A stretch of 64,000 bases of DNA from Viridothelium virens (Eukaryota; Ascomycota; Dothideomycetes; Trypetheliales; Trypetheliaceae). Positions 1 through 64,000 of the stretch are shown piece by piece. Under the pieces are notes generated by a model. That model ran no database searches and had not been told where the DNA came from. It saw only the letters and a program-made list of their open reading frames with translations. The stretch spans positions 1 to 64,000 of the forward strand of contig ML991869.1 of NCBI GenBank assembly GCA_010094025.1, in the 5' to 3' direction. The translations under genes were made by a program, and so were the position numbers. Every line of letters begins with the position of its first letter. The stretch's first letter is position 1.

Positions 1-1836
1 AAGCAGCTCAAAACACCACGCCAAAAGCCTCACGATTACCCAATTCGGCAATCAAAGAGGTGGAAGTAGTTGAGGCACCTAAAGTGAGCGGTGCGGATTC
101 TTCTTGTGCGCGACCTCGCCGGCAACCACAACTCCCACAGCGATTTAAGAGTTAATTCAACCTGATCAGTAGATAGAGCGCATTCAATAGTACATTACAT
201 CTAGTTATCGCAATTTTTAATAGAGTGGTGGTGGAGTAATAATTAATTGAAAGGGTGGAGATTGGAAGGTGGTGCGCCTGCAGGAGGTGGTGGCCTGCAG
301 GAGGTGGGAACCATGGATAAGCCTTGCTGCCAACAAGATCAACGATCGACATGTAGTGGCCGGTATGGATCGTTAATGCCCTCGTCCGCCACGAAGTCTG
401 TGTTCGATAGGGTAGCAATGTCTCTAACCAGTCCATTTGGTAGTTGATATTATTTTCGAATGAGATGCCATTTATCGCGGCTACATTGTCCGACAAGGTC
501 GGGGGTTACGGGCGGCGTTCTAGATCCCCTTCAATGATTCAAGGGTGGATATGCGAAAATAGTAAAAGTGGGTTTAATCCGTATGCAATTGCAGGGGAGG
601 CTTCAGCAATGATGCCGTATTATCAAGCCGATTTCGGAATAAGTTCTGTCAGAGTTAAAGTGCGCAAGCCTAGTGAGCCTCGTACAACGGCACGATAAGC
701 ACAGGGCGAATGAGAACCTAACGTGGGTCCACGTCACCGCTGGGACGGTGGGAATTGCTGAGCTACTATTTCTCTAGATTTGTTGAGTCGATCACCGAGT
801 CACTTATCCTCCTGCCTCTGAATACCTGGATTCTAGCAAGTCTTGGACGGCCTATTGAGACTAGGAGGGGCTGTGAGATTTCCTCGGTGTCATATCTCAG
901 AATTCGGTGGCCGACTGGGGCTGAGTGTGATCAGTTTCTACCAGCAAGATGCGTGGCCGAACGAGTTCGTACACGATGTCGATAGGGAGCGTAAGTCCTT
1001 CATTCTCTCCAGTCTCCAACCCTTTGTCGCCATACTGGAAAGAGCTGGAGCGGTAGTGGACTCGATGCAATTGAGGAGTTGGAACTGAACTGGCGGCCGG
1101 AACAACTCGGTGCTTTCCCGGTTGTCGGCGGTGGCCACCAACCCAACCGGCACAGATCCTCGTCATGGAGGGGACCACTGGGACTTGAGGAGACTGCCAT
1201 ACAGTACCGCGCATATCTCCAGAGCACACGACACCTCCAACCCCCTGGCTTTGTGCTCTTTCCTGAGCCGCCGATACAAAATTTGTTGGCGCTTCTCATT
1301 ACATGGACTTGCCAGTCGCGCAGCAAGTCTTCAATCACTGCACTGCCCAAACAATTTGCCATTGGACTCTTCCCTATCCTCAACCTTCGACTGGGCAGGT
1401 ACTTGCCACCTCCCTGTTCCTCCCAATTCGTGTGACGCAGCAGACCGCTCCTTCCAGGCTGCATAGGATGGGCCAATCGGAACCATTGCGAGCGAGAGAA
1501 ATTGGCGTCGGGAGCCCAAACATCAAAAAACAATACACGAAGGCAGAGAGTGCCATCTTGCTGGACTTTGCCCCAAATCCTTGAGAGAGTGCAAGTATCC
1601 CTTCTGGACTGCATTGGAGAATCAACCACCAAACCAGAAAAAACGCCAATTTACCTGGATTTGAGGCCAGTTTTGGGACTTGAGTTACGGTTTCAGTCAA
1701 TTGCTGCTGTCCCTTTTCAAGTCAGCCGTCTACAAAATTAGACAGAATTCAAACACGGCTGCAACACTTGACTGAAGCCTGGAGGAAACTTTCGCCGCTA
1801 TCTTCTGCATCTGACTAGTGCACCACAATTTTCAGT
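1..1836. other. Left-edge intergenic region, no supported gene
   Basis: Both strands hold only short or overlapping open frames with no recognisable domain, and none continues as a spliced coding series. The longest (minus, about 1632-1000) has low-complexity composition and nothing I recognise. The right part is presumably promoter and 5' leader of the kinase/phosphatase gene that starts at 1837. A short GC-rich direct duplication built on the word CCTGCAGGAGGTGG lies near 267-307. Confidence 0.5.
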
Positions 1837-3441
1837 ATGGCGACGAGCGGCGAGCTACCATTCAAAGCCGAAATGCGGAAGATACCAACTGGAGGCTTTC
1901 TATCTCCTTCGAAGAGGACTAACAGTATGGGTGTTCAGGCAGAGGATACACGGATATGTGTTATCATGGTCGGATTACCGGCACGTGGCAAGAGTTTAAT
2001 TGCACAAAAAAGTACTCCGCCCTCCAACCATTGTTAAGATGTAGTCTTTGGCTGACACCTCATGAATTAGTTGTACGTTATCTCGGATGGCTCTCAATTA
2101 CGGCCAAGACCTTCAACGTTGGCCAGTATAGACGAAGCGCTACCCCAAACCCCTCTGCAGAGTTCTTTGACACCTCCAATCCAGAAGGTGAAAGACTTCG
2201 TCGAGCTGCCGCCGAAGCCGCTGTAGGTGACATGTGTAAATGGTTCAGGGAAGGACGAGGCTTAGTTGCGATACTTGATGCAACGAATAGCACGAAATCA
2301 CGCAGAAGGTGGATACTCGAGCGATGTCAAGCGGAATCCATTGCCACATTATTCGTGGAGTCAAAATGCGATGATGAGGATTTGATCATGCAAAATATCC
2401 TGGAGGTAAAGACTACGAGCCCTGACTATAAGGGTCAAGATCCTGAGGAAGCAGCGAGAGATTTCCGCGAACGGATACGGAACTACGAGAAAGTATACGA
2501 GACAATCGACGAAGATGAACGAGATCTTACCTATTGCAAGCTCATCAATGTCGGACATCAAGTTGTCATCAACCAGATTCGTGACTACCTCCAAAGCCGT
2601 GTTGTGTACTACCTCATGAACTTGCATATTCGCCCCCGCAGTATCTGGCTCTCCCGAGTAGGTGGTTTATTGTAACAATTTCCTTAAATATTATGCTGAC
2701 TTTCTCGCAAAACAGCATGGCGAATCGCAGTACAACCTTGTTGGCAAACTCGGTGGCGACGCCGACCTCTCCTCCCGCGGTGAAGCCTATGCCAAAACAC
2801 TGCCCTCGCTGGTTCAAAAGTCCGCAGGCGACCGGCAACTCACCGTGTGGACCTCGACTCTGAAACGTACCATCCAAACCGCACGCTTCCTACCCTTTGA
2901 GAAGCTCGAATGGAAGGCCCTCGACGAGCTTGACAGCGGCGTCTGCGATGGTCTCACTTATGCCGAAGTCGAGGAGAAGTATCCTGAAGACTTTGCACAA
3001 CGTGATGAGGATAAATACAACTACCGCTATCTTGGCGGCGAGAGCTATCGGGATGTAGTGATAAGGCTGGAGCCCATAATCATGGAGCTAGAACGCAGCG
3101 AAAATATCCTCATCGTCACGCACCAGGCAATCTTGCGGTGCATCTATGCATACTTCATGAATGTGCCGCAGGAGCGTAGCCCCTGGATGGAGGTTCCACT
3201 GCATACGCTCATTAAGTTGACTCCGAAGGCATATACGACGGTAGAAGAGAGGCTCAAAGCGGACATTCCGGCTGTAAGCACGTTCAGAGAGAAGGGAAGC
3301 AGAGCAAGGGGCAACACCATAGGAGATGGAGCCAAACCTTTATCTCCGACAGCACAGGAAGATGCGAAGGGGTTAGGTTTGGGCTTGGCGGCTGATGGGA
3401 AGCCGGTGATGGGAGATGCTAAACCACCACCTGAGTCGTAA
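1837..3441 (+). CDS. 6-phosphofructo-2-kinase / fructose-2,6-bisphosphatase (bifunctional)
   Basis: Makes and breaks down fructose 2,6-bisphosphate, the cytosolic regulator of glycolysis and gluconeogenesis. Exons read as 1837-2011, 2071-2657 and 2716-3441 (about 495 aa), with introns of 59 and 58 nt in matching phase. The kinase P-loop GLPARGKS is at residues 46-53, followed by VRYLGWLSITAKTFNVGQYR typical of the family. The phosphatase half opens with the histidine-phosphatase signature RHGES, with the phospho-acceptor His at residue 255 falling exactly on the exon 3 start. A second catalytic His sits in VTHQAILR (about residue 390), and the acidic segment DELDSGVCDGLTYAEVEEKY is present. 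Both halves keep their signature residues, so both activities are likely, unlike yeast Pfk26, whose phosphatase site is altered. The tail after residue 440 is low-complexity. Start chosen as the first ATG in frame before the conserved region. Confidence 0.93.
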
Positions 3442-4173
3442 AGTGAGGGCTTGCTCGTTCCAGGTATGTTGTAGCTGGATGAATGGGATAGACAAAATGG
3501 TATAATCGGTGTTTTGGGAATATTATGCGTTATATGATTTCATTATAGATGAGCTCGTTAGACGTAAGGGGCCTATTGGGCATCCATTTCCCCTGGATTG
3601 GCCGAGTTTACGTGATATTGAGGCATGAATATTGGGTGAAAATAGAGGTATTAAAGGTTGTTGAATAAGAATGCATCTGCTTTCTGTTTAATCATAAAGT
3701 AAAGGAGTGCTAAAATACTTCCTAACCTAGAAACGCCTGAGAAGCAAGAACGAGGTCGATACTTTAGTCATATAAGTAAGCCAGAAGAACACAGGAAGCC
3801 GCTGGAGAGCAAGTTCTCTCTTTGGAAGCCTCAATGTAAACACTGTATCACTTTAGACTTTTGCCTGTCCCTGATTTTAAATGGTCGTCCATTGAGTCCT
3901 ACAATTAATGTCCTACTAAGGGAATCCTCAACAGAGATGCTTCGAAGACAATTCCCCAGTCGTCTATATAATAGCTTGTTCTCTTTTCCCTTGAATCTGC
4001 TTTTCAACCAGACGCAAAATCAATATCCATTAGAAAGACTTTACTATCGTGGACGTTAACAGAACACCCAAAGCCCTCAACTCCAGTACATCCAGTTCTT
4101 GCACCTCAGGCGAGCTAGCGAGATTGCGGAACTGCTCCTCAACACCAGCAGCTCAGCCCGAAACTGGGGTCCA
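3442..4173. other. Intergenic, no gene seen
   Basis: AT-leaning sequence between the kinase/phosphatase stop and a weak downstream ORF. I see no conserved coding segment on either strand. It probably holds the 3' untranslated region of the upstream gene. Confidence 0.5.
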
Positions 4174-4800
4174 ATGTCGGAGGGGCCCTCATCAGTCTGT
4201 CCAGAGCAACACCAATGCCCGACATCGCCGTGGCCCAATGCCCAAGAGAGTAAAGCTACCAGAATGGGCCCTGCACCCGCAGTGACAGAATCAACACTGG
4301 GTCCCTCCTCGTCCGCATCCGACACAACAATAACTCCTTCCCCAATGGCATGCCTCAGACCCGACAGCCAAATCCCCTGGACGCCGCTGGAGTTTGAGGC
4401 CCTCCATGCCCTCACGCAGATGTCACGCGCTGTCCCGACGCCTCCCAGGCTCCGTACACGAGCGGAGAACCCCATCTATATCCCGATTCTGGAGGGAGAC
4501 ACGTGGGAGTCAGTCCAGCGCAGGGAGCGCATATGTCCTAAGGCGACGTGTCTTGAGCGTGTCATCTATGCGGAGATAGGGCAGGCGATGAAGAGCATGA
4601 GGGCGCAGCAGACTACCAATGCCCATGGCCATACCCATGCCCACGCCAATGATCAGGCAGAGGCATGGCCAACATCGGGTGAGTCGGCGACTAGCTCTCA
4701 GACGTTACAGGACGAAGTGGTATCCAGAGGAGCCGAGCGTGGAGAGGGTACTGGTGGGCCGATGCGGCGGAGGAATCTTCGGAGGCGCAGTCCGCATTGA
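4174..4800 (+). CDS. Hypothetical protein, weakly supported
   Basis: An open frame of 209 codons starts at the ATG at 4174; the same frame is open further upstream but without an ATG. The product is rich in Ser, Pro, Thr and Arg, has a His/Ala-rich patch (HGHTHAHANDQA) and no domain I recognise. The middle part (WTPLEFEALHALTQM and onward) looks the most protein-like. Opposite-strand frames overlap it, so the ORF could be chance in GC-rich DNA, or one exon of a spliced gene beginning near 4049. No function is proposed. Confidence 0.3.
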   Translation: MSEGPSSVCPEQHQCPTSPWPNAQESKATRMGPAPAVTESTLGPSSSASDTTITPSPMACLRPDSQIPWTPLEFEALHALTQMSRAVPTPPRLRTRAENPIYIPILEGDTWESVQRRERICPKATCLERVIYAEIGQAMKSMRAQQTTNAHGHTHAHANDQAEAWPTSGESATSSQTLQDEVVSRGAERGEGTGGPMRRRNLRRRSPH

Positions 4801-4920
4801 GATGCAGTATTGGGAGGCGCTAGACTTATAATGCGCCAGGAGGTGCTTTGAACGATTAAAGACTTGGATAAGAGATGATATCTAGAGACACGAGAAGGAA
4901 AGAGGAGATGGGGGCGGAAA

Positions 4921-5011
4921 ATAGGAAGAACGGACTGAGAGGACCCTCGTTCAGAAAGGAGTGGCAAATAGGAGAAGCGGTCTGATGGAACCCTCAGTCG
5001 GAAAGGAGTGG
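4921..5011. repeat. Two imperfect 44-bp tandem units
   Basis: Units 4921-4964 and 4968-5011 both begin ATAGGA and both end GAAAGGAGTGG, matching at about 34 of 44 positions by eye, with 3 bases between them. They lie downstream of the hypothetical ORF and upstream of the HECT ligase. No role is evident. Confidence 0.6.
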
Positions 5012-5832
5012 AATGAGTTTTGGGGGTGGTGTTGAGGTATCTACGAGGGATTAATGGAGGATAGGTGTTAAAGGTTGAGTATTATTGAAAATGTCATTTG
5101 TTTGCTCAGCCGCATTACGATTGCGAGCTCGTTGCCTACAATACCTAACCCACTCGATCACGCCATCGTGAGCTCCACGAGAAATGAATCGTTCTCTAAG
5201 CAGTACTCCTCTTTCCTAGTCTGGTAATGTCATGTGAGGTACAAGAGGTTCGGTGAGGGTGAGCGTTGGGGTTGAGGATAGAGTGACGTCTTGGTGGTCA
5301 CGGCGCGACTGAGTCCTCCGCCACGCGCTTCGTTTGTACCTCCATAATTCCGCATCGAGCTTTAATACCGACCCTCACCAACTTCCTCTATCCACCACCT
5401 ACCATACTCCAACCCCTTCCAGTTTCTTGGTTGGCCCTTCTGAAGCCAATAATCCTCTACTGGTACTTTTACGCCTTCGGCTTTGTCAAGGAACGACCTG
5501 CACCGTTCTTGCTTCGACCGGAGAGCGCCCTACACGTAGACATTAGAAAGTTTCCCGAGACTCTTCACGACGGTCCTTTCTGCGAATCATTTGATGCTCA
5601 TACTTTCTGTCCCTAATATCAGTTGCGTGGGATTCAAGCTTTCATCGGGTTGATCGCAACGTTCACTTCTCATCGAACATCGAAGCTCCCAACCATACCC
5701 GGATACCACCGTCGAGCGCTGCAAATTTTGCTCTGCCTCCCGAAATTTTTTTTCTCCCAGAGCATCTGCACGTTCGACTCGTCTGCAAGCTTCATGTAAA
5801 GGAGCCCGGCGCTCGTGGAAGAAGTTGTTAAC
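5012..5832. other. Upstream region of the HECT ligase
   Basis: No supported gene. Pyrimidine-rich runs around 5370-5440 and 5690-5760 resemble the CT-rich tracts common near fungal transcription starts, so this is probably promoter plus 5' leader. Short open frames here have no recognisable product. Confidence 0.45.
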
Positions 5833-8800
5833 ATGGGGAGGATAACGAAGGCAGCCACGAACAAGCACGAGGCCACCTTGGTGAGCTCACACTTATGTAT
5901 CCGTCATGATTGTTTTCTTTGCTAATGGACTGGAAGCCGCCATTCATTGCCTATTTCGTCAAAGCTTCGACAGAAATTCCGCTCTACCAACTTCCCTCCC
6001 ACCTCTCTAACTTCCCTCGACGATGGCCTTTTCTGAAAGGCGACCTCTACCACTGGATCCCTCTGCTTGATCGATTCGATCGGATACTTGAGTTGTTCGT
6101 CAAAGAATACGGCTTGGACAGAGGTCCTCAGACACATGGACTTGCTCGTCGGTTGTTGCTAAAGGGAGATGCTGAGGTTGGTCAAGCCTCTCAGGCATTA
6201 CCAAGCGAGACCACACTTTCCAATAGCGGGTTCGGCGATCAAGGCGACCGACAACTAATAGAGGACGTTCTTGCGTTCACACGATTACTCTTTGAGCAAT
6301 GCGGGAACAGGAGCTTGTACGCAAGTAGCAGTCATCTTAATCACCTCCTCAACACAACGTCTCTGTCATTGCTCAAAGCAACGCTCCGGTTATGTCTCCG
6401 TCTTGCCCAGCGATACTACACCACGCGCTCCCGTGGAAACGCGAGCCATGCCTTCCTGCACATGCACTACAATATCGACTTGGACAAGATCCTCAAATTA
6501 GCCGCTCCATTTGTAGCTCCGCCCTCGACTCCGACTTCTGCTGCAACGCCAACGGCCAAGGGGAAAGAAAAGGCATTGAGCTTGGCGAACGGAACTCAGC
6601 CGGAGGCCAAAGTGAACCCTGCTGATCTTTCGAGAATAATTCAAGAGAATAGTCCTACAGTATGGCACGATTGGGGCCATATTGTCTTCACGTACTACAA
6701 TGAGATACAGCAGAGCCAACCCCACGAAGGACTGAACGGTCAGGATGGGAGACCTCCAACATCACCGGCGACGCCCACACCAACTCGTCGAACTTCCACT
6801 TTAGCCACCTCGCAGAGCGCAACATCGAATCAGCCTACAACGACGGAAGAGACAGGCGACGCTGCTGCTGCACTTTCCGTGGCCCAAGAAGGTAGCCGGA
6901 CGAATGCGGCAAAGACGGTAGATATCCCGAATACCGGAGCTAGTCACAACACACTCGAGAGCATGGTTGCCTCGAAGATCACTGAAGTTCCCGAGCACTC
7001 TCAATACGAATTGCTCACTCGCATCAGGATTGCCCAAGCAATGATTGGAACACCGGTTGATCGTGAAAATGTGGTCGCTATCCGTTTACTCGCTGTCGCC
7101 AATCTAGCCTACGTTTTTCATGAGGCAAACTTTCAGCAAAAGATTGCTCAGCCAGATTCCGATCAACCCCGCCAGCTGCAACTCGTTCAACAATTAGCCC
7201 AGCTCATCCATCCATCTGGAGGGGCCGACAAGTCATTTTCAATGGATCTCCAGACCATTGTACTGAATACCCTAGAAGCGATCGGAAAGCAGAAGCTCAA
7301 GGCTCCCGACGTGACTGCAGCGTTGAATGTAAACGTTAACCACGGCGTACTCTTCTACGTTATGCGGAAGGCTGCGGCGCAGATTGCCTCCGATAGTAGC
7401 GCTCCCAACGACACTGCTGAAGACGAGTGGCGGGAAGCTCTTTTCTCCCTGTTGATCGCACTTCCCAGCGGAGGTCATACTTCACGTACTGTTGCTGAGC
7501 AAATGGTGTCTGCCGGCGTACTCAATATCCTCGTCGACGTGCTCAAACTTCGGACAGATAAGGCCGAGCGATCACACGGAAAGATATTGAATTTCCTGGA
7601 TAACTTCGTCCACAATGTTAGGGACGCCTACCAAGCTCTTATTAGTGCGCACGGTTTCGATGCTATCGCTGACCTGGTTGCATATGAAGTCGAGACGTCT
7701 CATGACCTGGCTTGCAAAGGTCAAGGCATGCCTGCTGCTTTTAAAAACCAATCAACAGACTGGTCGATACCCTTTTACCAGCAGTTGACGCTAAGATGGC
7801 TGTTCAAAGTCATCAACCGCTTCATGAGCAACAGTGGGGGCACATTTGATCGTATGCTACGAAACTTGATCGACTCGTCTCAACTTCTTGGTGGCCTCCG
7901 AACGGTTATTAGCAAGCCTCAGATGTATGGATCGAACATTTGGAGCAACGCAGTCCAGATCGTCAGCAACTTCATTCATCACGAACCCACTAGCTATCAA
8001 GTGATTGCTGAGGCTGGCCTTAGCCGGACCTTCCTCGAGGTCGTCGCTAGCAAGCCGATCGACGAAACTACCGAGCACTCAACTGGTGCGGATGCGTCTC
8101 AAACATCTGGAGAAGTGGTAAGCGGTACGCCTCTTCAGGGCTCTGCAAGTAAGAGCGATTCGTCAAGAAGAACTTGGGCCAAGATTGTCGAGTCACATAG
8201 TGCTCGTGGTCATGAGTTAGCAGCAGGAATCCTTCCGAACGCCGAAGCTATTACTACCGTGCCAAATGCGTTCGAAGCTATTTGCCTAAACGAGAATGGG
8301 CAGAGGTTATTCCAAAAGTCCAATGCTCTTGCAATCTTTTTTGAGATCTTTGAGAGCCGTGACCATGTCCAGGTGCTGGTTTCCGATGGGACGACGGCAA
8401 ATCAGCTTGGTGGCCAGTTCGACGAGATGGTCCGTCACCACCCGCAACTCAAGGCCAAGATCATGGACTCGGTGAGGGATATGATCATGCATGTAGGCAT
8501 CTTAGTCTATCAACGGGCCGAGAGTAATGGTGTTGGAGCGAAACTCTGGTATGAGGGTGAGGACGGTCTACCAATGGTTGCTGGTGGGCGCACTTCATTG
8601 AAAGGCCCAGAAGGCCCTGTCAACAGACAGGAGAGACTGGTGAATGATGCTATATCTGCTGAACCAAAATCCGCCGGACAAGACGTTGAGATGAAAGATA
8701 CCGCAGCGTCCGCCAACGGTGAAAGCGAAATTCCTGAGGACAAGGCTGTGTCCATTGACGATGTCATCGATGAAGAAAATGCACCCACGGTCGCGGATTA

Positions 8801-11800
8801 TATTTCTGCTGTCTCATACTTCTTGACTGGATTCTTTGGCGGTAATCAGCGGACTGTCGAGGCCTTCTTCGACACGTGCGGCGTTGAGAACGTGCTCGAT
8901 TTTTTCACGACCCCATGTCTGCCGTTCGATTACGGGAGCTCTGAAAGCAGTGAACCTCCTCTCGATGCCGTTCGTGCTCTTGTAGAAGCCAAACCACATC
9001 TGGTCATGCCATCCCTCGTGCGTCGAGCGCAACTGGCGTTGGATCAGTTACAACCTTTTATCAATTTCGACCGTTCTTCAGACCACGGCTTCTTCGCTCC
9101 TCTGACTGAGCAGAGCTTTTCGGGTAAACAGAAAGATTCTCCCGAATATGCAATTCTCAAAAGAAACGGCACAAGTTTTGTGAAAGCATTGGTCTCTCTT
9201 CGCCAGCTCTGCAAAGCGCTCAGATTTGCCATCTCGTCACAGCCGTACAATCAGCGCGGTTCGCCCCAATCAGTGTTCAATCAGGTCAATCTCACAGACA
9301 TGTACGCACGTCTTGTTGATGACCTTGGTAAGTTAGAACGTAGCTGTATTTGGGAAGAGATTTTGCTCCAAGAAGGCCTCTCTCCCCGCTGGGACAAGGC
9401 GACACGGGTGAAGACCTTTGGGCTCGGCAGCAAGGAAGCAGAGGAAGCTTTTGGCATGGGAGATCCCGAGTCTCCATCTGAATCCGAGCCTCAGAACAAT
9501 GACTTGTCCGCCACTCTTCCATCACAGCAGGCAGAGAACGGAGCTGAACACCCAACCATTCCCAAGAGTCGATCTTGGAAGCAATCCGTTGCTTTCAAGA
9601 ACGTTCGAACTCTGCGTCATGAAATGAGCAAAATGGTCACGGTCATCACCCCTCTCCTCCGCAGCTTGGGTATTGCGTTATTGCCTCCAAACCGGCGAAA
9701 TTCGCACCACGTAGACCTGCAACTCTATCAGAAACAAAACGCTGGACTGGTAGCCGAAAAGATCGCTGAAGCCGTCCTGCAAATCTTGAGATATAGACTG
9801 CCGGCTCAAGCGAATTCAGTGAGTAGTCGCTACTCATATTGGATCGTTGCGATCTCGCAGCTATCAGAGATTCTCATCGAAGGTTCCCATGATCGCAACT
9901 ATCCGCAGCCTTTGACCCTGGTGTTGCAAGCTTTCAAGGATAAGGGTGGGTTTGAAGAATTAAATAATATCCTAGCAGCATTCCACAATCATGCTATTGA
10001 GAAGCCTGCAGGGTTGATGCAAAACAGCTCAATGTGGGCTGACTGGCATCTTGCCACTGGAGGCATAAAAATAGTGCTGGAATTCTACGCTCAAGTCATT
10101 AATCACAAGATGCTTATGGAGGCTACTCAAACGTTGGCAATGTCTTCACGGCCCACTCACGATCGAGATAAGCCAGATTACTTCCTCCCTGCCCAATTTC
10201 TTGTGGAATTGAGGAAGGAGATCACTCCCTCGGTTCGGAGCATCTGGACATCAAACACTATGGAAAAGGCGAACACGTTGGTTGCTACCAATGTCATCGA
10301 CATACTCAAGACGATCCTGGACGGTGAAGGCGAGCATGGTGCCTACAAGCGATCGGACAAAGTTCCTATTCGGACCAAGCAATCTCCTAAGCTATGGAAG
10401 GTCAGTCGACGAGAAGCCTTTGATGGCCTAAAGGAGAAAGGCTTTGAAGAAGATCTCGTCAAAGAAGCCTTCTTCCGGTGTTATGATAATTCCCGCTGGG
10501 CAGAAGAGTATTGCACTCAATCTGCCAAGGACTTCCGTTCAGGGCGATTCCCTATACCTGAAGGTGAAGAAGCACCTGCTCCGTCACCGCCTCAGGAGAA
10601 TGCCGCGGAATCATCTTCTGCACCTCGACGAGACGCTTCAACGCAGGTCAGCAATTTATCCACTGCGGCATCGGCACCGACAGAGTCAAGTGCCATGGAC
10701 ACTTCGTCCTCCGGCAGCAGTGGCCACGATGAAAACTCTCAGCAACCCGACGACCAAGGAGCGGCGGAGGCTTTAGAAGAAGTGGTACAGCAGGTGCTTC
10801 GCAATGTTACCGCCCCAGTTGCAAACTTGGGTCTTGGTCCCGATGATCCCAGTAGTCAAATGGACACTGAAGACCTGGCAATTGATATGGACAACTCTCT
10901 TCCTGGATTGGATGGCTCCAGTACCTCGGGCCCGTCAGACTCAGGTGGTCGCACATCCGAGCAGACCACAAGAGTTGAAACCACCGAGGCTGTGAACCTA
11001 CCAAAGTGTGCAACTATTGATGACTTGGACGACGAACGCGCTCTCATTCGAGAAAGTCTTCTTGATCGCAGCCTCGACCTCGTCGACTTGCATGATGATG
11101 TCTCATTCAGCTTGGCCGAACTGATATCAGCCGCTGTACCGAAAAGTGGGGATGAATCATCTTCGATGCGCAGTGACATTGCCAACACTTTGATGTCGTC
11201 GCTCCTGTCATTGCGCGAGGAGGACCTGGTACCTAACGGAAAAAAAGTCGCGGCATATGCTCATCTCTTTGGTCTTGTGATTCAGGATAAGCCGTTTTAT
11301 GAGGCAGCCCGGGCCGAACTCGCCGAAAACTTCTCGATGCTTCTGGATTTTGTCAAGATGCCTCAACTCAAGCCAGGCGAATCGGCTTCCTGGATAGGCC
11401 CAGTACTCCTCATTATCGAGCGTGTACTGGCACAAGATGAGCAGCCATATCAAATTAGCTGGACACCTCCAGCATCAGAAGACTCGATAAGCAATGATAA
11501 CAGCGGCTCTGCAATTCTAGGTCACGATCCGGTTCCCTCCGATGAGAAGGAGAAACTTTTCAACGCCTTGATAGACATGCTCCCACGGCTTGGCAAGGAC
11601 GACTCTCTTGCTCTCTCAATCCTCCGAATCCTTGTCATTCTCACACGAAATCGTCCTCTTGCAAAGAAGCTCGGATCCAAGGCGTGCATGCAAAAGCTTT
11701 TCGTAATGATCAAACAACTGGCGGGTGCGGTCAATGAGCGTGTGCAATCTGCTTTTATGCTGGTTCTTCGGCACGCTGTGGAAGATGAAGAAACAATTCG

Positions 11801-14800
11801 ACAAGTCATGCGTAGCGATATTCGGAACACCTTTGAGGGGGGCCGAGGTCAGACTAGAATCGATACAACCCACTATACACGTAATCTCTGCCACCTCATC
11901 ATTCGAGAACCAAGAATCTTTGTCGAGGTTACTAATGAGTTGACCACACTCTCGAGATGGGATCAGACTCAACGGCCTCAGATGCTTGTGCTCAAGAAGC
12001 AAGAGCCTGTGGTTCCTTCGAAAACCACCGAGCCTGTGGGAACCACGGAGAAACTAGCGAAAGACAATGATGCTAAGGAGTCGACTGCGCACAAGGAGAA
12101 GCAAGACGATGATCGACCAAAGACTGCGGAAATGAAACCGCCAATAGTCGAGAATCCGGATGGCGTCATCCATTATCTTCTTTGTGAGCTGCTCTCATAT
12201 AAGGACGTGGATGATAAGGAGCCTGCGATGCCTGAAACTTCAGATGGGCAAGGGGATATCGAAATGACGAGCGACGAGACACCCGTACCGCGTTCTACCA
12301 ATTCTACTCCAGTACCACCTGATACCATGATGCGAAAACCAGACAAGTCGGGATTCAAGTCAGAGGAGAATCCCATCTACGTGTATCGGTGTTTCATTCT
12401 CTATTGTCTTAATGAGCTTCTTGGCTGCTATAACCGGGCCAAGGTTGAATTCATCAATTTCTCCAGGAAGGCCGATCCCCAGACTCTGACCCCATCAAAA
12501 CCACGCTCTGGCGTCCTCAATTACTTGCTGAACGCCCTGGTTCCGACTGGTACCCTCACACAGCACGAGACTCTTGCGTACAAGAAGAAAAACTCTACCT
12601 CTTCCTGGGCTATCAGTGTCATTGTAGCACTATGTGCCAAGACAGGTGAGCGCTGGCCAGGAAGAGACCATCAAGATGCGCAGGACGAGTCGGAGTTGGT
12701 CTTTGTTCGCAAGTTTGTCCTGGAGCATGCACTCAAGGCATATCGAGATGCGATGTCTTCCAACGAGTCCCTTGACACGAAATACTCTCGACTGCTATGC
12801 CTGGCTGAGGTCTTCAACCGCATGCTGACTGGGGAGGTAAGCAAAAACTATCCGGCGGAAGCTTTCACCAATTCCCAAAAGCAGCTCGGTCGGATCATGT
12901 ATGAAAAGAACTTCATCTCAGCGCTCACGAGCTCTATCGCGGACATCGACCTCAACTTCCCAGGTGCAAGGCGTGCCATTAAATACGTCCTCCGACCTCT
13001 CAAATTACTCACCCAGAGAGCGTACGACCTCAGCATGACAACTGACATTTCGTCGTCTTCAGCAGCTCAGACAACTGACGAGGATGAAATCTCCACTGCG
13101 TCTTCTGTAACAGACCCTGATGATATTCGGGAAGAGACGCCGGATCTGTTCCGTAATTCCACTCTCGGTCTCATGGGCTCTGGCGCTCACGAGTCTGAAC
13201 CGTCTGCTGATGAAGAAGACGAAGAAGACGAAGACGAGATGTATGATGGTGGATTCGAAGAGATGGATTACGAAGATGAGCGCGACGATGACGAGCCTGT
13301 CAGCGACGATGAGGAAGGCATGGGCGACGTAGAAGGCCTTCCCGGCGACCTGGGTCCCATGGATATCGAAATTGTTGAAGATGAGGCCGGATCGGCCGAA
13401 TCTATGTCCGAGGACGACAGTAGCGATACTTCCGGAGATGACGATGAAGATGACGATGAAGATATCGACGAAGATGACGAAGGTGATGATCCAGATGGCG
13501 ATGATCATGGCGAAGGTATCGATGTCGAGATGGACCCTGACGGTATGCATCCTGTTCTCGAAATCGGTAGCGTCGAAAACGACGACGAGGACTGGGAAGA
13601 AGACGAAGACGGCAACGTCGATTACGAGCCGCATGACCATGGCGACGAAGACGAATCATCAGGCCCAGGTCCTCCAGCTGCCCGAGTCCTTCACGTTTTA
13701 GGAGGCGAGGGAAATACTCAAGAAATGATCAACCAGCTAATGAATGGTGAAGTGGATATGGAGATGGATCAAGATTATCTTGATGAAGAAATGCCCCCAG
13801 ATGGAGAAGAAGGTAGGCATCGGCTCTTAGCATACTCTTACCTGTTACAAGACATTGTTAACGTATTATACTCAGATGAAGAAGATGAAGACGAGGGAGA
13901 TTATGATGATGGAGACGAGATGGTTTATGAACAAGATCTCGAAGGTTCGCTCCCCTTTCTTTTTGCACGTCATCTCATTCCCGTTCCATCGTGTCAATCA
14001 CGGCGATCAACGTTTGTCTCTAAGTTCTGACTATGGGCGTGATCAACCTCATAAATTATCAGCATTGATGCATTATTTATTGTTATGCTGTGGAGATTTC
14101 AGTCACCCTCTTACCAGCATTTTCTCTGGCTCTAACTCCCGGTCAGAGGATGATTTCGACGATTCGGCTGGTATGTGGGATTGGCGCAATCAGCCACCAC
14201 CAGCTCTACTCCACAGACATCATCATCACCATCATACCCATCACAACCATCATCGACACGGCGGTCCTTTTGCTCTCTTGAGGGGCGTTCAAGACGATCG
14301 TGGCATAGGGAGTATGAAAATTGATAGTCGTGTTCTCAATCACAACCAGCTTGCTGACGTCGATTCAGTTCCCAACTCGTTCCGATCACATCAGCCTCGA
14401 GGTCCTCCACGCACCGATGACGGCATGAACCCTCTCCTTCGAAGCCGAAATACGCTAGACAGCGACGATCCCGCTGGACGTTCAACGCGCAGCTTAGGCT
14501 TTCTTCCGCCACCGGGCGCTTTTGGCGATGATATACGTGGACCTCTCGGACGACGAGGCGGTCGCCATGGCATTGTCATGCCCCCAGGCATGGGCTTTCC
14601 CGATGGGATGAGCATCATCAATCAAATCTTCGGAACTCTTACTGGATCTCATAACAGCCGTTTTCCACCTGCGGGTGAAATTTCCTTCTCACTAGGACCA
14701 GTTGATAATGGAGATCGCGGTCGCTTTGGACCAGTCCCGCGGGACATGGAATTCTATCTCGATCGACGGCATAATGGGCGTGATCCATTCCCTCGGACTG

Positions 14801-17800
14801 ACGATCCGGCAAGAGCAGTCGCTTTCCAGCCTAGTGTCACGATCTCACGGTGGCAGGATGAAGCCCGTCTGCTGTTTGGTAACGAATACATTGAAAAAGC
14901 ACAGCGTGTGATCAATTCTATCCTGAAGTTGCTTGTTCCGCCTGCCATCGAAGAGAAGAAGAAACGTGATGAGGAGGCTGCCAAAAAGAAAGCAGAAGAG
15001 GAGGCTCGGCTGAAGAAAGAGCAAGAGCAGCGTGAAGCACAAGAGAAGAAAGAGCGTGAAGAGCGCGAAGCCCGGGAGCGCGAAGAAGCTGAGGCTCGTC
15101 GGCGTGAAGAGGAAGCTGCGCGACAGGCGGAGCAACAAACTGAGGAATCGATAACAGAGACTGAGACAGAAATGGAGGGCGTCGAGCCTACACAGCCAGT
15201 AGAGGCTTCAGGTGACCAATCTGCTGGTCCATCAGAGCCTAGACCACGGGTCACTGCTACGTTCCGCAATCAGGAGGTGGACATCACCGACTTGGGTATC
15301 GACGTCGGCTTCCTTGAAGCTCTACCTGAAGACCTTCGGGAAGAAGTACTCCAAACTCAGGTCCTGGAACATCGTGCACGTGCCGCTGAATCCGGCCAGG
15401 AACCAGCCGGTTTCGATCAAGAGTTTCTTCAAGCATTGCCCCCCGATATTCGAGAAGACGTCCTCCGACAAGAAGCGATCGCTCGCCGACGACGTGAACG
15501 AGATGAACAGCGGCGTCGTGCTGCTGCTGCGAGCGGCGGACCTCCTCGTGCAGAAGAGATGGATCCCGCAAGCTTTCTGGCCTCCCTTGATCCTGCCCTA
15601 CGGCAAGCTGTGCTCATGGAGCAAGACGACAACATTCTTTCGCAGCTTCCAGAAGAAATTGCAGCAGAAGCACGATCATATGGCGGGGGCCGCATGGAAC
15701 AACTCATAAGTATGGGCGCCGGACGGCCACCACGCTTCACCGGTCGCGAAGCGCTACGAGCTGACGGAGATGGCGAGCAATCCCAAAAGCCACAACGACG
15801 ACAGGTTGTACAGATGCTTGACAAGGCCGGTGTTGCGACGATCCTACGTCTTATGTTCATTCCTTTACAGGGCTCAGTCAAGTCGACTATGCAGGGTATT
15901 CTTCGTGATGTCTGCGAGAATCGAACCAATCGTTCAGAAGTGGTTACATTGCTTCTCTCGATACTGCAAGATGGCAGTTATGATATGAATGCCGTCGAGC
16001 GCAGCTTCTCTAACCTGTCACTACGTGCCAAGCAGCCGGCGAGCCAGAAGACACCTCAACCAGCTCTCAAACGTACTCTTACAGGACAGCCACTTCTTCC
16101 CACCAACACTGACATATCCCCACTCATGGTCGTCCAACAGTGCTTGAACACCCTCGGCTTCCTGACTCAGTATAACGGTCACATTCCCTCGTTCTTCCTG
16201 ACCGCCCACGAATCCAGTGTCAATATCGGAGGCATGCGCTCAAACAAAAAGGGCAAAGGCAAGGAGATTAAAGGTGCCAAATTTCCACTCAATTCTCTTC
16301 TGGGCCTGTTAGACCGAAAACTGGTTACCGAAAGCTCTAGCGTCATGGAACAGCTTGCTGGTTTACTCACTATCGTCACCCACCCTTTGACTATCTTAAG
16401 TAGGAAGAAGGAAAAGGTTGAGGAGGAGAAAAAGGATGAAAAGAAAGATGAATCAGGAGCCTCTCGAGAGGCTGAAGGAGCTGCTGAAAGAGACTTGACG
16501 GTGTCAAGCACTGGAGTCCCAGCCGAAACTGCCACAGAAACTACAATGCAGGACGCCGCCACAACGGAACCTTCAGTGCCGGCAGAAAACAAGGAGAACG
16601 AGGTAAAAGAGGCGGAAAAGCCTAAGAAACACCATAACTTGGTTCCCCCAGAAATTCCTGAGCCCAACTTCCGCCTTGTCGTGAATATCCTCACTGCTCG
16701 CGAATGTAGCAGCAAAACTTTCAAAGACACCTTGACGTTGATGAACAATCTTTCCCACATTAACGAGGCTCGCGACATCTTCGGGCAGGAGCTCGTCAAC
16801 TCTGCCCAGGAGCTTGCTCACGCCATTTGGAAGGATCTCGAGGAACTGATTGCTCAGGTTGACAAGGCCAAAAGTGGCACGGATGTCCAAGGATTGGCTC
16901 TCTGGAAATTCTCACCTACCAGCTCTGATCAAACGAAGCTGCTACGTGTATTGACAGCACTCGACTACCTCTTCGATCCCAAGCGAGTCGAATTGCAGGA
17001 CCCGCCAAAACGGGCTCCAGACGGGCTGACCTTAGAGCAGAAGTCGGAGATTCTGACCACGCTCTATAACAACCGAGAATTCACTGGACTGTGGGACAAG
17101 CTCAGCGAAAGCCTCAGCGCCATTCAAAGACGAGAGAATATGTTCAATGTCGCTCAGATCCTTTCTCCGCTCATAGAAGCTTTCATGGTAGTGTGTAAGA
17201 ACACGACACTCAAGGACGTACCTTTGACCAAGATCGCATCGAAAGAGATCGCAATCTCCTCGCCAGCTCCGGAATCGCAAATGGAGAGCCTATTCTTCAA
17301 GTTCACCGAAGAACACCGGAAAATACTCAACGACCTTGTCCGCCATAATCCCAAGCTCATGAGCGGTACATTCTCATTGCTAGTCAAGAATTCGAAGGTG
17401 CTGGAATTTGATACCAAGCGTAACTACTTCAATCGCCGACTTCACCAACGCAGCACGGAGCAGACCATCCGTCATCAACCTCTCCAACTTCAAGTTCGGC
17501 GCGAGTTCGTCTTTCTCGACTCCTTCAAATCCCTATACTACAAAAAGGCCGACGAGGTCAAGTTTGGAAAGCTCAGTATTCGTTTCTTCGGCGAAGAAGG
17601 TGTCGATGCTGGTGGGGTTACCCGTGAATGGTTTCAAGCACTCGCTCGCCAGATGTTTAACCCTGACTACGCACTATTCCAATCCGTCGCCTCCGACCGC
17701 ACCACTTTCCACCCAAGTCGCCTATCGTCCATCAATCACGAGCATTTGATGTACTTCAAATTCATCGGCCGCATCATTGGCAAGGCTCTCTATGAAGGCC

Positions 17801-18679
17801 GTGTCTTAGATTGCCATTTCAGTCGAGCAGTCTACAAGCGAATGCTCGGGAAGACGGTATCTGTCAAGGACATGGAGACGCTTGATCTGGATTACTATAA
17901 GAGCCTGGTGTGGATGCTGGAAAATGACATTACGGATATCATCACAGAGACCTTCTCGGTGCAAATTGATGAGTTTGGGGAGCAGAAGACGATTGATCTG
18001 ATCGAGAATGGACGGAATATCCCAGTGACGGAAGAGAACAAAAGGGAGTATGTGCAATTAGTCACTGAGCACAAGATGATCGGCGCTGTATCCGAACAGC
18101 TTGAGCATTTCTTGACAGGTAAGTTTGACGTCCCTTCCTTAACTCGAACTCGCAAGACACTAACTGTCATGCAGGCTTTCACGATATCGTACCTGCTGAA
18201 CTCATTGCCATCTTTAACGAACAAGAGCTCGAACTCCTCATCTCTGGCCTTCCGGACATTGATGTCGACGACTGGAAAAACAATACTGAATACCACACGT
18301 ACACCGCCACTGCACCGCAGATCCAGTGGTTTTGGCGCGCGGTGCGCAGCTTCGATAAGGAAGAGCGTGCGAAACTATTGCAATTCGTCACGGGAACTAG
18401 TAAAGTGCCATTGAATGGATTCAAGGAGCTTGAGGGTATGAACGGATTCAGCAAGTTCAATATCCATCGGGACTTTGGCAAGGCGGACAGGCTTCCAACT
18501 AGTCATACTTGCTTCAATCGTAAGTCCACTAATCTTCTAAGTCCAACAACATGGGACACAGAGCTAATCATTGCTTACTACCAGAACTCGATCTTCCTGA
18601 ATACGAAAGCTATGAGGACCTCAGGAAGCAGCTGTACACTGCATTCACGGCGGGCAGCGAATACTTTGGTTTCGCATAG
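5833..18679 (+). CDS. tom1: TOM1/HUWE1-type giant HECT E3 ubiquitin ligase
   Basis: HECT ligases take ubiquitin from an E2 on a catalytic Cys and pass it to substrates; yeast Tom1 acts on excess histones, ribosomal proteins and mRNA-export factors. Exons read as 5833-5880, 5937-13812, 13876-13944, 14147-18118, 18175-18519 and 18585-18679, giving about 4134 aa with all phases closing. The start [16 protein letters not shown] fits the family. N-terminal helical repeats (DUF908/DUF913 type) cover roughly residues 90-900 and a UBA-like segment lies near 1500. A very acidic tract spans about 2440-2680, followed by a His cluster near 2685 and a charged coiled coil. Two ubiquitin-binding UBM-like motifs ([26 protein letters not shown]) lie near 3050-3110. 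The HECT domain fills the last 350 residues, with catalytic Cys in HTCFN (residue 4101, codon 18510-18512), two codons before the last splice donor. Exon 2 alone is 7.9 kb. The intron before exon 4 (202 nt) is long, and its exact ends are the least certain join. Confidence 0.95.
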
Positions 18680-19253
18680 AGGACGGATGGCAAAACAAAA
18701 GCTCATATTTACTTCTTCACCTACATCCTTAACCTCCTAGATTGAGAAAAGCACATTTTCACCTTAATCAAATCGAGAACGAGTACTACGCGCATGGACA
18801 CACGAGGAATGGGAACTCTGCTTTGCATTTCTCCGGCGTTGCGATCACGAGTTTAATTCCATACTGTCCGGACTTCTGGCTTTACTCACATTGCTTCGCT
18901 TTGCTTTGCCGGAATCGGCTCTGCTGAGTGGTGGAACAGGGCGGAGGAGTTTCATGCAGATTGCTTTCTCGATGCTGTACATTACACACCCGCTACACTT
19001 TCGTTCTTGGGGGAGCAGATATGGCTACTGGCAAATGGGGTCGGTCGAAGTGCAGGTCGGCTGGCTCAGACCCGGTGAGCCTGGCTCGATGAGTTGTATG
19101 TAGTTACTCAAAATTTATAGCAAAATGAGTCTCAATTTGCTCCAAATCCATTTCCAGTAAAAGTCGGTCAAATTTGCGAATTTGGTCATGTGGCAACTCT
19201 CGCCTATCTAATGGGCAGCAAAAGATCTTCACTAGCGTTGGCATCATTGATGT
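18680..19253. other. Convergent intergenic region
   Basis: Lies between the stop of the HECT ligase (plus) and the stop of the MFS gene (minus), so it should carry two 3' untranslated regions. I see no coding segment. It marks the left border of the candidate metabolite cluster. Confidence 0.5.
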
Positions 19254-21242
19254 TCACTCTAAGTTTCTATCCTCGACCTTGCGCGGATGCCGTTCCCACA
19301 TGAGGAATGATACCAAGAACACCAGGCCACTGAAAGCAGCGACGACGTGCATCTGCAGACTGTAAGCGTCTGCAAATGTCACTCTGATCTGGTTTCGCTG
19401 CGGCTCTCTCAAGCTGTTGATGTTGGAGGCCGAATCGGAAATTTTTGACAGCTCTACCGGATCGATGATGTTTCGCAACTTGCTAGAAACATGATTGTTG
19501 AAGATAGAAGAGCAGATGGCGAGCCCTAGTGTTCCACCTAAGACACGAATTTGTGTCAACGCGCCCATCGTTACAGCCATATCCTTGTCCTCAACGACCA
19601 AAGGCGTCATGATGAGGATGGTGCTTAGACCGATGCCAAAGCCAAGACCCATGATAACTTCATACCCGAATTGTTGTTTTTCCAGATGCAGTGGTACGCT
19701 TGGAAGTGACCCAAGTAGGCATACACCGACCAACTGCAAAATCGACCCCGCTACTATGAGGTAGAAGGGAGGGATCTTCAAGTTGGATACAAGATATCCG
19801 CTAAGACCGCTTGCAAGAGGCGAGCATAGCAGGAGCGGCATTAGATAAACGCCAGCAAGAAGCGGCGAGACTGCATTGATGGCTTGGAAGCGCTGCGGAA
19901 GGTTGACAATAACAACCATAAATGGGAAGCCGGTGAAAAAAGCGTAGAGCATCATGCCGGAAATCATACGGTCCTTCAGTAAGCGAATAAGGAATACAGG
20001 TTCCTGCGTTGACTGAGGTCGGTCAACGTAGTGCTCCCACAGTGGAAACAGGATCCAGCAAATGCAGGCGCAGACTAGGGAAGAGATCATGGCAGCGCTA
20101 TCCCAGGCAAAGCGCGCACCGGCTTCCTCGAGGACAAAAACGAGCAGAACGCTGGCGGAGAGGAGGAGGAATGCTCCAATAAAGTCGACTCGGTGCCAAG
20201 CATGATTATGGACGCGCTTGCGTATAAGCATGAACATTGCAGTATCCGCAGCAGTTGCTGGCAAGAAGATGATGAGGAGTAACATCGCGACCGCTCCAAC
20301 GGGGCCACTAGAGATAAACGTTAACCCATATGGCAATCTTTCTCACGCACCAGATCTGTTCTCACTTGAGATAAAATACCCATCGCCAGTCCTTCGAATG
20401 GTGCGTGATTGCGCCTCCCAGGAGGGGTCCAAGGATGCTTGCCAGAGCAAATACTGAGGAGATGATGGCCATGTATTTGCTGAGCTCCCGACGCGGGACG
20501 ACTTGGGGTGTGATTACCATAACCATCGAATATATACCGGACCCTCCCAGACCTTGGAAGGCTCTGAGGATGATCCTACCAACCCATTAGGTTACCAAGA
20601 AGTATTTAGTTGAAAATTTGGATAGCAGCATACAGGGTTAAGACGGAGTCGCTGAGACCGGACAGGATAGAGAACAGAATGAAGAGCAGTAGAGCGAGCA
20701 GGATCAGGCACTTCCTCCCAAAGATATCGCTGAATTTTGCGTATATCGTCAGAAAGCCTGGGCGTCGTTAATGGGTCAGGAAATGTCGGCATAATCTATA
20801 GGCACTTTCGCTACTGACCAGTATAGGTCAGCAAGTAGGATGTGACGATCCAGTCCCTTTGGGCGAATCCATTAAGTTCGTTCGTAATCGATACCAAGGC
20901 TGTGCTGACGATCGTGGTCTCCAGTGTCGACAACAGTAGACTGACACAGAGCCTTGAAGACAGATTAGCGGGTTAGAAGGAAACGGACCTGGCAGAAGGT
21001 TACCCTAGTACCAAGACATTCAGACGCCATTTCTCCTTTGGCTGGCCAGCCTCCTCTGCTGCCGTGGGCGAGGCATTGATAGGTTCAGTAATACTCCTAT
21101 CAGACACGGACGGTGCTTGAGAGGCTGATCGAGAATATATTGACGTCGCTTCCTCTGTCGGGTTGGCGACACAGAATATCTGATCCTCGCTCAAAGACCG
21201 AAGCTCCACAGGCATTTGCTGTGACGCATCCTGCAGGGTCAT
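19254..21242 (-). CDS. MFS multidrug/metabolite exporter, DHA2-like (14-TM type)
   Basis: Proton antiporter family that exports drugs and secondary metabolites across the plasma membrane. Exons on the minus strand read as 21242-21004, 20952-20819, 20757-20634, 20575-20366 and 20307-19254; four introns of 51-61 nt, phases closing, about 586 aa. A hydrophilic N-terminus of about 70 residues precedes the first helix (LLLSTLETTIVSTAL). Family motif A appears as YAKFSDIFGRK and the antiporter motif C as ASILGPLLGGAITHH, followed by WRWVFYLNGPVGA. Many hydrophobic segments follow to the C-terminus. It shares a divergent 857-bp promoter with the glycosyltransferase, which suggests joint control and a role as product exporter or self-protection pump. 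Confidence 0.88.
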
Positions 21243-22099
21243 TGCTGTGGCATTGATAGAGGCAAAGCTGTCGCTATGAGTTCACAGCCGAAGACGGTAC
21301 TCGAGAATGGAAAACACACGCTGGTATGAGGGTCTGTGGTGCCGTAGGATTCTTCGCGGGTATCGTACCCAGTGTGGGGACACTCGCGCATACAAAAGGT
21401 GCATGTTTGCTACTTTCACTCCGGCTGAACACAGCTTGTGGCACGGACGAGGATAGTCGAGCAGTTGCCTTCCACCGCGGGCGACAGTGAGTGTACCTCT
21501 ATACCGGGAGGCTGGATAGGCGGTGGAGTACTCTATGTACGATATGCAACGCCCTGATGCTTAGCTTCCGGGCTACTCCGTGTAGAGGGAGGGATCAACG
21601 GCCCAGGCTCCAGATCCTTGCACCTATACGGCCCAGAAACAAAGAAAGCGAACACCGAATGCCAAAGCCATCGATCCATCAAACGGGAGGGCGTGTCCGG
21701 TAAGACGACCAACACCATGGGGTAGTGCACAGTGAGACTACCTGGATGCATTCGTCATGTCACAGTGAATTGCGGCTCTTGCAAGGTGGTCCATCCAACC
21801 ACTACGAGCGAAAGAGTCTCCACACGAGACAATGTCCGACGCAATGTTATTACGGTACGATAATCGTGAATCACGCTATCGGCCTCTCTACCTTAAGTCG
21901 ACCGTTCTCGCGTGGATCTCATGTCTCGACATTAAAGCATCGACATCACCGAGAGATTAAGGTGAGAAATTTAGTATAATGCCCCCATCATCAGATCCAT
22001 GTTTCGTATTGTGCACTATCTCTCATGTTTTCTGATCGTCATTTCTTCGGGCAACTTGTGGTTCGACAGAGTCGATTTTGCATGCCACAGGAAGAGAAT
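21243..22099. promoter_or_regulatory. Divergent promoter between MFS exporter and glycosyltransferase
   Basis: 857 bp between the two start codons, with no supported gene inside; the short open frames here have no recognisable product. It must contain both promoters. I could not find a clear shared operator by eye. Confidence 0.5.
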
Positions 22100-23759
22100 A
22101 TGCCTCGTGCATCGTCTACAGCAGACTTACCAAAGCGCAAGATACTAGTGGTAGTCACCGTCGGAGGAGCAACCAATGTCGGTGAGTCTACGGTTGGATC
22201 GAATAAAGAGCAAGCTCTTAACCTACTCTGTCTCAGCGCCTATCTTGCAAGTCTGCTCTGTTCTAGCCCAACGAGGTCACAGAATCGACTTCGCTACACT
22301 GCAAACTAGAGAGTCACTAGCTAGCCCATACCCATTCATATCCAACATCCACACTCTGGGCCGTGGTATTACCGCCACCGAAGAGGAACAGCTTTATTCC
22401 CGCTTCAATGAGTGGGACGGCAATACGATCGAAGGGAAGCGCACTATTGTATGGGTAAAGCGATTCCACGATTCCTTGTGGCCGGAAACCTACCACAAGC
22501 TCAAGCATCTTGTTCAGGTAGTGAAACCGGATCTTATTTTCGCCGACTACCAGGTCGAGGCTACTCGCGATGTGACCCATGAGGCGTGTATCTCTTTGGT
22601 CGTGATGTGGTGTCAGATGCCATGGCTGCTGATGCCGCAGAAATACATTCCCGGTCAGCCGGGTATGCAACAGAGGTGTCTTACTAGCGAGAATGCCTCC
22701 ATTTACGATCGACTCTTTGATGCCACTAACTTGCTTCGCGCCGCTCCATACTTCCTCCAGTATCTATCTTGGATGCGCAAGATGCGGCGGGAAGCTGGCC
22801 TAGTGAATCCGCCACAAGGTTCGAAGCCGGACCATCTTCTTCTAGTCAACTCCTTCTGGGGCATAGAGCCCCCGAAAGATCTTCCACCGCTAGCTCATCC
22901 CGTCGGTCCTCTACTGTCCGACTCTTACACTCCGCTTGACCCAGCGTCCAAGGCATTCCTTGACACACATCCTCGCGTCGTCTACGTGGCATTTGGCACT
23001 CACGTGCTCATGACAGCAGAGCGTTTGACCAAACTCATTGCCGGCCTCGATGCTGCGATCCAAGGTGATGAGATTGATGGGGTTTTCTGGGCCATCAAAG
23101 ACGCTTCTCGAGCGTGTGTCCTCCAAACAGCCAATGTTCCGATACTCAACGGACCGACATACCAGGAGCTATTTAGGAACGGATTGGCCAAGTGGTTTTT
23201 CGCCGACTACGCCCCTCAGCGGGCCGTTCTGCGTCATTCGTCAGTAAAGATTTTTGTCACCCACGCTGGTCCTTCATCCGCCAATGAGTCGATCTTTCAT
23301 GGTGTCCCAATGATTGCCATGGGAATCTACGGCGATCAACTTCCAAACTCACGTCGTTTAGTAGAAGCAGGAGTTGCCATTCGTCTTGACAGGAATCAGT
23401 TTACCTCTGCGTCGCTGTCTTCAAGTATTTCCTGCATCCTAAATGACGAGGGCCATTGCTTCGAGCGCAACGTATTGCGAATGCAGTGCGTAGCTCAGGT
23501 CAACTCGCGCAGAAAATATCTTGCAGCCGATCTCGTCGAGGAATACCTTTTTGATTGGGAATTGCGATTTGAACACACGCCAAATTGGGGGTTGGAAGGT
23601 AAAGCACATGAAAGGGGAAAAGAGCTTCGCCCGATGCATCTTCAAACTGCTGATGCACGCATGTCCTGGTTGAAAAGAAACAACTTGGATCTCTATATTC
23701 TGGCTGCTGTAGTATTTCCGATTCTACCATTCCTGTTGATAGTTCTCTTATTCGTATGA
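22100..23759 (+). CDS. Family-1 (UGT-like) glycosyltransferase with C-terminal membrane anchor
   Basis: Transfers a sugar from a UDP-sugar donor to a small lipophilic acceptor. Exons 22100-22181 and 22237-23759, joined in phase across a 55-nt intron, give about 534 aa; an ATG 18 bases upstream (22082) is an alternative start. The N-terminal acceptor half begins KILVVVTVGGATNVAPILQV, as in GT-B enzymes. The donor-binding signature is clear: FVTHAGPSSANESIFHGVPM followed by GDQLPNSRRL, keeping the His, Glu and terminal Asp-Gln of the UGT motif. The last 24 residues are a hydrophobic helix (LYILAAVVFPILPFLLIVLL), so the enzyme is probably tethered to the ER or another membrane. It meets the hydrolase gene tail to tail with only 4 bp between stop codons. 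In this setting it probably glycosylates the polyketide. Confidence 0.87.
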
Positions 23760-23763
23760 GGTA

Positions 23764-24599
23764 TCATTGCCCTAAGGTTGCCTTCAAAATCACATTTTGA
23801 ATCACATCCGTCATTTCATCAGTCACCCCACTAGGCGAGCGAGGAATCTCGTGTCCTGCGCCATGGTCATAGGTTACTCTACCATAGTCCTGGCATAGCT
23901 TGGCCAGAACGTGCGCGTGCTCTACATCGGGATCCCTGGCCCCGTAAATATGGGCGCTAGGGACCAAGATGACGGGCTCCTCCTCCTTCCCTGGTTCCAA
24001 GAGCTCCACGACGCCCTTCTTCAGAGCCTGTTCCGAGAAGGGAATGTCGGCACAGATGAAGATGGCGAGGCTGAATGGCGCATGGCATCCATGTCGCGCA
24101 AGCAGCATAGCAGCAAGAACGGCACCTTGAGAAAACCCCAAGATGCCATCGAACGGCCCGGCCTTCTTCACGTAAGCATCCAGATCTTTGATGGCTTCCA
24201 AAATGCTAGATGCCGACCCAGAATCGTAGTATGCAAGGCACTCATCGGGTCCAAGATTCAAAGTTTCGGAACCTGTGTACGGATAAGCAACGTTGGCACC
24301 TAAAAACGGTAGGAAGAGGGAGGGGGGGAAAGAGCAATGAAATGAGTGGGGATGAGATAACAGACCTGGAGCTGGCGGCCATTGCAGCTCACCATCCACG
24401 AACTCAAACTTGTGAACATGTGGCTCGCAGATCTCGCTCCTGAGAGCCGCTGGACCTTATGTCAGTCTACAGAGCCATACAAGGGAAAGTTTAGCTCAAG
24501 AATCTGAATGGGATTAGTTTCACTTATGTTATGGGAGGAGCTACAGGCTTTACAGACCTTTGAGTTGGTACCCATTCCGTGTAGACAGAGGAACCGCAT
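23764..24599 (-). CDS. FSH-family serine hydrolase, LovG-like
   Basis: Alpha/beta hydrolase of the fungal FSH1/LovG group; LovG is known to release the finished chain from the highly reducing PKS of lovastatin. Exons read as 24599-24554, 24455-24366 and 24299-23764 (about 223 aa). The start MRFLCLHGMGTNSK is the classic family N-terminus. Nucleophile elbow GFSQG, Asp in YGARDPD and His in GAGHEIP form the triad in the usual order. The first intron (98 nt, donor GTAAAG) is the least certain join; the short exon 2 begins PAALRSEI. The gene diverges from the PKS over a 961-bp promoter, which fits a dedicated chain-release or editing enzyme for that PKS. Confidence 0.85.
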
Positions 24600-25560
24600 G
24601 GCCGTAGCAGCGTTAGAGTTCTACCAATGAGAGTATTGGAGGGTGAAGGAGGATCATCTACGGCCGAGGTGGCAGAGTCTTCAAGGATTGGATTCAACCG
24701 AGAAATGTCTGGGCCCAGGGATGCCAAGGTCACGAGGAGCGGTCAAGGGGCTGTGATGAAAAAGGCAGTCAAGATTGGCCGGACCGCTAATTACAGAAGC
24801 AGCTATATCACAACCGGCCCAGCACCGACCAGATTGGTAAGTGAGTTGGCTACAAGAGCAGAATGTTGGACCACATTAAGCAAGATAATAAAGCACCTGG
24901 CTACACAAGCAGCTGTGTCGTGGCCGCGGTTCAACGGTGTTCTACGCATTATTTCAAGATATCAAGGAGGAACGGGGCCAATAGCCGGAAAATTACCGTG
25001 AAAGTGTGAATATTGAGTCAATCTCAGAAGAGAACGCTTCAAGATCACGATCCTAGGATTTCTGCGAGTTGAACAACGACGGTCCATGCGTAAAGGTCAA
25101 TCTTACTGTGTAATTAATCGTGAGAATCACAAGCATCTGGCGTATATGGGTCATCGTCCAGGCAGTGTAATCCACAAGCTTTCGCCACCTTTCCACTGCA
25201 CACAACGTCGATCGCAGTGCTAATTACTTGTTCATGATCTCCATTGAGAGCAATCTGGACTCCGTGTTGAGCGTCCTAATTCAACTGTCCTTTAGAAAGC
25301 AGTGGGTCCAACGAGTCCCTACGACCCACTTTCCAGGCACTTCTTAACACTTACGGGGCAAATTGACGGGCCCAATCGATTAATCGATTAATCTCTCCAA
25401 AGATCCACTCGCTAGCTTGCTGCGTGTGTATATATTGACTTGCGGTGTCCTGTATTTCGTTCTCTCTCCTTTCTTCACCTGGCTTGTTACTCTCCTCTGA
25501 AGATAGCTATATCTGCTTACTACTTGATTCTTGAGCACATTCATCTCTTCTTCTGTGGTC
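24600..25560. promoter_or_regulatory. Divergent promoter between hydrolase and PKS
   Basis: 961 bp between start codons with no supported gene; the open frame at 24627-25001 (plus) encodes no recognisable protein. A TATA-like stretch TGTATATATT is at about 25427-25436, some 125 bp upstream of the PKS ATG. A tandem ATCGATTA element lies 45 bp further upstream and is listed separately. Confidence 0.5.
25374..25393. promoter_or_regulatory. Tandem ATCGATTA element upstream of the PKS TATA-like box
   Basis: ATCGATTA occurs twice back to back (25375-25382 and 25383-25390) and the run continues ATC, so each 8-mer is the start of another near-palindrome around ATCGAT. It lies about 35-55 bp upstream of the TATA-like stretch. 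Position and repetition make it a candidate binding site, but no regulator is identified. Confidence 0.35.
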
Positions 25561-28500
25561 ATGGAGACCATGGAGCCTATCGCCGTTATCGGCTTAGACC
25601 TGAAATTTCCTGGGGATGCTACCGATCCTAACTCATTCTTCAACATGCTGATGGCTAAAGGCTCAGCACTGAGGGAGATTCCTAAGGATAGATTCAATCT
25701 GGACGCTTTTTCCCATCCAGATCCCGAACGCGCTGGCACTGTAAGTTCTCAATCTACGAAAGGGTATCCAGGTGAAGGGCCAATATTGGGGGCCTTTCCG
25801 ACTCCAGTCCTGGAAAATGGAGGATCTTATACATTCTACGCTATACATTCTCCACGAATGTAATACTATGATTCTGTTAATTGGAATTGCTAAATCATAT
25901 GCTCTTCTTGATTTCGTCATTTTCAGATCGTATCATTCCCCAATGGTAGCTGGTGGCTTCTTACACCCTCTTTGAACAACATACCTTTGTACATTGTTCA
26001 TTAGACCTTGGGACTGACTCACCGACACAGCTTCACGTCCGTAGCGCACATTTTCTAAAGGAAAATATTGCAGCTTTTGATGCCCCATTCTTTTCTATCA
26101 CATCCGCTGAGGCGGCCGGGACGGACCCTCAACAGCGTGGCTTGCTTGAGTCCACGTACCGAGCCCTAGAGAATGGTAAGTGCCTTTGTTACCCAAAATT
26201 TTCAATCGCTGAATTGTATTTCAGCCGGGATGCCCTTGTCCCAGGTAACCGGATCCGATGCTGGAGTTTTCGTTGGATGTTTCACTCGCGAGTACGAAGC
26301 GATTATGTTCAAAGATCCAGAACTAAACCTTCGATACTCTGCCACTGGCACGGGCACCACTATGCTCGCCAATAGGTTGAGCTATTTTTTTTGATCTCCA
26401 CGGTCCCAGCGTCACTTTGGATACCGCCTGCTCGAGCAGTTTGACTGCTTGCCATTTGGCTTGCTCCGCCTTGCGTCAGGGAGAATGTTCTTCTGTAAGG
26501 CTTTCGCAGATCATTCACCTCGGTAATAATCTAATGGATTTGCGTAGGCTATTGTCGCCGGATGCAACCTTTTCTACAACCCTGATACAGTCATCCCGCC
26601 AACGAGTCTCGGCTTTCTTTCTCCTGAGGGAAAATGTTTCAGCTTCGATCATCGTGCCAACGGGTACTCTCGCGGAGAGGGTTTCGGAGTACTTGTATTG
26701 AAGCGCTTCAAAGATGCAATTCGCGATGGTGATACGATTCGTGCCGTAATTCGGGGTTCATCTTCAAACCAAGATGGCAAGTCGCCAGGCATTACTCAGC
26801 CAACACCGCAAGCTCAAATGGATCTTATCCGTACTGCATACAAGAACGCTGGGCTCGGGCTCGAGGACACTCGATACTTTGAGGCTCATGGCACAGGTAC
26901 TCCCGTCGGTGATCCCATTGAGGCCAGTGCCATCGGTGGTGTGTTCTCCAAGCACCGTTCCAAAGAGGAGCCAATGTACGTGGGCGCCCTCAAGACAAAT
27001 GTGGGCCATTTAGAAGGCTCTGCAGGGATTGCCGGGTTGCTCAAGGCAGTCTTAGTCCTGGAACGGGGGATCATCCCACCAAATATCAATTTTGAAAAGC
27101 CTAACGCAAAGATTCCGGTCGATGAGTGGGGTATCAAATTCCCGACTGATGCGTATTCTTGGCCGAATAGAGGGCTCCGCCGTGCGTCTGTCAATGCTTT
27201 TAGGTACGGAGGAAGTAATGCCCACGTGGTTCTGGATGATGCATTGCACTACATGGCTTCTCTTGGACTCACGGGGAAGCATCGAACGGTAGAATATCCT
27301 GTGCAATCAGCTCTAGACGGCGCCAAACAAGCAATCACAGAGGCGTTCACGAATGGTCATACAAATGGTGTTTCAAATGGTCTCAATTCTGCCCATACAA
27401 GCCGTCTTGCATCGTCTCTACCTAGGAAGCGCATCTTCGTCTTCTCTTCCTTTGACGAGGCCGGTGCGGAACGACTTGCTACCACTTACGTAGACCATTT
27501 GAAGCAGGTCAAACTAGCAAACGGGGAAGAGGACACATACCTGAACGATCTTAGCTTCACCCTATCTTCAAAGCGGAGCATGTTTCCCTGGGAGTTTAAT
27601 GTTGTTGCCGACAACCTGCCTGCATTGACTGAAGCTTTAAAGTCAAAGCCGTCACCCACTCGAGTCGCGGCCGAACCGAAGCTTGGGCTGGTCTTCACAG
27701 GCCAGGGTGCTCAATGGCACGCAATGGGTCGAGAGTTACTTTCGTACCCTGTGTTCGAGCAATCCCTAACAGCAGCAGATAAGTATCTCCAAGGGCTTGG
27801 CTGTAGCTGGTCGCTAATAGAAGAGCTGCTCAAGGAGGAGAGTGCCTCAGCTATTGACAACCCCGCGTACAGTCAGCCAATTTGCACTGCCCTCCAGATA
27901 GCCCTGGTCGAGTTGCTAAAGCACTTTGGTGTTAAATACGCTGCGGTGATAGGTCATTCCTCAGGAGAAATTAGTGCTGCGTATGCCACTGGTGCTATCT
28001 CTTGCGAGCCAGCGTGGAAGCTATCCTATTTTCGCGGCATCCTCTCCGCCAAGTTGGCTGAAAGATCTGACGGTACCATGTTGGCGGTCGGCCTTAGTCA
28101 GGAAGACGGGATTAGCTATATTGAGAAGACCTTGAGTATCTCAGAAAAAGGTACCATCGTGGTGGCTTGCGTGAATAGTCCCTGCAACGTTACCGTTAGT
28201 GGCAAGAGTTCCAGTATCAAACTTCTCAAAGACGCTCTCGATCGCGAAAGCATCATGAATCGACAACTGCGGGTTGAGAACGCGTACCATTCTCCGTACA
28301 TGGAAGCAATCGCCAACGCCTACCGTGATTCTATTAAGGATATTCGTGCTGGTGAAGGAGTAGCAGATGTCAGCTTTTATTCCTCTCTTACCGGAGCTGT
28401 GCTGTCACCGTCAGAATTGCAAGATCCGCAGTATTGGATACAAAACCTTGTTTCGCCTGTCCTTTTCAGCCAGGCGATGACAAGTATGTTTTCTGGTACA

Positions 28501-31500
28501 ATGTTAAAGACTAGGAAGCTTCGATCTACTGCCAAAGTGAGTCCTATCACCGAACTACTCGAAGTCGGACCACATGGCGCACTCCGCGGACCCATCCGTG
28601 AGATCAAAGAGAGGAGCACGAAAAAGATCGATGTTGCTTATGAATCGCTCTTGACACGAGGCTCCCCCGCGGATACGACGGCATTGAATGCCATCGGATG
28701 GCTTCACTGTCATGGACATAGCGTTAAGCTTGGGAATATCAATGAGAATGCAGGGGCCTGTCTGCTTACGGATCTTCCGAGCTATCCTTTCAACCACACG
28801 CAAAGCTATTGGAATGAAAGCAGACTCAGCAAGGGCTATCGCTTTCGCAGTACTGTGCGCCATGAGCTTCTTGGCGCCCCGGTACCAGATTGGAATCCTG
28901 CAAATGCTATATGGCGTAATTATATTCGTATTAGTGAAAATCCCTGGGTCAAAGACCATCGGATTACTGGATCAACCATTTATCCAGCAGCAGGAATGCT
29001 TGTCATGGCTATAGAAGCAGCACGACAACTGGCCGACATGAATAGGAAATTAAAGGGTTTTCGCATCCGAGACGCAAAATTCTCTGTGGCCCTTCGCGTC
29101 CCGTTGAATGCCACAGGCATTGAAACCCACTTTTGGCTCCGTCCCTGCCACGAAATTTCAGGCCCATCAGGTCACACCTGGAATGAGTTTTATCTCTCGA
29201 GTTTTGAGAACGATGAATGGCGAGAGCATTGCCGGGGCTACATTGTGACAGAGTACGAGACTCAGGCGTCCCCGGTTGATGCAGGTCTCGAAGAGGCTCT
29301 GTTCGCAAAGAGTTGTACCGATACGATGAGATCCGTCGAGGATGCAAGCACTCAAGAAGTCTCTTTTAGGCAGATGTACGAGCATCTCTCAACGGTCGGA
29401 CTTGACTTTGGCCCTACGTTTCAGACGTTGGGAAGCATCAGACATGGACACAACCATGAGGCAGTGGCAACCGTTGTCGCTCCAGATATTGCCGGGAAGA
29501 TGCCTCGTGGCTATGTTCAGCCGCATTTAGTCCATCCAACCACACTCGATGGTATCCTTCAGAGCATCATCCTTGCATTGACCAAAGGTGGTCGGGAGGT
29601 TACTCAGGTCATGGTTCCGTCTGAGATTCGCGATCTCTGGGTTTCTGCGAGACCCGAAGCGCATTTCCAATCAGTAAGAGTAGCAATTCAGTCCAAATTT
29701 CTCAGTATTCGGCAAGCAGAAGCATCAATCCTCTGCCTTGACAACAAATCTTTGCAACCGACTGCAACTGTGAACGGCTTCCAAGTCACTCAAGTCGCCA
29801 AAAACGAGGGGTCTGAGGAACCTGTACGGGGGCTTTGCTTCTATGTTGACTGGAAGGCCAATCCCAGCTACCTGACCCAAGAGACTGCGAATACTCTGAC
29901 CAAAACCTCTGAGAGCTCTGATGATGTGGCGCGAAGGACAAAAATGATCGAAGATATCGAAAAGCTCTGTTTCCTTTACATCAGACGCTACCTCAACGCT
30001 CATCCGAATCCCGAAGCCGTCGAAAGTGGTGAGCCTCATCATAAGAGATATGTGGAATGGACGAAATATCAGGCGAAGCGTTTCGAGCTGGGTGAGATTC
30101 CTCATAGCCAACCCGCGTGGTTTGATCAAGCCAAGGACGATGGGCATATTGCCGCCATGGAGGAGCGCCTCGAGAACTCTTCGGCAGAAGGGAAACTCTG
30201 TATTGCAATTGGACGTGCCCTTCCAGATATTCTCGCTGGGAAACAGGACGCTCTCGCGCTGATGTTCAACGACAAGCTCGTGGAAAATGTATATCGGTAC
30301 AGTGCCGGAGCTGAAATCGGATACGAGAAAATGAACAAGTACATTGACGCTTTAGCGCACCAAAATCCAGCCTTGGAGATCCTGGAGGTTGGCGCTGGAA
30401 CCGGAGGCGCCACAAAGCCTGTTTTGCAGTGTCTTACCTCTCAAAGCAATAACGAGAAGGCTACTCCCCGCTTTTCTCGATATGACTTCACCGATATTTC
30501 TATCGGCTTCTTTGAGAAGGCCAAGGAAATGTTTGCAGAAACCGCAGACCGGATGAATTTCCGTGCCTTAAATATCGAAGGTGATCTTACGCAACAGGGT
30601 TTCGACAAGGAGCAGTACGACGTTATCCTCGCCGCCAACGTTGTGCACGCCACAAAAAATCTGGAAGCGACGTTGTCCAATGTGCGCAAGATGATGAAGC
30701 CTGGTGGGAAGCTCATACTGTACGAAATGACGAACACGCAATTGATTCGTACTGGGTTGGCCTTTGGCTTTCTTCCTGGTTGGTGGCTTTCCAACGAGGA
30801 CTTTCGCTACTGGGGCCCGCTTACAAGTCCGAAAGACTGGTCTGGGGCGCTGAAGAAGAGCGGCTTCTCAGGTGTCGATACTGGCCTTTTCGACTTTCCC
30901 GACGAAAGGTCACAACTTGTCAGTGTGCTAATTGCTACAGCCCCGGGGGCAGACACCACCGGTACTGTTCCAGATGACAACCTTACAATTATCCTGGAGA
31001 AGGAATCCAAGTTGCAGAGTGATATTGCCGCCTCTTTTCAGGCAATGCTCAAGGAGCGAAGCGGGCTGGAGGCGTCGCTAATCAGTGTGGATGAAATCAT
31101 AAAAACCGACCTGAGCAAGAGTCTCTGCTTCTTGCTTCCTGATGTGGAAACTCCGCTCCTCGAAAATCTGGAGGAGAAGACTCACAAAGCACTTCAAAAG
31201 CTGACCCATTCTGCCAAAAGCTTACTGTGGCTGACTCAAGGTGGTGGTCCAAGTCCACGAAACGCAAAGGCAGACCTTGTCACCGGCTTTGCTAGAACAA
31301 TTCGTGCAGAGAACCCGATGATGAAGTTTGTCACGCTCTCGCTTGACGACATCACGTCTCCTGTGCTGGCAGCGGAGACCACATGGAAGGTAGTCAATAC
31401 TTGCTTCAAGAAAGACCGGGTTCAAAGTTCGGAGAATACTCTATACGAAAAGGACGGTGTCATCTGTATCGGACGCCTCACCGAGGCCAAGGGTATGAAT

Positions 31501-33856
31501 GAAGCCATCGCTGCCCGGAGCACGACTCAAAAGCTGGTGAAAGAACCGCTTGATGTTGGCCGTCCACTTACTCTTTCTATTGGGGTGTCTGGATTACTTG
31601 ATACTCTCCAATTCCAAGACGACCTACAATATGATCAAGCGCTCCGCGCGGAAGAGGTCGAGGTTGAAATAAAGGCCACGGGCCTCAACCTTTTGGATAC
31701 TCTGATTGCGCTCGGTCAAGTCCAGGGTAGGGCATTTGGCCATGAAGGTGCTGGTGTCGTCAGCAGAGCCGGGAATAGCTCTCCTTCAAGGCCCGGTGAC
31801 CGCGTCTGCGGTCCAGCTCGAGGAACTTTCAACACATTTACCAGGTCTTCATCTCACAACTGGTCAAAGATACCAGACAACTTGTCTTTCACATCGGCTG
31901 CGGCCATCCCAATTGTCTACGGGACAGCCTATCATGCTCTATATGACGTTGCCAGAGTCCAGAAAGGAGAGACCGTCCTGGTCCACTGGGGTGCAGGTGG
32001 CGTGGGCCAGGCAGCGATCCAGATTGCAAGTCTAGCTGGTGCAACTCTTATCGTCACCGTCGGATCCCTAGAGAAGCGCGACTTTATTCGTGACACATAT
32101 GGCATCCCTGAGAGCAATATTCTAGCCAGCCATGACCTCTCTTTTGCTCAAGGAGTAATGCGCTTAACCAAAGGTCGTAGCGTAGACATCGTGATCAATT
32201 CCATGTCCGGTCAGGGTCTCAGGAGTAGTTGGGAGTGCATCGCGCAATTTGGGCGCTTTGTGGAAATTGGAAAGCTTGACATTTATAACTCGAACTCGCT
32301 TCCGATGCGTCCTTTCAAGAAGAACGTGACGTTCGCCTTCATCGATGTGGGCTTAATGGCGGACGAGAACGGACCTGTCTTCAATCGTGTCCTTAGAGAG
32401 GTGCTTCAACTTGCGCGTGCTGGCCAAATCACTGAGCCCAAACCTTTGCACGTTTTCTCCTATAGTCAGATTCAAGAAGCTTTCCGCACCATGCAGACAG
32501 GATCACATATAGGGAAATTCGTGTTCGAACCCCACAAGGATGATATTGTGCCAGTGAGTATTCGTGGAAATAAAGGGCTTGGCAAGTCCGCTAACAATAA
32601 AATAGATCGTTCCATCATCCAAACCAAGCTACGACTTTGAAGCCAATGCCACATATCTCATCACTGGCGGAATGGGTGGTCTCGGTCGAAGTATGGCCAA
32701 GTGGATGGCTTCCCGAGGTGCAAGAAACCTCATTCTTCTCTCCAGATCTGGTGTCGACCACCCGGCAGCGAAGGACTTGCTGGCAGAGATGGATGCTGTC
32801 GGAGTTACCGTGGCGACTCCAAAATGCGATGTCTCCAAAAGGGCTTTACTGCAAACTACCTTGACTGACTGTCTGAAGCGCATGCCTCCGATTAAAGGTG
32901 CCATACTTGGTGCGATGGCTCTCAAGGTATATACAGGCTTTCTAGATTGAGAAACTCGTTTAGGTCCGCTTTCGCTGACAAAGTAATAGGATAGCACTTA
33001 CGAAAATATGTCAATCCGGGATTACCACACTGCCGTCGCTCCGAAGGTGTACGGATCGTGGAATGTCCACGATCTGCTGCCCAAGGATCTTGATTTCTTC
33101 ATTTTGCTTTCCTCGGCGGCTGGGGTCGTGGGCAACTTTGGTCAAAGTAATTATTGCGTCGGCAACACATATCAAGACGCGCTTGCCCGTTTCCGGGTGG
33201 CACAGGGGCTCAAAGCCACGTCTATCGATCTTGGCATGATCCTTTCCGTGGGTTTTACGGCAGAAAACCAGGACACGATGGCACATCTCCGTCAGTCCGG
33301 CTTCAACGCCATGCGCGAAAGCGAGTTCTTGGCCATGCTCGATGCTCTTTGCAACCCAAATCGCCCTCCTCCCAATGCTCTCGGCTCGCAGATTGCTCTC
33401 GGTCTCGAGGCTCCGGAGACGTTGCGCGTTAAAGGTATCGACGAGCCACCCTGGATGAAAGATCCACTATTCAAACAGCTTTTCCAGATTCGCACTGAAA
33501 CCGGCAGAGGGAGTGACACCGACAAGGATGCCGTACAGTATGGTGCCATGCTATCCACCTGCACAACCGAGGACGAAGCCATCAATGTAGTGACGGACGC
33601 GATAGTGCAGAAATTGTGCAAAGCGCTTTCTACAACAGCGCGTGAAATTGACATCAACAAACCACCGCATGCTTACGGTGTTGATTCACTCGTCGCTGTC
33701 GAGTTGCGTACGTGGCTTGCGAAAGAAATCGCGGCCGAGGTTGCAGTCTTTGACATCATGGGTGGTTCTAGCTTACAGCAATTGGCCGTGTTGGCGGCGA
33801 AGAGGAGCAGCTTTGTCAAGATTGTCTCTGAGGACGAGAAGCCGATAGATGGTTAG
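25561..33856 (+). CDS. Highly reducing type I polyketide synthase, KS-AT-DH-MT-ER-KR-ACP
   Basis: Iterative enzyme that builds and fully processes a polyketide chain. Exons read as 25561-25740, 26031-26175, 26225-26494, 26548-32553, 32606-32926 and 32990-33856 (about 2600 aa). KS: active site DTACSSS near 26420, then [12 protein letters not shown] and [20 protein letters not shown] near 27695 and [12 protein letters not shown] near 27950. [12 protein letters not shown] near 28960 and the downstream Asp in [11 protein letters not shown]-methyltransferase: [13 protein letters not shown] near 30385, an intact SAM motif. [10 protein letters not shown] and [11 protein letters not shown] near 31740 and 31985. 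[12 protein letters not shown] near 32665, Tyr in [24 protein letters not shown] near 33680. There is no thioesterase domain, which fits release by the adjacent LovG-like hydrolase. The first intron (290 nt) is much longer than the others. With the splice sites I can see, the KS portion does not close in one frame: about one break, which could be sequence error or real decay. The product is unknown. Confidence 0.92.
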
Positions 33857-34398
33857 GCTCAAGCAAAGCTGATGTAGGCGGAATTCGGGTCGTGGGTATC
33901 CAAGGAGAAGTCGCGCCTGATTGATTGTTGTGGGAGAGTTGGTCAATCTTGTAATTGGCGAGTTTAGCCTGCCTTAGATAATCACCACATCCTATTGGGC
34001 TAGATTAGGGGGTTTCTAATTAGACTCCACAGCTAGGTACTGTAGATAGAAGACAATGACTATGCGGCAAGGTAATGTGCCGCTTCAACTCTCAGATACT
34101 CTCGCCTAAGGTAATTAGTGTGTAGCAAGAGATTTTCCCTGGCGTTGGCCGTGAGGTTGAGTACAACAGTACCAAATTTACTCTACAAGTAAGATGTATT
34201 GACCTGAGGTGCGAAAATACGGCAGTTCTCTGACCGAGGTTAAATGTCATTACATTGCATAATAGCAGAAACGATTGTGGAGTGGTATTTTCGTTGACCT
34301 TACTTTTACCACATGAGCCCGCTCGATACATCCATGGTTTCGGAGGCAGCTTCTTGTAGAGTACTCAGCAGCAACGTTTATTTGCCCGATCAAGCGAT
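33857..34398. other. Intergenic between PKS and CMD-like gene
   Basis: Same-strand gap of 542 bp holding the PKS 3' region and the promoter of the next gene. No coding segment was recognised on either strand. Confidence 0.5.
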
Positions 34399-35057
34399 AT
34401 GGCGCGATTTCCGGTAATTACCTCCGATGAGTCCATGCCTTCACGGCAGCTCATTGAAAAGGGAGCCGACACTCTGCTCTCACGAGCTCCCTATCTGGAA
34501 TACAAGGATGCTGAGGGTAATTATCTCGGCCCTTTTGCAAGTCTCATGTACGCAAGTACTCCCACCCTCGGATAGGTCGCTGAGCCGCGAGATGCAGATA
34601 CACGCCGGATATAATCGAGGCTTATTTTCAGTGTGCTTTCGCCGTGGGAAAACAAGAGCGGTTTACTCCACGAGAGCGGGAGCTTTGCGTCCTCGCCGTG
34701 CTTGCCGTATACGATGCACCGTATCCGCTCTACATACATTCTGAGGTTGCAGTGAAATGTGGCATCTCAGCGAGTGAAGTTCAGCAGGCCGTGAACGGGA
34801 AGACTCCGGATGGTCTCGAGAAGGTTGAGGCTATAATCTACAATTTTTCCCTTAACTTGGCGCAGTCACGGTCCCCGTTGGATGCTGCGACATTTGAAGA
34901 AGCAAGAAACGTTCTAGGTCGAGAAAGAGTCGCAGGACTGGCCCAGCTAGTCTGCGCTTATGTACAGGTGTCTATTCTGTCCAATATTGACGGTGGTAAG
35001 ATTCCAGCACGGAAGGAAGGTGTATTCTTCGCCTCCAAAGATACAAAATCTAAATAG
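34399..35057 (+). CDS. Carboxymuconolactone decarboxylase / AhpD-like protein
   Basis: Small all-helical family that includes gamma-carboxymuconolactone decarboxylases and AhpD-like peroxidases; several members occur in fungal metabolite clusters. Exons 34399-34547 and 34598-35057, joined across a 50-nt intron in phase, give about 202 aa. The join restores the family stretch GPFASLIYTPDIIEAYFQ. The core motif ERELCVLAVLAVYDAPYPLY ends in IHSEVAVKCG, placing the conserved Glu and His as expected. There is no CxxC pair, so a thiol peroxidase role is unlikely. It follows the PKS on the same strand and may act as a tailoring enzyme; the reaction cannot be told from sequence. Confidence 0.78.
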
Positions 35058-36526
35058 ATGAGCCAAGTATATATTGGCTCTTTTCGTCGTTTCCTTTAAC
35101 GATGCGACTGTCTTGCTGCGATGGCGAGCCCGGCGATGGCGGGAAAGTCCTCACTGGAGGTTCCAGATATTAAAACGTGGATCTCATGTGCATTCATAAC
35201 ATTGTGTTTGCGGAGGTCAGAAACTCGCCAAATGCATTGTACAGGCCAGTGACAGACCCAGCCGGTAACGGTGAAACAAGCCTCTTTTCAAGGCAGACTG
35301 CAAAGGAGCAGCGGTCTGGGCAGAACGTTTCTCGGATGACGAGATGTCTCTGAAAATGGCATCACAGCCACATACGAGATCAATTAAATCTTGAAACATT
35401 TGTCTCATAGCATCGAACCTTTGTATGGTTGCCGCCGTACCTACTCCGTAGATATGTCTCATTCCATCACTCTACGTACCTTCGAGACACGCATGGTCCT
35501 GCCGTGTACTTTGCAATTCCTCAGCTGCAATGGCAGCCCAAAAAGGGCATCGGTGGAAAGGTCTGTGGGTCGGCGGTGTGCATACACTCCGTTACCCCCA
35601 AGCACCCAAGAACTGGCTGCCTAATTGTCCGGTGGTTTCCGTCGGTTCTTTTGATGGCTGAGGCTCCAACATCTCCGGGCACGCGAGATTCAACCAATTG
35701 ACGCTCCATGACCCGGTCCCACATGGTCGGGGCGGGGATGCAGGTGCCGCTTCAGCGCTCAGACCAGGTAAACATCAACGCCATGACCTCATCTTGCCCC
35801 TGCGGCTCGTAAAACGGCCTCCCCTGTCAAGACCGATAACTTTAAATTGGTTAAAAACAAATTACTGTCTGCAATCTCACCGGAACAGAAAAAGAGATAT
35901 GATAACGGTTTCATCCGTTCACAGTTGGAGTGCTTGCTGACACTGGCATCGATGTCAACAGTGTCAATGGCCTTCTCAAATTTCGGGGAAGGCGATTCGA
36001 GCAACCACGCGATGATGCAGTTTGGAAAACGTTCAAGCATGACATACAACCGACAGGGAGTGCTTCCCCCGCGTTGATCTCCATGTCCATGCCCTGCGCC
36101 TAAGCCTTGGCGTATCAAGCATACCTGCCGCGACGGGCCTAGTTTATGAGGGTAACAAGGCATCTTATCGAGATTTCTATGACCTTCAACCCACTATTCT
36201 TACCGGGACCCTCTCTATGATGCAGCAGTGCAGGATGTTGCCTGCGTCATTCCGTCAATGTCCAAGAGCACTAGGCCTTTGTGATTCAAGGACCTGCTCC
36301 TCCTGGTAAGCGACAGGGAATTGAACCATTCGGGAAAAAAATTTGGGGGAGCACAACGAGGGAGCTCAGATCCAGGCACACATTGTCCAGCTACATAACG
36401 GGTGCCTGCCCCAGATCTCTGTTTGTAGCTTACCCTGTCACTCGTCGTGTTTCGTTTTCTTCAATTTCTCCTTACTTTTGATACTACCCTGGTCTTCCGA
36501 GATTTCTTGGATTGCGAGAACTCAAG
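35058..36526. other. Long gap, possibly holding a decayed gene
   Basis: Nearly 1.5 kb without a convincing gene. Short open frames near 35429-35701 and 35847-36077 (plus) have protein-like composition, and two overlapping frames at 35850-36080 both look partly coding, as in an eroded exon, but I recognise no family. It separates the metabolite cluster from conserved genes and is probably the right border of the cluster. Confidence 0.4.
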
Positions 36527-38402
36527 ATGATGGGGAAGTTTGTAAATGTGGCAGTAGCTACCGGGCTGCTTGCCGCCACAAGTACTTCTGGCTTCATGGG
36601 CACGTCTCTGAAGTCTAGGTTAACTGCTCGTCAATTACCTGCGGGCACCACAAATGTCACCACAATAGATGCGCCCAACGGAGCGAAGATCCACTACAAA
36701 GAACCGGGTAAAGCCGGTGTCTGCGAGACTACTCCCGGTGTAAACTCATATTGTATGTGCTCGACAATACTCCTCACGTTGGTCGGAATCCATTCTAATG
36801 CATCTTGAAGCTGGATATATTGAGATTGCTCCCAATTCGAGTACTTTCTTCTGGTTCTTCGAGTCTCGACGTGATCCGGCAAACGACCCCTTGACGCTGT
36901 GGCTCAATGGTGGACCTGGCTCTGACTCTCTTATTGGACTATTCCAAGGCAAGTTCTGCTCTTTACTGCTACAAAATTACAAGGCCTAATTTGTGGCAGA
37001 ATTGGGACCTTGCAACGTGACGGAAAACCTGACCACCGAGGTCAACCCATACGCTTGGAATGAGGTCTCAAACTTGCTATTTCTGTCACAGCCTGTCGGA
37101 ACTGGATTCTCGTATTCTACTGAGGAAGTCGGAACTCTGAACAACTTCACCGGTGTATTTGAACCTGACACGCTTGGATCTGACTATGGTCGGTGGCCTG
37201 TAATTGATCCAACTGTTTTGGATACCACAGATTTGGCAGCCGTTGCTGCGTACCATGTCTTACAAGGTTTCCTCAGCGCTCTACCGCAGCTGGATAACGG
37301 CATCGATCAATCGAAAGAATTCAATCTTTGGACGGAGTCATATGGCGGCCACTACGGACCGGCGTTTTTCAACTACTTCTATGATCAAAACCAGGCTATT
37401 GCCAACGGATCTGCATCGGGCATTCACCTTAATTTCAACACGCTGGGTATTGGCAATGGGATCATTGATGAATACATACAAGCTCCGTATTATCCCGAGT
37501 TCGCAGTGAACAATACCTACGGCATCAAAGCATACAATGACACCGTCTACAATTATGCCATGTTTGCTGCATACATGGACAATGGTTGCTTGGCTCAAGT
37601 TGCTGGCTGCCGACAAGTAGACCATAGTACACTTTCCGGACAGGCTGTCTGCACCGAGGCGGAAAACTTGTGTCGAGACAACGTTGAGGGCCCGTATTAC
37701 GCATATGGTGGTCGTGGCACTTATGACATTCGACACCCATCGGATGATCCAACACCCCCAACCTACTTCGAGGATTACCTCAATCAAGGCTATGTCCAAG
37801 ACGCCCTTGGAGTCGACCTCAATTATACCGACGCCAATGATGCTATTTACTGGGCTTTCCAGCAGACCGGCGACTTCGTCTACAATAATTTTATCCAGGA
37901 TTTGGAAATGATTTTGGACAATGGTGTGAGTGTTAGTCTGTATAATGGTGATGCCGACTACATTTGCAACTGGTTCGGAGGCCAGGCCATATCCCTAGCC
38001 GTCAATTATACGCACAAGGCTGAATTTGCCGCAGCTGGCTACCAGCCATTGATGGTGGACGGTGTCGAGTACGGTGAAGTTCGCCAGTACGGAAACTTCT
38101 CCTTCTCTCGCGTGTATGAAGCTGGTCATGAAGTCCCATTCTATCAACGTGAGTTATTTCTTCCAATCCTTGAGTTGAGAGTCGCTAATCAATTTGTAGC
38201 GCTTGCTTCACTTGCTCTCTTCAACCGAACTATCAACCATTTCGACGTTGCAACCGGCGAACAAGTTGTGACAGGAACGTCGAGCTCGACCGGAACAGCA
38301 AATGCAACACATACTGAATCATATGTACCACTACCGACATCCACTGGTGCTGACTCAAGTTCGTCCGCTGTGCCAGTCATCCGTGGGTGGAAGAGGAACT
38401 AG
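36527..38402 (+). CDS. Secreted serine carboxypeptidase, S10 family
   Basis: Removes C-terminal residues from peptides, acting in the vacuole, cell wall or outside the cell. Exons read as 36527-36752, 36811-36948, 37000-38148 and 38200-38402 (about 571 aa). The N-terminus ([19 protein letters not shown]) is a plausible signal peptide. The substrate-binding segment reads [20 protein letters not shown], where most S10 enzymes have GGPGCSS. Catalytic Ser lies in [13 protein letters not shown], Asp in [11 protein letters not shown] and His in [11 protein letters not shown], so the triad is complete. Many N-x-S/T sites fit secretion. The Ser/Thr-rich tail could be O-glycosylated or carry a weak GPI signal. 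Intron 2 (36949-36999) begins GCAAGT: a GC-AG intron, needed to keep the FQELGPC frame. Confidence 0.92.
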
Positions 38403-38866
38403 AGGAGTGGGGATATTGCTGAAGATGTTTTCGGTGGCTAATGTCTGATGAACAATCTAAAATAATGTGTCTAAAATGCCCTTCAATGGATGTAAAATAG
38501 TTACAAGACTCTTTGCGTTCAGCAAATTGATAATTTTTCGGAATGAATCAGTTGCTCCATCTCGATCGCTTGAGATATGGGATGATGATGCTTGCTTTTT
38601 TCCCACTTGAAGTTTCCGCGGCATTGTCGAATCATTGCTTATCATCTCGCATCACTGTCAGCGTTCACTTATCGATTGTGCACGTGATTGGGAGCTCACC
38701 CCGGCCCGCCTTTGAGCATGGGGCATGGGGCATGTGGCCGCATTTGCATCCAACATCTGGCTCTGCTGTCCAGAAGCACAAGAATATCCTCCACCCTCAG
38801 CCATTTTTCTCTCCAAAGGTCCTTCAGAGACTCTCAACGGCTCTATTCTGAGCTTTTACCTCCATT
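38403..38866. other. Intergenic between carboxypeptidase and V-ATPase genes
   Basis: 464 bp holding a 3' region and the V-ATPase promoter. No coding segment was recognised. A CT-rich run near 38785-38830 lies just ahead of the V-ATPase start. Confidence 0.5.
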
Positions 38867-40833
38867 ATGGCTCCCGCAATGGCAGACCCTCGCATGATGA
38901 GCATACACCCTCGAATACGATACAACACGATTGGTGGGGTGAATGGACCGTTGGTTATTCTCGAGAATGTATGCGACCCTCAGTCTATACAGTTGAGAGA
39001 TCCAGTACTAATCTATTTTGCTATAGGTCAAATTCCCAAGATACAACGAAATCGTCTCACTCACGCTACCAGACGGCTCAGAAAGGGCAGGACAGGTGCT
39101 GGAGGCCAGAGGTTTGCACGTTCAGGACAAGCTTCGAGAAAATCAACACGCTGACAGAAATATACAGGAAGCCGAGCTGTCGTGCAGGTATACTATACAG
39201 CGGCATTTGAGCAAGTCATATTTGCTGATTTAGAAACAAGGTTTTCGAAGGGACATCCGGCATTGATGTGAAGAAGGTGGGAATATGTCTGGGGCTTTTG
39301 AAGAGGCAGTTGCTAAAGTCCAATAGACGAAAGTTGAATTTACGGGCCACAACCTAAAGCTTGGCGTCTCAGAAGACATGTTAGGACGTGTCTTTGATGG
39401 CTCAGGGCGTCCGATTGACAAAGGTCCGAAGGTGCTGGCTGAAGACTACCTTGATATCAACGGCAGTCCTATTAACCCTTATTCACGAGTATGTTCTAAA
39501 AATTAAATCTTCATTGACCTTATCTAATCTCTGATCCAGGCATATCCCGAAGAAATGATCTCCACCGGTATCTCTGCCATAGACACCATGAACTCTGTTT
39601 CTCGAGGACAGAAGATTCCCATTTTCTCCGCGGCCGGTCTTCCGCATAATGAAATCGCTGCGCAGATATGTCGGCAGGCAGGTCTTGTAGCACAACCTAC
39701 CAAGGACGTCCACGACGGTCACGAGGAGAACTTTTCGATCGTCTTCGGTGCCATGGGTGTCAACTTAGAAACGAGTCGATTCTTCACAAGAGATTTCGAA
39801 GAGAACGGAAGTATGGAACGTGTCACACTGTTCTTAAATCTGGCAAACGACCCAACGTAAGCGTCCTTCGGCGAGCTCTTCCAACCCTTCACTTACGATT
39901 TTGAATAGCATCGAACGTATCATCACCCCTCGACTCGCCCTCACAACCGCTGAATACTATGCCTACCAGCTTGAGAAGCACGTTCTTGTCATTCTTACAG
40001 ATTTATCATCATACTGCGATGCTCTCCGTGAAGTCTCAGCTGCCCGCGAAGAGGTGCCTGGTCGACGTGGTTACCCAGGTTATATGTACACAGACTTGTC
40101 TACGATCTACGAACGCGCCGGACGTGTAGAGGGGCGAAATGGCTCCATCACTCAAATCCCCATCTTGACCATGCCTAACGACGGTAAATGTCACCCCTTC
40201 AAGCAACTGTCCCACGTCGTTCGTTGTCCACCATAAACTAACATATCGATAGATATCACTCACCCCATCCCCGATCTCACAGGCTACATCACCGAAGGCC
40301 AAATCTTCGTCGACCGCCAGCTCTACAACAAGGGCGTGTACCCTCCCATCAACGTGCTGCCTTCCCTCTCCCGACTCATGAAATCCGCCATCGGCGAAGG
40401 CCACACACGCAAAGACCACGGCGACGTGTCGAACCAGCTGTACGCCAAATACGCCATCGGCCGAGACGCGGCCGCCATGAAAGCCGTCGTCGGCGAGGAG
40501 GCCCTCTCCTCCGAGGACAAGCTGTCGCTCGAGTTCCTCGAGAAGTTCGAGAAGACCTTCATCTCCCAGGGCGCCTACGAGAGCCGCTCCATCTTCGAGA
40601 GCCTGGATCAGGCCTGGAGCTTGCTGAGGATCTACCCGCGCGATCTGCTGAATCGTATTCCGAAGAAGGTCCTGGATGAGTTTTATCAGAGGAAGGGTGG
40701 TAGGAGGCAGGGTGGTGGGAAGGGGACGAGGGATAATGAGGGGGAGGAGGACCAGGGGAGGCAGGTTAATGGGGAGCAGCAGGGCGGTGAGCAGGATGGG
40801 CAGCAGCAGAATGGGGACTTGGTGGACGTGTAA
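38867..40833 (+). CDS. vma2: V-type proton ATPase subunit B (non-catalytic, V1 sector)
   Basis: Part of the V1 hexamer that drives acidification of vacuoles and endosomes. Eight exons: 38867-38968, 39027-39111, 39168-39187, 39241-39276, 39327-39488, 39540-39856, 39909-40183 and 40253-40833 (about 525 aa), all phases closing. Near-invariant family segments are visible: [80 protein letters not shown] and [20 protein letters not shown]. Exon 3 is only 20 nt (encoding GSRAVVQ with its neighbours) and exon 4 is 36 nt. After the usual end VLDEFYQR there is an extra tail of about 45 residues rich in Gly, Gln, Glu and Arg. First ATG gives [12 protein letters not shown]; internal Mets at residues 5, 10 and 11 are alternatives. 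Confidence 0.96.
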
Positions 40834-41302
40834 AACTTTGAATGACTGGCTGCGGTGGCGATTGTGTTACTGTGATTTGCCGGCTGCGGGCTTTGCATCT
40901 TTGTAAGTGAGTAGCGTGCCCTCTAAGTTATACTCGCCTAAATTGGTGCACGTACTTAATTTTACTACAGACACATTTTTACAGTTTTACAGGCTTTGGC
41001 TCACTGAATGTCAAGGCAGCCAGACCATTCCAAGAACGCTCAACGAGCTATCCGTATGAAAGGTGCATGTGATATGTTACTAAACTACTCGACTTGATCC
41101 TGATGGTCGTACCTCACTTCCTCATATCGCGCCGCAATGACGAAGCAGTTTCATTGCTGCCACATGCGCTTCCCTCTGCTGTTTATAATTTCAGAAGAAC
41201 ATTTCTTCATTAGCTTGTCCATTTCTCTCACGCGCACTGATGACGGCGCCATAGTTGAGTAAAAGCTGTACACCAAGTCATGCCCACCTATAGCTGCTGC
41301 GT
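40834..41302. other. Convergent intergenic region with receptor 3' end
   Basis: Lies between the V-ATPase stop (plus) and the present stop of receptor 1 (minus). Its right part, down to about 41151 on the minus strand, still encodes ankyrin-like sequence (LLLEYGTDIERDGNTALD) in a shifted frame, so it is probably the older C-terminus of that receptor. Confidence 0.55.
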
Positions 41303-44300
41303 CTAGCGCTGTGTTACCATCTCTTTCAATGTCCGTCCCATACTCGAGCAGTAGCTGGACCACATTTTTCGTCCTTGGAAAGCTCCTCCAAGCAAGGCCT
41401 TGTCCACATCCGCTCCATGGTCGAGTAGTAGTTCCACTGATCCTTGGTGTCCCGCCCGAGCTGCCCTGTATAACGCCGTCTGCCTTTCAGGTGTCGACGC
41501 ATTTACGTCTGCTCCGTGACCGAGCAACATCTTTAATACTGCCTCGCGTCCAGCTGCAGCTGCTATGTGCAATGCTGTTGCGCCATACTCTGTCGGCGTA
41601 TTCACATCTGCTCCATGGTCGAGTAGTACTTTTACTACTGCCTCGTGTCCATTTAAAAGTGCCGAGTGCAATGCCGTTTCCCCAAAAAGTGTCAGCACAT
41701 TTCCATCTGCTCCGTGGTTGCATAGTATTTTTACTACTGTCTCATCTCCCCTTGAAGCCGCCTGATATAATGCCGTTTTCCCAGAAGATGCCGACGCATT
41801 CACATCTGCTCCGTGATTGAGTAGCATCATGATTTTCGATTCGTCACTCAAGCCACTCCCTGTAGCATAATGCAGCGCTGTTTCTTTGAACTCTGTTGTC
41901 TCTGCGACGTTCGCGTTATGGTCAAGTAAAAACCGAACCATTTCCGCGTCCCCGTACCGCGCTGCGAGATGCAAAGCTGTCTCTCCCAGCTCTGCCTTCC
42001 CCCCGATATCTGCTCCGTAATGGAGCAGCAATTTTGCCATCGACTTGTCTCGTTGTAGAGTTGCTAAATGTAGCGCTGCCTTTCCCAACTTTGACTTTGC
42101 CGCAGTGTCTGCTCCGCAATGAAGCAGCAATTCTGCCATCGACCCGTCCCGGGATATAGTTGCTAAATGTAAAGCTGTATCTCCAAACTTAGTCTTCGCT
42201 GCAATATTTGCTCCGTAATGAAGCAGCAATACTACCGTTGGCTTGTGCCCTCCTATAGTTGCTAAATGCAGAGCCATGCAGTGACCCCCAGTCCTTTTGT
42301 TGACTTTATTACGGCGCCAATGCTTCCATCTTCTCTTCCGCATTATCTCTCGGACCCATGGATTGATCCCTAGATAGCAAGCCAGAGGCAATGTCGAAGG
42401 AGGGAGTCGATTTACCTCTACATCTACAAGCATAAAATCGAGCATGCGGTATATCGCCCACCACCTTTTCCGTATATCAGAATTCTTCTGGAACAAAGGC
42501 TTCGACACATGCATTAGTTCCATTGCGAGCGAAGAACAAGATCTTGCGTGATGTGGCCAATACCTTGTCGCATAGTCGTTGAGCGGAGTCATGTCATCCT
42601 CCCACGCCTCCATATCGACTGACCGCTTGAAGTTGCGCTGAACGCAGTCAAGACATCTTCTCGTCAATTCTAGATGCGCGGTCTCTGGCTTGATGCGAAA
42701 CTCCTCCAAAACTTCATTTCTGTCTTGGTTCTTTCGCATTAGATAATCTCTTGCTGACTCATGGACAAGACCAACAACATCCTCTTCAACCTTGAGCAAA
42801 GGTTTGCACAAGTCGATCTTATCACACAATACTTGTTTCGAGCTTATTTGAGGAGAGGATCCGATACCTATTGCTTCTACCAGCTCCAGCAACGTCAGAG
42901 GCCGCACAGCCATCGTAACCCATCGCAGAATTTTGGCACTAGCCTGCCGCTTGTTGCTTTCGATTTGGAGCAGCATTCGGTCGTATACAGCGGGTAGGCC
43001 TTTTGGGAGTTCCCGCAGCGCTTCCAGCACTTGGATCCGCGTCCGCTTCTGGGACAGCTCGTATACGACGAAACCGACCCATAGAAATGTCCTTTCCGAG
43101 CGTTCTAGAAGAGTTTTCCGCACTAGCTCTTGGATATCTGCAAATCCTTCTATTCTTGACAGGTCTTGCATTCTGTGAGAGACAAATAGCTCAATGTCTC
43201 CGGCTACATGCTTGTCGTTATCAGGATCAAGTTTCACTTGTGCACATCCTCGTAAACCATGGATATCTCGGCTGACGATTACAAGCTTGAAATGATTGTC
43301 AGGACTGTGTGAGGACTCCGAAGAATACAGGTCGATAATCTTTGCTATCATCAACTGAACCGAACTGTCGTCGCATTCGTCCAGCCCATCGAGTACACAG
43401 TAGATCATAACGTGATTGACATCGCCAACGATCCTTCTGAAAATTATCCAAAGAGTCTCAAAAGATAGCAATGTTTGCTTGGTTTTTTCCGGTGTTTCGA
43501 AGAAATGCTGAACGTGGCTACTCAATTTTGGGCGCTTTCCAATGATCTGATACACTAGACTTCGAAGGATTGCGATCGCAGTATTGCGTTTTTCGTCTTG
43601 AGCAGTACAGAAGTAAAATATCACCTCTGAGCCCCGTGTATTCTGGTCGGTTCTTTCCAACTCTTCAGTCAGGAAGATAGATAGCATTGTCTTTCCCTTA
43701 CCAGGGCTTCCTGATATCCAGAGAAGGTGGTTATCATCGTGAAGCCATGATTGGTACGCTTCATTTTCTATAATCCATTCGCAAGTTCCAACAACCCTCT
43801 CTCCTTTTGTGCTCTTGAGACGCTCTCGATCGACGTCAGGATCGGTGAGGAAAAGAGAATTTTGACATTCTGCAACTTCCTGGCTCAAACTTTCTTTTGT
43901 GGGGCGTGTCATCGTTAGCACATGAGTCATTCTAGTCGAACGGAAAGTCGTATTGTGGACTCTACGTACCTGTAGAGTTTCCTTGCCCCTTTGTATCATC
44001 AATCGGCATGTGGAAGAAGAGCTCCCTAGCATATGCAGCTGCGACTGCCGATGCATAGCCTTGCCAGCGGTCATCTTTATGTGAATCAGCATAGTCAGAT
44101 ATCCCACGGATTGCAAGACAAGGAAAATCATTCATCACACCCGCGGCCTCCATCTCGAAGCATAAAATGTTGTACTGGTTTGCCAGATGATCCCTCTCTT
44201 GACCATTCCTAATGACTTTCTCGCCAGCCGCAATCGTCCCGCGGTGAACTTTGATCCGTGGCTTTTGATTGTCATCATAGATCTCGTCCTCACTGTCCTG

Positions 44301-47300
44301 GGCGGAGCGGTCGACTTTCTGCCGAGGATCACAGCCACATTTGTCGCAGGGCTTGCCCTTTTCGAGATGACTGCAGTTTGAGTTGAAGTGATAGTCTTGG
44401 TCGACGCCTGGATACTGGTAATGCCGAAGCGATATTGACTTCGTGTCGATTCTTTCAAGGTGAGGTGACAGCAAGTTGTCCCCACAAATTGCCTGCTCTG
44501 TCGATAGGGCACGGACGGCGTTAAGAAGGGTATTTGGCGGCGAGTGAAGATATCCAGTACGTTGAAAGTAGCCTTCCAAGGCTTTTCCGTGGTCGTAATG
44601 GATCGTACCAGAGTGATCGTCCACGGGCTCATTGACGACCACGTCCCCAAGATGGATAGGACCATTACTGATATGGACTGGAGAAGAAGGATGATCGATT
44701 CTAGTAGCCAGAAAGCTATGAATATACACACAGAGAAGGTGGGAGGCTACTGCCTCATCTCTAATCTACCATGCAGTAAGAGCTGCCCCATAGCCTAGCA
44801 ACTACCCCTATTGCTTATTATAGCTACTTATTTAGGGTTAGGGATAATGATATATTAGAGTGCCGGCAAAATAAAAAAAATAGTGCTGCCTTTAGTACTT
44901 CTGCTTTTTAGATTGTGGGTATAATTATTTATAATAAGAATATATTTTTTTTATAATTTATTTTTTTAATATTTACTTATTATGTTTAAATTTATAGCCT
45001 TTTTATTTAATTAGGTATTCTATTATTATTTTTTTATTATACTAATGTAAATAATAATTAATAAGCTTTTTTAAATTTAAAGGTATTAAGCTTAGGCTAA
45101 ATAGCTTAAAGTTATTTTATTTTAAAATAATTAAATAAATTTTTATTTAATAAAATAATAAGCTTAAAATAAGTAATAAATATAATAAAATAAATTTTTT
45201 AATTAAATAAAATATTAAGCTTATATATTATTTTAGCTTATTTAATAACCTTTTTTATTAGGAGTAAATTAATTTTATTATACTTTAAACTTAATAAAAG
45301 CTTTTAAGATTTTATAACCCTTATAAAGTTTAAAGTAAATATAATCTTTAATATTAAATTATAAAAATATGTAAGTAAAGTTATATTATGCTTTTATAAC
45401 TTAATATAATTAATTTTAAATTAAATATAAATAATTTAAAAGCTTATAATTATAAATTTAAATATAATAATAAAATATGTAAAAAAAAAAAAGTTTAGTA
45501 GAGTTGAGACCCCAGCTTTGGTGAGACCCCAGCTTTGGTTGGTCAAAATCATACAACCACCTGCGCATCGTGTGCGCGACGCCTGCGCGAAGTCGGCACT
45601 TCTTCAAAATCGCTAGATAATATCTCAAATAATGGATTTTTTATCCAATCTAAGTTTTTATTTAATACAGCCTATTGGTGTTAAGATCTTTTCCTTTTAT
45701 GCTCAGTCTTTACCTCTGCCTTGTGGGTTATCCGCAAGATATTTTTAGTTATATAAATTAAGACACCCTTTAATTAAACTTTTTTACCTTTTTTTACCTT
45801 TTTTCGCTTCTTAAGAAGCTTAGCTTAATTAGCTAGCTGCTGATTCTAAAGGGCGACAGTAATAAATAAAGTTTTATAAAAACTTGTTATGCAATCTGTA
45901 TATTATTATACCGGCAAAACAATTTTAGTATAACTGTATAATGCTTGCGCAAACTTTATATTTAATTGCAATAATATAGCTATCTTTAGTAAAGAGCTAT
46001 AAAGTAATAAGAAGTCTAAATTAATTAAATTAAGTAATGTATATAATTTTGCAGTAATTAAAGTAGCCTTATAAGGAAGCCCTTTAAGCACTTAATAATA
46101 ATTTGTAGGTATTAAGCCAGCTCTTTACCAGCCTGCAAGAATGTTCTTACTTATAACTGCTTTTACCCAAGCTGCTGTAAGTAATTTAACCTATTCTGTG
46201 TAAAGAATCTGTTATAAGCTTAACCAGCTAAGCGTATATAATTTATAATTATACCACAACTTAAATAATAAAAACACACCCATATTAAGTAGCTATAAAA
46301 AATAAGAATAATAAGGAGGTATAATTATAAGATTAATATTATTCTTTATACAATGCGCAATAAAATCTGCTTTAATATAGCTATTATGCCTATTAATAAT
46401 AAGTAAATAGCAGCAACCCGCAGCCTTCTTGCGCGTTTAAGGATTAAAAACTTTAATTAATTACTGCAATCTAATATTATTTAATATCCAGCTATTTTGG
46501 TTTATAACAAAAAACCAGTTATAAAGTATCTGCTCTAAAATCCAGTAGGTATTTATATTCTTACTTTTAAATATTAAAAGAGGCGTAAGCAATTTGCCGG
46601 CAGTATTAATATACTTAATATTAATTACCTAATCCTGCTTATTAAGTATAACCTTCTTTTTTTTAATATTATTAAGGTGTATAAAAACTATAATACTCTG
46701 CTCTTTTTTAACACCAAAACCTAACTTATTTATATTCTATATGTCTAAAATGTGGTATTTATGCTTAGCTACCTGCAAAGTAACTGCATTAAATCAGCAA
46801 TCCACTTACTTATAGGTTATGCCTTTATATTAAGAGTATTCTAGCTATTGGGCTAGAATTATCCATATTTCTGGATGTTGTTTTTTAAAGTGTTAAACCT
46901 ATTTATTATTAATAGGAGGGTATTTTATGTGGGCGGTTATTCTGCGAGATGCGTGCAAGATATATGCAATGTGCACCTCATAAGCAAAATTTTTTAATAT
47001 TAAATAAGTAATAGGTATTCTAATAATTATATATTGTTTAATCCATTATATAAAAGTTAATTCCTCTACATTTATAAAAAGCTGCTGCATTTTGTGGCTT
47101 ATAACTTGCATATTGCCTGCGCGATGCCTGCGCATAAAAGTTAAATAAGATATTTTAAATTGGTAAAAAGCCGCCCAAATAGATAGAACCTCTTAAGTTT
47201 TAAGTGCAGTTAGGGCCTTTTAAAGTTGAATTTTATAATTTAAGAGTTCTTAAATAGTTTTTTTAGGTATTATTAAAGATAACGCGTGTTGTAAGCAAAA

Positions 47301-48022
47301 AGCATGCGACGCGACCAACCAAAGCTGGGGTCTCACCAAAGCTGGGGTCTCAACTCTATTATATAATCTATAATAAAATAAAATAAAATATAAAGCTAAG
47401 CTTAATAATAAATAGATTCTAATTAAGCTAATTTAGTAAAATTATAAAATAATAAAAAGCTTTAATTAAATTATAAAATTCTAATTAAATTATAAAAAGA
47501 CTCTGGTTGCTAAAAAAAACACAGCAATAAGCTACCATTTAATATAAAGTAAAGAAGAAGGGTGATCAATTCTAGTAGCTAAAAAGCTATAAATATACAC
47601 ACAGAGAAGGTGAGAGGCTACTGCCTCATCTCTAATCTACCATGCAGTAAGAGCTGCCCCATAGCCTAGCAACTACCCCCATTGCCCACTGTAGCTACCC
47701 ATCTAGGGTTAGGGATGATGACGTATCAATTACGCGTTCGGGTTGGGACACCGCCCCCGATTCCCACCAACAGCCCATATCGCACTTGTTTGTAAGTGTT
47801 TCGCAGCTGCGTAATGACCATGGCAGCAGAGCTGTTTCCAGTCGTCGGTAAGCTAGCAATGACAATGTTGTGATTGTTTATGCTACCTAGGTGATAGACA
47901 TTGTGATCGACAGGTGATTGTGGAAGCTTTTTGTGTCCCACGTCGAGCATCCGTATCGAGGCAGTCAGCTCTACCTCCAATGGAGCGATCCATGCGACTG
48001 TGTAATCGTCAGAGGTAGGCAT
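41303..48022 (-). CDS. NOD-like receptor, PNP-NACHT-ankyrin (receptor 1)
   Basis: Fungal NLRs are STAND-type sensors tied to non-self recognition and programmed cell death. Minus-strand exons 48022-47734, 44677-43970 and 43893-41303 join in phase to about 1195 aa. Exon 1 holds the start of a nucleoside-phosphorylase-like domain (DYTVAWIAPLEVELTAS, VRYGLLVGIGGG). Exon 2 continues it (HLGDVVVNEPVDDHSG, FEMEAAGVMNDFPCLAIRGI). Exon 3 starts with the NACHT module: P-loop GSPGKGKTM, Walker B YCVLDGLDEC. Nine ankyrin repeats follow, several nearly alike (ALHLAT..., LLLHYGADI). Intron 1 is 3056 nt because a decayed AT-rich block with a DNA transposon sits inside it; donor GTAATTG and acceptor CTCCAG flank it and the phase still fits, so the gene may still be expressed. 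Near 41390 the frame leaves the ankyrin pattern and stops at 41303, while the older tail reads on in another frame to 41151. Confidence 0.85.
44671..44857. repeat. Direct duplication, copy A (flank of the intron insert)
   Basis: 187 bp that match 47542-47728 without gaps (constant offset 2871). The copy holds the working acceptor of receptor-1 intron 1 near 44678. The half next to the receptor exon keeps G and C, while the half facing the AT-rich block (44790-44857) has A/T where copy B has G/C. Weaker similarity may run a few more bases to about 44661. Confidence 0.9.
44858..45498. repeat. AT-rich RIP-decayed block, left part
   Basis: About 640 bp of extreme A+T content made of TTTA/TAAT words. 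Most remaining cytosines are followed by T (as in AAGCTT or TTAAGC) and CpA is almost gone, which is what C-to-T RIP in CpA context leaves. Whatever repeat this was can no longer be recognised. Confidence 0.7.
45501..45544 (+). repeat. Left terminal inverted repeat of the Fot1-like element
   Basis: Forty-four bases: GAGTT, then GAGACCCCAGCTTTGGT twice in tandem (45506-45522 and 45523-45539), then TGGTC. It is the exact reverse complement of 47313-47356. Confidence 0.95.
46100..46830 (-). pseudogene. Decayed pogo/Fot1 DDE transposase
   Basis: Reading the minus strand, pieces of the DDE_1 transposase appear in order despite stops: GKLLTPLLIFKSKN (family: GKxIPPFIIFKGKN), NSWILNNIRL (NGWTTNEIGL), a stretch ending NRHNSYIKADFIAHC (DGHESH...FELYC), NNINLIIIPPYYSYFL (NNIITLCMPPHSSHLL), and a final NILAGW.RAGLIP (NIRAGFRGAGLVP). 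The family patterns are from memory of the group. Many Gln and Trp codons have become stops, as C-to-T change predicts. No working protein can be made from it. Confidence 0.8.
47313..47356 (-). repeat. Right terminal inverted repeat of the Fot1-like element
   Basis: Exact reverse complement of the left 44-bp repeat, including the doubled 17-mer, followed by TA. Confidence 0.95.
47359..47541. repeat. AT-rich RIP-decayed block, right part
   Basis: About 180 bp with the same word composition as 44858-45498. Both parts are probably one older repeat into which the Fot1-like element jumped. It runs into copy B of the direct duplication. Confidence 0.6.
47542..47728. repeat. Direct duplication, copy B (flank of the intron insert)
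   Basis: Partner of 44671-44857. It lies just inside the receptor-1 intron donor at 47733. Here the half facing the AT-rich block is the decayed one (for example the counterpart of the acceptor edge has lost its AG), whereas the half next to exon 1 is intact. The polarity is thus mirror-like to copy A. Confidence 0.9.
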
Positions 48023-49226
48023 GCTCGTAGTCTCATTGGGGGCCTTCCAGGTTGTGTGGAACAGAAGTAGGATAACGATTCAGTTCGGGCCTAGGAACGG
48101 GGCTCAACTTTATCGCACCTAAACTCCCATAGGCAATGCAAAGAACTCCGGGGTCCCGCTTTATTGACGGTAGTTTGAGCGAGGAACGAGATCGGGGATA
48201 CTGTAGGAGCTCAAAGTAGTAGGAGAATGTGTCTTAACGATCGTAGTGTATCTACATGAAGCTAAGGAACAAAGATGAACGTGTATAAGAGGTGGGAAGG
48301 ATTCTAGCAGAGGACTTGGTTACATAAGCCACTGTGAAAGAAAGAAATAGAAGGCAGGAAGCGGTGAATGGAACGGGTAAATCTCCAAAAATGACAAGAG
48401 AGATCCCCTTATTAGCTGCTCAAGAATGCCCATTTCAGCCTCGCCGCAGAGTCCAAATTAGCCTCGCAAGGCAGCTTATCGTCGATGTGGAAGTCGGCTG
48501 GCATGGTAGCGAGTTCACTGGAGATCTGCCTGATTGTGCCGACCGAAGGAAGTGCTTTAGATAACGGTTTTCGACTCGGCTGAGGCACAGCAAAGATACG
48601 CGATCAGAGTAGGGACATGGAGAGGGTGCACAGTAGGTGCGTGCTGCGCTCCCTGAATAACGCACGATGTGGCTGATGGAGGGAAGACGAGGATAAAGGC
48701 AGCGATACGCGGTAACGCGATACCTCTAATGCGCACTTATCTTTGGCTTCCAGCGACAGTGATGATCTTCGGCTGCCTCCGAGATCGACACAATGGAGTC
48801 CCGATTGGCTTAGCGCACATTGCTGCCCCTGCTCTTGTCTCACTTCTTAATAATCGGCCCCTTCGCTCGTTTAGGGAGCCTTCTTTCTTTACAACCCTTT
48901 CCAACCGCGATTTTCTGCTGTACATACTCTACCTTGCTGTCCGAGTACGAAGAGGATTTTCGGTTGATTTGGGCTTTTGCGCTCATTCAAGCGTCGGCGA
49001 CGGGTCGATCCTCACCGTATAGAGGAGGATTTCAGCCTTGGCTGCTCCTTGGCCTTTCGTCTCCCTTTTCGCCGCCCATTATCATTATTCTTTTCTTGCA
49101 AAACCACGATCTATCGATCCCCACGACCTCCGGGCTTTATCATGACCACATGAAAATTCAACAGCTGACGCAGAGCTATATAGAACTCCAATTTTCAACT
49201 GTGGAAGCATCTACTCTTTAAACTCA
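48023..49226. promoter_or_regulatory. Divergent region between two NLR genes
   Basis: 1.2 kb between the starts of receptor 1 (minus) and receptor 2 (plus). Open frames at 48334-48564, 48669-49022 and 48820-49221 overlap on several frames and show no recognisable domain. I take it as a shared promoter region. Confidence 0.5.
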
Positions 49227-52200
49227 ATGACTGGAGCGGAGGTTGGTCTGGTATTAGGCCTCGTGTCTTCGATCATCGCAATCCATGACAAAGTGCGAGA
49301 GATTTACAGCGACGTTAAAGATGCTAGAAACATCCCTAAAGCCTTCCGCTATGTGGGCGAGAAACTCGATCTGGTTCTCGACACACTGGATCAAGCGCAA
49401 TCCCGTCTCCCAGCGAGCAATCTCAATGAGGAGTCCCTGTCAAAAGTCCAGTCTATCCTAGAAAATAGCCAGAAGAACGCTGAAGAGCTAAAAAGCCTTT
49501 GCCAAGATGTTTTTATTCCAGATGGGTCAAGCATTCCTCACCGGATTTGTAAAGCCGTTGAGGCTTTTCCTCGTTCCAAACATGCGAAGCGAGTTATGGA
49601 CGAGATACTCAACAACTTGTCGCTCTTGGCAGCGAATTTTTCGCTTGCAGATGCTGATAAGCTAGATGCTATCAAAGCTGCCATGGAGGAATTGGCCAAT
49701 TTAGCTGAAGAGGATGGGACATACCAGCACTTTGGGGCGGGGCCGCAAAATATCAATGCTGGTAATGGCAAGCAAACAAATAATACAAGTAGCGGATCAG
49801 GTCCTCAGTTCAACGCCAGGGAAATGCATTTTGGAGAAGGTAGATAGTCACATTTCTTCTTCAAGACTCTAAGAACAAACGCCTTGCGGATAAACCTTCG
49901 GTGTCGAGTTTCATCTCCAGCTCGCCAGTGTGCCTCCATTCCGTTAAATGAAAGACTTGTGTAAGCGTGGAAGATATATTCGCTATCAGCCTTCCTCGTC
50001 TTTACTATGTGCCTATTCTGATTAGTATCTGTAGGAAACATCAGGTCTCAGAAAGAGACCCTTGAGCGTCATCAGATACCTATTTCTCATCCTGAAGTAG
50101 ACCTGGAGGAAATTCTGAGAATGAAGGGCAAAAGGACTGAAAAAACATGCGAATGGATTCTACGCCAAGAATCGTACACTCGTTGGCAGGAAAGCGACGG
50201 GTTTCGATTTCTTGCTATTGAGGGTGCTCCAGGAACTGGCAAGACGATACTGGCAACATTCCTTGTTGAAGTACTACGAGCATCACCACAGCGTCATTTC
50301 GCGTTCTTTTTCTGCTCTGCAAGAGACACCCGCCATAATACTGCCCTTGCGATCCTTCGAGGGCTGCTGTACCAACTGGCTAGACCAAATGAGGCTCCAA
50401 GAATATGGGAACGGGTCTGTGATGCATTCGAAGTTCATAACCCTCCAAGATTAGGAATCTTTAAGAGCTTCGCTGCCCTGTGGCAGGTCTTCACCGACAT
50501 CCTGCTGGATCCCTTCCTTGGCCAATTTGTTTTCTTGATCGATGCGCTAAATGAATGCAATGAAAAGGAACGAGATCTATTTCTCCAGGGCTTCCAACGA
50601 CTACAGCAGGATTATAATAGCCGCCATGTTCGACTGAAACTTATCATAACTTCCCGACGGAGCTGCTATCTCAAGCCCCTCTCCTTCGATCTTTCTGACT
50701 GCGTACGGATGGACAAGAACAACGTCATGAACGACCTCGAGAGCGTCATAAAAGCTGGAATTGATAAACTAGGTTTTCAAAAGTTCTATCCTCATATTAT
50801 GAAGGGAGTCATGCATGACACGATTCTCGCTAAAAGCGACGGTAATTTTTTGTGGGTCTCTTTAGCCTTGCAACAACTTTCACGAGTTGATGCTACGGAG
50901 GCTCTCACTCTTGTTCAAGGAATACCGCGAGGACTGCCAGAATTCTTCGATCAGATTTTACGGCGTACTCCCACGCAGGATTTGGCAATCGTCCGTTTCC
51001 TCTTGCATTTTGGTATCGTCACACGCCGCAATTTCCATGAGAAAGAATTCGCTTTGGCGCGTCGCATCCTACTGGATCTCGATCACCCTGTATCACTAGC
51101 GAACGAAACACAGATACCTTCCTCAGCCGAAATAGCAGCGGTGCGTGAGCGTATTAGAAGAGCTTGTCCAGATCTGATGGCTTTCGATTCTGAACGAGAA
51201 ACCCTCCACATCTTCCACGAGTCTGTGAGCGATTATCTCCTACAGAATCCATGGACTACAGCGCATGTGTGGCCTGCTTACTGCTATTTCCTAGCCTTCT
51301 TAATCCTATTAGGCGGGTTGGTTTTTGGTGTCAGATCTCTTTTAGGCCCACAAAATGCTCTGATGGCAGTGCACGTAGTGCTTTGCTACCTGAACTGGCA
51401 TCAGGATTCTTGGGGACGAATCCGATTCGCTTGTGTAAATGCTGCTCCAATAACCGTCCGCGTCCTGGATCTTCTCCCAGGGCTAAATTTCATCAGGTTG
51501 TGGTTTCATGTCGACGAAATACAAGCACACTTTTTGGCTTTCCAAGTTGCCTTTCAGTGCGTTGGGCTCAATCGTAGTCTCAATGATAGTCTCGACGGAG
51601 CCCTTGCTACACTCCAGGACTATGCAGTTGATGCCATTGCCTACCACGCAGACCAAAGCCATGCCCCAATAGAAGCGTGCCTTCCTTTGACCACGATATT
51701 CGCACCTAGTAAAATCGACTGTCTTGAAGTTTGGCTGCATTGTGCGGCGCGTTCCGGTGGCATGTTCATTGAGAAGCTTGTTCAAGCTGGAGCAAATGTG
51801 GATAGTGGCGGCCCTTACCAGGCTAGTAAAACCCCACTTATGGTCGCAGCTGCGCATGGAAACGTGGATGGAGTGCGATCACTAATCAATCTCAATGCCA
51901 AGATAAACAGAAGAGATTTGGATGGCTGGACACCGCTAAGGCATGCAGTTGCTGGTTTACATTCTGAATGCGTAACTATTCTGGTTACCGCAGGCGCAGA
52001 TATTGATTTTCGCGACCCCCACGGTGAAACTGCGCTAATGTCGCTATTTGATGATCATGTAAGGCTGCTTGATACAATGTACGCGGATATAAATCTCACA
52101 GAACAATCCGTTGCCTTCATCGGAGATATCTATTGGCTTCCCTACGAGGCGCTGGATCGGACAACATGGTCGAATCACCTACTTACCCATGTCGACTCAA

Positions 52201-53531
52201 GGGTAGAAGCGGTTCGAGACCTCCTCATAAAACACACAAAATGTGTCGACATGCAAGACAGCCAAGGGCGAACTACACTTGCGAGAGCAGCAAAGCTCCA
52301 TGATTGGGAAGCGGTCTTAAAGCTCTACGAAAAAGGCGCCAACTTCGATATTACCGACCAAGTAGGTATGAATGCCTTGCTTTGGGCGCTGAGGTCGCCC
52401 CGCAAAACTCAAATTATCCGTGATCTATCTCTTTCGGACAGTTCAAAAGTGTGGATCGGTAGCGCTACAATCTTCTATGAGGACCAGAAAGAAGAGAGCT
52501 CTCTACCCGGGGATTGTTTCAGTCAGGCCCAGAGCATCAAAAAGATGGAGGCTGCCCTGATAGCTCTTATTAAAAAGACACAAGATCTCGAACGTGAGGA
52601 CTTCAGAGGGCGAACCGCTCTATCATTAGCGGTTGAGAATGGATATCCACTTGTCGTTGATCTGCTTCTGAAAAGAGGAGCACGCCCTGATGTCTTTGAT
52701 CATAGAAACATGTCACCTCTAGATTGGGCATCATCTAATCCTCAGTTCCTAGAATGCGTTTTGAAGAATGTGGCTGTCACAAACCAAGCATCCGTTACCA
52801 TTGGTACGATATTAGTAACACTACCTAAAGTCAGTGGGAACGACTCGAAGAACAAAGACCCCAACAAGTCGAACCTCGCCGTACAGCACCAACAAATTGT
52901 CTCGATGCTGGAACAGAGACTTTGTAAGGTCTCAGGCACACCAGGTACGATGGTCAAAGAGGCTCATGCAAAAACTAAAGAGGCTCATGTAGTGGAATTT
53001 ACTTCACACCCGCTAAATTATGAACATGCCGCACCTGGACAGAGGCTCAAAATAGTGAAAACCACCACCGCTGGCAGGTATTTCGGATTGATATCTGCAA
53101 CACGTAGCCCTGCTAAGCTGCCCAAAATCGCTACTTTTCCAGATCCGAGCACTTTGCGACTGATGTGGGCCCGAAGCACAGCAGAAATTTCGGAGATGCC
53201 GCGTTTGAGACAATCAAGGGAACTGCCCTGGACACTGTATCAAAACTTGGCTTTAAAAGACAGTTCCCGTCTTTTAGGATGTAACGCGGTCTTGCAAGTT
53301 ACAAGCTATGATGGTAAGTTTTGGACTTTTGATGCCGACGATCACTCTTTCCAGGTAGACGGGCTCAATACAGAGGGGGAATCATCCTGTATAATTGCTT
53401 GCTCGTCGAACTGGATGGAGAGCAATTTCGATAAATCTGTACCTTTTGGAGACAAACTATTCACGGCGCCATTAAGAGTATTGTTAAGATATATATATGA
53501 AGCTGTGAGAGGAGACCGTGTAGAGGCATAG
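49227..53531 (+). CDS. NOD-like receptor, SesA-NACHT-ankyrin with a Gly/Asn-rich motif (receptor 2)
   Basis: Exons 49227-49839 and 50035-53531 join in phase to about 1369 aa. Residues 1-150 resemble the SesA-type N-terminal domain (MTGAEVGLVLGLVSSIIAIH, KAFRYVGEKLDLVLDTL). Then comes a short Gly/Asn/Gln segment with two similar halves, GAGPQNINAGNGKQTNN and SGSGPQFNAREMHFGEG, like the NACHT_sigma amyloid-signalling motifs. NACHT follows: P-loop EGAPGTGKTI, Walker B FVFLIDALNEC, sensor LIITSRR. Around 51270-51400 there is a hydrophobic run (YFLAFLILLGGLVFGV and MAVHVVLCYL) that could be a membrane segment. Ankyrin-like repeats follow (TPLMVAAAHGNVDGVRSLIN, GRTALSLAVENGYPLVVDLL), then a C-terminal domain I do not recognise. 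The 195-nt intron separates the putative amyloid motif from NACHT. Confidence 0.85.
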
Positions 53532-53745
53532 ACGGTTTTAATAACTTTCGTCATTCTCAGCGGTATATGTTGCTCTTTTTATAGGGCATTATTATCGAGA
53601 GTCAGTCTATATCCTCTACGCTGTTGGGCTGCTGTGCATGGGCTATATGTCAAAATACTTGCACGTGCACCTCACCGTCTTGTATTAACTTTTGTCTTAC
53701 TTTCTTTTTAGGGGTCAGGTAAAGTCCGCCTGATCAGCATCTAGT

Positions 53746-54186
53746 CTATTTCACAGCCTCCTTTACTGTTTTTTCCCGGTTGCCTTTTGCCCAGCGCCCT
53801 GGGTCTAAAGCTAGTCTAGAGTTTCGTTTTGCAGACGCCACCAGCGGCAAGTCTGGTTGCTGAGCCAGAACTTCATTTTCAGCCTTGCCAGGGTCATTCA
53901 TGTTAAGCCTTGTCAGCAAACCGTCGATCCGCATTGGAGTTGTCGCAAGAGATGTACGGGTGGAGTGACCGCTTTTTGCAACACCAAGGACATATACCTC
54001 ATGTACGGAGCGGCGATTTGATGTCCACTGAGCTTTGGTGAGGGGGATGCCAAAAGGAGTGTAACCTTCTCGGGGATAATTGCACCTGCATCCATCAACG
54101 GTCTTTTGTTCGAATGTGGGCGTCAGCTCAATACGACGGCTTGTAGTGTCTCTAAAATTTTTGGCGTTGGGTCCCAGGAAACGGCC
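53746..54186 (-). pseudogene. Unidentified coding remnant or small gene
   Basis: A minus-strand frame of about 145 codons is open without an ATG at its start; an internal Met lies at 53934. The sequence has protein-like composition (GYTPFGIPLTKAQW, VHEVYVLGVAKSGHSTRTS, RIDGLLTRLNMNDPGKAENE). Further upstream on the same strand another frame reads SHANIGLYEMAVSWDPTP and appears to lead into it, and an ATG with MTGPYFTKVVQAPAKLGQ is at 54344. This could be a small multi-exon gene or a broken one. I do not recognise the family. Confidence 0.35.
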
Positions 54187-54578
54187 ATTTCATAAAGTCC
54201 AATGTTAGCATGAGAATACAAAGGTCGAATCAGAAGTACCTTCGACTACAGTAAAGGCGGTTGAACATTGCCTTTGTTAGAGTACTAGCTTTGGCCGAGC
54301 TTTGCGGGAGCTTGAACAACCTTGGTAAAATACGGTCCAGTCATCGAAATGAGACTCAGGAGTGGACGTAAATTGGATGATCTTTTCACAGGGCTGCCGC
54401 TAGATGGAAAGGTTACCTAATGTAGCATCTATTCCCTCTCTATCCTGTCCTACCAACCAGCCGCCCTTAAATCAGCTCGATCTAATGAGCAAACCGGAAA
54501 TCTAGTCTGCATCGACGCCGTTAGCGAGTCAATTGCGACTTCTGGAACTCAGGTAACAACATGAGACGCGGGAGGAGC
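54187..54578. other. Intergenic, possible upstream exons of the remnant
   Basis: Holds the minus-strand ATG at 54344 mentioned for the neighbouring remnant and the 3' region of the permease gene. Nothing else was recognised. Confidence 0.4.
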
Positions 54579-56399
54579 TCACCGTTTATTGCCACGATCC
54601 TTAGTTGTCGCCAAATAGTCCTCCTTTTCTTCAGTTGTCATAGCGTTCCACACCTGCTCACGCTTCCTGTTTACATAGACATAATACAGCTTTGCACCTA
54701 CAAATAGACACATATTGTACAGCGTCATCCCGATCAAAGCCGCGTTACCTTTTCGATAAAGCGGCTTATCATTATTCCGGTAAATATTGCTCCCAATCAC
54801 ATTACTCGCCTGCACCGTCATATTATACATCGCACTCGCCACTGTGCGCGTCCGCACCGTGCCCGCATTCCGACTCGTGATAGCCACGATGATGGCGTGC
54901 GCATAAGGCTCCGCGTACAGCAGGGTGACGAGCGCGTAGCGGGTCCAGGCGGAGGCGGAACCCGGCAGCACCTCAAGCGCAATGAGGAGAGGCAGCACCC
55001 AGATCTGGGAGATCAGCGCGACGAGGAAGCGCTGGTTGATGGCTTCGGAGAGGGGCGTGATAATTAGGAGGAGGATGATGAAGACGACGTAGGCGGGGAT
55101 GCTGAGGAGGTTCGTCTCGAAGGTGCTGAAGCCGAGGGATTTGATCTGTAGAGTGAGGTACTGTGTCATGGGCTGAGATGGCAGCAGCCAGGATAGGCCC
55201 AGTAGGTAGATGGGCCACATGTGGTAGTCGGAGATTGCCTGCCAGAAGAGGCCCGGGGTGACAGCTTGTCTGTTGTGCATGTCGCCCTTGGAAGGATCAT
55301 CGCGCAAAATCCTGTTCACCATGATTTTCTCCTCGCGCTCGTTGAACCAGCCATTCTTGCCACGGAACCATGATTTGGTTTGGGTAGGGGAAGGGGGAAG
55401 GTAGAAGTAGGATGCGATACCAATCAAACCTGTTAGCGTCCCTTCGAGGGCAAAAAGCCACCGCCATCCTGCCATGCCATGATACCCGCGTAAGTGGAGG
55501 ATCCCATAGGCAAGGAAAGCAGAGATAATGTAAGTCGATTGGTACGAGACCCAAAACCAGGATAACCGGACCGGCAGCTCCTTGGATTTGTACCAGTAGC
55601 TGAGGTACAGGATATTGTCAGGTATGAAACCTCCTTCTACCAGTCCAAGGAGAGCCCGAGTTGCGAAGAAGCTGCTCCTGTTCTTGAGGACCGCCTGACA
55701 GGAAGCAATAATGGACCAAGAAACCATTTGGATGGGAATCCATCGATCCGGACCGAGCTTTTTAGAGATCAGTTGAGAAGGTAGTTCGGCAAAGAGAAAG
55801 GTCAAGTAGAAGATGGTCTGTCCGGTATTGTAATCATTGGTATTAATGTTGAGGTCATCGAGCATGTTATCTGTCAGAGCTTGGGAGATATTGCCGCGAT
55901 CCAGTTGGAGGGCGAAGAAACTAAGACAGACCCAAGCACATATTTTGATGTCGATCCTCAAAGCATTAGTCCACGAGGTTTGGAGGATTGCATTGTCATT
56001 GTCGTTACTCACTTTTCTAACTAACCGTTTTTCTTCCTTTTGGTCCCATTCAAATTCTGGATCCCATCGGTGCCGTCCTTCATATGAGTCGATTGGCTTG
56101 GAAAACCCCTGGAGATCTCCACTGGCAAAAGCTATATCTTCGTCTCGAGCCAAAGCAGATGCTTCCGTAAAGGGTATCTGTGGAGTAGTTTTGGTATCTG
56201 CTTGACTGGATAGGCCGCCCTTGTAGTGTGGAAGATCCTCTGAAGACCTCACATCGTTTCTTGGTACACCCGTCTGAGAACCCAGCGGAGGATCCATTTC
56301 AATTGATTCTGGGATAGGACGGTAATGGTGTCTATTTAGAAAACCACGATGTGAAGTCGAGATAATTTTCCAAGTGGACTGACGTCGGGGCGGCGCCAT
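54579..56399 (-). CDS. MFS permease of the anion:cation symporter family (DAL5-like)
   Basis: Plasma-membrane uptake carrier; the family moves allantoate, nicotinate, biotin, sulfonates and other organic anions. One open frame of 606 codons. A long hydrophilic N-terminus (about 130 residues) ends in EKRLVRK, then, after a 19-residue stretch, IDIKICAWVCLSFFALQLDR, GNISQALTDNMLDDL, SKKLGPDRWIPIQMVSWSII and EGGFIPDNILYLSYWY, all typical of the group. The 19-residue stretch begins at a perfect donor word (GTGAGT, 56012 downward) and looks like a former intron read through; see findings. The gene diverges from the TauD-type dioxygenase over 907 bp, so the substrate may be a sulfonate. An ATG at residue 35 (MDPPLGSQ) is an alternative start. 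Confidence 0.87.
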   Translation of the reverse strand: MAPPRRQSTWKIISTSHRGFLNRHHYRPIPESIEMDPPLGSQTGVPRNDVRSSEDLPHYKGGLSSQADTKTTPQIPFTEASALARDEDIAFASGDLQGFSKPIDSYEGRHRWDPEFEWDQKEEKRLVRKVSNDNDNAILQTSWTNALRIDIKICAWVCLSFFALQLDRGNISQALTDNMLDDLNINTNDYNTGQTIFYLTFLFAELPSQLISKKLGPDRWIPIQMVSWSIIASCQAVLKNRSSFFATRALLGLVEGGFIPDNILYLSYWYKSKELPVRLSWFWVSYQSTYIISAFLAYGILHLRGYHGMAGWRWLFALEGTLTGLIGIASYFYLPPSPTQTKSWFRGKNGWFNEREEKIMVNRILRDDPSKGDMHNRQAVTPGLFWQAISDYHMWPIYLLGLSWLLPSQPMTQYLTLQIKSLGFSTFETNLLSIPAYVVFIILLLIITPLSEAINQRFLVALISQIWVLPLLIALEVLPGSASAWTRYALVTLLYAEPYAHAIIVAITSRNAGTVRTRTVASAMYNMTVQASNVIGSNIYRNNDKPLYRKGNAALIGMTLYNMCLFVGAKLYYVYVNRKREQVWNAMTTEEKEDYLATTKDRGNKR

Positions 56400-57306
56400 A
56401 GATGGGTATAGGTACCTAAAAAACTGGATCTCCTAGTCCACTATGCGCTGAATCGCGACAAGCCGTTCGGTAACTCTAGTGTCACACTGTTCCCGTGTCC
56501 CTGGAAAGCGCCAAGGCATGGCTGCCACGGACTCCAGTACAATGATGGTGATGATGATGCAGAGACGTACAAGACAGACGCACTTCTCCGAAGCCAGGAC
56601 GATCAAGGCAAGTCCATTCTCCCCACGAGCGTCAGTGAATCCAGACCAAGCATATGCGCGTAAGGAGCATGGTTGGTGTGGGAGCAAATCAGCGTTATGC
56701 CGCTCATTTGGGATGAGGTTCGCGATGGGACCGATGGGGAGGTTGGATGACAGTTGATGAATTGCCCCAATGGGACATGGCCGTGGAATTGCGTGATTAA
56801 CCTTGTCGTTCACGCACCACCGGCACGCGTACGTTCACCCACCACTCTTCAGGCCAATTGATAAGACAGTACTGCCAGAAGACGTGAGGATCGAGAAACT
56901 GACGCAAACCAATAGGTCAATTGAGGCAGCAATCGCGAACGAATGAGAGGACTCACGAAGTTATCTTAGGCGTTTTTTGCGTGTATATCCACGAGGTTAC
57001 TGTATGCAACTACTTCTGACAGCTTCTTTTACACGTCGAATCATAAGATACGCACGTTCTGAAAGCCCCTCATCATAGAAGTCTTTGCTCCAGAGCGGGG
57101 TTGATACGCCAAGCATGGTATATAGTAATTTCTCTCAACAAGTCGTCAAGATCTGCGCCGTGCTATCCGAACTCCAGATAGAGTATATAGGTCAAGCCCA
57201 TTCTCAGTGCTTGAATATAAACACAGTTTTGTAATTCCAATTTGAGACAGTGCAATCGGTGCAACTGGTTCGTTGCCGACTCAATTAATTGAGAAAGAAC
57301 GTCACG
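56400..57306. promoter_or_regulatory. Divergent promoter between permease and dioxygenase
   Basis: 907 bp between start codons with no supported gene. One GATAAG word lies near 56859, compatible with nutrient control, but single occurrences are expected by chance. Confidence 0.45.
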
Positions 57307-58739
57307 ATGGCCCCCGCACTTGTAGATACGCAGCCTCCACAGGACATCAAGCCTGCTCAGCCGGGCACCGTTGGGTATAAGGAGGCTTTTGCATACGGCG
57401 GACCGAAAGCATTCAAGAAAGATCAAGAGCTTCATGGAACTGCTACTCAGCCTCCTGCTAGCTTCCCAAAGTACCTTCCAACATGGACTGACAAGACGTA
57501 AGTATTCGCAAATTATCCTTGTCCATATGGTTTTAATCAAGCATCTCCAGTTATCCTCCCCTCGAGCCATTCGAGCATCACGATCATGGCAAAGATGCCG
57601 ACCCAACATTCCCCGATCTCTTCGGCGAAGGTGCTGAAGTCGACGACCTGACTGGCAACATCGGTGCTGAAGTCAATGGCGTCCAGCTTAGCAAACTCAA
57701 CGACAAAGGCAAAGACCAGCTCGCGCTCTTTGTTGCCCAGAAAAAAGTAGTTGGTATGCAGCCTCCGCTCTATCCCTCTCCATCCCTTCCTACGCTTCCG
57801 CTAACGCCCCCTCCCCGTCCACTAGCATTCCGCAACCAAGACCTTGCCAACCTCGACATCGCTGACGCCATCGAATTCGGCGGCTACTTCGGCCGCCACC
57901 ACATCCACCCCGCGTCGGGCGCCCCTGAAGGCCATCCGGAGGTGCATCTCGTGCATCGAGGCGCGGACGACACGACAGCGGCGAGCTACTTCAAGGACCG
58001 GACCAACAGCTCGACCTGGCACACCGACGTCAGCTACGAGCAGCAGCCGCCTGGGACCACCTTCCTGTACGTGCTGGATGGGCCGAAGGCGGGCGGCGAC
58101 ACGCTGTTTGCGAACATGGCGGAGGCGTATCGGCGGTTGAGCCCCGAGTTCCAGAAGCGGTTGCATGGGTTGCAGGCGGTGCATTCGGGTAAGTCTGGGA
58201 TTCCCTGAAGCCCTAGGTAATATTTGATCATGATGCTAATGGGGATGGGTGATTTAGCGGTTGAGCAGGCCAATGCAAGTCGGGACCGTGGTGGAGTTGT
58301 GCGGCGTGAGCCGGTGACCAATGTGCATCCGGTTGTGCGGACGCACCCGGCGACAGGCGAGAAGGCGATTTATGTGAACTCGCAATGTGAGTCTAGGTTT
58401 AGTATCCTTTAAGGGAACGAAGTTAACAAACATCTCAGTCACTCGCAAAATTGTCGGCTTCAAGAAAGAGGAGAGTGACATGCTCCTCAAATTCCTGTAT
58501 GACCATACCGCCTTAAGCCAGGACCTACAAGCCCGTGTTAGGTGGAAGCCAGGAACAGTCGTTGTCTGGGATGTAAGTGGAACTCCACTGTTATATCTAG
58601 TTGCGAACGTACTGACTTTTCGTAGAACCGTGTGACGTCGCACTCGGCAACTCTAGATTGGCAAGATGGCCAGCGCAGACACATTGCTCGCATCACGCCT
58701 CAGGCCGAGAGACCTTACGAGACTCCCTTTGAGGGTTGA
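57307..58739 (+). CDS. TauD/TfdA-type Fe(II)/2-oxoglutarate dioxygenase (sulfonate dioxygenase-like)
   Basis: Oxidises a substrate such as taurine or another sulfonate with 2-oxoglutarate, freeing sulfite; yeast Jlp1 is the known fungal example. Six exons: 57307-57497, 57551-57753, 57826-58188, 58258-58386, 58439-58572 and 58626-58739 (about 377 aa), all phases closing. Iron ligands are the HxD in STWHTDVSYEQQPPG and the distal His in NRVTSHSATLDW. The 2-oxoglutarate Arg is in RRHIARITPQ. The conserved FLYVLDGPKAGGDTLFANM follows the HxD. It has no signal peptide, so it is cytosolic. Its divergent neighbour is a DAL5-like permease, which supports an uptake-and-oxidation pair for sulfur scavenging. 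Confidence 0.9.
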
Positions 58740-60104
58740 ATCGTGCAGTAAAGACTGATGATCAAAGGGTAGAATGATATTAGATTGAAATTCAGGCACA
58801 TACCTTAATGCCACTCCTCCTATATATAGTAGATTGACATTCGATTCGGCCTACATGTATACATGCAAGCTTAACTCTTTAAATGAACTCCTCGTTTTTT
58901 ACACGTTGTCGAGCTAGGCTCGATCCGCAGTCTGCCTAAGAGCCTCTCCAGATCCTTACTCTATATTCTCGGTCCATCAACCGATCATGTTCCCCGCTTT
59001 CAGCCGATATCTTTCGGCAGAGGTGTTGGTGCCAACTCTTTTCGTACCCATCCGCTGGGTGTTCAGCCCACAGAACCCCAATTCAGCCCTCTGTAGCCTC
59101 GCCAGACTGGCTAGCCCAATCTCGACTTACACCCAGGAGAGTATTCAGAGGGCACAGTCGTTTGCGGAAGGGAGATAACGCTCAAGGCAGGAATGAGAGA
59201 AATCTCGAGGGAAGTATAGGATGCGACATCGTCAACGAGTTTCGAAGCAGGAGGTATGCTAGATCACTGTACGTAGATGAGCTGACTCGAGCAAGCAGTG
59301 TTCGGAAAGGACCACTTTCTTCCAATTCGCCAGGAGCCGAGCCGTTAGAGTAGGTTATTGATGAGTTTAACGTGAGTGACACAGAAGGAGAAAGGGAGGA
59401 GGTATCAGAAATGAAGGAGTTGAAATAGGCTTGCGCATTACTTTTTTCGTAGGTCCTTTTTCTGCGAAACGCTTCCCACAAGCGGCTCTTGTATCTAAAG
59501 CATTGCTTGGTTTAATGTGATTTTGGGGATGAGAGTCAACAGACTTAGCTTCCACTCGGACCTGTCCCTCAAAGTTTCCCCATTCTGCATGTTTGCAACG
59601 GCCTTATTCGGAAAGCGAATAAGGTGGAGAGAGGCCATTTTCGGCACCGAGTCAAATCGGAGGTAAACTCGTTCCATGGAGGTTAGAGTAGAGGTAGGGA
59701 GGGAAACGCAACACCGTGAGATCTGGCCCAAGACTGTCCGGGACTTTCTCGGCTCAGCCTACGCCACTCTATAGTACTCTACCACCAGCGGAGGAAAGTG
59801 TAACTCGCCAACCGACTTCGGTTCGATGGTATCACTGGATCATGTTTGTTAACTTCGAAATCTATTTGAAGGGTCTCGAGATCGCAATGAGGTCAAACAT
59901 GAGCCACCACCAATACCAGCATACCTTACAGTACTGATCCCAACACTTTCCATCGCACGCCCTGTGGGTTCTCTGTGTAGCATTGAGCGCCCAGCCACTT
60001 TGTATTTTCGGTCGAAAACAGAACAGCGTCACCAACAGCGATTCCTCTCAATGGCTTGGTACTACGGTCATTGATTACGGTCGATTGTCAACAGGAGACA
60101 GCCC
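58740..60104. other. Gap without a supported gene
   Basis: Short frames at 58987-59178 (plus) and 59731-59495 (minus) show no recognisable domain. The right end may hold the eroded upstream part of the HET-like remnant. No tRNA cloverleaf was noticed. Confidence 0.45.
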
Positions 60105-61235
60105 ATGTCGAAGAGGGCCGGCCATCCCGTGAGAAAAACTTGCAGGAGAATAATTCTTCCACATAAGCGGACTACTCCATGGCAGCCGGTCACAAAAAGA
60201 GTTGCCAATGACAAAGACAATACGATTACAGCAGATGACTTGTGCATGACGTGCAGTGCGATTGCTGTTGATAATTCTGACAATGGTCACAGTGCTGTTC
60301 AAGGTGGTTCTCATCACGAGACCTTCGCAGATATCGAGTTCGCTGCTCAAGCGGCTTGCCACACATGTGTTGCTGTCCTTGACAAGCTCACGCTCGATGG
60401 GCACGGCAATGCATCTCACATAAAGCTCGATGGACCTGCGACGACTTACGCTATCAGCAGCGACAACGTATTAGAACGGTTGAATTACACCATCCATGTC
60501 CGCAGTAATGCAGCTTTGATTCTGGTAATATTTTTGATGATACTCTTAGACTTGGACCACTCCATAAAACCAAGTGAGAGGCAGAGTCTTCGCAAACGAT
60601 TTTACAAGATCCAATATTGGTGGAGCAAACAGTACTTCAGCTGCATCTGTATTGACCCAAGCACTAAGCTGCATGGAAATATGTAGTGGCAACCATGCTG
60701 AGTGTACATTGAAAGCTCCTCTCTCGGCATGGAAGCCTGCTCGTCCAATGGATCTGACCGGGACGTAGCCACGACTACTGAATACCTCTCTTCATCACCT
60801 TCAAACTCTGTACGCGACACTGAGCCATTGCTGAGGATCAAGAACAGACTTTCTGAAGTTAACAGCCGCCAGTGCTAGCGCCCTTCAAATCGAAATCCCC
60901 TTCGCGTAACTTCCCCAAATCTCTCAAGATGCAATTGCAATTGCTAAGACCCTACACATACAGTTCCAGTGGATTGATAGCGTCTGTACCATCCAAGAGG
61001 GTCCAGATAGCACGTAGGACTGGAAAAAGCATGCCATGGCAACGAGGTCGATCTACGCGGATGGTATCCTAAACATTGTTGCTGATCGCGCCTCACAGGC
61101 CAGTGACGGTATTTTCACAAGCCGCAATTCGATCTAACAAGGGCATTTGTACGACGCTTGCACGGATGCCTCCACTGATGCGCTACCGACGCCGATTTCA
61201 GGTACCAGAAACCAATAGAAACGCAATAAAGCCCT
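60105..61235 (+). pseudogene. Decayed HET-domain (heterokaryon incompatibility) gene
   Basis: HET-domain proteins trigger cell death when genetically different hyphae fuse. The first part (60105-60686) is open and reads like the usual N-terminal region: CMTCSAIAVDNSD, HHETFADIEFAAQAACHTCV, KIQYWWSKQYFSCICID. Further on (about 60815-61130) the HET core is clear: YATLSHC, LQIEIPF, DAIAIAKTLHIQFQWIDSV, IYADGILNIVADRASQASDG. About five breaks interrupt it, several in a form that fits RIP, so it makes no full protein. The C-terminal part was not found; the minus-strand NB-ARC receptor ends immediately downstream at 61247. Confidence 0.75.
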
Positions 61236-61246
61236 ATTCATCTCAG

Positions 61247-64000
61247 TTACCAGAAAGAACAGCAAACCAACCTATCGTATGCGTCGTCCTCATCCTTTGC
61301 AGGAGTCTTAAACCAATTCACATCTGCTGAGACCTTCATTCGCAGCAAAGATGCACTAAGCAGATCAGTTTCCGCGGAATTTCGCTCCTCCTCGCTAATG
61401 GAACCTTTTTTCCTCAGCGTTAAGGCTCTTTGTCTGAGAATACGCGCAACATCCCCCTGATGATTATGATGCGCTGCAATAGCTAGCCCCTTGTCAAAAC
61501 ATTCCCTGGAAGACATGTGCCGTTAACAAGCCGCCCTTTATTGAATTGTGAATACCCCGAGACTTACATTGCTACGTCAAAGTGTCCGAGATGTGCTTCG
61601 GCCCGACCAAGCCTATAATTACTTGTTGCAAGACTAAGTTTGAGCGGGCTAAAATCTTTCATCGTTTCAATGTCATCCCTATATTTCTCCCGTGCTAAGC
61701 CCCAGTTTCCTCGAGCAGCAGCAACGTTACCTTCTGCGAGCAAGAGACTACGGTGAATGAGCATTATATTTCCCCCCCTTTTTTTTCTCTCTGCAACAAC
61801 ATTGACTCACCTTGCCATCAGGAATGACTTTTCATAGCCATGTTCGGTGTACAACCGTCTTGTCTTCTGGTAAAATTCCTCAGCTTCCGAAAGCTGTCCT
61901 TGGAAAAAGTAGACTCTTCCGATGGAAAGGTAGCTCAAGCCCAAATAATACGCCCCACTTGGACCAAGCTGTAATCTCTCCTGCTCCGCGAGCCGATACA
62001 GACTCAGTGCTTCGTCCCAGCGACACTCGGCAGCCATTGCATTCCCAAAATTGCTCTTTGCATTTGCCAGATGCACACTCAGGTCAGGCGTCGAGTCTGG
62101 CAAGTTTTCATAGATGGCCAGACATTTCTTGCAGGCTTCTTTACAGCCCGGATTGTTATTTAACTCGTGACAAAGGCATGCTCGAGTGTTGTAGAGCCTC
62201 CCACAAAGCATTGACTGCTTATCTTTGCAGGCTCTCTCGGCGACTTCCAACTGAATGAGGCACTCGTCGAAAGTTCCAATCTCGAATTGATACCACGAGG
62301 AGTCATGAAGCAGTTCAACAAAAGCTTCACATGATTGCAAAGGCTGTTTAGTTTCCTGGGAACTTTGCCACACTTTTGAGAGAGCTAATATGTGTGGCAG
62401 GTATAAACTTGCATCCTGGCCATGATCAACCAATGATTGACCTCTCAGAGTGGAGGGAAATCTATCGCGCACAAGCAACACAGTTGCCTCAAAGGCACTC
62501 TGAAAGCGCGGGCTTGAAAGTCCACTGGGACTATGTCTGAAAGCTTTCTGGACTAGTCGGTGTAAAGAGATTCGGTCTCCGTTGCGTTTAATGAGGGCAT
62601 TCTTCATGAGAAGATCAATCGCGTCCTCGAGACTGTCATTTGTCAGAAGCTCGTCGAAATTTCACGATACAGCATGGAAGGAGTGCTCACTCATCTTCAT
62701 CAACACAGAAACTTGTAAAACTAGTGACTACATTCTCGTCAGTCGGTTGAAAAAGCTCCACCGGAATATCGTCGGGACTAATCAATGACATTACTCCAAG
62801 CAACTGCGATGCATTCGAGTTCATTATGGCTTCGAAATGCATTTCCCATACGCTAGCTAAGCTATGTGAAGTCTCTGTTGCGGCATCGGTCTTGAGTACT
62901 TGTCTTGCTACTTTGTCCTGCTTGTTCAGAAATTGACGTAGCGTGTAGTGGCGGAACCCGATATATGCTGAGTAAAGCTCAATACCAAGTGGTAACCCAC
63001 CCAGTTCATGCAAAATCTCCTTGGCCTCTTCTGGCTCATCATCGAGCTGTGCTTCCGCATCGAAGGACGATCTCAGGCTTCTGAAAAGTTGCATTCCATC
63101 GGTCCAGGCCAGAGGACCCAATTCAAGTCGAAGTGTGCGACCAAATCTACGGGAAGCAACATTTTCATAACGTGTGGTAATAACGATCGAGCCATTAGAG
63201 GAAGGCAAGAATCCACTCAGTAAAGAGATATCTTCGACATTGTCATACACGAGAAGCCACCGCTTAGCTACAACGATCTGAGCAAAAAGCGATGTGAATC
63301 GTTCGAATTCATCAAGACGCACCTGATTTAGCCAACCAGTTCTTAAACAGTACAATGTTATTATCGATGTCGAAATTAGGCCCGGCCTGAGCCAGTTCCA
63401 GCCGTAAAGCCATCCGGGAGAAAGAGTCTCGAATGTCAGGACTAGTCTGAGCTTTGATCCAGAAGATAGCATCATAGCGAGTGCTGTCTTGGCTATTGGT
63501 TGCATATGTTAAGGCCAGAGATGACTTTCCAACACCTCCCAGTCCACAAATAATGTACGATGAAAGATCATTGTTGCACAGCTCCGGATCCAGAAATTCG
63601 TCCATCTGTAGCAGAGTTCTTTCGCGACCGACAAAATATTTGTTTCTTGGAGGCATCTCGAAGCAAGGAAGGGCAGCACCATTGTCATCGGAGGTTGTGA
63701 ATAGTGATGCTGCGCTAAACCTCTCGTCTGACGGAAGTTTCCCAACTGAAGCCAGTTTGTGAACATGTTCAACGGCGCTGTTGATCTCCTTCAAGGCTTC
63801 TTCGAATTTAGCGTTAAGTTTAGGCCATGTGTCAAGGAGGAACCGTTCTAGCTCTCGCCCAGTCATTAGGTACTATGTAAATGGTCCTATGTTCTGATCA
63901 ATTCCACTTACCAGCAGAAGACTTTCTGAGATATCGCATTGCTTGCGTCCAAAAATTGATGAGTGCCACAAACATATCGACAAGGGAATGTTGGAGTTCT
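61247..64000 (-). CDS. NB-ARC-TPR receptor (receptor 3), 5' end outside the window
   Basis: STAND-type sensor with nucleotide-binding and TPR modules, again an NLR architecture of fungi. Minus-strand exons as I read them: 64000-63912 (incomplete), 63872-63323, 63267-62691, 62632-61811, 61747-61568 and 61505-61247. The first visible residues (LVDMFVALINFWTQAMRYLR) look like the end of a helical N-terminal domain. NB-ARC motifs: VGRERTL, P-loop CGLGGVGKSSLAL, kinase-2 RWLLVYDNVED, GSIVITTR and GGLPLGIEL. A winged-helix-like part (LMKNALIKRNGDRISLHRLV) leads into TPR-type helices (DEALSLYRLAEQERLQLG, LSEAEEFYQKTRRLYTEHGY). The 55-nt intron 63322-63268 is needed to pass from KNWLAKS to AKRWLLVYDN in one frame. 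The protein ends at DRLVCCSFW. Confidence 0.82.

Follow-up and report, generated by a model that had tools for sequence, protein, structure and literature searches.

A locus of Viridothelium virens joining a highly reducing polyketide synthase, a UDP-glycosyltransferase and a CMD-like protein: a candidate cluster for a glycosylated, methylated polyketide, with a frame break in its synthase gene

The lovastatin enzymes LovB and LovG are a known pair made up of a highly reducing polyketide synthase (HR-PKS) without a thioesterase (TE) and an FSH1-type hydrolase, LovG reportedly being the stand-alone hydrolase of lovastatin; LovB is said to depend on the trans-ER LovC, and the lovastatin cluster reportedly has no glycosyltransferase (GT). 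The fusapyrone cluster of Fusarium mangiferae (FPY1-FPY7) is described with an HR-PKS containing a C-methyltransferase and no cAT, the UDP-glycosyltransferase Fpy2 adjoining the PKS, the FSH1 serine hydrolase Fpy3 and the MFS protein Fpy5, all four being co-expressed, and it adds a dehydrogenase (Fpy6) and a P450 (Fpy7), the latter reported there as missing from the clusters of two Fusarium species (PMC10512364). The ltb cluster of Aspergillus luteorubrus, which yields the sugar-bearing methylated polyketide luteodienoside A, combines an HR-PKS with MT, a transmembrane GT and an MFS protein, and the same account counts two clusters in that genome where an HR-PKS gene and a GT gene occur together (PMC10901484). 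The treconorin cluster tre of Trichoderma also has a sugar-bearing product and pairs an HR-PKS with an alpha/beta hydrolase; trehalose esterification and a glucosidase account for its sugar, and a UDP-glycosyltransferase is not among the parts described in that source (PMC10682982).

In this work we followed up a locus within a window of 64,000 nucleotides on contig ML991869.1 of Viridothelium virens (C99 in our numbering, 74,634 bases), the genome searched comprising 30.7 Mb in 175 contigs. A first-pass annotation, made from the sequence letters alone, had proposed five neighbouring genes: an exporter, a UGT-like enzyme with its own membrane anchor, a LovG-type hydrolase, a full PKS without a thioesterase and with the stand-alone hydrolase adjoining, and a CMD-like protein (carboxymuconolactone decarboxylase/AhpD superfamily). 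Gene models and Pfam searches confirm the presence, order and orientation of the five (MFS, GT, FSH1, PKS, CMD-like), and each of these attributions stood, except for the completeness of the synthase. The introns of the five models are GT-AG, and the frames are open in all but the PKS. The genes are tightly packed: MFS and GT diverge from a region of 839 bp (21243-22081), FSH1 and PKS diverge from another of 961 bp (24600-25560), and GT and FSH1 lie tail to tail with 4 bases separating their stop codons. It seems to us probable that we are dealing with a compact cluster for secondary metabolism in a filamentous fungus and that the pathway reading as a whole holds; the intron-bearing genes of the window are presumably of filamentous-fungal origin. 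In this reading, the gene content and the catalytic motifs are what is directly observed.

The PKS gene (25561-33856, plus strand) encodes all seven domains KS-AT-DH-MT-ER-KR-ACP, each matched by Pfam, and its best PDB match is the lovastatin nonaketide synthase (7.2e-184). The protein stops after the ACP, with neither a thioesterase nor a carnitine acyltransferase domain beyond, and with its stand-alone FSH1-type hydrolase the locus resembles the LovB/LovG pair (LovB by way of the PDB match). Nonetheless, the synthase is not “full” in the assembly, as the first-pass annotation had stated, overlooking an interruption of the KS frame at a T8 run (26385-26392, plus strand). The frame upstream of the run leads into a TGA, and a conserved active-site segment of 17 residues resumes in another frame; the uninterrupted spliced coding frame expected of a fungal HR-PKS is therefore lacking in the assembly. 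Within the genome, the two KS pieces align to directly adjoining bases in several KS loci (e.g., L002, L003, L024, L025, L050), the paralogues being continuous at this site, and in L023, the closest paralogue, the second piece aligns without its initial 32 residues. An intron spanning the break was considered and rejected: the one GT-AG pair inspected is 34 bases long and would remove conserved KS residues. From 26393 to the stop, 2431 codons are open, with three canonical introns. Past the break we find a 23-residue KS stretch, GHSSGE, a 10-residue DH motif, a 10-residue MT motif, GAGGVG, a KR region and an 11-residue ACP motif, which we take to mark KS, AT (GHSSGE), DH, MT, ER (GAGGVG), KR and ACP, respectively.

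The break is either an error of sequencing or assembly or a lesion of recent date, and we judge an assembly error about as likely as a real lesion of the KS; both are versions of the cluster reading that we prefer. Taken by itself, the reading that the frame change is such an error, and the cluster intact and functional, has in our estimate an even chance of being right. The break sits in a homopolymer, the remainder of the PKS gene shows no decay, and the long TOM1-like gene of the left flank is open except at the single junction inspected, which is an ordinary intron; on the other hand, no second homopolymer error was recognised among the genes examined. Somewhat short of even is the chance that the cluster is a decaying relic, in which the frame change is real, no product is made and the neighbouring genes persist solely on account of the loss being recent. 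Homopolymers are common sites of slippage mutation; the change falls where the KS is highly conserved, and the T8 is the sole homopolymer of at least 8 bases across ten delimited coding spans (introns included), where runs of 7 number just two, one of A in the TOM1-like gene and one of G within an FSH1 intron. Against decay, the frames of the four partner genes are open, T8 runs are also prone to sequencer or assembler error, and the gene reads on past the break through its 2431 codons and three canonical introns, so that any real lesion would have arisen recently. If the lesion is real, the cluster has been caught soon after the loss of its core enzyme. With the gene of the main enzyme interrupted in the assembly, the cluster may be non-working in this strain.

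Directly beside the synthase, the hydrolase gene (23764-24599, minus strand; three-exon model, 223 aa, the better of the models, with an uncertain first intron) encodes an FSH1/LovG-type serine hydrolase. Pfam assigns the FSH1 domain with ample margin (PF03959, 3.3e-25; 89.4 bits, cut-off 21), and the catalytic Ser, Asp and His motifs are present (GFSQG, GARDPD and GHEIP), aligned to PDB 1ycd (1.5e-5); alignments of paralogues also support the model, and an NCBIfam search with the protein gave no match. Since the PKS has no TE, a release role is proposed for this enzyme, which most likely frees the chain from the ACP, as LovG would do. This proposal is weakened by the fusarin cluster, whose FSH hydrolase is reported as dispensable in the fusapyrone account (PMC10512364).

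The GT gene (22082-23759, plus strand; two exons, 540 aa) encodes a UDP-glycosyltransferase by its Pfam match (PF00201, 2.3e-24; 86.5 bits, cut-off 19.5), and the same region also passes PF06722 (35.1, cut-off 31.7) and PF04101 (24.5, cut-off 22). The best 60 of its 126 PDB matches are UGTs and other glycosyltransferases, and macrolide glycosyltransferase models of NCBIfam match far under their cut-offs. Its membrane anchor is predicted from the C-terminal 22 residues (mean hydropathy 2.93) and from the fold model, which is poor overall and confident solely in the last ~30 residues, a helix; in a single-sequence AlphaFold prediction of exon 2 the mean pLDDT was 36.1, too poor for a fold search. 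Many UGTs use an N-terminal catalytic histidine; the corresponding loop here reads GGATNVAP, without a histidine by eye, in a region that is not reliably alignable and for which the fold model is poor. The first-pass annotation had named a grouping with sterol glucosyltransferases as evidence that would speak against its pathway. Judged by its domains and by pairwise similarity, the GT does not belong to the Atg26-type sterol glucosyltransferases: PF03033 gives no Pfam match in the GT, similarity to the PF03033 protein of contig C42 is limited to 21% identity over 188 aa (E 7e-4), and the PF03033 proteins of C97 and C17 show no match to it at E 1e-3. With the entire GT protein as query, the genome gave no match at E 0.001 other than the GT itself.

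At the two ends of the locus stand the exporter and the CMD-like gene. The exporter (19254-21242, minus strand; five exons, 586 aa, GT-AG gene model) is an MFS protein (PF07690, 5e-40) of DHA2/EmrB-like type, its best NCBIfam match being TIGR00711 efflux_EmrB at 168.5 bits, under the cut-off of 230.2; NCBIfam matches to the GT, the CMD-like protein and the MFS protein (among the best 25 of 55 matches for the latter) are all below cut-off. The CMD-like gene (34399-35057, plus strand; two exons, 202 aa) is placed in its superfamily by a weak PF02627 match, barely over the cut-off (25.9 vs 23 bits). Its matches in the PDB are marginal (best E 0.035), a single-sequence AlphaFold prediction of exon 2 was too poor for a fold search (mean pLDDT 46.1), and a search for prokaryotic relatives gave 198 pattern matches with none confirmed. 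Read by eye, the 202-aa sequence contains no CxxC, the redox pair that we take as the mark of an AhpD-type thiol peroxidase, and such a peroxidase is for this reason unlikely.

From this gene set we infer a pathway, including the order of its steps, the sugar, the attachment site and the role of the CMD-like protein. The iterative PKS would join malonyl units, C-methylate some alpha carbons through its MT and reduce beta positions to varying degree through KR, DH and ER. After the putative release by the FSH1 hydrolase, the GT, predicted to be membrane-anchored, would glycosylate either the freed chain or a pyrone derived from it, and export of the product would fall to the DHA2-like protein, a predicted transporter; the CMD-like protein probably carries out a small tailoring step, e.g., decarboxylation or isomerisation. 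The domains found are consistent with the pathway given in the first-pass annotation (a methylated reduced chain, hydrolytic release, glycosylation and export), its novelty argument aside. A more detailed version, which we regard as improbable, would be a fusapyrone-like glycosylated pathway in which the CMD-like protein, and not a P450 or dehydrogenase, tailors the released chain by a reaction that needs no cofactor (decarboxylation, isomerisation or ring closure), a membrane-bound C- or O-glycosyltransferase acting afterwards; the synthase would have been lost very recently in this strain, with the rest of the pathway intact.

The grouping of these genes can be compared with the rest of the genome, in which we located 42 KS loci and took 15 kb from a KS as the limit of its neighbourhood; the locus counts come from six-frame searches scoring best candidates only, and they are lower bounds. 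The proximity of FSH1 genes to PKSs in this genome is far above chance expectation, with at least 9 of 15 FSH1 loci, the one in the window included, within 15 kb of a KS (0.63 expected), and the FSH1-PKS pairing is thus usual here and not special. As for UDPGT loci, one of five lies near a KS, that of the window (0.21 expected, from lower-bound counts). The first-pass annotation had called GTs uncommon partners of highly reducing PKSs; within the genome, a GT beside a PKS is indeed uncommon. With the window protein as query, both CMD loci found (2/2; 0.08 expected, in a tiny sample) are within the limit, the second, on contig C141, at 14 kb from a KS. The closest PKS paralogue found, on contig C73 (39% over 2002 aa), has FSH1 and MFS genes within about 8 kb (by segment, 32-45% and 32-38% to those of the window), and FSH1 and MFS matches are also near the PKS at 641-648 kb of contig C1. 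PKS, FSH1 and MFS are thus a recurring trio, and the GT and CMD-like genes are special to the window. That the pathway consists of this trio only, the GT and CMD-like genes being unrelated neighbours, is unlikely in our view, for although C73 and C1 carry the trio with no UDPGT match on those contigs and the three promoters have no common word, the GT is lodged between MFS and FSH1, has its divergent intergenic region in common with the MFS gene, ends 4 bases from FSH1 and is the only KS-near UDPGT locus of five, and both CMD loci found, a very small sample, lie close to a KS.

Returning to the five-gene cluster as the preferred reading, the two divergent promoters with which the first-pass annotation had tied four genes into pairs stand as a matter of layout, but co-regulation is unsupported by the word search, since no exact word of at least 8 bases is common to the three cluster promoters. 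Its statement that no P450, ligase or regulator is visible agrees with our search of the six frames of the window with strict patterns for P450, Zn2Cys6, bZIP and AMP-ligase motifs, which gave no match, a result read with the limits that intron-split motifs would escape such patterns and that there was no positive control. Furthermore, no stand-alone dehydrogenase or P450 was found among the 34 window ORFs compared with Pfam, a scan of ORFs that leaves smaller exons outside. The cluster is bracketed by a TOM1-like and a V-ATPase-type gene, which we count in favour of the cluster reading.

Some observations concern the flanks themselves. The left flank carries a gene whose HECT domain is accompanied by DUF908, DUF913 and UBM, a domain set that we take to be that of TOM1, and the right flank a serine carboxypeptidase gene followed by the V-ATPase-type gene. 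The latter (~39-40.8 kb) was considered as a self-resistance gene and set aside, as it seems to be an ordinary subunit gene; PF22919 occurs at three places in the genome (the window, C46 and C116). Similarly, the S10 carboxypeptidase (~36.7-38.4 kb) was considered as a plant-like glucose-ester acyltransferase and discarded, its best PDB match being carboxypeptidase Y; matches to it are present on nine other contigs, some of them short fragments.

Compared with the described systems, the locus contains the fusapyrone-type set of HR-PKS, UDP-GT, FSH1 and MFS, the likeness being one of gene types only; the types of Fpy6 and Fpy7 are not seen in the window, so the cluster is not classed as a fusapyrone cluster. 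The ltb GT is described as family-2-like and its PKS as having a cAT release domain (PMC10901484), whereas the present locus has a UDPGT and a presumed stand-alone FSH1 release. That the product would be of a kind not yet assigned, as initially suggested, is not established, since fusapyrone (PMC10512364), luteodienoside A (PMC10901484) and treconorin (PMC10682982), as these sources describe them, precede it; the fusapyrone precedent and the other sugar-bearing HR-PKS products make the novelty argument weak. As for the CMD-like protein, the main text of the fusapyrone paper (PMC10512364) nowhere uses the word carboxymuconolactone, and in the open-access literature we found no report joining a CMD with an HR-PKS cluster and none on an AhpD-like protein in a fungal PKS cluster, which does not imply absence from print. 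What sets the locus apart from the known gene set is its additional CMD-like gene. A working cluster would place a CMD-like protein in an HR-PKS/UDP-GT pathway, and would be a further arrangement among the few fungal clusters that pair an HR-PKS with a UDP-glycosyltransferase.

To the right of the polyketide synthase (PKS) cluster, domain matches of ORFs point to three NLR-like genes spread over about 23 kb of the window, carrying PNP_UDP_1, NACHT and ankyrin domains (41306-44765, minus strand), SesA, NACHT and ankyrin domains (49146-53528, plus strand), and NB-ARC and TPR domains (61810-63872, minus strand). Two of them flank a block (45001-47500) recognized as AT-rich by its GC content, which falls to 22-28% at 45001-47000 vs. 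mostly 45-55% in the remaining window; the ORF search returned no ORF of at least 70 aa from about 44.8 to 47.7 kb, and the block may represent the degraded remains of a repeat. At 54582-58205, about 20 kb to the right of the cluster, are another MFS gene (minus strand) and a TauD-type dioxygenase gene (plus strand).

Elsewhere in the genome, the second CMD-like match lies on contig C141 (1-20000; loci L039 and L040) along with a PKS ketosynthase domain and an FSH1 match that has several stop codons in it; the contig also carries an ADH-like oxidoreductase, an M20 peptidase and an O-methyltransferase domain.

The closest paralogue found for the cluster PKS (locus L023) is situated in the 49.8-64.6 kb region of contig C73, which also includes loci L041 and L042; close to it are an MFS and an FSH1 match in convergent orientation, as well as a gene with a fungal rhodopsin domain. 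The first intron of the cluster FSH1 gene is ambiguous (window 24456-24560, minus strand); compared with the FSH1 paralogue on C73, the best model lacks three residues that the paralogue has.
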